A DNA stretch of 41,286 bases, taken from assembly GCA_030407315.1 (NCBI GenBank), contig JALQPE010000273.1:1-41286 (forward strand). Reading direction: 5' to 3'. A model generated the notes under the pieces. The model searched no databases, was not told the origin of the DNA, and saw only the letters and a program-made list of their open reading frames with translations. The position numbers and the translations under genes were made by a program. The DNA comes from Asparagopsis taxiformis. Taxonomy: Eukaryota > Rhodophyta > Florideophyceae > Bonnemaisoniales > Bonnemaisoniaceae. This document shows, in pieces, positions 1 to 41,286 of this stretch. Numbering within the stretch: the stretch's first letter is position 1; every line of letters starts with the position of its first letter.

Positions 1-976
1 ACGTTCGCACCGTAGAAGAATGTCGCCACGTTACCGCTTCCATGGTCGAAACACATTTCCGCACCGAAGGTTACAAGAGCCACATAATTCCACCAAAACT
101 GGTAAGTACTCGGCGCAGCTGTACCCCGCGACCCACTCGACATGCTCCGCAGGCAGTTAGCACTGGCTAACGACCAAAACACACTCTTCCACCCTCCCCA
201 CAGACCGCCCAGACGGCACCGCAATATTTTCTCATCCTCTCCACACAGATTTCGCGAAAACGCTGCACCAGGTTACTAGACAGCGCGTGCAGCTCTCGGA
301 CGATCCACAGGTCGTATGGGCAGAGGAAACTGATCCCACCCCTTCCTCCTTTGCCGGCCTCCTCCAAGTATACTCCGACAAGAGCAGCACAAGCCTCAAG
401 AGCTCCGCAATCGTCGCCTACCCCATACACGTCACACTGCTCAACTCTCCGCCCCCCTCCGTCGCCACTGCATCCGTACCGGTCTCACCATCGTCGGGTA
501 TCTTCCGTACATTGTGAACCCTTCGTCCAACGCCTTGTTCGGTGATGAAATGCCGACAACCTCTAGTTCTGCTAGTCGCGCTCGCAAAATGATATATTCT
601 TCATAAAGCACTCGGAAAAGTGTTTCGTCCTATCCACGCGTTCTCTTCCGGGTTCCCCTGCACAGACTCGACTGCAACTGCCCGCCAATGCTTTCCCATC
701 CTAGCCAATTATTGCTGCGACTTTCCAGAGGCCAAAGAGCTGTCGTGCACTCGCAACAGCACTACCACTACACATCCCTACCACCGCTGCTACATCCCCG
801 CCACTCAACTTGAATCCAGCGCGCCACACCAGCCCCGCTCCCTCGATGATGCACTCTCTGCACGCCAAGAGAGCGCTCAGGAGCTTACAACTGCTCCTCT
901 TGAAGCTCTCTCCCTCCTCGAACAACACTCTGTCCTCGAATTGACCGCTCTTATACCAAGTAACAGTCCCTTATAG
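1..976 (+). pseudogene. KDZ/Plavaka-like transposase remnant
   Basis: Open stretches in several frames resemble successive parts of fungal KDZ/Plavaka (CACTA-related) transposases. Frame 3 is open from the window edge to about 101. Then, at about 287-517, the frame reads LLQVYSDKSSTSLK and AIVAYPIHVTLLN, matching the 'YSDKT..YP+.L..GN' region. A neighbouring frame at about 455-510 reads RTGLTIVGYLPYIV, matching the 'GYLP' region. At 620-976 another frame reads CTDSTATARQCFPILANYCC followed by DFPEAKELSC, matching the 'CADG..RRCFP.LA.Y.ADYPE' cysteine motif. The parts are in the right order but in different frames with stops between them, so the copy is dead. It runs off the left edge, so its 5' end and terminal repeats are not visible. 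Assignment is from remembered family motifs, not a search. The KDZ superfamily is more secure than the Plavaka subfamily. Confidence 0.6.
102..203 (+). other. Possible spliceosomal intron in the transposase remnant
   Basis: A GTAAGT donor at 102 follows an open frame (ending IIPPKL). A branch-like GGCTAAC lies near 165-171, followed by a pyrimidine-rich run and a CACAG acceptor at 199-203. The length of about 100 bp suits a fungal intron. Splicing exactly here does not restore the frame used at 287-517, so either another acceptor is used or the copy has an indel. A chance match is possible. Confidence 0.35.
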
Positions 977-1031
977 GAGTTGTAGGGGTCAATAGACCCC
1001 ACAACATATTCTCCTTCGACCCTCTGCACAA
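977..1031. other. Short unannotated gap
   Basis: Sequence between the transposase remnant and the recognisable left repeat arm. Nothing specific is seen. Confidence 0.3.
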
Positions 1032-1144
1032 TGGCTTGCAGTTGGAACTTGCAGAGCCGATGATGGCCCCGGTCGGGCCGCTGGCCAGTTTCTGGGGCCG
1101 TTGTGACCGAATTAGACGACCTGAATTGAATTAAAATTTGGGCT

Positions 1145-1203
1145 ATTCTCAAAAACATGTACATGTGAACATGTTTTTGAGATGGGGGTGTGCCGTACGG
1201 CAC
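1145..1203. repeat. Hairpin plus 14-bp perfect palindrome near the outer end of the arm
   Basis: CTCAAAAACATGT and its exact complement ACATGTTTTTGAG flank an 8-nt loop, ending near 1182. They are followed by the perfect palindrome GTGCCGTACGGCAC at 1190-1203. The palindrome is unchanged in the right arm (28455-28468); the hairpin differs there by two changes. Function unknown. Confidence 0.6.
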
Positions 1204-1311
1204 TTTCGACCTCCCAAATCGATGTTTTTATGCAATTTTCTTGGGCCCGAAATTTTAGAATTTCTGGGCTTGCATGTTTGTAAAGAGGGTAGCGAAGGCG
1301 ATATTAGAGGG

Positions 1312-1316
1312 AAAAG
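1312..1316. repeat. Target-site duplication (AAAAG) of the copia element
   Basis: AAAAG lies directly left of the TG that starts the element and again at 6310-6314 directly right of its terminal CA. The uninterrupted right arm has a single, one-base-different copy at the corresponding place. Confidence 0.93.
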
Positions 1317-1490
1317 TGACGATCTTGAGGTAGTCTCGTAATCGGATACCATTTACTCCGTCGGCGGCGAGATCGTTCGACGCTACCTTAAATACTGAGT
1401 CTACTGTAATGCATTATTGTATTGGTATGATCTTCCGAGATGCGGAGGCTTTTGGAGATACGACACGTTGTACGGATTGATCTTCCGACA
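1317..1490 (-). repeat. Copia 3' LTR (174 bp)
   Basis: Positions 1317-1438 are identical by eye to 6186-6307. The LTR then continues for about 52 bp and ends GATCTTCCGACA, repeating the sequence at 1429-1438. If the LTR ends at 1490 it terminates in CA, as the other copy does. The pol stop codon lies 18 bp further in. Confidence 0.8.
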
Positions 1491-1507
1491 GTCGCCGCGT
1501 GGCGTGT

Positions 1508-4500
1508 CTAAGAAAGCCGGAGGAGTTTAACTTGTTGGCGGAACTGAGCTGGTTTTAATGCTTTAGTTAGGACAACCGCTGCATTTTGTTCCGATGGGAT
1601 GTGTTGCACTGTGATCCTGTTGCGTGTAATTTGTTCCTGGAGATAATGATACTTGACATCGAAGTGTTTAGATTTTGGCGTGGGGTGCGATGTGTTTGCT
1701 GTGGTTACTGCACCGGCGTTGTCCATGTTAATTGTTGTCGGATGTTTTTCTGCGTGATTGAGGTCAGAGAGGAGATGTCGAATGCAGTTGACGTGTTGGG
1801 CTGTGTGATACCCAGCAACGTATTCGGCAGCCCACGTACTTGGTGCAACAAATCGTTGTCTCTTAGATTGCCAAGCCACGGGGGATCCATTATACATTAT
1901 CACTGTTCCCGTGGTGGAGCGCCGAGTATTCGTACAAGCTGCAAAATCGCTATCTGAATAAGCAGTTAATGTGCTCGTTAGTTTTGTGGAGTATGTCAGA
2001 CCTCTTGTTTTGGTGTCCTTGAGGTATCTTAAGACACGGAGGCCTGCCTGCCATTGCTGCTTTGTGGGTTGATGTGAACATCTTCCCAGGTAGCCCGTGA
2101 TGTACGCTATATCTGGGCGTGTGGAATCAGCCAGGTATCGTAGGCTTCCAACTAATGAATTGTAGTTGTAGGCTTTGGTGTCGAGTGGCGTGTCGAGGTG
2201 TTTTGTGGTGTTAATTATGTCTGTCGCTATTGGTGAATTGGCAGACTTGGCACCAGTTAGCCCAAATTGGTGGAGAAGCTTGTCGATGTACGCTGGTTGT
2301 GTGATAGTGATGGAGTCTGAGTTGCGGGTAACCTTCCATCCCAGGATGTGTTCCACGGGGCCTAGATCTTTGAGGACATATTTAGATTGCAGATGTTGCT
2401 TTGCCGTTTCGCGGAGTTGTTGGCAATTGGAAACGACAAGGAAGTCGTCTATGGTGATCACAAAGAAGACAAATTTGGTGTTGTCCTGTTTGGAGCGAAG
2501 GAGAAATGTGCAGCTTTCACTTGTGAGACGTGTGAAGTTGTGCAGCTCAAGGAGTTTGGATAAACCTCTGGTGAAGGTACTGCAGGCTTGTTTGGCGCCA
2601 TAAATGTTGCCAGTGACTTTGCCCACATATCCAGGATACTTAAAAGAACCGTCGAATCGCGGGGGTTGATGGATATACAGGGGTTTGTCATCTCCAAACG
2701 TTTCGTGGAGGAACGCCGACTCTATATCCCAATGATGCACGTCGTATCCATGTGCCGCTGCAATAGCCAGTGCCGTGCGTACTGCGTCGCGATCGGCCAC
2801 GGGTGACGTGATGTTATCAGGGTCGTAGTGTACGTTTGGTTTTTGCATGTCGCCGCGAAGATTACATCTTGTTTTCCGTGTCAATGGATTACCATTGGCG
2901 TCGGTCTTTGTTTTAAGAACCATCTTGACGGGGAGGAGTTTTGTGTTAGGGGGAAGTTGACTCTTGGGGATGTATGTTATGGTACCTCTCTGCTCTAGTG
3001 AGTCTAGTTCTTTGTTCCAGGAGAGAGACCATTCATGGGCATCGTGTGCTTGACGCGCTTGCTGTAATGTTGTGGGGTGGCTGAAACTTTGTTCTATTTG
3101 GGGTGCGTTGACAGTTGTTGCAGATCGAGTGTGCGCGGCCATACTGGTCGCTACAGGGTCTGTGTTGGAGTTGTATGGCTTGAAATCATGAATGCGGCAG
3201 CGGCTGATTTTATCTTCGCTTGCATTATAGATGTGGTAGTGATTTGCATCCAGACGCCCAATGTAGTGATACATTTGGGCTCGGGGCTGTAGTTTGGATT
3301 TTAGTTTGCGGTCATGGACATGTCCGAGCTGTCCGAAGGTGAGGAAGGTGGTGATGTCAGGTGTTTTGCCTGTCCATACAGCCATTGGGGTCTGTCCATG
3401 TGTCATGTGTGGTGAGTGGTTGTGGTAGTCAACCGAGGCATGCAGCGCATAGTCCCACAGCTTGGTTGGTAGGCCGGACGTCAGGAGAAGTGAGCGAGTG
3501 GTTTCCATTAGCGTGCGGTTTACGCGTTCGGCTAAGGCATTTTCCTGAGGGCTGTGAGGTATTGTCGGGTGTGTCGTGATGTGTTCGGAGTCGTAGAACT
3601 GCTTAAGGGAGTTGGAAAAATATTCCTTTGCGTTGTCCATAGTTATGTCTGTGACTCGGAATGGGGTGTTAGCGTGGATCGTAGAGATGTGTTGTTGTAT
3701 GTGGCTGGCAGCCTGGTTTTTGCGGGGTGATACGTGGACATGAAGGAATCTGCTATGCTCATCCAGGAAAGTTGCAAAGTATCTATTGTTGTGCAGCGAC
3801 GGTGGGTTGAAGGGGCCACATACGTCTGTATGGATGTGTGCGCAGAGTTGTGCTGTGCGTGGTCTTGGTCGGAACGGAGCCGATGTTTGTTTCCCTATTG
3901 CACATCCCGTGCAAGTTAGATCTGGAGGGGGACTATGTTTAAGTGTGTCTGGGAGCCCTGTTACTCGACCATGTACCGCGAGGTGGTGTATTCGTTTGGG
4001 GTGTAAATGACCAAGCCGCAGGTGCCATTCGTGGTAGTCTTGGTCAGTTGAGGTGAGGGTTTTGGTGGCCTTTGGTCGAATTGGCGGTGTGAGGGTGATA
4101 CTTTTCGTCGCGGAAGAAGGTATATTGTTTGATTGAATGAGCGGTGCCGTTGGGTTGTGGGTGGGTGGGGTGATCTTGTTTGTTGTACGCTTGTGCTGAG
4201 AGGCATAAGGAGGGTATACCTGTTGTTGTATGGGAGGCTTCGGCTGTTGTGTTGTTGGTGTATTGTCTTTCACAGCTGTGCTCCGGTGTTGTGGTGACGG
4301 GAGGCGGATTTGGTGTGGTTCTGGCTGAACAAGGGGCGTGGCAAAGGTGACCTTTTTGCCATTTTTTTTGGTTTGTTGAGGGATACTCGGTTTAGCGGTG
4401 CGTGTGCCGGAAAGGCGGAAAGGGCGGGGAGTTGTAGTCTTGGGATTGAATGCTCGGGGTGGGGCTGTAGGGGGATTTGGTTGCCGTCTAGTGTTGTGTG

Positions 4501-4909
4501 ATTTCGGTTTGTTGACGTTCTTGGAAGTGGGTTGGGCACGGGCACCATGGCACTGGGTGTGCTTATCTTGTACAGGACTTGGTATAGGGGAGGTGGGCAG
4601 GTAATAGAGGTTATTGTGGCAGGGTGCCTTGGCGATTACCTGTATATTGTCAGGGAGAGGGTGTGGCGTTGTTATGTATGCTGCATCTTTTTTGAAGATG
4701 ACGTCATTTTGTTTTGCCAGTTGTCCTACAGATAGGAGGTTATGTTTGGCACTAGGCATGGACACAGCGTGCGGGATATGTACGGTGTGGTGTGGGGATA
4801 TTTGAAGGGAGAGGGGACCGTGGTGGGTCAACGGTGCCTGTTGTCCAGATGCGGTGATGGTGGATGATGGATGAGGTGTAAGGAAGGGGTGGTGAATTTG
4901 ATGCAGCAT
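1508..4909 (-). CDS. pol: Copia pol polyprotein (integrase, RT, RNase H)
   Basis: 1133 codons, uninterrupted. It starts inside the expected protease C-terminal region and continues through NLLSVGQL, a standard copia landmark. GAG-pre-integrase (about residues 290-350) has the zinc ligands in WHLRLGHLHPKRIHHL and CTGC. The integrase core has D (HTDVCG), D (TMDNAKE) and E (NALAERVNR). RT has motif A WDIESAFLH and motif C TIDDFLVV, so both Asp blocks are present. RNase H (about the last 140 residues) has SDSDFA, AAEYVA and NMDNAGA. Its function would be reverse transcription in cytoplasmic particles and integration in the nucleus. It overlaps the gag frame by 158 bp in a different frame, so a frameshift or a lesion joins them. 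Confidence 0.95.
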   Translation of the reverse strand: MLHQIHHPFLTPHPSSTITASGQQAPLTHHGPLSLQISPHHTVHIPHAVSMPSAKHNLLSVGQLAKQNDVIFKKDAAYITTPHPLPDNIQVIAKAPCHNNLYYLPTSPIPSPVQDKHTQCHGARAQPTSKNVNKPKSHNTRRQPNPPTAPPRAFNPKTTTPRPFRLSGTRTAKPSIPQQTKKNGKKVTFATPLVQPEPHQIRLPSPQHRSTAVKDNTPTTQQPKPPIQQQVYPPYASQHKRTTNKITPPTHNPTAPLIQSNNIPSSATKSITLTPPIRPKATKTLTSTDQDYHEWHLRLGHLHPKRIHHLAVHGRVTGLPDTLKHSPPPDLTCTGCAIGKQTSAPFRPRPRTAQLCAHIHTDVCGPFNPPSLHNNRYFATFLDEHSRFLHVHVSPRKNQAASHIQQHISTIHANTPFRVTDITMDNAKEYFSNSLKQFYDSEHITTHPTIPHSPQENALAERVNRTLMETTRSLLLTSGLPTKLWDYALHASVDYHNHSPHMTHGQTPMAVWTGKTPDITTFLTFGQLGHVHDRKLKSKLQPRAQMYHYIGRLDANHYHIYNASEDKISRCRIHDFKPYNSNTDPVATSMAAHTRSATTVNAPQIEQSFSHPTTLQQARQAHDAHEWSLSWNKELDSLEQRGTITYIPKSQLPPNTKLLPVKMVLKTKTDANGNPLTRKTRCNLRGDMQKPNVHYDPDNITSPVADRDAVRTALAIAAAHGYDVHHWDIESAFLHETFGDDKPLYIHQPPRFDGSFKYPGYVGKVTGNIYGAKQACSTFTRGLSKLLELHNFTRLTSESCTFLLRSKQDNTKFVFFVITIDDFLVVSNCQQLRETAKQHLQSKYVLKDLGPVEHILGWKVTRNSDSITITQPAYIDKLLHQFGLTGAKSANSPIATDIINTTKHLDTPLDTKAYNYNSLVGSLRYLADSTRPDIAYITGYLGRCSHQPTKQQWQAGLRVLRYLKDTKTRGLTYSTKLTSTLTAYSDSDFAACTNTRRSTTGTVIMYNGSPVAWQSKRQRFVAPSTWAAEYVAGYHTAQHVNCIRHLLSDLNHAEKHPTTINMDNAGAVTTANTSHPTPKSKHFDVKYHYLQEQITRNRITVQHIPSEQNAAVVLTKALKPAQFRQQVKLLRLS

Positions 4910-5918
4910 GATTAGATTGTGAGGGTGAAGGAGTTGAACCTCGCTGCTGTTGGTTTAGAGATCTTTGGCGGGTGAAACACTGGTTTGTGTTGTGAGTACT
5001 GCTGCCATGGAAAGTGCACCATAGGCCTTGATGGCCTGGTGGCGGATGCCTGACTTTGTGTAGCGCAAATCGCTTGTGATGTCGGGGTTTGTTGGGGGAG
5101 GGGGGTGAAGCGAGTCGCATCTGTGGAATGTAAGAATACGGAGATGGGGGAGGTGTGGTGATAATTGGTGAGTTGTGTTGATGTAGTAGGGAGGATGTCC
5201 TCGTCGGATAAGTAAATGGCTGGGGTGGTGATGGTATTGGGTGTTGGTGGCATACGGAGGTAGCCTGCTCATGTTCGATGAGCATGGTCGTCACTAGTTC
5301 GAGTGTTGGGCGACGACCGTCATGGAAATTGTGGTAATTCGCTAGATCCCTGAGGAGGGAAGCGTACTCCGGGGTGTCGTAGAGACCGTTCAGTATGAAT
5401 TCCACTGTGGTGGTGTCGTCCTCAATATGTGGGTACTCGGATTGTATCATGAGTTCCCTAAGATCTGTATGTCTTTGTATGTACGTTTCGATGGGGGTGC
5501 CAGAAACGTAAGTTATTTGATTTGCACGTCTTCGGAGGTTGGCGCTGGAGTTTTTCGGGTGTATTGCGGATAGCTTGTTCTTCAGGTGCTGATATATTAC
5601 CGGTGTTGGACTTGTTATGATGGAAGGGCTGACTCCACGCAGTATTTCCGGTGATATGTTAGGAATAATGAGGAGGCGTGCAAGAGCAGTTTTCTGTTGG
5701 TGGATCTTGTATGCAGTAGGGTTGACGGGGGTAGTTGGTGGCGGATCTTTGAGATAATCCGATAGATCATAAAGGGTAGCATGGCATTCGATGGTGTTGC
5801 ACCATTGAGTGATGTTGTCAGTTGTAAGAGGTGGGATATCAAAACGAGGGGATAGGGAAGGAGGAAAGGGAGTGGGGGATGGTACGGTGGAGGGAGTTGT
5901 GATGTTTGGATCAGTCAT
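4752..5918 (-). CDS. gag: Copia gag, running into the protease region
   Basis: 388 codons from an ATG at 5918, the first in the frame after the leader. The N-terminal two thirds are a typical copia capsid region, with spacing like that of UBN2-type gag (WCNTIECH near the start, TYVSGTPIETYIQRHTDL in the middle). A knuckle reading WCTFHGSSTHNTNQC (C-x2-H-x4-H-x4-C) is the RNA-binding motif seen in many fungal and oomycete copia gags. Where the protease signature D[S/T]GA would be expected, this frame reads SNHAAS (about 4899-4916), so protease activity is doubtful. The last ~50 codons overlap pol in another frame and are probably not part of the original protein. Confidence 0.85.
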   Translation of the reverse strand: MTDPNITTPSTVPSPTPFPPSLSPRFDIPPLTTDNITQWCNTIECHATLYDLSDYLKDPPPTTPVNPTAYKIHQQKTALARLLIIPNISPEILRGVSPSIITSPTPVIYQHLKNKLSAIHPKNSSANLRRRANQITYVSGTPIETYIQRHTDLRELMIQSEYPHIEDDTTTVEFILNGLYDTPEYASLLRDLANYHNFHDGRRPTLELVTTMLIEHEQATSVCHQHPIPSPPQPFTYPTRTSSLLHQHNSPIITTPPPSPYSYIPQMRLASPPSPNKPRHHKRFALHKVRHPPPGHQGLWCTFHGSSTHNTNQCFTRQRSLNQQQRGSTPSPSQSNHAASNSPPLPYTSSIIHHHRIWTTGTVDPPRSPLPSNIPTPHRTYPARCVHA

Positions 5919-6155
5919 AGTGATGACGTGATCGTCTTGGGCTTCTAGTTGAGCTTGCCGGTAGAGTTCGTTAGGTAGATTACGAAGCTCTTCTTCTGCT
6001 CGGAGGAATCTTGTTCGGTTCAGGTTGTATTCGACGCGTCGGTTGGCGCGTTGTTCGGTTGTTGGTGAACCTATTGTGATAGCTGTGGCTCATAATATGA
6101 GCCTGATGATCGTCGCCGTGATCAATGGGTAAAGGGAGTTGGGCGGGTTGTGAAT

Positions 6156-6185
6156 GATGGCGCAAGGAGGTCTGGTCCCATAACC
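6156..6185 (-). promoter_or_regulatory. Putative primer-binding site resembling a tRNA-iMet 5' half
   Basis: Directly inside the 5' LTR the plus strand reads GATGGCGCAAGG...CCCATAACC, which looks like the D-arm to anticodon-loop part of an initiator tRNA (anticodon CAU). No TGG-type 3'-end primer site is seen. Priming by a half tRNA cleaved at the anticodon loop is known for Drosophila copia and yeast Ty5. The match is by eye and imperfect. Confidence 0.45.
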
Positions 6186-6309
6186 TGACGATCTTGAGGT
6201 AGTCTCGTAATCGGATACCATTTACTCCGTCGGCGGCGAGATCGTTCGACGCTACCTTAAATACTGAGTCTACTGTAATGCATTATTGTATTGGTATGAT
6301 CTTCCGACA
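6186..6309 (-). repeat. Copia 5' LTR (124 bp)
   Basis: Begins TGACGATCTTGAGG and ends GATCTTCCGACA on the plus strand. It lacks the 52 bp present in the partner LTR. The missing piece lies between two copies of the short repeat TGATCTTCCGA, as expected for slippage or recombination. Confidence 0.88.
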
Positions 6310-6314
6310 AAAAG
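6310..6314. repeat. Target-site duplication (AAAAG), second copy
   Basis: Partner of 1312-1316. Host arm sequence continues from here without loss. Confidence 0.93.
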
Positions 6315-6457
6315 AGAGGCTGGAAAGTAGAGGAGCGGCTGGTCGTAGCGGCTGAATGCCTTGGAGAGTTGCACTAAATTAGTTTGGTTTAGTTACGCTG
6401 GTAAAGAAGTTAAATACGTTCTTGTGTCTCTTGTTCTGGACGATGTGACGGTGTGTG

Positions 6458-6826
6458 TCATAATGTGGTGGAAGTAAGAGGGTGAGCATCGGGGTGGGAG
6501 TATGGGACGATATAATCAGATGGAGATGAAGTGCTGGCAGGAATGATACTCTGTGACTGCGAGTCGTGCGCAATGGGAAGAGGGCAGTGCGACAGATCGT
6601 ATGTGTAGGAGTAATGGATCAGTGGGTGTGTCGAATAATACGCGAAGCGAAGCAGCATACCTGGCGCAAGGACTGGTGTGGCGACTGTCGTCTCATTCAT
6701 TGAAGTGATGGGATGTGCAGTGGAAAACGGGTGGGTGTTGGTTGGGTGGCACATCGAGTGAATCACGGAAAATACGTTTTCCCCTGGACGACGCTCTCTG
6801 CCCGCATATCGATGCCACGAAGCCAT
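6458..6826 (-). CDS. Hypothetical 122-codon frame in the left arm
   Basis: Open frame starting MASWHRYAGRER, rich in His, Ser, Thr and Pro, with no recognised domain. In the right arm the matching frame begins at 27829 but an extra A in CCAAGGGG shifts it, splitting it into two frames. A frame broken by one base between two nearly identical arms has probably not been under selection, so this may be upstream non-coding sequence or pseudogene. Confidence 0.2.
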   Translation of the reverse strand: MASWHRYAGRERRPGENVFSVIHSMCHPTNTHPFSTAHPITSMNETTVATPVLAPGMLLRFAYYSTHPLIHYSYTYDLSHCPLPIAHDSQSQSIIPASTSSPSDYIVPYSHPDAHPLTSTTL

Positions 6827-6892
6827 GTGCGGAGACGGGTGTGACGTTCGCGGGCGGTGGTGGGTGAAAACCCATCTTATCGCACCAGTTTA

Positions 6893-7354
6893 TAGTCTCC
6901 TACCTACCCTAGAGCTCTTTTGACGTGCCCAGTCCTAAGTTTCGTACCACTTGATCACTCACATACTATATTTTATGGTTAAACACATTATAATGTGATT
7001 CTATAGAATCACAGTTGATGGACAGCATCATATCCGTTTATTGTTGGTGATATAGCGATATAAATTAACCGAGGAGATTGTTGAGGTTGTACTTCGGGTA
7101 CGATGTTGAATGTTAGATTAGAATTCCCGTCAATATAACTGTACCATCATCCATCCGCTCGCATTCATCCATGTATGGATGGCGTTTCTCGACATGGCTA
7201 CTATGTAATTATGAGCGATTGGCAGTGGCAAAGGGAAATCTACTGCGACAACTGTCCACCCAATTGCGTGCAATCTCTTGCTCATTAACTCTTCCTCTTG
7301 CCCCTCTTCAGTAACTTCTCCACGCCCCAATCTCTCCCCATCTCCACCATCTTC
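6893..7354. other. Arm intergenic sequence
   Basis: Between the hypothetical frame and the DUF676-like pseudogene. It starts with a segment of about 55 bp (GTTTATAGTCTCC... to ...TTTCGTACC, 6893-6949) that recurs in the right arm and a third time at 39031-39092. A 12-bp AT-rich inverted pair, TGATTCTATAGAATCA, lies near 6998-7013. No gene is seen. Confidence 0.5.
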
Positions 7355-8203
7355 CTAATATCTGAACCGCATAAAAATACGGCATCCCTTCTCGTCATAG
7401 TCCTCCTCAACCATGTGCACTGCCTGCACTTCATTCTCACACCACCCTTGCTGTACAATGTCCTCCACTTCAGCACCACTCATAATCTGTACCGAGGGTT
7501 CAAACGCCGCTGTTACATATTTGACCATAAAGTCGTTGCGAACGTTTGCATACAAATATCTCTTCTCAAATGCGCGCAGTGCCGACAAGAATTTCAATCC
7601 TAATATGTTATTATCACTCGACATGGCGACCAGCAATCCATCTTCATCTCTTAATAACAACTCCCTCGCCGTTTCGCCGAAAACATTTCCGCCATTCCCA
7701 TTAAGCCGTCCGGAATGAGCCGATAAACCCCAAAACTTGTGCATCCCAAGGTGCGGACTTGCAACCGCGATAAATCGGCGTCCAATCAAGTCCGCAACCA
7801 GACCCGTTTCCTCATTGTATAGCTTTGCAGCTGCGTACCGCACATACAAACCACCCAACAAGAACCCTACTAAACTGATTGCATTGAAAATGTCATTCTC
7901 TGCAACAATTCTTTGCATATCTTCGGCCAATCTCTAGCCTCCGAGTAGGATACCATCGTGGGTGTTATCCGTATTCACCTTTGTCACAAGCACTAATAAT
8001 TCGCAGCTCGAAGCAGCTGTAGCTGCTTGCAGTTCATCCAAGACATATGTAAGGTCTTCTAAAGCACCATGGAGCTCATGAGCGAGGACGAGTAGTTCTG
8101 TGGGAGGTGCGCGTATGAGCGCGTCATGTGGCAGAACGAGGGGTGGAGACGCTGGACGACGGAGTGCTATTGCGAAAGGAAGACGCACGGTAACATTAAT
8201 CAC
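7355..8203 (-). pseudogene. DUF676 serine esterase/lipase-like pseudogene, left arm
   Basis: Two frames joined by an in-frame TAG (about 7934-7936) give the start of an alpha/beta-hydrolase of the DUF676 (ROG1-like lipase) type. It reads LLVLAHELHGALEDL (usual LVVLVHGLHG), then DGILLGG-stop-RLAEDM, then SLVGFLLGGLYVRYAAA (usual GHSLGGLYVR), then RRFIAVASPHLG. The nucleophile Ser is replaced by Leu (TTG, one transition from TCG) and the preceding His by Phe. Further on, HKFWGL is followed by a shifted frame, returning later to FGETARELLLRDE because this arm lacks one A present in the right arm. A functional lipase is unlikely. The stop and the lost Ser are shared with the right arm. Confidence 0.75.
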
Positions 8204-8472
8204 TATTCCCTAATTGCCCAACTCGAGTAGTAATTAAGACGACTCTTCCCCGACATGATCAATCATTCCGTAACCGCACGCTTCATTGCTCTGTGAAAAA
8301 GTGTATCCAACACACTTGTTGCCAGCATGTATGAGAATGGTCGTAGAGCTGAGAGAGCTATCTTACAGATTGTATAATGCGTGTAAAAGTAGGAGTCTTG
8401 ATGTTTGTCAAGGATGTCTAAAATTGTAGACAGCGTCGAAAAGATCAGCGCACATGAGCGCTCAGAATACGA

Positions 8473-9801
8473 TTACAAATCGCCTGCTTCACTCGCGACT
8501 GAAATCGAAACCAACATCGCATGAAGAGCTTTTTTCGAATCTTCAACGGCATTCGTCATGATGTGCGGTGTAATAATATTCACATAAGTCCCGGCACCTA
8601 GGAAAAACAACGCCTGTAGAAGCAGATCCAGAATACAACATCGATCAGTTTCGCAATGCCAAAATCCATCCAGACGATCCTCATCGGTGGGCAACGACGA
8701 TATTTTCATACGCTCCATCAACAAAACCATAACCGCTGCTACTGGACAGGCAGACAGTTTGTGATGACTTCCATAAGGCGTATTCGCAGTGCAGTCACAA
8801 ATCAACACGCCCACCGTCAGCCGCAGCGAGAAAAGCCCTTTCATCGCTAACTCTCAAACACGTCGCCAATAATTGCGAACAGGCGTCCACAACGACGTTG
8901 CTTTCCGCAGATTTGTGTTGCGTCAATTCGCCGGCATTCGCATCCGAAAGGTCGCACATAACCTCTGCAATCGCACGATGAACAGGATCCGGGTCTGGCG
9001 TGTCCTGCGCGGCATGAAAAGAAGACTTGAGTTGGGTGCAAATCATGTGCAATAGCTGATGAGAAGTTTGCGAATAACCGATGACATCGCACAGCGCGGC
9101 AGCGGCATGTTCTGCAATTTGCGGGATACCAATCGCGGCGATGATTGTCGACAGAATAGCCGGGTCGCTCGAATAGGCCTGCCAGGCTTGTAAACAAGAG
9201 ACAGCGGCACGGGCATTACGCAAAGCCGCATGGTCGAGATGGGCAGGAAGATTGGCCTGCAAATTGGCCATCATGAAGAGAGGCGTCTGCTGAACAACGT
9301 GTGCATTTGTGGCACAAAAGCGGTGCAAAGGCTGCGTCTCGGCGTGTTGATACTCGAGCATGACGGCCGACATGACGTGAAATATGCGCACCTGTTCGTC
9401 GGCGAGTACGCAGCGGGGGTCGAGCCACATGGAGATGCGCAGCGACGATTGAAAATGTGCCATCGCAAAGGCGCATGCGCGCGCGAAGAAATAGAGGGCA
9501 GAGGGGTGGTGGAGCGGGAGCGCGAGGGCACGAGGCGGGATTCATAAGGCGTAGATGCGTTGTGGGTCATCGGTGAACATCAACCAATCGGTTTGGAATC
9601 GACGATGCAGCGTAGTGGCGGCGAACAGAAGCGCGTGTGGCGTCGCATCGGTGTGATCAATTGTGCGCATATGGAACATGTTGATTGGGAATGACGCACG
9701 GCGGTGAGATAACGATCGGCTTGCGATATTTTTGTGCCGCGGTCGAGTGTGGGCAAAGCGAGATGCACGTTGGCGAGGGTGAATTGATGTGTGTTTGTCA
9801 T
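8473..9801 (-). pseudogene. Transportin-3/importin-13-like pseudogene, left arm
   Basis: It starts MTNTHQFTLANVHLALPTL at 9801. The first ~90 codons have the importin-beta N-terminal pattern (ALPTL...ADRYLTAVRHSQSTCSICAQLI... then FAATTLHRRFQTDW), as in TNPO3/IPO13/Mtr10 nuclear import receptors. Here one base is lost near 9653, so the frame breaks at SICAQLI. An in-frame TGA (9542-9544) follows YAL, also present in the other arm. The body continues at 9463-8795 with helical-repeat sequence (SCLQAWQAYSSDPAIL, HAAAALCDVIGYS). It shifts once more before CDCTANTPYGSHHKL and ends at 8473. The total is about 440 codons against roughly 900 for the family, so the C-terminal half is absent. Confidence 0.7.
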
Positions 9802-9871
9802 GGATTACGATTAGCGACTTGATCCATGAAAGTGTATGTTGGAAAAATAGTCGAGAGCGTGTTGTGGTGTG

Positions 9872-9876
9872 GGGCG
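9872..9876. repeat. Target-site duplication (GGGCG) of gypsy-1
   Basis: Repeated at 16805-16809. The right arm has a single copy (CGCCC, 24773-24777) in continuous sequence, which is the pre-insertion site. Confidence 0.96.
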
Positions 9877-10108
9877 TGTGGAAATGACTTTTACAAGAAA
9901 AATTCTACAGGTAATTTCTACCAGAATTTTAATTTAGGGTTAGGTGGACGTCTGGAAGTTTCCAGCCGTCCAACCGTAGGAAGCTAAATACAGCTCCCAG
10001 CGGTCGGAATAACCTAAGGGAGATAAGCTAGACTTAGTAAAAATCAATCTATCTACGTTTCTACAACCTACATCGTTTTCTCTCCCCGTCACGTGGCCAC
10101 GTACAACA
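9877..10108 (+). repeat. Gypsy-1 5' LTR (232 bp)
   Basis: TGTGGAAATGAC...GTACAACA. Compared by eye with 16573-16804, no difference was found. It ends with the palindrome ACGTGGCCACGT (about 10091-10102). Confidence 0.96.
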
Positions 10109-10124
10109 TGGTACTCTTGTGGAG
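10109..10124 (+). promoter_or_regulatory. Gypsy-1 primer-binding site (putative)
   Basis: TGGTACTCTTGTGG directly follows the 5' LTR, in the place and with the TGG start expected for a site complementary to a tRNA 3' end. Which tRNA is not known. Confidence 0.5.
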
Positions 10125-10167
10125 GGCCGACGACCCGAACCAGCAGGCGGGTCCATCCACTGCTAAG

Positions 10168-10530
10168 ATGGACGGCTCTCTCTCTTCCGACGTCAAGAAG
10201 TTCTTCTTCTTCTTCGAGAACGTCGCTATGCGCGGCAAGTCCGACGAGGAGAAAGCGCTCGAACTCCTCGCCCACCTCGAGGGCGAGGCATTCGACTTCT
10301 ACTACGAAACGTTCGCCAAGGATGGAGCGCTGACGGAAGAGGCTATGAACTACGCCCTCGTCAAGAAGGCCTTCATCGATCGTTTCGGAGTCAAGACAGA
10401 GCCGAGTGACGATATCCGCAGTGCCATCAATGCGGTACTGGATCCCGAGGATCTTGTCGGCTCGCTCAAAACTATGGATCGTCTGTTCGAAAAGGCATCT
10501 TTCAATGATGAAGCTAAGTTGGCCTTCTGA
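10168..10530 (+). pseudogene. gag: Gypsy-1 gag, N-terminal part
   Basis: Capsid-like (retrotransposon gag) sequence. The start chosen is the ATG at 10168, because the earlier in-frame ATG at 10108 overlaps the LTR end and primer site. It includes EKALELLAHLEGEAFDFYY, typical of gypsy capsids, and ends at TGA after KLAF. The next frame picks up at once with LRNALSRFPELAQF, so one base has been lost near 10526, in the middle of the capsid. That is not a usual place for programmed frameshifting. Confidence 0.85.
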
Positions 10531-12422
10531 GGAATGCACTCTCCCGCTTCCCAGAACTGGCCCAGTTCGCGATCTATCGCGGTGCCACGCACTACACCGA
10601 CCTCAAGAAAGTGGTGCGTGACTTCGACCAGGGTCGCAAGGACTTCCTCTCTTCCGTCCCGTATCACGATACAGGGAAACAGCACCCGCTCGATTCCACC
10701 TTTGGATCTAAGCGGGTCCTGAACCGTCCCGACGCACGAACGTCACAGGTGGAGAACAAGGTGGACAAGCTAGCGGAGCAACTCGCTGAGCTCTCCCTCA
10801 TCGTCCGCAAGCAGACAGGAGCATCCTCATCGGATAGGCGCGAAACGCCTCGTCCTTGCTCCTTCTGTCAGAAGCCTGGACATGGGGCTAACTACTGCCC
10901 CGAAAACCCTCACCGAGACACCCGTTGCTCAAAATGTGGTCGTCTGGGTCATTCTGTCGCGACTTGCTATAGTCGCAAGAAGGGCACGGAGAAGCAGAGG
11001 AGCCCCTCTACCGGCAGGGACGATTCCTCCCGTTCGAATCAAGTTACCGTTGTAACCGCAACTCCCGATGTTGTTGGTACTACGAAACGTACCATGACTG
11101 GAGAAGCGGTTCCGAAGCAACGTCGAGCTGAGGGGATCAACACTGAAAACCTGATGCACCCAACGCCTGGTCGTATCCTACCTCCCTTGCAACTGGAGCC
11201 TCTTCCCATCCGAGGGAAGAAAAACCGCAAGGCGAAGAAAAAGAACACTTCCAAGAAGGTTCTTCAAGATCATGTCGGAAAGTACGACGTTTTTGGAGAG
11301 CTCGCTAATGCGTCTACAGGCCTCACGTTCGGCCAACTCCTCCGTGGAGACGCCGCCGAAGCCGCCAAAGAGATGCGACGTCTCTTCTCGCCTCTTAAGA
11401 ATCGCCGACCGAGTAAGGCTGCGCCAGCCTTAAACGTTCAGAACAAACGAGTTTTGATGGTCGCGCCAGTTCGTATCTATGGGCGAGAGATTCGCGCGCT
11501 CCTGGATACTGGGGCTATACCCAATATCATCTCTGCAGATCTCGCCCGTCAGTTGTGCCTCCTGCCGAAGCGTACCAAGCAGAGGATTACGGTCGCAGAT
11601 GGGTCGAGCGCCAACTGTATTGGTCGTGTCAAAGATGTGCCCATAACCTTTGGAAACCTCACAGCTTCCATGGATTTCCTCACCATTGAAAAGGCACCTA
11701 TCGGCCTCATCATCGGCTTACCGGCCATGGAGGATCTACAGGCTAAACTGGATATTGGGAGTCGAGTCGTTGAGATACAACTCGGCAAAGAATCGGCAAG
11801 GATTGGGCTAGAACCCGATAACGGCCTCCACTTCCTTCCCCAGGGTGGTAGTGAAAGCGAAGACTTCATGTCTCTCAGCACCGATGAAGGAGCCTCGACG
11901 ACTTCTTCAGGCGAAGAAGACGAAGGTACGCTAATTGTCGCCCACGTTGATTTCGCCAAGCCGCAAATAGCGGTCGAAGAGGAGAGCGACCTCTCTAAGA
12001 CCGAAGAGCATGACAAGCTCATCGAAGAAAAACTCGTGCATCTATCACCCTCGGATAGACGAGTTATATCGGAGTCGTTGAAGGACTACGGAATCGTAGC
12101 TTGGTCCTTTCACGATCTCAGGAAAGCCGACGTCCCTGTTAAACACTCTTTTGAGCTGGAAGACGACACCCCTGTCTACCACCAACCTCGTCGGTTGTCG
12201 CCGAAACACAACGAGGTAGTACGATCCGAAATCGATCGCATGCTGGAAGCGGGAATCATCACCCCGGCCTCATCAGCATGGTCCTTCCCGGTGGTCATTG
12301 CTACGAAGAAGGACGGGAAACCTCGTTTCTGCGTCGACTACCGCATCCTGAATCGGAAGATCAAACCCGATCGTTGGCCCTTACCCGATGACGACTTTCG
12401 TCACCCGTTACGGTACCTATAA
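10524..12422 (+). pseudogene. Gypsy-1 gag C-terminus, protease and RT N-terminus
   Basis: Continuation of gag (from LRNALSRFPEL), then two CCHC zinc knuckles (CSFCQKPGHGANYC at about 10858-10899, CSKCGRLGHSVATC at about 10925-10966) for nucleic-acid binding. A basic linker follows, then an aspartic protease (RALLDTGAIPN, about 11494-11526) and the RT N-terminus (SSAWSFPVVIATKKDGKPRF, YRILNRKIKPDRWPLP). After WPLP the sequence jumps into codons that normally follow RT motif A, in another frame, and stops at 12422. Confidence 0.88.
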
Positions 12423-13461
12423 GTTCGAAGTTATGCCGTTTGGACTAATGAATGCCCCGTCCACCTTCCAGAGGATGATGGATGAGATGGTCAAGGATCT
12501 TCCATTCGTCCGAGCGTATCTCGACGACGTTGTGGTATTCTCTAAAAACATGGAAGAACACGTCTCCCACCTTCGTATCCTTTTCGAGACTTTAAGTCAG
12601 AGGGGTTTGAAGCTGAAGATCGTCAAATGCTTCTTCGCTCAACCTAAAGTCGAGTTGCTTGGTCACATCGTTAGCCACGATGGGGTGTCAGTAGACCCCG
12701 CCAAGATTTCTGCCATTAGAGACGTAGCTCCGCCGCAAACCGCTTCCGAGCTCCGCAGCTTCCTCGGTTTGGCGGGCTACTATCGCCGGTTCATTAAGGG
12801 GTTTGCTGACATCTCGGCTTCTCTATTCCCGTATACCTCTTCTGGACGTTCCTTCGAATGGACAGAGGAGATGAATCAGGCCTTCTGGACGCTGAAGGAA
12901 AAACTAACTTCGGCTCCCGTCCTTTCCTTCCCTGACTTCGATACTCCCTTCGTAGTCGAGACAGATGCCTCCTCCGTATCCGTCGGAGCTGTACTAGCGC
13001 AGAAGAAGGAAGACGGGCGTATTAATCCTATTCAATTCGCGAGTAGGACGATGAATGCGGCCGAACGAAAATATTCGGCATGCGAACGAGAGGCCCTAGC
13101 AGTTATCTTTGCACTGAAGAAATTCCGACTCTACCTTCTGTCCACCCAGCCCTTCAAGCTGATGACGGATCACCAAGCGTTGCAATACGCATTCCAGAAG
13201 AAAGATATACACGGGCGACTTGCCCGTTGGCTCGACTTCCTCGCGGAATACGACTTCGTCATATCGTTCAGGCCGGGAAAACAGAACTCCGCTGCAGACT
13301 TTCTGTCCCGTCTAGAACAAACCCATACCGCTCCGGGGTCAGGAGAAGATAAGGGCGACCTCGCCCTGCTTTCCATTCCAGAAGCCCTCCGCATAGAACC
13401 TGACCTAGTCGCAGTGTTCCAATACTTACGTACTTACGGGGTGGAGCTGAACCCGAAGTAG
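12388..13461 (+). pseudogene. Gypsy-1 RT C-terminus and RNase H
   Basis: It begins inside RT at TTFVTRYGTYKFEVMPFGL. Motif B (NAPSTFQRMMDEM) and motif C (YLDDVVVF) are present, but the motif A block with the first catalytic Asp is missing. The RT thumb and RNase H follow, with Asp at ETDASSVSVG, Glu at CEREALAV and Asp at MTDHQAL, and the ADFLSR end. The frame closes at 13461. The natural continuation (EVEGLARQKV) is one base out of frame. Confidence 0.9.
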
Positions 13462-14614
13462 AGGGCCTCGCTCGACAAAAGGTTCGACGGAGTTCCAAGG
13501 ATTTCTTAGTCTGGGAAGACCAGCTCTTTCGCCGCACCGCGTTGGGACCCAAGGTAGTCGCACCGATTCCGCTCCGAATCAAGATCCTGCAAATGTTCCA
13601 CGACAACATGGTCATTGGGACGCTGCCTCGACCCGTCAGTTTATCGTGGAACGTTACTGGTGGCCGCGTATGGGCAAGGACATTCACGACTACGTTCGGA
13701 GTTGTGAGGGGTGTCAGAAGAATAAACCGGTACCCCGCTATCGGACTACCCTGAGTCAGCCGTTGACAGGCCTTTTCCACACGTTTTCCATCGACTTTGC
13801 GGGACCGCTCCCGCGCACGGCCAAAGGTAACCGATTCCTTCTCATCGCCGTCGAACACCTCACTGGCTGGCCTATCGCCAGGGCCACCGCAGCTAGTACC
13901 GCGGATGTCGTACTCAATTTCGTGAAGGATGAGATCATCTACTCGTTCGGTCCCCCAACTACCATTGTATCCGACAATGCGGGGTGTTTCACAGCTGCGA
14001 CACTCGCGAGTTTCATGAAGAGCAACGGGATCGATTGGAAGACCGTGCTTGAGTACTCCCCCATGTCTAACGGGCGAGCCGAGCGGATGGTAGGGACCAT
14101 CAAGAGGTCCTTAGCCAAAGTCAAAGGAAGGGACTCAGTCGAATGGGACACGCTTCTTCCGCACGTTCTCTACGGTTATCGCCGTCGTTGCATGACAGGC
14201 GGAACCTCCCCCTTCGAACTGATGTACGGAGTAGTCCCGAGGGTAGTCGCCCACGACCCGTCACCGCTTCTGGACCGTCCACTGGACCCTCAATCCCGAC
14301 TGTTTGAGATGTTAGCTCTCCAGTCGCAACGAGCAAGCAGGGTAGAAATGCATCTACGCAATACCCAAGCTCGAGCTCATCTACCTGAACGTCGGTTCGA
14401 GGTAGGCGACGAGGTCCTTGTGGCGAAAGGGAAAGCTTTCGGAACGACGAAGTTGTCGTTGTTCGAAACCAAGTGGTACGGACCGTTTAAGGTCATCCAA
14501 TCTAGCCACCCCCGATACCTACTCGCCTCCGACCAAGCGAAGGTATCACGCCGCCCCATCCATGCGAGACGTCTACTTCTCTTCCGTAGGCGTCCACTAC
14601 ATCTACTGCATTAA
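13453..14614 (+). pseudogene. Gypsy-1 integrase (frameshifted)
   Basis: The stretch before the zinc finger is open up to FHDN at about 13608. There the frame shifts by one base into WDAASTRQFIVERYWWP. H-H-C-C zinc ligands include CEGC. The catalytic core has D (IDFAGPL, about 13789), D (SDNAGCF, about 13969) and E (NGRAERMVG, about 14078). The C-terminal SH3-like part (VGDEVLVAKG, KWYGPFKV) is present and the protein ends at 14614 without a chromodomain. From 13646 the integrase frame is unbroken. Confidence 0.9.
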
Positions 14615-14779
14615 GTTTCCATTAGGGAAACCCTTCGTTTGCACACTCCCTTTTATGCATAATCCCTTTTAATCATTCAACCCTTGTCTACGCATTCATT
14701 TCAATTCTAGATCTCTCTACCCATTACTAGCTAGTCTACTCAATACGATTCATTTCCTTCTCTATCAAATCGTTCTGTG
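14615..14779. other. Convergent gap between integrase and the antisense genes
   Basis: AT-rich sequence between two convergent 3' ends. No clear signal is seen. Confidence 0.4.
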
Positions 14780-15499
14780 CTAAGACAACCCCTCACCGTC
14801 GATCTTCGCTTTGCGAACCTTCTCGCGCTTCCTCATGCGCTGTCGCTTAGCGCGCTTCTCCTCTGGATTCGAACCCTCCCGTTGTATGCGTCGAAGATCG
14901 TTGAAGGAGGAGAAATCCGACGACTTACTGGTGCTACAACATAAGAAGAATGCCCGAGGCTCTAGACTCATCACAAAGGCTTCAGAGGAGTCGTAGATGA
15001 GACCAGGCCAGGTACGAGAGTCGATACATATGGCGTGTTTCAGGCCATCTCGACTCCACACCTGCACCACGTATACATCAGGCTCCCTCGAAAGTTTCTC
15101 CCGTAACCACGCCCATTGCCTAGAGCGCGAATCTGGGGCTCCTAGGTCGAAATGGGGGATCGCCACCCGGGGCAGAGTCACTGATGAAGGAGCACGATCA
15201 TCGATGGCCTTCGAGACAGAACCAAAGTCCACGACACTAGTACAATAACCTCGAACAAGGCGTTCTTCTTCGTCCCGAGCCAGCTCCCGACGGAAAAACC
15301 TATCGGCCGTGTTAAAATCGCACACGAGAGCGATCCCATTGGCGGCCGCGGCACGCAGGCAGTTGTTGGTGAAGTCCTGCACAGGTACCACCACGCGGTT
15401 CCGAGGAGTCCTCACGAAGAATGGGGGGCTTCGAGGGAGGGCACCCGAGCCATGGCGACATTGACTCGTTTCTTCTTCCCAGGTTTCTTGTAACACCAA
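14780..15499 (-). CDS. Antisense peptidase-like frame of gypsy-1
   Basis: 239 codons, counted from an ATG at 15499. The first ~27 codons overlap the H3-like gene in another frame and are probably not the true start. The conserved-looking part begins near FFVRTPRNRVVV. Possible catalytic sites are a Cys in FTNNCLRAAAANG and a His in GLKHAICIDS, followed by an acidic LIYDSSEAF. The order Cys...His...Asp fits papain/OTU-type cysteine peptidases, and the pattern 'NC.RAA' then 'HAICID...IYDS' resembles them, but no family is confirmed. The C-terminus is strongly basic (KRAKRQRMRKREKVRKAK), as in a nuclear localisation or nucleic-acid-binding tail. It is most likely the second half of the upstream antisense gene. 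Confidence 0.6.
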   Translation of the reverse strand: MVLQETWEEETSQCRHGSGALPRSPPFFVRTPRNRVVVPVQDFTNNCLRAAAANGIALVCDFNTADRFFRRELARDEEERLVRGYCTSVVDFGSVSKAIDDRAPSSVTLPRVAIPHFDLGAPDSRSRQWAWLREKLSREPDVYVVQVWSRDGLKHAICIDSRTWPGLIYDSSEAFVMSLEPRAFFLCCSTSKSSDFSSFNDLRRIQREGSNPEEKRAKRQRMRKREKVRKAKIDGEGLS

Positions 15500-16239
15500 G
15501 CGTCGATGCTGGCTATTAAACTCACCCGCGAGGGTTGACCGTTCCCTCTGGTCACAGGAGAGGGGTTATCCTGCTCCTGGAGTACCGCGTCGCGCTCCGC
15601 CGGTTCGGAGACCTGACGGAAAACCATGGTATACAGATCGATTCGATGGCCGGTTCGCTCCCCTTCGGCGGAGGCATAGAAGCAGCCTTCCAGTTCGCCG
15701 TTCTCACCTCCCTTCGACAACCAGATCTTCTCGATGATCCAATCGGTGTCGTCGGGGCATTCGGCGTACTTCTCGGTGTCACCGTGGGATTCGGTGAGAC
15801 CGAGACGACAAGCCATCTCCGCGGTAAGGATGGAGATGGCCGGATCGGAGGCGAATTCGACGATCTGAGGTCCGAAGAGGAACTCTAGTTCCCTGGCCGT
15901 CACTTGGCACGGATCGCGACGATTTCGGCCAAAGTAGACGACGAAACGACCACGGTGGTCGGAGGAGCGGCGGATGTTCTGGACGTCTTCACGTCCGAAC
16001 CAACGGAAGAGGTTCTGACGAATTCCCCGATGGGATTTGTCGTCGAAGTTAACCTCGTTGGCCCGCACGGGGACGGCTTCCCCGGGGCGATAGCGTACCT
16101 CCTGGCCGCCCTCGCGACGGTAGGTGCCAGGAGCCGCGGGAGGGTCTCGTCTGGGAATCCGCGCCGCCCGAGCAGCTAGCTCCTGCCGAGGGGCAGTCCC
16201 CCCAGTCGACTTCTTTGCGGTCTGTTTCGTCTTGGACAT
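15412..16239 (-). CDS. Antisense protein with a histone H3 tail-like N-terminus
   Basis: 275 codons from ATG 16239. The first residues, MSKTKQTAKKSTGGTAPR, align without gaps to the H3 tail. With Met removed (Ser next, favourable for removal), T3, K4, Q5, T6, A7, K9, S10, T11, G12, G13, A15, P16 and R17 keep their H3 positions, as do L20, A21, A24, A25 and R26. R2 and R8 become Lys; K14, K18, K23 and K27 become Thr, Gln, Arg and Ile. After a 20-residue insert comes VRYRPGEAVPVR, similar to the H3 RYRPGTVALR segment. The remaining ~210 residues (for example RFVVYFGRNRRDPCQ, DTDWIIEKIWLSKGG) match no family I know. The frame ends shortly after a C6 run at 15422-15427, and one extra base there would join it to the peptidase-like frame. 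It is oriented opposite to gag-pol, with its own upstream motif cluster. Confidence 0.88.
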   Translation of the reverse strand: MSKTKQTAKKSTGGTAPRQELAARAARIPRRDPPAAPGTYRREGGQEVRYRPGEAVPVRANEVNFDDKSHRGIRQNLFRWFGREDVQNIRRSSDHRGRFVVYFGRNRRDPCQVTARELEFLFGPQIVEFASDPAISILTAEMACRLGLTESHGDTEKYAECPDDTDWIIEKIWLSKGGENGELEGCFYASAEGERTGHRIDLYTMVFRQVSEPAERDAVLQEQDNPSPVTRGNGQPSRVSLIASIDAWCYKKPGKKKRVNVAMARVPSLEAPHSS

Positions 16240-16572
16240 CTCAATGGATCACCCACCAGGTACCGAAAGGCCCACGTAAGCAAGATCTCAACAAATCGAT
16301 GACCGCGACTACGCAGGGTGCTCGGAGAGACGACCGAAGGGAAGGCGGGAAGTGGGATGGCTGCAAACAGACGTTTACTGTAAGTTATCGCACTACAGTA
16401 AGCTACCAACTACTGTAAAGTACTTACAGTGCTTACAGTAAGGAAGGGGTCAGCGGTGGAAGGGGGTCTGGAGTCCAGACCCACGCGGAAGTACTGCCGG
16501 CTTTTATACCGAGCGCAGCCCAGAACCTGCGAAATTAGACCTCCTCGGTGCCTCGGTCTGGCCGGGGGGTCA
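16240..16572 (-). promoter_or_regulatory. Putative promoter region of the antisense genes
   Basis: Non-coding on the minus strand upstream of the H3-like gene. At 16372-16442 a motif of the form TACTGTAA or its complement occurs about five times at short intervals (TTTACTGTAAG, CTACAGTAAG, CTACTGTAAAG, CTTACAGTGC, CTTACAGTAAGG). At 16464-16482 there is a perfect odd palindrome, GGGTCTGGA-G-TCCAGACCC. Clustered binding sites are the simplest reading. The 3' LTR directly beyond could also supply antisense transcription. Confidence 0.45.
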
Positions 16573-16804
16573 TGTGGAAATGACTTTTACAAGAAAAATT
16601 CTACAGGTAATTTCTACCAGAATTTTAATTTAGGGTTAGGTGGACGTCTGGAAGTTTCCAGCCGTCCAACCGTAGGAAGCTAAATACAGCTCCCAGCGGT
16701 CGGAATAACCTAAGGGAGATAAGCTAGACTTAGTAAAAATCAATCTATCTACGTTTCTACAACCTACATCGTTTTCTCTCCCCGTCACGTGGCCACGTAC
16801 AACA
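16573..16804 (+). repeat. Gypsy-1 3' LTR (232 bp)
   Basis: Identical to the 5' LTR by eye. It is preceded by a G-rich run (GGCCGGGGGG, about 16560-16569) that may be the polypurine tract. Confidence 0.96.
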
Positions 16805-16809
16805 GGGCG
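16805..16809. repeat. Target-site duplication (GGGCG), second copy
   Basis: Partner of 9872-9876. The left arm resumes here (TTTGGTCAATCTTGCGT), matching the right arm. Confidence 0.96.
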
Positions 16810-16948
16810 TTTGGTCAATCTTGCGTTCAGCCTTTCTGTGTGCCTCTCGACCCCATTTCCGGACACCTGTCTCAACACACATTCTGCTCGCCCATTGGCT
16901 GTTTCACACGCTGGTGATGTTTACAATGTCAGCATGTCTCCCAGACTT

Positions 16949-17195
16949 GTAACGTCACCAGACGCGACGTGGAGGCCGCACTGGACGAGACACCAACAAT
17001 TTACGCTTTGGTCGACTCGGCGCATCACAACTGTGACCGCAGAAGGCTCTCAAATTGAACAATAATCATCAGCTTTGTAACAATCTCGTGTACCCGCTTC
17101 CGCGCCTGTACGACCGCCTCTGCGATTTCCTCGACATAATTCCTCTGCACCACCTTTTCTACATTATTGCTCCCGTTCGTGACCCCGTTACTGTT
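16949..17195 (-). pseudogene. 3' remainder of the spacer gene at the duplication junction
   Basis: Immediately inside the left arm. Reading leftwards after the TIR-like segment, a stop at 17196-17198 is followed in the same frame by a further ~55 open codons (VEKVVQRNYVEEIAEAVVQ and beyond) to about 17034. The end of the arm (near 16948) joins this region to an inverted copy of the same gene's first part. No domain is recognised. Confidence 0.35.
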
Positions 17196-17384
17196 CTACA
17201 TGTAAGCCGTCCACATCGCGTCAATCATCCTCCCCGCCGCGTTCTGCCCCAGATACAACTCCGCGTTGTCCTGGAACACCTTCAGACCTAACGACAATAG
17301 CATTTCGTAAAATAATTTCGCGATGGTTAACTTGTCGGGGTCAGCGTGACTGATAAACTCATCGTAAACTTCTTCGGCCCCCAT
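17196..17384 (-). pseudogene. TIR-domain-like segment of the spacer gene
   Basis: 62 open codons. EVYDEFISHADPDKLTIAKL, then LLSLGLKVFQDN and LGQNAAGRMIDAMW follow the first half of a TIR fold (usual YDVFISH.. DK.. GLKVF.D.. L..G.. I..AI). The stop comes before the region that carries the later TIR strands. It is in the same frame as the WD40-like segment upstream, separated by one TGA (17430-17432). TIR domains act in immune or cell-death signalling, some as NAD hydrolases. The catalytic region cannot be assessed here. Confidence 0.6.
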
Positions 17385-17429
17385 CCCTGCGCTGCGATCA
17401 TTCCCTGTCCGTTGCCCAGGCCATTCTGA

Positions 17430-17896
17430 TCAGAATGCTGTCGAGAGCATCGGTAGCGCGAGTTTGTCGCGTGCTCCCAGGTCAGTATCGTCGGCGATGA
17501 GGTCTATGTGTTTCAGATCACGCCTTTTCTGTCCTAAAATCCACAGCTGACTTGTCTTAGAACAATAGTGGAACGACTTTACGCTGAGCTCCGGAGTGGC
17601 AATTGTGCGACATGTGTTCCCCTCTTGATATGACACTTTCGGGTTCAGTTTGTTGGCCGAACATTCGCAGAGCAAAAACGCGTTGGCGATTTTGTTGCCT
17701 GGCTCATTTTTGAGTACTGCTTCATCCAACAACTCTCCTGACGATACACTCGATGATAATGACTTCTCTGCTTCAGGTGACGTCCAAGTCTTGGTTTCTC
17801 CTTGGAAAGCATTCCATTGTACTGCTGCGTTTGCAGAAAAAACACTGCAATTTGAGATGAAACGCAACGCTTCGAGGTCTCCGCCGCTTTCAGATG
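17430..17896 (-). pseudogene. WD40-like segment of the spacer gene, downstream of gypsy-2
   Basis: It reads LRFISNCSVFSANAAVQWNA then FQGETKTW, similar to the end of a WD40 blade, followed by about 100 residues without a known motif, to a TGA at 17430. Joined to 23491-23719 across the gypsy-2 empty site (one ATATT kept), the frame is continuous: DLHLWALLI runs into SSESGGDLEAL. Confidence 0.55.
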
Positions 17897-17901
17897 ATAT
17901 T
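17897..17901. repeat. Target-site duplication (ATATT) of gypsy-2
   Basis: Repeated at 23491-23495 on the other side of the element. Confidence 0.95.
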
Positions 17902-18229
17902 TGTCACGCATTCCAAATAATGCGATTCAAATGGAGATCCCAAATTCGGTTCTATTATGCCCATTATCATCTTTCCTGTATTTCCTCTCAAGACTCCGTT
18001 TGGCGCAGCCAAATGCTACCCAATTAATGGAAGACCTTTTCTTTTTGACTGGCTAACTAGGAAACTTTGGCGGTGCAAGCTGTTTATCGCTGGGAATTGG
18101 ACAAAGTCAATGAAACAGAAAACATAGCTAGGGAGATATCGAGTGTATTTAAACGCAGGTAGCAGAGAGTAGAAGTAAAGGAGGCAGGAAAAACCACCTC
18201 AACAAAAACTCAAACCACGATTAACTACA
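17902..18229 (+). repeat. Gypsy-2 5' LTR (328 bp)
   Basis: TGTCACGCATTCC...TTAACTACA. Two differences from the 3' LTR were seen: G at 18089 (A in the other) and A at 18104 (T in the other). Confidence 0.95.
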
Positions 18230-18280
18230 GTGATCACTAGTGAAGCCAATTGTGGCTTACTGAGTTTTCTTTGCCCAAAA

Positions 18281-20644
18281 ATGACACCTACAAAAAGCTG
18301 TCACCACACAGGGCAACAACTTTTCACCCCTATCACACACCCGGAGTTGCGACAGCTTGGTCGAAAAGCCATTGACGAATTCGTGAAAGCACGTCAACGG
18401 TACCTACAGCGCATTAGCGACATTGATGCGCAAGGTGGAGTAGCTAATGCTATCTCACTCAAATCTTCATTCGACCCCGACCTGCTGCTGTCTCTCGTTG
18501 AGTTCAAGGAGTTCAAAGACGTCAATACAGTGGAAGAGCTTAATGAGGACGTTCTAAAGAAATGGTTGGAAGAGAAGACTGCCATCTCTCTCGACTCCAT
18601 CACACCCCATGATTTGGAACAGGCTGTCATAGCGAACGTGCAAATCAATATATACGAGGATGACCCAGAGCTTCGTATAAAGAACCTGTTCATGGAATAC
18701 AAAAAGTTTCTCAGAAGCAGGCACTGGGATACACTAATAACACTCAACCCACAGGTGACTACTACACACATATGCGCTCTCCTGAAGCCTGCAGAGTTGC
18801 AGGGTAAGATACTGGCAGATCTGAGCCTGTGTAAGACTGCATTGAAAACTGATTGGCTTTCGTTCTACCAGTATGTGGTTGAGCAAGCTGTACAATGTAA
18901 CCCCTTCATCCCTGTCCGATCCGCATCAGTGGATCAACAGAGAGGTGAAATACTAGCTGGAGAGATTGCAAATACTTCTGAGGCCTTGAAAAATACATCA
19001 TTTCATAGCTCAGCCGCTTGCATTCCAGCTAGAACTAATCGTAACACCCCAACACTATCTGCATCTCCCTGTTCGCTACCAAAACGTTCAAATACGGTAA
19101 GCACGGCTAGTAGTAAGAATATCGCAGCTGCCGCAGGTGAAGATAAGAGCCAGGATGCATCCAAGAAGCAGTTACCTTTATGCCTCAATAAGGAAAAGTG
19201 CAATGGAAGGCATATGATAAGGGATTGTCCTAGAACTAGCAGCAAGGAGAAGGAAAAGTTTCTGAAGGAATATTATGCGGAGCGATCTAAATCCGGAAGA
19301 CTCAACTCTTTGTCACATAATCATGATTCCGAAGCTCGTGAAGCATTACAGGGAACTGGCAGGTACTTTGCAAAACTGGCTGACACTGTGAGTGTAATCG
19401 TCAACGGTGATTATGGAGCAGATCACTCTGCATTAAGCCAGAATCACCTTGACAAATGCGCGGAGCAGGGAGTATTTGTATCTGTGCTCCCATTGTCCAA
19501 TCCAGTACCGGTATCATTGGCTATTGACACATCTGGTGACACCACAAGGATATATGCACACAAAAAGGCAAGACTGTCAACAACACTCATGACATCTGAG
19601 GGCCCGTTTCGACTACGCAATTTGGAATTCCTATTCTTTGATCATAACATGCCTGAAGTTCTTATATCACGCCCTGTACTGCAGTCACTAGGATTCAACC
19701 TGGACGCCCACATTGTGTCCGTACGTAGTATATACCACGACACAGACTTCTCTGATGTCGGGTTTGAATGTCGTTCCCAGAGACTTACAGACAGTCATGC
19801 TCCGCCTCATACAACTAACTTGGCAATGATTCTCGGACAGACATATCCAAATGAGGCAAATGTCACAGAGATGCCAGTGCACCTAGATGCAGACGAACTC
19901 ACTATTGGACCCAAAGATTTGCAAGGTGATAAAAGTACGGAAAGTATGCACACTGCAATTACCGCAGACGCTTTATATGACGATGGCATTGCACTCGAAA
20001 CGCTAGAAGATATTATTGGTGAAGAGAGTGTTGAAGAAGTTCAAGCGAATATGCAAGCCATGATTGACAATGCTGTAAGGGAAGGATTACCACAGGACTA
20101 TGTTCAAGAATTCAGCACTCTATTGTTCGAATTTGCAGACATATTCCGAACAAAGCTGGGAACGGATCCGCCAATCAGAGCGCCCCCTATGAAGATCCGT
20201 TTGAAAGATGATGCAAAGCCAGTTCGTGTCAAAGTACGTCGGTATACCCCGCAACAACAGGAATTTATGCGTAGCAAGATTGATGAATTCATACGGCTCG
20301 GTATCGTCAAATGTAATAATGAGAGTGCATGGGCTTGCGCTCCACTCATTGTCCCCAAGTCTGGTCCAGAAGGATTTCGTTTTACTGTCGACCTTCGTCC
20401 CGTTAACATGCAGACTGTCCCACACTGTTGGCCGATGCCGAACATTGAATCAGCAACGGCCCAATTAGCTGGTACGAAATTCTATGCTATAATTGATCTA
20501 TGTCATGGCTACTTTCAGCTTGCTCTTGATAAGGATTCACAGGAATGCCAAAGCTTTATCACTTGTGATGGTGTTTACACTCCAACCAGGGTGTTGCAGG
20601 GCCAAACAAATGCTGCAGCCTTCTTTCAGAGTACGCTACAGTAG
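18281..20644 (+). pseudogene. Gypsy-2 gag-protease-RT up to the amber codon
   Basis: Starts at the first ATG after the LTR (18281). Gag comes first, with a zinc knuckle variant (CLNKEKCNGRHMIRDC, about residue 301). The protease-like SLAIDTSGD is near residue 415. RT from about residue 640 includes IVPKSGPEGFRFTVDLR and motif A YAIIDLCHGYFQL. TAG at 20642-20644 falls between RT motif B (AAAFFQSTLQ) and motif C. The next codons continue RT in the same frame, so this is a nonsense change, not a gene end. Confidence 0.92.
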
Positions 20645-23140
20645 CTTCTAGGAGTGATGAAGAATGACATCATACAATGGCTGGATGATTTACTATTGTA
20701 CGCAAAGTCTGCACACTTACTCATTCTAAAGCTTCGATTACTGTTTACAATATGCAGGAAAAAACGAATCAAGCTTCATGCTACTAAGTGTCGCTTATTC
20801 CTTTCGGAGGTTAAATGGTGTGGACGAATTATATCCAGTGGTGGCATAACAATGGATCCCAGCAGACTTCAAAGTCTCCTTCAATTACAAACGCCTGTGA
20901 CTGGAGCTGATTTACAGCAGTTCATCTGTGCAGCCAATTGGATGCGCAGTGTCATTCCACAATTCACACAGCTTGTTGCTCCTCTTGTTCGCGTATTGGA
21001 AAAGGTCTATGGAGCCGTCGGAGCTCGTACCCGGAGAGCAGCATCCCAATTCCAACTGCATTCACAGTTGTGGACAGACGAACACCAGGTAACGTTTGGG
21101 GCTGTGCGCAATGCACTAGCAAATTCCGTGATGCTAGCACATCCAGATGATTCTAAGGCTTTCCAGTTGTTTACAGATGCATCTGAAGAGCATTGGGCAG
21201 GGATTTTAACACAAGTGCCAACCAATGAGGTGGATATACAATTTGCTGAACAGCATCATGAGCCTCTTGCGTTTCTATCTGGCTCATTCAGAGGGGCTAG
21301 TAGCCGATGGTCTACAATTGAGAAAGAAGCATATGCCATTGTGTCTTCTGTCTCACGCCTAGACTACCTTCTCATGCGACCAAGAGGATTCAACATATTC
21401 ACAGATCACAAGAACCTCACATTTATTTTCGATCCCTACTCGACGAAACCAGGCATCACTAAGCATGTAGCCAATAAGGTTGAGCGTTGGGCTTTGAAAC
21501 TTTCTGCTTTTCGCTACACTATTTCTCATGTTGCTGGAGATGATAATGTTTGGGCAGACCTCCTCTCGCGCTGGGGCAGTAAGCCCCTGCATGAAGGTAA
21601 ATCCGTGCAACTTTCTGCATTATTTCGCGCACCAGTCGCGCCTGACTTAGATCCTGGTTTTACCTGGCCCAGTGACGAGGAAATTTACACCGCGCAGCGT
21701 GAGGCATTAGACGAAGGGGAGGAACCCATGGGATGTCTTCAAGATGGATTGATACGTTCTGAATCTGGGACAATCTGGATACCTTCTAATTCCATCCAAT
21801 TGCAGATGCGCATATGCATTGTGGGTCATTGCAGTCGTGGAGGTCATCGCGGAGTCGCTGCAACTACATTTGCAATCAAGTCTTACTGTGTATGGAATAC
21901 AATTGAGGCGGACATCAAGGCGTTCTGCAATTCTTTCTTGCATTGCTTATCCACGATTGGCGGAGAGAAGGTAGCAAGGCCAATGGGGCATGCACTACAT
22001 GCAGACAAACCGAACGAGCTTACTCATTTTGATTTTTTATACATGGGGGACAGCAAAGATGGTTACAGCTACGTGCTAATAGTCATGGATGACGCTTCCA
22101 TGTACAGCTGGCTTGAACCTTGCAAGAATGCTGATGCGCTGACAACATGTCAAACATTGCTCAAGTGGTTTACAACATTCGGTGTCGTCCTGTCATGGAA
22201 CTCAGATCGCGGTCCGCATTTTAAAAATACATTGATGAATGCACTCAACCGTTCATTACATGCGCAGCATCATTTTACAACCCCATACACTCCACAAGCC
22301 AATGGAACAGTTGAGGCTATATGCAAACAAGTCTTAAGGGCAACGAGAGCTCTTCTTTCTGAGTTTCGCATGCGCGAAAAGGATTGGCCATCTGTGCTAC
22401 CACTTGTTCAAAGCATAGTTAACCACACACCTCGCACTGGACTAGCTAACCTTGCGCCGATAACAATAATGACACAGCTTCCTGCAGACAATCCATTGCG
22501 AACGATGCTCAATCCACGTGCTACAAAAACCAAGAGCATATCTTTCGTCAAAGCACAGAAGATATGCAATGTGCAGTCACTCCAACAATCATTAGAGGAG
22601 TTTCACAAAAGTGTTGCAGCAAGCAGAACAAGAAATAGGGAACGTTCAATCAAAGCTCACAACGAAAAAACTAATGTACAAGATGTCAACTTTGATGTCG
22701 GGGATTTCGTATTGGTAGCTGAGGTTGTATCTCAACATGGAGATAAGTTGCGAGTCAAATGGACAGGGCCGCAGAGAATCACAAGGGCATTATCGGATTA
22801 CACCTACGAGGTGGAAGATATGATATCAAAGAAACTACACACAATTCATTGCAATAGACTCAAGTTCTATGCTGATTCATCGCTGGACGTCACTCAAGAT
22901 TTATTGGATTCTATTGACCACAATAGCCCGCACTACGAAACCGTCACCAAGATACTAGGATTACGCTTCAACGAAGCAATTGGACGCTATGAAGTTTGCT
23001 GCAAGTGGCGTGGATTTGACCACGAGGAGCCTACATGGGAGCCAATGGACATCATGCGCGAGGATATTCCAGTGTTGCTGGACAGGTTTCTAGACAGCTA
23101 TTCAGACCAAGATCTGGTCAGAGCTGCTCGAAATGCTTAG
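20645..23140 (+). pseudogene. Gypsy-2 RT end, RNase H, integrase and chromodomain
   Basis: Same frame as the part before the amber. RT motif C is QWLDDLLLYA. RNase H has FTDASEEHWAG, EKEAYAIV, FTDHKNL and ADLLSRW. The integrase zinc region has GHCSRGGHRG with later Cys residues. The core has D (HFDFLYMG, about 22025), D (NSDRGPHF, about 22205) and E (NGTVEAICK, about 22310). The last ~70 residues are a chromodomain (KILGLRFNEAIGRYEVCCKW then RGFDHEEPTWEPM) that would bind methylated histone tails. It ends at 23140. Confidence 0.94.
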
Positions 23141-23149
23141 TGGCTCTTC

Positions 23150-23161
23150 AAAAAGAAGGGG
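23150..23161 (+). promoter_or_regulatory. Gypsy-2 polypurine tract
   Basis: AAAAAGAAGGGG, one base upstream of the 3' LTR and just after the end of pol. It would prime plus-strand DNA synthesis. Confidence 0.75.
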
Positions 23162-23162
23162 C

Positions 23163-23490
23163 TGTCACGCATTCCAAATAATGCGATTCAAATGGAGATC
23201 CCAAATTCGGTTCTATTATGCCCATTATCATCTTTCCTGTATTTCCTCTCAAGACTCCGTTTGGCGCAGCCAAATGCTACCCAATTAATGGAAGACCTTT
23301 TCTTTTTGACTGGCTAACTAGGAAACTTTGGCGGTGCAAGCTGTTTATCACTGGGAATTGGACATAGTCAATGAAACAGAAAACATAGCTAGGGAGATAT
23401 CGAGTGTATTTAAACGCAGGTAGCAGAGAGTAGAAGTAAAGGAGGCAGGAAAAACCACCTCAACAAAAACTCAAACCACGATTAACTACA
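23163..23490 (+). repeat. Gypsy-2 3' LTR (328 bp)
   Basis: Same length and ends as 17902-18229. Directly upstream is the purine run AAAAAGAAGGGG (23150-23161), a good polypurine tract. Confidence 0.95.
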
Positions 23491-23495
23491 ATATT
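23491..23495. repeat. Target-site duplication (ATATT), second copy
   Basis: Partner of 17897-17901. Confidence 0.95.
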
Positions 23496-23719
23496 AACAA
23501 CGCCCATAGATGCAAGTCGGAAAGAGTGTGATAAACTATTCCAGAGCGTGCATCAACTATCTTTACAGTGCAATATTGACCCAAGTATCCTGAATAGGCA
23601 GTGAATTGGCGATCGTTGGTCACTGCTAATTTCATCGTGGAAGAGTTGTCGGAAAAGTAGTAACTGGAAACGATGCGATCACGGAGCTCGATGAGGTCCA
23701 GCAGCAGATTCAGCCTCAC
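23496..23719 (-). pseudogene. WD40-like segment of the spacer gene, upstream of gypsy-2
   Basis: Reads DRIVSSYYFSDNSSTMKLAV, then YCTVKIVDARSGIVYHTL (usual V+IWD..TG...TL), then DLHLWALLI running into the target site. It overlaps the next part (23679-24137) in another frame, so an indel separates them. Splicing is an alternative, but no convincing sites were found. Confidence 0.5.
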
Positions 23720-24137
23720 GTTTGCCCTTCGCTACAACAATGGCTGGGAATAAAAGAGAATCTGCAAAGGCAACCCCTGTTCTCTTTCTAGCCGCAGCAA
23801 GAGAGGCACCGGTTCTCTCCTTCCGTTCTGTGCGTGTTCTTCGCTTGCTCCTGGAGCGTACTGTTGCCTCTGTGAGCTTTGCGTCTGCAACAATGAGTGA
23901 CGCGGAGTCCGCGTATTCGGCCTCCTCCACGATTCCAAATTGGAGTTCAGCAGGATTCTCAACCATTATCATCTTGATACCATGCAAAAAACACTCTGAA
24001 TAAGTTGGAACAAAGTTACTGGATAAATTCTGCAGCTCCTGAGTCATGTCTCTCAACATTGAGAGAGACAATTGCACAGGACTCTCATGCCTGGCAGCAT
24101 TGTACGCAAAAGTTCGCAACATCGGGAACCTTTGCAA
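23679..24137 (-). pseudogene. Spacer gene, middle segment
   Basis: About 152 codons with PMLRTFAYNAARHESPVQLS and YSECFLHGIKMIMVENPAEL, then an Arg/Lys-rich stretch near KRRTRTERKERTG. The frame is open further upstream (ISPQGATFLLDRIERLQRF), overlapping the end of the previous segment. Not recognised; it could be the start of a beta-propeller or helical domain. Confidence 0.35.
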
Positions 24138-24177
24138 CCTCTCAATGCGATCTAGAAGAAAAGTAGCACCCTGCGGA

Positions 24178-24780
24178 CTAATTAGAATTATAGCGTTCTA
24201 TCCATAGAGGCACGAGCTCACGGTCGTTGATATCCAGTTCCTTGGAAAATAAACACATTACAATACGACTGCCAGTCGTATTGTACTCCATGCCCAGTGG
24301 GCATGGAGAGTATAATTTCTTCCCAAATGGACAGAGTGGACGTGTCAAATTCATCAATGAAAAAAGGTTTGTATCATCAATCCAACTGCCATCATCACAG
24401 GTGACCAAATAGGTCAATAGAACCTGAGGCAGTGTAACAATAATACTGACAGCTTTTGCATCTGTACCACGCTTCTTGGCTTGCTGTCCGAGCTGACTGC
24501 CATCGCCCAAGTCGAGCAAAATTTCATTGGATCTACCAAGGCCCACTTGGGCGCACAGCAACGTATACATTACCTCTGCAGAGCGTCGACGAGAGGCGCA
24601 AAATACGGCCACACCATTCCATAGTCGGTTACGAAGTCTGGGAGACATGCTGACATTGTAAACATCACCAGCGTGTGAAACAGCCAATGGGCGAGCAGAA
24701 TGTGTGTTGAGACAGGTGTCCGGAAATGGGGTCGAGAGGCACACAGAAAGGCTGGACGCAAGATTGACCAAACGCCCCAC
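24178..24780 (-). pseudogene. Spacer gene, 5' segment
   Basis: 200 open codons. There is no ATG near the start; the first in-frame Met is in SMSPRLRNRLW, so the true start is elsewhere or lost. Segments include MYTLLCAQVGLG, VTLPQVLLTYLVTCDDGSW and LDINDRELVPLWIE. No domain is recognised. The first ~50 codons lie in the inverted duplication, so a cut-off copy exists at 16805-16948. A one-base shift near 24190 leads into the next segment. It is divergent from the transportin-like gene. Confidence 0.35.
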
Positions 24781-24847
24781 ACCACAACACGCTCTCGACT
24801 ATTTTTCCAACATACACTTTCATGGATCAAGTCGCTAATCGTAATCC

Positions 24848-26179
24848 ATGACAAACACACATCAATTCACCCTCGCCAACGTGCATCTCGCTTTGCCCAC
24901 ACTCGACCGCGGCACAAAAATATCGCAAGCCGATCGTTATCTCACCGCCGTGCGTCATTCCCAATCAACATGTTCCATATGCGCACAATTGATCAACACC
25001 GATGCGACGCCACACGCGCTTCTGTTCGCCGCCACTACGCTGCATCGTCGATTCCAAACCGATTGGTTGATGTTCACCGATGACCCACAACGCATCTACG
25101 CCTTATGAATCCCGCCTCGTGCCCTCGCGCTCCCGCTCCACCACCCCTCTGCCCTCTATTTCTTCGCGCGCGCATGCGCCTTTGCGATGGCACATTTTCA
25201 ATCGTCGCTGCGCATCTCCATGTGGCTCGACCCCCGCTGCGTACTCGCCGACGAACAGGTGCGCATATTTCACGTCATGTCGGCCGTCATGCTCGAGTAT
25301 CAACACGCCGAGACGCAGCCTTTGCACCGCTTTTGTGCCACAAATGCACACGTTGTTCAGCAGACGCCTCTCTTCATGATGGCCAATTTGCAGGCCAATC
25401 TTCCTGCCCATCTCGACCATGCGGCTTTGCGTAATGCCCGTGCCGCTGTCTCTTGTTTACAAGCCTGGCAGGCCTATTCGAGCGACCCGGCTATTCTGTC
25501 GACAATCATCGCCGCGATTGGTATCCCGCAAATTGCAGAACATGCCGCTGCCGCGCTGTGCGATGTCATCGGTTATTCGCAAACTTCTCATCAGCTATTG
25601 CACATGATTTGCACCCAACTCAAGTCTTCTTTTCATGCCGCGCAGGACACGCCAGACCCGGATCCTGTTCATCGTGCGATTGCAGAGGTTATGTGCGACC
25701 TTTCGGATGCGAATGCCGGCGAATTGACGCAACACAAATCTGCGGAAAGCAACGTCGTTGTGGACGCCTGTTCGCAATTATTGGCGACGTGTTTGAGAGT
25801 TAGCGATGAAAGGGCTTTTCTCGCTGCGGCTGACGGGTGGGCGTGTTGATTTGTGACTGCACTGCGAATACGCCTTATGGAAGTCATCACAAACTGTCTG
25901 CCTGTCCAGTAGCAGCGGTTATGGTTTTGTTGATGGAGCGTATGAAAATATCGTCGTTGCCCACCGATGAGGATCGTCTGGATGGATTTTGGCATTGCGA
26001 AACTGATCGATGTTGTATTCTGGATCTGCTTCTACAGGCGTTGTTTTTTCCTAGGTGCCGGGACTTATGTGAATATTATTACACCGCACATCATGACGAA
26101 TGCCGTTGAAGATTCGAAAAAAGCTCTTCATGCGATGTTGGTTTCGATTTCAGTCGCGAGTGAAGCAGGCGATTTGTAA
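24848..26179 (+). pseudogene. Transportin-3/importin-13-like pseudogene, right arm
   Basis: Better preserved partner of 8473-9801. The N-terminal 86 codons are intact from ATG 24848 to an in-frame TGA at 25106-25108. The same frame continues directly into 25187-25849, so only the stop separates them. One extra G at GACGGGTGG (about 25834-25840) shifts the frame before the CDCTANTPYGSHHKL segment, and an extra T in the run near 26045 (TTTTTT against TTTTT in the left arm) breaks the last part. Importin-beta family proteins carry SR-protein and other cargoes into the nucleus with Ran; this truncated copy is not expected to work. It lies head to head, 67 bp apart, with the minus-strand gene ending near 24780. 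Confidence 0.72.
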
Positions 26180-26389
26180 TCGTATTCTGAGCGCTCATGT
26201 GCGCTGATCTTTTCGACGCTGTCTACAATTTTAGACATCCTTGACAAACATCAAGACTCCTACTTTTACACGCATTATACAATCTGTAAGATAGCTCTCT
26301 CAGCTCTACGACCATTCTCATACATGCTGGCAACAAGTGTGTTGGATACACTTTTTCACAGAGCAATGAAGCGTGCGGTTACGGAATGA

Positions 26390-27299
26390 TTGATCATGTC
26401 GGGGAAGAGTCGTCTTAATTACTACTCGAGTTGGGCAATTAGGGGAATAGTGATTAATGTTACCGTGCGTCTTCCTTTCGCAATAGCACTCCGTCGTCCA
26501 GCGTCTCCACCCCTCGTTCTGCCACATGACGCGCTCATACGCGCACCTCCCACAGAACTACTCGTCCTCGCTCATGAGCTCCATGGTGCTTTAGAAGACC
26601 TTACATATGTCTTGGATGAACTGCAAGCAGCTACAGCTGCTTCGAGCTGCGAATTATTAGTGCTTGTGACAAAGGTGAATACGGATAACACCCACGATGG
26701 TATCCTACTCGGAGGCTAGAGATTGGCCGAAGATATGCAAAGAATTGTTGCAGAGAATGACATTTTCAATGCAATCAGTTTAGTAGGGTTCTTGTTGGGT
26801 GGTTTGTATGTGCGGTACGCAGCTGCAAAGCTATACAATGAGGAAACGGGTCTGGTTGCGGACTTGATTGGACGCCGATTTATCGCGGTTGCAAGTCCGC
26901 ACCTTGGGATGCACAAGTTTTGGGGTTTATCGGCTCATTCCGGACGGCTTAATGGGAATGGCGGAAAATGTTTTCGGCGAAACGGCGAGGGAGTTGTTAT
27001 TAAGAGATGAAGATGGATTGCTGGTCGCCATGTCGAGTGATAATAACATATTAGGATTGAAATTCTTGTCGGCACTGCGCGCATTTGAGAAGAGATATTT
27101 GTATGCAAACGTTCGCAACGACTTTATGGTCAAATATGTAACAGCGGCGTTTGAACCCTCGGTACAGATTATGAGTGGTGCTGAAGTGGAGGACATTGTA
27201 CAGCAAGGGTGGTGTGAGAATGAAGTGCAGGCAGTGCACATGGTTGAGGAGGACTATGACGAGAAGGGATGCCGTATTTTTATGCGGTTCAGATATTAG
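26390..27299 (+). pseudogene. DUF676 serine esterase/lipase-like pseudogene, right arm
   Basis: Partner of 7355-8203. It has the same in-frame TAG (26717-26719) after DGILLGG and the same GFLLGG in place of GHSLGG. This arm has one extra A in the run after GGCGG, so the frame used after HKFWGL is different: the natural reading YRLIPDGLMGMAENVFGETA is intact from about 26925, and the lesion is the missing base just before it. The last part, up to 27299, reads to a common stop. Start is uncertain; an ATG at 26396 is in frame with the lipase region. Confidence 0.75.
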
Positions 27300-27828
27300 G
27301 AAGATGGTGGAGATGGGGAGAGATTGGGGCGTGGAGAAGTTACTGAAGAGGGGCGAGAGGAAGAGTTAATGAGCAAGAGATTGCACGCAATTGGGTGGAC
27401 AGTTGTCGCAGTAGATTTCCCTTTGCCACTGCCAATCGCTCATAATTACATAGTAGCCATGTCGAGAAACGCCATCCATACATGGATGAATGCGAGCGGA
27501 TGGATGATGGTACAGTTATATTGACGGGAATTCTAATCTAACATTCAACATCGTACCCGAAGTACAACCTCAACAATCTCCTCGGTTAATTTATATCGCT
27601 ATATCACCAACAATAAACGGATATGATGCTGTCCATCAACTGTGATTCTATAGAATCACATTATAATGTGTTTAACCATAAAAATATAGTATGTGAGTGA
27701 TCAAGTGGTACGAAACTTAGGACTGGGCACGTCAAAAGAGCTCTAGGGTAGGTAGGAGACTATAAACTGGTGCGATAAGATGGGTTTTCACCCACCACCG
27801 CCCGCGAACGTCACACCCGTCTCCGCAC

Positions 27829-28198
27829 ATGGCTTCGTGGCATCGATATGCGGGCAGAGAGCGTCGTCCAAGGGGAAAACGTATTTTCCGTGATTCACTC
27901 GATGTGCCACCCAACCAACACCCACCCGTTTTCCACTGCACGTCCCATCACTTCAATGAATGAGACGACAATCGCCACACCAGTCCTTGCGCCAGGTATG
28001 CTGCTTCGCTTCGCGTATTATTCGACACACCCACTGATCCATTACTCCTACACATACGATCTGTCGCACTGCCCTCTTCCCACTGCGCACGACTCGCAGT
28101 CACAGAGTATCATTCCTGCCAGCACTTCATCTCCATCTGATTATATCGTCCCATACTCCCACCCCGATGCTCACCCTCTTACTTCCACCACATTATGA
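27829..28198 (+). pseudogene. Right-arm copy of the hypothetical frame, frameshifted
   Basis: Counterpart of 6458-6826. It starts MASWHRYAGRERRP and then changes frame because of one extra A near 27871. The original frame is recovered as an open stretch from 27848 to 28198. Protein unrecognised. Confidence 0.3.
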
Positions 28199-28280
28199 CA
28201 CACACCGTCACATCGTCCAGAACAAGAGACACAAGAACGTATTTAACTTCTTTACCAGCGTAACTAAACCAAACTAATTT

Positions 28281-28562
28281 AGTGCAACTCTCCAAGGCAT
28301 TCAGCCGCTACGACCAGCCGCTCCTCTACTTTCCAGCCTCTCCTTTCCCTCTAATATCGCCTTCGCTACCCTCTTTACAAACATGCAAGCCCAGAAATTC
28401 TAAAATTTCGGGACCAAGAAAATTGCAAAAAAACATCGATTTGGGAGGTCGAAAGTGCCGTACGGCACACCCCCATCTCAAAAACACGTTCACATGTGCA
28501 TGTTTTTGAGAATAGCCCAAATTTTAATTCAATTCAGGTCGTCTAATTTGGTCACAACGGCC
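28281..28562. repeat. Outer part of the right arm with hairpin, palindrome and copia empty site
   Basis: Uninterrupted counterpart of 1097-1316 plus 6310-6370. The copia insertion point lies in CTCTCCTTTCCCTC (about 28339-28352). The perfect 14-bp palindrome is at 28455-28468. A related sequence (AGAAATTCTAAAATTTC) recurs just outside the arm near 28840-28857, so part of this segment is itself a repeat family. Confidence 0.7.
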
Positions 28563-28687
28563 GCAGGAACCGACCGCCGCCCCTAGCGGGGCCATCACTG
28601 GCTTCTGTAAGCACCAAATGTAAGCCGGAACCGGCTGCCGCCCCGATCGGGGTTATCACTGGCTTCTGTAAGCACCAACTGTAAGCC
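28563..28687. repeat. Two tandem ~62-bp GC-rich units
   Basis: Two similar units, each with GGAACCG, a GC-rich inverted pair (CCCCTAGCGGGG in the first, CCCCGATCGGGG in the second), then ACTGGCTTCTGTAAGCACCAA and TGTAAGCC. The left arm has one diverged unit (1032-1096). Confidence 0.8.
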
Positions 28688-28995
28688 AAAATCGCGTCTT
28701 ACGAAGGGTCGATTTCAGGCTCAATACGCCGGGGACAGGTCTTGGTCCTGGTTTCATCATGGTCTCTCCCCACTCCCTCACGACCAACCTGAAATGGACG
28801 TCCGGTGGATGTCCAGCTCGATTGCATTGCTGGCCAGCACAGAAATTCTAAAATTTCCGAAAAATCAATTTGGTGGCCCAGCATCTCCTGTGCCGAAAAT
28901 TCCCGCACTCACTTCTGATATACATCTAGACGTGTTTCGCACTTGTACGCATCAGGGAAGGCGTCACGGAAGGTTGAGACCCAGTCTCAGACAAC
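28688..28995. other. No gene seen
   Basis: Sequence just outside the right arm. No coding pattern. It contains a diverged copy of the AAATTCTAAAATTTC segment of the arm near 28840-28885. Confidence 0.4.
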
Positions 28996-29260
28996 GCGGC
29001 ACTACGGTGTTGAAAAGGGGGCCTCAGACAGTACTGCGAGACAGTGATTTTTACTGTCTGAGACAGTAAAAATCACTATGCGGCAAATGAAAATTAATGC
29101 CACACTTGGAGACAGTGATTTGCACTGTCTGGCAGACAGTACGGAACACTGTCTGCAGACAGTAAAAAACACTGTCTCACAGTACTGTCTGAGGCAGTGA
29201 ATGGAGACAGTAAAAATTAATGATTTATTCAATAGTTGGATATGATGTAATTTACTGTAC
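28996..29260. repeat. GACAGT/ACTGTC-rich palindromic block
   Basis: Many copies of GACAGT and ACTGTC, arranged as inverted pairs. The best is an odd palindrome of 35 bp at 29043-29077 (17-bp arms around one G). A perfect 16-bp palindrome, ACTGTCTGCAGACAGT, is at 29148-29163. The opening part (ACTACGGTGTTGAAAAGGGG to GACAGTAC) recurs at about 35507-35575. Confidence 0.8.
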
Positions 29261-29360
29261 TGGGCAGTGTTGGCGGATAGTGTTTTGTATTGGCCAAGGC
29301 AACATGGCCGGATAGTGAAATACGCTGCCTGGGACAATAGATGGAACCAACACGGTGCAC

Positions 29361-29750
29361 TGTCCTGGGCAGTACCTGGAGACAGTGATTTTCACTGTCC
29401 TGGGCAGTACCTGGAGACAGTGATTTTCACTGTCCTGGGCAGTACCTGGAGACAGTGATTTTCACTGTCCTGGGCAGTACCTGGAGACAGTGATTTTCAC
29501 TGTCCTGGGCAGTACCTGTAGACAGTACTTTGTGCTGCCCTGGGCAGTACCTGTAGACAGTATTTCGTGCTGCCCTGGGCAGCACCTGTAGACAGTACTT
29601 TGTGCTGCCCTGGGCAGCACCTGTAGACAGTACTTTGTGCTGCCCTGGGCAGCACCTGGAGATAGTACTTTGTGCTGTCCTGGGCAGCACCTGGAGACAG
29701 TATTTCGTGCTGCCCTGGGTAGCACCTGGAGACAGTAAAAGTAGTGTCCT
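29361..29750. repeat. 35-bp tandem array, 11 units
   Basis: Copies of TGGGCAG[T/C]ACCTG start at exactly 35-bp steps: 29366, 29401, 29436, 29471, 29506, 29541, 29576, 29611, 29646, 29681, 29716. The first four units carry GACAGTGATTTTCACTGTC (8-bp stem). Most later units carry GTGCTGCCC-T-GGGCAGCAC (9-bp arms around one base). Open frames through it exist only because the unit lacks stops; they repeat every 35 codons and are not evidence of a protein. Confidence 0.93.
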
Positions 29751-30439
29751 GATATAGTAAAATTCGGTGTCTGGGAGTGGTGGATGAGATGGAGCGTCAC
29801 GCTGTCGTGGGCATCTTTCTGGGGTAGAGGAAGGCAGTTCTAGCGCTATGAGGATGGGGCATGGACGGTATTCATATGGGAATGGACAGAATAGTACGGC
29901 TAGGAATTTTTATTTCGTAGTGACTATGAGCTAGCGAGAGGTATACGCGGTAGGATAGGTAGCAATCTAAGAGGGTGCGATATGGGAAGCTTCACTCTGG
30001 ATTTGTTTATTTGCGCAGGCTACATTGAGAATAAACAATCCCTATGTTAAAAATGCTACTACAACTAACACTATTCCGACGAGTAAAACTAAAACTACTA
30101 GAAAAGTCTAGAAATCTATCAACTGATTGAGCTGCATGAATAAGCTAGGAAATGAAGAGAAGAAGAAAAAATGATGTATAGAAAGGAAACAAGTTAGTGA
30201 CGTTGAATTGGAGAGGGAAATTGATGGTGATTAGGAGACTAACGTACCTTAACAAATACCATTGCATCCCAAATTGAGATATGTACTCACAGGCAGAAAA
30301 GAAAATTAGTGGAGAAGTGGTAAGAGAGAAAGATAAATGAAAGTAGAAGTGGAACACTCACCGACTGGAAACCTGAGAAAGAGAAAACGAATAGAAAACT
30401 GGGTTAGTGGCGTGAGTTGTGGAAACGTACCATCATGGT
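29751..30439. other. No gene seen
   Basis: AT-rich sequence with low-complexity open frames only. Nothing recognised. Confidence 0.4.
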
Positions 30440-30578
30440 TCATATCCGTCGGAGACAAAGCAACAACTTTGGCCTTGGAAGCCGTATTGATGATCTAAAA
30501 CTTACGCTTTGGAAGCAGTTTAGATGATCTATACGGCTTCCACGGCCAGGGTTGTTGCTTTGTTTCCGACGGATATGA
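30440..30578. repeat. Long hairpin with ~60-bp arms
   Basis: TCATATCCGTCGG... (30440-30500) and ...CCGACGGATATGA (30519-30578) are near-perfect reverse complements with a few mismatches and a loop of about 18 nt. Small enough to be a fold-back MITE or a small-RNA precursor. No clear target duplication was seen. Confidence 0.8.
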
Positions 30579-31616
30579 AGATGGAAACAGGGATTTCCAG
30601 AATCTTTCGTTTAAGTAGTACTCTACGGGCGGAAATGACGTGTAGGAGAACAATAGAGGGATGAGTTTGAAACGGAGCGGTGCGATGGGAGGCCCAGAAA
30701 AACGATACCTAGGCTGCGAATTACGCTTGGAAGCACATGATCTGGCAGAGGAGGCGCACATTATCGTATCTTCTACCGCCTTTTATTGTCTAGAATGACG
30801 TCATCACTACAGAAATATAGGAAAAACACTAGCATATGGGGCCTACAGGACAGGCGGAGGTGAAGAGTAAGAAAAATGGCGCACTTTCCTGGACGAGGAG
30901 TCCGCGCTTCCAGTGATGATGTGGATGGTATATATCGATAACGTCATTGTATGCTCCGAGTACACTTGGCAGGCAGTCAAAGCGGGCCACGTGGATGGTG
31001 GCGGTTAGGAAACAGCAGTGTCGAAGAATTTTTATAATTTTCATGTTTCAAGCGAGCAGTGAGTCTGCATTGCAATATAAAAATGTATCCTAATTTAAGA
31101 TATCACACCGAGTACGATTCAACGAGACATCGTGTTTTCACCTTGTGAATAGGGCCGAGAATATGGTAGAGTATACGAGTAGGAACTACGTGCATGAGAA
31201 AATCAGATTCAGTATTAGTGCTTAGAGCATCACTGCGTAACAAACGGAAGTGGATACGTCTTGGCCAGGATGGTGTTTAGGGAATGCGATACAAGATAGC
31301 AAAACGATATTGAGTAGGTCGAGCCCGGATGAAATAGCAATCATTGTGCATAAAGTAATGAGCATAGGACAAATCATTGTGGTGAAACAGTTCATTGGAT
31401 CGAATGAAAGCCAGGAAAGGTTTCTTAATGGTTGAATTTAGTGGCGGAGAAATATAATTCTGCACTATAGCGGAGAAGTAGCGGAAAAGAGTAAATCTCC
31501 TTCAGCAAGCGAGACATGCATCAATATTGCCCAGTATAGTTCGTCTGAAGTGCAAGTTGAACCTCGCAAAGTGAATATCAGAGGTCGTTGGCTAGTGGTT
31601 GAAGAAGTCTGCAACG
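30579..31616. other. No gene supported
   Basis: Short open frames on both strands without recognisable content. Confidence 0.35.
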
Positions 31617-33789
31617 ATGGAGCAATTCTTGAAAACGGATTTGGCTGCAGAAAACTATTCCGAACAGGCCAGAGTTCGTGCAGTTCTCTTCGACGGAGAA
31701 TCTGGCTGGGTGTACGGTGAAATTTTTGTTCAACGGATCGTTTAGGGGTGCTCCGGACGTCCAAAATTGTGTCAACCTCGAGATGACGGCGTACTACACT
31801 TGTAGCCGTTGGTGGGCCGGGCTGAAACCGAACTCGGTTGGTACCATTGGGCAGGAATGGATTGCTGGTTTGTTGGAAATCTTCGGGTACGTGAAGGAGG
31901 TGGCCGAGTATTGGAACGTTTCGGATGTGTTGAGGATGCTGGATGGCTCCATTCCCAGCGTGGGTGACCCGAGCAAGAGCTTCGACATTCACTCACGCGT
32001 TGTCGAAGTTTTTGCGCTGATGGTGCCCAAGAAGGGGTTCTGAGCGGACTTACATCCCAAGGAAGGCCCTCCCAATGGCTCCAAGTTTGAGAACATCTTT
32101 CCCAATCGGAAGTCTATGTTTTGAAAGGACGCCAGGAAAATGCTCCTGCGCGTAACTGGCTACCGCGACATGTAAATGCGGAAACAATTTTACGTGGTGG
32201 ACCCACACATCCCACATGCTGCGCTCCCAGTCACATGTGGTCATGATTCCGCCAACCCTTCCCCTTCCATTTCCCTGACCATCCCTTCATCCTCCATTCC
32301 TTTGCCTTTGAAGAATCCAATTTAGGTAGTACCACCTCAATTAGATTCTTCCAGCTATTCCGAGGCTGCCTCTGTTTCTGCCACTACCCCTGTCGTGTCT
32401 GCATCGTCCGGAGTGGAAACTTCTGGGAAAGTGATGCCCAAAAGGAGTACCTGCCTGAAAGAGAGTCGTTCCGGTCGTGGTGGAACAGCGACGGCGGGTG
32501 GTGCGAGCCCTGTTCAGGTCGTCGAGCTGGAGAGCGCACCCAAGGATGCGGGTAAAAGCTCCATCCTTGGGAAGCGCAACTGGGAAACCGCTTCTGCGAC
32601 GCCCGAGCCCTCTACCAAATTTGGTACTTTTAAAAGAGGAAGCTCAGTGAGACTTCATCAAAGTCGTCGTCAAAGAAATCCAAGTCGGCTTCCAGAGGAC
32701 GTTCTCGGGAGCCGATTCTCCAGTTCGACGACGCCCATGAAAATCCTATTCCCGACAGTATCGTCGATGAGAATGTGGCCGCCGTTCTCCCCAGCGCAAT
32801 TGCGTCTGGTAGCCCGATGAAGTACTACATGGAAATTACGACGGTAGAGACGGTGCGGGCGGAAATAAAGGCGGCAGCATTCCTGGCAGCTGCATCGCCA
32901 GGTGCTGAGGACTCGGTGGTGGAATAGTACTTTGCGGTGAAGCGGCGTTGCTGGACAACATGGGGGTGGTTGTTGTGGAAGGCCTCTTGCAGTCGTCCAC
33001 GGCTGGTAGCGCGACGCATGACCTCTTCAGTCACTTTTCTCGACAGTTCCAGCTGGTTGAGGAGGTTGAAAAGCCACAGAAACCCTCCCAGCAGTCTGAT
33101 TCTGATTATGAAGACAGGAAACCACAGGACGAGCCCCCAGATTTCGCCAAGCCCGGTTTTGATCCTTCGCCGTGGCATTTCATCCACAACGTGGGTGCTG
33201 CGAAGGACCGCATAGATGGTGGTCGTGGGCGACTCCCCCTGCCGCGGTGTGAATTGTGCGACAAGCTGGAGGAGGGGAATTTGGATATGTACAGGAACAA
33301 GTTGGTGGCAGAGCTTGCTCTTGGTGTTTGTGCGGATTTCTTGAAGTTGGGAATGGAGGGTGAGGATCCTGTCTTTTTCCCGAAGACAGGATTACGGCTG
33401 CTTCTTAAAACAGATGGGGCTGCGGACCAGGATGGGCACACGGACTTCTGAGTATCCCAATTTTGAGGAGTCGGACCTACCCAATCCCCATCCTATTTCA
33501 TGATGTCGAGCGGATCCGATGGGTTCTTTATAGTAGCTGCACCTTATAGTCATGTATGCCTGGTCCATACGGACGCCGACATGTGGAAGGTTCCCGTTAA
33601 CCACTTTTATGTGCCACCCTATTCCGTCTTAGTTGATCGCGGTGACCTTTACCATTACGGGGTCGGCTTCAGGTGAGGAGATCTTCCTGTGGGAGCAGAA
33701 TTTAGTCTATGGTCTGCCCACGCGCGGCCACATCTACTTGAAGACTGAGAAGGACGTCCTCACGGACCACATCCACACCGTCGAATATT
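31617..33789 (+). pseudogene. Decayed gene with a 2OG-Fe(II)-oxygenase-like C-terminus
   Basis: Possible start at ATG 31617 (MEQFLKTDLAAENY), with the frame changing near 31700 to continue as AYYTCSRWWAGL and GLLEIFGYVKEVAEYWNVSD up to 32043. A Ser/Arg/Lys-rich linker lies at about 32395-32820. From 32948 to 33451 a frame leads into LLLKTDGAADQDGHTDF. The oxygenase-like signature is H-x-D (HTDF, 33437-33448), then, after two frame changes, PPYSVLVDRGDLYHYGVGF with the second His (33653-33655), and in a third frame TRGHIYL with a possible 2-oxoglutarate-binding Arg (33723-33725). The order H-x-D, H, R fits the double-stranded beta-helix oxygenases. Whether the early frames belong to the same gene is not certain. 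Confidence 0.45.
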
Positions 33790-34123
33790 AAAAGTATGAC
33801 AGGAGCAATAGATAGCATACGAGAAGTATTAAAACCTATGCTATTGTTCCCTGCTATGAAGTTCTGTCTTTCTCATCTCAACATTATTCGCTTAGCCCAC
33901 CTTTCTATTTTCATCTATACATCTGACCTTCATGTCATAGTTTAGTGCTACTAAGCCTATTGATTGCTACATTTTTGTATTAGTCTACAACTTTACATGA
34001 TTTCACTAGCTAGACCGTAGGGGGGACTAGTTTTAGACCTTGACAACCCGTGAGGTTCGACTATAAGAGACGTTGCTGAGATAACACATGACACAGAATG
34101 CTCCTGGAAGCCACTCACAGCCG
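33790..34123. other. No gene seen
   Basis: Directly after the oxygenase-like remnant. AT-rich, nothing recognised. Confidence 0.4.
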
Positions 34124-34775
34124 TACAAACGTTCTGCTGAGCCATGTTCCTGACTTCCCAATTCCTTGCTCACCCTTCCCTAGGTGGGAGGGGGACGGAA
34201 CTCTCAGCCCCTTACAGCGGAAGCCGTTTACCGGGGATTCTTACAGCAAAGTCATCGTTACGATGACTTTGCTGTAAGAAAGCGTTTCCATTACAGTGGC
34301 CAAGAATTTTTTCACCGGGTAAAAAAATCATGGCAGCTGTAATGATTTATTTTCTTACAGCAAAGTCATCGTAACGATGACTTTGCTGTAAGGAAACGTT
34401 TCCATTGCAGTGGCCAAAGAAATTTTACCGGGTAAAAAATCAGCAAGAATTTTTACCGGGTGAAAAATCGTGGCTGCTGTAATGATTTATTTTCTTACAG
34501 CAAAGTCATCGTTACGATGACTTTGCTGTAAGAAAGCGTTTCAATTACAGTGGCCAAGAATTTTTTTACCGGGTAAAAAATCATGGCTGCTGTAATGATT
34601 TATTTTCTTACAGCAAAGTCATCGTAACGATGACTTTGCTGTAAGCATCCCTGGTAAATTGCTTCCGCTGTAAGCGGCAGGGACTTCCGTCCTTTTCCGA
34701 CCTAGGGAAGGGTGAGGAAGGAATTATGAAGTCAGGAAACAGGGTATAGGAATGGTATGGACGGCTGTAGGCGGC
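34124..34775. repeat. Fold-back element A (four 39-bp palindromes)
   Basis: Core 34208-34679, with inverted ends CGCTTACAGCGGAAGC. The inverted match continues outwards to about 34124 and 34775 (CACCCTTCCCTAGG on the left, its complement on the right), so each end is about 120 bp. Inside are four palindromes made of CTTACAGCAAAGTCATCGT, one base, and its exact complement: 34240-34278 (centre T), 34354-34392 (A), 34494-34532 (T), 34607-34645 (A). Between them lie copies of a second palindrome, TTTACC-G-GGTAAA. No coding capacity. Confidence 0.9.
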
Positions 34776-35506
34776 ATTAGGTAACACATTGTGTTGTTTA
34801 CACCCGGTTTGAGCTGGGTGTTGTGTCTAGTATGGTTGGAGGAGTGTACGAAATTTCTACCACGTGGTCGGAAATGGTTCAATTTTCTCACGACAGAGAT
34901 TCTGACTTTCGAAATTCAAACTCGTTAAAGTGGGCTGGAGTTGGTGTGAACACCTCCAGGACCTCTGGGAAGGATCTGGTAACACATGTCCTGTGACTGC
35001 ACGCGGTTATCCTCTCTGAAATCAACCATAGATTATCGGAGGGCAAAATCTACTCTTGGTGCCTTGTGGCACATTGACAATACAAAACCGTCTGTTTCCA
35101 GTTTTTATATACTTTACTCTCGAGTAGATAGGATTTCAGCTGTCCAAGTAAAGAATGGGCCATATAAATGTTTCATTTCAACACAAGCATTGTGCAATTC
35201 AACCTCTTCCAGGTCCAAAAACTTGTCCAGAGTACACTTCCAGGCCATCGCCTGGGAGCGTACTCTGGACAATTTTTTGGACTAAGTGCACTTTCAAGTG
35301 CATGCACTTGGAGGCATCCAGTCCAAATCTACGTCGTTCCGACAAAGTTGAATTTTGGCCATGGCCGAAATTCATCATATCTGCAGTTGTGAGAATCTGA
35401 TGACCAAAAATCGATGCATTCTGCCAGCCCTAATGCGCAAGCCAGAAGCTTTACGGACAGATAAAACACCTTTCTGTACTCCCCAGAGCCACTCCAGCCC
35501 TTATAC
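34776..35506. repeat. Diverged segmental duplication, unit 1
   Basis: Matches 36090-36480 and 37150-37560 in order (for example AACACCTCCAGGACCTCTGG, then ATCAACCATAGATTATCGG, then a 'GGTGCC.TGTGGCACA' segment). The later part (35150-35520) matches 37850-38130. An inverted pair, GTCCAGAGTACACTTCCAGG / CCTGGGAGCGTACTCTGGAC, is at about 35224-35272. No gene is recognised. Confidence 0.7.
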
Positions 35507-35806
35507 ACTACGGTGTTGAAAAGGGGGCCTCAGACAGTACGGTGAGACAGTGCTTTTTACTGCCTCACTGTACAATGATCTCCAGGAAGTAGGATATTCT
35601 CTAAGCCTAGCACGGGACAGAAAGATTGAAGCGTAGGCATGCAGAAGTATAGAGGCAATAGTATGTGTAGACTATGGCAGTGGTAGAAAAGTATTTCATG
35701 CACGAAAAGGACTGGTAGAGTGGCACTAGAGAAGTGATGCTTAGCAGGAAGGGATGTGGAGATGATGAAGGAGGACAACAGACATGAGATCGAGGGTTGA
35801 GACCAA
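35507..35806. repeat. Copy of the GACAGT block start, then unannotated sequence
   Basis: 35507-35575 repeats 28996-29060 (ACTACGGTGTTGAAAAGGGG, GACAGT copies). The rest, to 35806, resembles 36480-36705 and 37555-37790 at low identity. Confidence 0.6.
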
Positions 35807-36022
35807 CGGCTTACAGACGGAGCAGTTTACCAGGGATGTTTACAGCAAAGTCATCGTTACGATGACTTTGCTGTAAGAAAACAATTCATTACAGTAGCCA
35901 TGATTTTTTTACCGGGTAAAAAATTCCTGGCCACTGTAATGAAAACGTTTTCTTACAGCAAAGTCATCGTAACGATGACTTTGCTGTAAGCATCCCTGGT
36001 AAACTGCCTCAGCTGTAAGCGG
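35807..36022. repeat. Fold-back element B (two 39-bp palindromes)
   Basis: Ends CGGCTTACAGACGG and, inverted, CTCAGCTGTAAGCGG. It contains palindromes at 35839-35877 (centre T) and 35952-35990 (centre A) on either side of one TTTTTTTACC-G-GGTAAAAAA. This is the simplest version of the family: one S-centred palindrome framed by two W-centred ones in opposite polarity. Confidence 0.9.
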
Positions 36023-36705
36023 CTGGGAGCTTGGTCCCTCCCTCACCTTGGGAAGGGTGAGCAAGGAATTGTGAAGCCGTAAAACATGGCAGAGGGATGG
36101 TTTGGACGGCTGTTAGCGGTGTTGGGGAGCACTCTGCGTCGTGCTAACCCAGTCTGGGCTGGGTGCCCTGCCTGGTACGGCGGGAGGAGTGCACAAAATT
36201 TCAAACACAATTTCCTCAAGAGTGAAATTCTGATTGTCGAAACTCAACCTCCCTAAAATGAACTAGAGCTGGCATGAGCACCTCCAGGACGTCTGGAAAG
36301 GTACTGACAGCACATTTTCGGAGCATTGGCGCAGCTGTTCTCTCTGAGATCAAGCATAGAGTATCCGTGGCCAGATTCTATTCCTGGTGCCGTGTGGCAC
36401 AGTGACCACACCAAATCGCCCTTTTTAGCAGACTGTAGATTTGAGTTACTAGGAATCTAGCTGCCTTCAATACGAACATAGTTGGTAAGTAGGCTAGCCT
36501 AGGATTGTAGGAAAATCAGGAAGGATGGGAGGGTAGGTATGCAGCAACATGAAGGGGATAGTATGAGTAGATTATGGCGGTGGTAGAGAAGGATTGCACT
36601 CACTGAAGGGTCGGCTGGAGTGACACCGGAGTCGACATAGAAGGGAGGTTGGGATAGGCTGGGATGAAGGAAGACAAGAGACATGAGAGAGAGGGTGAAG
36701 CCAGA
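36023..36705. repeat. Diverged segmental duplication, unit 2
   Basis: Second copy of the sequence at 34680-35120, starting GGGAGCTTGGTCCCT after element B. No gene is recognised. Confidence 0.65.
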
Positions 36706-37090
36706 CCGCTTACAGCTGAGGCAGTTTACCGCGGGTGCTGACAGCAAAGTCATCGTTACGATGACTTTGCTGTAAGAAAAGAAAACATTACAGCAGGCAC
36801 GTTTTTTTACCCGGTAAAAAAATTCTTGGTGATTTTTTACCCGGTAAAAATTCTTCGCCTACTGTAATGTTTCCTTTTCTTACAGCAAAGTCATCGTTAC
36901 GATGACTTTGCTGTAAGAAAACGTTTCATTACAGTAGCCACGATTTTTTACCCGGTAAAAAAATTCTTGGTGATTTTTTCACCCGGTAAAATCCTTCGCC
37001 CACTGTAATGTTTTCTTTTCTTACAGCAAAGTCATCGTAACGATGACTTTGCTGTAAGCATCCCTGGTAAACTGCCTCAGCTGTAAGCGG
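36706..37090. repeat. Fold-back element C (three 39-bp palindromes)
   Basis: Ends CCGCTTACAGCTGAGGCAG and its complement at 37072-37090. Palindromes are at 36738-36776 (centre T, one mismatch), 36879-36917 (T) and 37020-37058 (A). Between them are four copies of the second palindrome, here with the centre base C (TTTACC-C-GGTAAA) instead of G. Confidence 0.9.
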
Positions 37091-37790
37091 CTGGGAGCTT
37101 GGTCCCTCTCTCACTTTGGGAAGGGTGAGATAGGAATTTTGAAGTCGGGAACATTGTGGAAGGATGGTTTCGACGGCTTCGGGCGGCTTTGAAGAGCAAT
37201 CTGTGTCTTGTTCACCCGGGCTGAACTACCTAAAAAGTTCAGTATTGGGAGATCAGCACGGTAAATTTCGACCACCATTTTCTCACGACAGAGATTCTGG
37301 CGGTCGAAATTCAAACTCGTTAAAATGGACTAGAGTTGGTGTGAACACCTCCAGGACCTCTGGAAAGGTACTACCTGCACATTTTCCGAGGCTACAAGAA
37401 GCCGGTCTCTCCAATATCAAGCATAGATTATCGGTGCGCAAAATCTACTCCTGGTGCTGTGTAGCACATTGACTATACAAAACCGTCCGTTTTCCGTTAT
37501 AATAAACTATACTCTCAAGTAGGTAGGAATCTAGATATTCACCTTACATCGATGGTTATGAAGTAGGTTAGCCTAGGACTGAAGGACAGAAGGTAAAGGA
37601 TAGGATGGTAGGCATGGGGTAAAATGAATGTGGTGGTATGAGTAGAATACGGAAGTGGTAGACAGGTATTTAATGCACAGGAGGGGCGTGTGAAGTGACA
37701 CCAGAGGCGCGGTGCGTCACAGGAAGGAAGACTGGAATGATGAAGGAGAACTAGAGGCATGAGAGATAGGTTGTTGAGGCATGCTTCTAG
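37091..37790. repeat. Diverged segmental duplication, unit 3
   Basis: Third copy of the sequence that follows each fold-back element (GGGAGCTTGGTCCCTCTCTC, AACACCTCCAGGACCTCTGG, ATCAAGCATAGATTATCGG). The sequence that precedes elements B and C recurs at about 37735-37785, but no fold-back element follows it there. Confidence 0.65.
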
Positions 37791-37844
37791 CTCTATTATA
37801 TAACTACATTGCTCCTCTATAGGCTACGCAATCCATTCCAGCAG

Positions 37845-38490
37845 TTCTAGTTAAAAATGGACTATATGAATGTTTCATTTCAATATCAGCATTGTGCAGT
37901 TGAGCCTCTTCAAGGTCCGAAAACTTGTCCAGAGTACGCTTCCAGGCCACTTGAAGGCATCCAGAACACTTGCACTTCGTTCTTGCAAAGTTCAATTTTG
38001 GCTATCACATCTCCAGTTGTGGGAGTCTGGTGACCAAAAGTCGATGCATTCTGGAATCCCTACCACGCAATTCAACAGCTTTACGGACACATAAAACACT
38101 TTTCCGTACTCCCTAGAGCCACTCCAGCCCTTACGGATCACTTACACTTCGTTCCGACAAAGTTCAATTTTGGCCATCACATCTTCAGTTGTGGGAATCT
38201 GGTGACCAAAACTCGATGCATTCTGTCAGCCCTAATGCGCAAGCCAGCAGCTTTACGAACTCATAGAACACTTTTCCGTACTCCCTAGACCCACTCCAAC
38301 CCTTACAGACCACTTGCACATCATTCGGACAAAGTTCCATTTTGACCATCACATCTCCAGTTGTGAGAATCTGATGACCAAAAATCGATGAATTATACCA
38401 ACCCTTCCACGCAAGCGAGAAAGCTTGAGTGCAATTAAAACAAGTTTTAGTACTCCCTAGAACCACCCCAACCGTTTCAGACCACTTTGC
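37845..38490. repeat. 172-bp tandem units, three copies
   Basis: After a copy of 35150-35250, a unit starting near ACTTCGTTC...CAAAGTTCAATTTTGG and ending CACTCCAGCCCTTAC repeats. Matching points are at 37974, 38146 and 38318, exactly 172 bp apart. Identity falls in the third unit. One more unit, alone, is at about 35325-35515. Non-coding. Confidence 0.8.
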
Positions 38491-38560
38491 AGCCTTTTTC
38501 GCGAGGTCCGAAATCGTCTCCTTCTTCTTCCCGAGTGAGAAACATCAGTCCCTCTCATAT

Positions 38561-38902
38561 GCTTACAGAGAAGTTGGTTTACCATGGTTTCTTACAGCAA
38601 AGTCATCGTAACGATGACTTTGCTGTAATGTTTTGTTTTCTTACAGCAAAGTCATCGTTACGATGACTTTGCTGTAATGTTTTGTTTTCTTACAGCAAAG
38701 TCATCGTTACGATGACTTTGCTGTAATGTTTTGTTTTCTTACAGCAAAGTCATCGTTACGATGACTTTGCTGTAATGTTTTGTTTTCTTACAGCAAAGTC
38801 ATCGTTACGATGACTTTGCTGTAATGTTTTGTTTTCTTACAGCAAAGTCATCGTTACGATGACTTGCTGTAAGCAACCGGGGTAAACTGCCTTTGCTGTA
38901 AG
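38561..38902. repeat. Fold-back element D with a 49-bp head-to-tail palindrome array
   Basis: Six copies of the 39-bp palindrome at exact 49-bp steps: 38591 (centre A), 38640, 38689, 38738, 38787 and 38836 (all centre T). They are separated by TGTTTTGTTTT. The last lacks one T (GACTTGCTGTAAG). Flanks are GCTTACAGAG...GGTTTACC on the left and GGTAAACTGCCTTTGCTGTA on the right, as in the other elements. No S-centred palindrome is present here. Confidence 0.93.
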
Positions 38903-39030
38903 AAAACTGAATAGCAGTTCCGACAGCTTGTCCTGAGAAAGCAAATCCGCCTTAACGATGACTTTGCTGTAAGAAAACACAGTAATTACAGTTCCGACAG
39001 CTTGTCCTGAAAACCCGTCCTCCCACATAA
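38903..39030. repeat. Half palindrome and duplicated 25-bp segment
   Basis: A half site, ACGATGACTTTGCTGTAAG, lies at about 38955-38973. GTTCCGACAGCTTGTCCTGA occurs twice, at about 38918 and 38991. Confidence 0.7.
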
Positions 39031-39092
39031 GTTTATATTCTGTTACCTACCCTAGAGCTCTAATGACGTGCCCAGTCCCAAGTTTCGTACCT
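39031..39092. repeat. Third copy of an arm-internal segment
   Basis: GTTTATATTCTGTTACC... to ...TTTCGTACC matches 6893-6949 in the left arm (same strand) and its complement near 27714-27770 in the right arm, with about five differences, including TACCTACCCTAGAGCTCT unchanged. Confidence 0.8.
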
Positions 39093-41094
39093 GGTGCTGG
39101 GCAGAATGGCTAATTAGCGTACTTCATTCTAAGGATGAAGTCGACATTCTGTCGCGTCTGCAGCCATAACATGCTGTTGGCGCCGATTACAGCGGTGATT
39201 ACACCGTTTGTGACGTAGCCATCGGCGCCGATGATTTATGCGCCGTAACACTTCAACGCGCCTACCACACACGCAATGTACTGTCATATTAGGTTTTCTC
39301 AAATCCTCGTCCGCCCACACGCTCAATTCATGCATGCATTCCCTCACCGCCTTCCACTCGCGTCACACGCACCCTTTCGCCCGTCTAAATGCCCCCTTGC
39401 CTTGACATCCCTCATATATCAACTGGTTCGACTCGCACCGCGTTGGTCCACTTAGCATGACCATAGTCGCCGCGCCCATTCTTCGACCACATTCGCCGTC
39501 CAGTCGCGCCCAATCCCAACTGCCGCACACATACATAAACGAGCTTCCCATGATCACTTCCGCCCGGGCTGTCCCAACGGGCATACGATGCCATCCATAC
39601 TCTGTCCGCAGATGAGCTCAACTCCCTTGTGCCAATCACTTGACGCCATTCGCACCTTCCACACACCCACCTCGCTGTTTCTTACTATCCTTCACACACA
39701 CCTCGCTCCTGCCCAATCACATCTTCCAGTCTGTCACACTCGGTGATGCCAATCCGTCCCAGTAACGAGGTCGCAATATCGTCGACCTCGCTATTGAGAC
39801 AATGTAAACAAAGAGGTTTTTCACCACACCCTGTGATCCATGACTTGACCAACTGAGACCGTGAGCCGGATAACGTTGAAATGTTTATTCTTGAACTGCA
39901 TCTTGAGATGTATTGAACACTTGCGCAGCAGTCCCCCATCCCTGGACAGCGAGCCAGTCGTTGCACTCGGGTGTCAATCAAGTGAATGCAGTGTGTCAAC
40001 GTGCCTTGTACAAAAACTTGGACCGGCTCTTGCGCCCCTGCCACTGCTCAAGCGTATCCAGATACTTGAGTGTGCCAGTCCAGAGTCTTAATATTCAGGT
40101 TGATGCATGTGAGCTGCCAAAATAGTCCAAATGGAACATATGACGATTTACGCCGAACAAACATGTTGTCCTGCACAGCGTTGTTCTCTAGTGTTGCGCA
40201 CTACACCATCTATCCCTTACTATCTAAACGAACAGCTTAAAAATGCTACATCTACAAGCACCAGTGTGGACTGGGCTCGTCTGTCTTCCAAGAGTTTCCA
40301 GAATGGGATGTGGATATGGTTATGACTTCAACGACAACAGCGTGTGGTGAATGATGAGCGAAAAGTTTGTTTACTCGTTGCTTTCACTCGCAGTCTGCCC
40401 TGCGTCATGGTGCAATGCGATACAAATTGCTACTGGGAAAGAAGCTTTACAGAGTGAGGCAATGGTAAGGTGTCGGATACATACCGACGCTTCTCATACA
40501 AAGCTATATTTGTAAAAGTCAGTAGTATACAGTGTACGTGAGCATTGCATTGCATCGCATCTAGTAAGCGCGCACACGAACGCACAAATACAGATGCACG
40601 CACTGGCGATTGATTCACAACGAGCGCAACTAGTCCACAACAACCATTTGATTGAAGCTCTCCGGGTGATTCTAGCAGCAACGCATCTGCAATGGTTACG
40701 ACACTAAGCTGTTGGAAAGGACCTGCAAGCAAGTTTCAAACACAAGGCCACACCAGCAGCAGAAAGAAAAAGTACATTTGTAATGAAATGCCACCGAATA
40801 TTGCCTCCATCTTGGTTTCAGTGTTAGTTTGTGTAGAGCTGCCGCTGTGGTGAATAAGAGCGTTCCGTGTTTCAACAAGCGTATTAAGAAATACATATGT
40901 GACTGTGAGCGACATGCGGTGGCATGTTGTTGCGTTACAGACGGTTAGATGATGATGTGAGGGAAGCAGCGATGCAAGAACTAGGCGCACATGTAACGCC
41001 AACAAAGATGCACACTGTGTTGCATTGAGAGTGCTGCGCGATGTTGGGGCGAGAGAGGAGGTCGACGTGGTGCAGACATCACACATCATTCCAT
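39093..41094. other. No confidently supported gene
   Basis: Open frames exist on the minus strand (39685-40044 with CGEKPLCLHCLNSEVDDIAT; 39412-39666 with ADRVWMASYARWDSPGG; 40736-41113 with a hydrophobic C-terminus). None is recognised and they are in different frames. They may be exons or remnants of one or more genes. A near-palindromic stretch is at 39176-39230 (GGCGCCGATTACAGCGGTGA and onward, with GGCGCCGATGATTTATGCGCC). Confidence 0.3.
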
Positions 41095-41286
41095 TCACAT
41101 TATATTCCACCAATACCCGTCAGGTGTATAGAAACTGTATGATTTCTCCCCAGACTCATCTCCCATCACTCCAGTAATCCCACTATCACCATTCCCACTC
41201 ACGTTTCCATGGTACTCATGTACGTCACACATAGCGTAACCCGTCATCTTCTTAGGACCAGGATTGGACAAAGCAGTGGCGTCTTG
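41095..41286 (-). CDS. Partial open frame at the right edge
   Basis: Open on the minus strand from the window edge to a TGA at 41095-41097, 63 codons, with QDATALSNPGPKKMTGYAMC and YSFYTPDGYWWNIM. The composition looks coding, but no family is recognised. A GTGAGT inside it could be a splice donor. Confidence 0.3.
   Translation of the reverse strand, partial: QDATALSNPGPKKMTGYAMCDVHEYHGNVSGNGDSGITGVMGDESGEKSYSFYTPDGYWWNIM

Follow-up and report, generated by a model that had tools for sequence, protein, structure and literature searches.

A Ty3/gypsy-type retrotransposon of the red alga Asparagopsis taxiformis carries, antisense to pol, a gene whose product, in unbroken copies, has a histone H3 tail at its start and a predicted papain-like cysteine peptidase domain at its end. 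At the level of sequence, the tail is N-terminal and is retained in deeply diverged relatives, the gene is under purifying selection, and a Cys, an Asn, a His and an Asp are conserved in the C-terminal part. The tail may act as a bait that brings host regulators binding the H3 tail to the predicted peptidase, a plausible reading that is put forward tentatively. Coordinates refer to the window, that is, the whole stretch of 41,286 nucleotides analysed.

The carrier element spans 9877-16804 and is an LTR retrotransposon of the Ty3/gypsy type. Its 232-bp LTRs (5', 9877-10108, +, TG...CA; 3', 16573-16804, +) are identical, with 0 mismatches, and the insertion is bounded by the two paired copies of a GGGCG target-site duplication (9872-9876 and 16805-16809), the empty site being visible in an inverted copy at 24634-24995. 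Protease, reverse transcriptase, RNase H and integrase follow in this order on the plus strand, distributed over three ORFs: a frame-broken gag-like part with an aspartyl protease (10611-12422; Pfam Asp_protease_2, E 1.3e-9; gag-asp_proteas, 1.1e-8), the later part of the reverse transcriptase with RNase H (12388-13461; RT_RNaseH, 1e-38; RVT_1, 2.1e-20) and the integrase (13646-14614; Integrase_H2C2, 8.1e-11; rve, 2.3e-9). In other copies, such as L030, protease, reverse transcriptase and integrase share a single ORF. A CX2CX4HX4C zinc-knuckle motif is seen by eye in the gag-like ORF, with Pfam scores (E 0.29-0.33) under the cut-off. The integrase ORF does not match the Chromo family even at E values as high as 1; without a chromodomain there, the element does not qualify as a chromovirus.

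The surroundings of the element are rich in repeats. Its flanks (6310-9881 and 16805-16948) have an inverted copy at 24634-28346, in which the insertion site is empty, and the region 34144-38914 is densely packed with repeats, direct and inverted, from several families, among them tandem units of 49 bp and 172 bp. A second LTR element, gypsy-2, has 300-bp direct repeats (17902-18201 and 23163-23462) that are 99% identical. The initial annotation saw in this neighbour the other half of an interaction with the H3-like tail; the last ORF of gypsy-2 does encode a chromodomain (PF00385, E 7.1e-8), but nothing was found that links the two elements.

An antisense ORF between pol and the 3' LTR is conserved in many copies. 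In the window it opens with an ATG and runs for 275 codons (15412-16239, −), in the position and on the strand first reported. The 275-residue product is nevertheless not the whole gene: the window copy is truncated by a frame break near residue 272, and its C-terminal remainder lies in another frame (14783-15421, −), so that the ORF is the front portion of a protein of 486-487 residues in unbroken siblings. Searching the alga's own genome (141.5 Mb, 3156 contigs) gives 71 matches to the gene, a figure that includes the 2 host H3 genes themselves (C171) and many fragments; 13 of the 71 start from residue 1 and have an open frame of 489-490 codons with zero internal stops. One contig (C2230) carries a copy of the antisense gene together with one of the genome's 13 matches to the phycobilisome linker family.

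Counts of copies are based on 33 loci of a first clade, to which the window copy (L001) belongs, and 13 loci of a second. The two clades are ~40% identical (about 38-43%), and both carry the tail and are antisense to gypsy pol, with pol pieces on the opposite strand at 29 of the 33 clade-1 and 6 of the 13 clade-2 loci. Both clades share this layout, and their pols are 64% identical in RT-RNase H (354 positions) and 51% in integrase (317 positions); the antisense gene is thus old in these elements. The antisense ATG lies 334 bp from the start of the 3' LTR. Upstream of it is a cluster of seven heptamers (ACTGTAA/TTACAGT/ACAGTAA/TTACTGT; 16375-16441), a candidate regulatory array, which recurs with 4-7 hits at a similar distance in 30/30 clade-1 copies with a located tail and in 0/10 such clade-2 copies.

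The H3-like part (16159-16239, −) consists of Met followed by 26 residues in gapless register with H3 1-26. The 18 identities first counted for the window copy can be read from its sequence (18/26), and a sibling, L003, reaches 19/26. Most sibling copies begin MAKTKQTAKKSTGG (a MAKTKQ start) and clade 2 begins MARTNQTAKRSTGGRAPRK; position 1 is Ala in every clade-1 tail but one (29 of 30), and the exception, with Ser, is that of the window copy. Histone H3 sequences from the PDB are the best phmmer matches of the ORF (E 2.6e-7) and a profile built from 11 copies aligns with H3 positions 1-30 (E 4.9e-9), so the likeness is not due to chance, which the PDB match by itself rules out. Positions 1-30 are also the profile's best H3 stretch, and neither the window ORFs nor the 11 copies match a histone family of Pfam, with E values of up to 1 considered. 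Judged by sequence, the protein has the N-terminal tail of H3 and not its globular histone-fold domain. A downstream RYRPG, likewise compared with H3 in the initial annotation, is common in clade 1 (27/31 copies) but occurs in 0/12 clade-2 copies and 1/15 family proteins; it therefore falls outside the conserved likeness and was rejected as part of the mimicry.

Relatives outside the genome were sought with increasingly broad queries. The 275-residue ORF matched 0 of 1501 candidate proteins at E <= 0.01, the 11-copy profile found 3 relatives, and a four-lineage profile gave 43 matches at E <= 1 among 7994 candidates scored. By reading, 15 of these 43 are family members; among the other 28, the 12 that were read have just the H3 part in common with it, and the remaining 16 are annotated with the histone domain PF00125. 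Twelve family proteins have the tail (P0001, at 94%; P0002; P0003; P0004-P0009; P0012; P0013; P0017), the members with a named source being the six from Chondrus crispus (P0004-P0009), and the tail persists in distant relatives whose remaining sequence is about 20-40% identical. Three of the 15 are without it: P0010, a fragment, P0011 and P0021. The protein searches use 5-residue words that include the tail, and tailed members are therefore favoured. With the tail cut from the profile (13 core members), matches are still obtained to P0013 (6e-28), L050 (5e-21), P0003 (2e-16), P0021 (5e-14) and, in the His region only, P0017 (1.5e-5), against a background whose best value is 0.04 in 100 shuffles and 5.6 in seven controls. 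In the tail-free tree P0003, P0013 and P0017 sit on branches longer than 2 changes per site, and their placement is unsure. Used as a query, P0003 has no match in the A. taxiformis genome. Three scans of viral contigs returned pattern matches and no relative, and a further one returned a 39-residue match (L049) whose E-value is relative to the candidates only.

Several other proteins came to light in these searches. L050 (G000 C2376) and L051 (G000 C194) are relatives of the C-terminal domain in the alga's own genome, present in several near-identical copies, whose open frame lacks an H3 tail; beside L050 (L053:505-1500, minus) lies a long opposite-strand ORF without a Pfam match, which looks transposase-like. 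P0017 has 832 residues, an H3-like tail identical at 21/26 positions and a weak Myb-like match (E 0.0062) under the cut-off. Five proteins unrelated to the family (P0027, P0033, P0035, P0042 and P0043), one of them from the chytrid Cladochytrium replicatum, start with a nearly unchanged H3 1-17; their Pfam accessions correspond to VWA plus U-box or RING domains, a ubiquitin-ligase-like combination.

Which parts of the tail have been kept? Across the 12 tails of database relatives, cut by a pattern that fixes TKQTA, T3, K4, Q5, T6, A7, S10, T11, G12 and G13 are each present in 12/12, P16 and R17 in 11 and A1 in 10. The lysines K18 and K23 (8 each), K14 (7) and K9 (6) vary, position 9 being K in 6, R in 3 and A, L or N in 1 each; position 2 is K or G in 7/12, and position 8 is also variable. 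Own-genome tails were recovered from 30/33 clade-1 and 9/13 clade-2 loci, the remaining loci (L016, L018, L019, L023, L039, L043 and L047) having tails that are short, missing or decayed, visibly so in L019. The initial annotation had K4, K9, T3, T6, S10, T11 and R17 in place. For K4 and K9 this holds throughout clade 1 (30/30), but clade 2 has N4 and R9 in 9/9 tails (K9 in 0/9) and only half of the database relatives keep K9. S10 and T11 occur in 12/12 relatives, 30/30 clade-1 and 9/9 clade-2 tails, as does T3, which is fixed by the collecting patterns. The own-genome pattern requires T3 and G13 and allows just a few letters at positions 2, 5, 6, 10, 11 and 12, and some of the near-invariance at these places is therefore built in. 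Among seven diverged members, mean pairwise identity is 0.84 over residues 2-14, 0.48 over 15-27 and 0.26-0.27 over 28-440, and beyond the tail no stretch of 13 columns does better than 0.47.

Between the clades the tail is 19/26 identical, at a distance where synonymous sites are saturated. Branch dN/dS (w) was obtained by parsimony on trees of 27 distinct sequences out of 32 clade-1 rows and of 11/11 clade-2 rows over 200 codons. On internal branches, w for the tail is 0.42 in clade 1 (8 N, 8 S, P 0.066) and 0.09 in clade 2 (3 N, 14 S, P 1.4e-5); the other regions give 0.15-0.26 and 0.20-0.36, respectively, and the middle region (residues 61-267; 15439-16059, −), for which there is no Pfam match, is under purifying selection with w of 0.15 in clade 1 and 0.26 in clade 2. 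Terminal branches are more relaxed (0.39-0.52 in clade 1, 0.58-1.28 in clade 2), their tail values of 0.52 and 0.61 not being significant. Pairwise estimates, from non-independent pairs, place the clade-1 tail at 0.35-0.41 vs 0.14-0.31 elsewhere, the least constrained of four regions. Strong conservation of the tail shows between lineages, not within clade 1. At the 19 residues common to host H3, only 5 (L003) or 8 (L010) use the same codon, so the tail does not derive from a recently inserted host H3 exon, an origin that the codon mismatch rules out. The central proposal of the initial annotation, a true N-terminal mimic of the H3 tail, encoded antisense in a retrotransposon and selectively maintained, stands up on these points: the H3-like start is present in sibling copies, internal-branch w of 0.09-0.42 is not near 1, if not significantly so for the clade-1 tail alone, and the codons are not those of a freshly captured exon.

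The initial annotation was confined to the 275-residue product and missed the C-terminal half (14783-15421, −), which is predicted to adopt a papain-like cysteine peptidase fold. C294, N301, H402 and D417 are identical in seven diverged members. In the structure model the Cys opens the first helix and the His starts a strand, and the conserved Cys, His and Asp (codons 15359-15361, 15035-15037 and 14990-14992 in the window) are predicted to occupy the catalytic places of a triad. Phe replaces this Cys in L010, whose open frame is the longest among the clade-2 copies. Foldseek comparisons, run mainly with residues 269-459, gave no match reaching E 0.001 (best 3e-3). The predicted fold and the Cys-His-Asp order resemble those of papain-like peptidases and Josephin deubiquitinases (staphopain, the C39 peptidase of PCAT1, ataxin-3 and Josephin-2), from which the antisense protein differs in showing only 6-12% identity in structural alignments. 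No match to the Pfam families Josephin, C39 or Ulp1, the last also a cysteine protease, was obtained at E up to 1 in 11 copies and 8 database relatives, and no Pfam family fits the antisense protein. Both the Cys and the His/Asp motifs are recognized by reading in 9/12 tailed relatives; P0012 and P0006 stop short of one or both of these motifs, and P0017 matches the profile in its His part only. The predicted domain can exist without the tail, since P0021, P0011, L050 and L051 are tailless.

With a peptidase half predicted, the likely mechanism shifts from a passive decoy to a baited enzyme: an H3 tail placed in front of a predicted protein-cutting domain is plausibly a lure for H3 binders. 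The promoter would lie in the stretch that separates the antisense ATG from the 3' LTR, or in the LTR itself. Once Met is removed, the protein would display Ala1-(Arg/Lys)2-Thr3-Lys4-Gln5-Thr6-Ala7 with a free Ala1, and Ser10-Thr11-Gly12-Gly13 further on. Readers and modifiers of the H3 start would bind to this end, and the enzyme domain would cleave them or remove ubiquitin, either theirs or that of chromatin close by; silencing of the element would weaken as a result. Against the bait, N4 in 9/9 clade-2 tails would break K4-dependent reading. Also against it are K or G at position 2 in 7/12 relatives, the low constraint on the tail within clade 1, the tailless relatives, the bias of the protein searches towards tailed members, the Cys lost from L010 and Foldseek matches no better than 3e-3. 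The N4 of clade 2 further bears on the earlier suggestion of docking on chromatin through readers, which fits K4 readers but runs against clade 2. It is also possible, though on balance doubtful, that the protein represents a new class of transposon-encoded enzyme against silencing, a protease or deubiquitinase with an H3 tail as its N-terminus, by which H3-reading silencers are misled and cut or stripped of ubiquitin.

Alternatively, the enzyme may clip H3 or an H3-like protein, its own N-terminus lying in the active site as a propeptide or autoinhibitor. Papain-like proteases commonly have N-terminal propeptides, and a peptidase that carries its own substrate would explain why tail and triad are conserved jointly, as in the nine tailed relatives with both motifs. 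However, the best-kept residues, 3-7 and 10-13, do not form one scissile neighbourhood, and the tail region is unplaced in the structure model (pLDDT under 50); this reading is unlikely. Slightly less probable again is an address tag, with the tail serving nuclear import or placement on mitotic chromatin through the phosphosites T3 and S10 and delivering products of the element to chromosomes. The invariance of S10 and T11 in all three sets of tails would suit it, as would that of the pattern-fixed T3, but importin binding of H3 uses K14 and K23, and these are not conserved. A search for Haspin, the T3 kinase, gave five partial matches at 24.5-28 bits, the family cut-off being 25, and these may belong to other kinases.

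A tail methylated at K4 and K9 could instead titrate methyltransferases or K9me readers such as HP1, as the initial annotation proposed. Clade 1, with K4 and K9 in every tail and S10 beside K9, and the K4 of all 12 database relatives speak for such a decoy. K9, however, is not retained family-wide, being lost from 6/12 relatives and replaced by Arg in clade 2, position 8, K14, K18 and K23 vary, RYRPG is confined to clade 1, and the conserved predicted peptidase would be left without a role; as a conserved function of the family, the K9-methyl decoy is rejected, and as a reading of the tail in general it is improbable. That the tail is a functionless relic of a captured H3 exon is very improbable: its N-terminal site and its end near H3 residue 26 resemble an exon-sized capture and the clade-1 tail, taken by itself, shows no significant constraint, but the tail survives saturated synonymous divergence between clades and in relatives ~20-40% identical, and the clade-2 tail and the rest of the gene are under purifying selection.

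Transposable elements rarely reveal how chromatin silencing is fought. In this family most of the H3 tail has been preserved, N-terminal to a predicted hydrolase, past synonymous saturation, and its natural tail variants amount to a ready mutational scan of what an H3-tail-binding partner needs. If the tail is indeed a bait, red-algal retrotransposons would have kept it through deep divergence, and the bait tails would distinguish the H3 residues on which host readers depend (3-7 and 10-13) from modifications that are dispensable (K9 and K14). Histone mimicry would then be a transposon weapon in algae and not a viral trick only.

Among known systems, the closest in layout are the aORF-3R of plant LTR retrotransposons (maize Grande, rice RIRE2, Retand TRP28), antisense accessory ORFs whose functions are described as unknown (PMC7264820, PMC11963269). 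They occupy the same antisense position between pol and the 3' LTR and are kept in many copies, but the word histone is absent from the main texts of both reports (PMC7264820, PMC11963269), whereas the red-algal gene has an H3 tail and a peptidase-like domain. The VANC and KIU proteins of Arabidopsis VANDAL elements are anti-silencing proteins, some with an Ulp1 protease domain, and VANC recognizes short motifs in noncoding regions (PMC13317346, PMC10398659). The likeness is that of a transposon accessory protein, in some cases with Ulp1, that counters silencing, an activity reported for VANC and proposed for the algal gene; the short-motif recognition of VANC can likewise be compared with the short-motif cluster adjoining the antisense gene. 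VANC and KIU differ in belonging to a DNA transposon and in being a different protein, for which the cited passages mention no H3 tail, and the algal protein is without an Ulp1 match. No description of an H3-tail protein in a transposon was found in the titles and abstract openings of the best-ranked open-access papers listed. Histone-tail mimics are found in viral and host proteins, where short motifs bind chromatin factors. The algal protein would share with them the use of H3-like sequence to bind such factors, but where they are short motifs it presents 26 residues in register, at the very N-terminus and fused to an enzyme-like domain.
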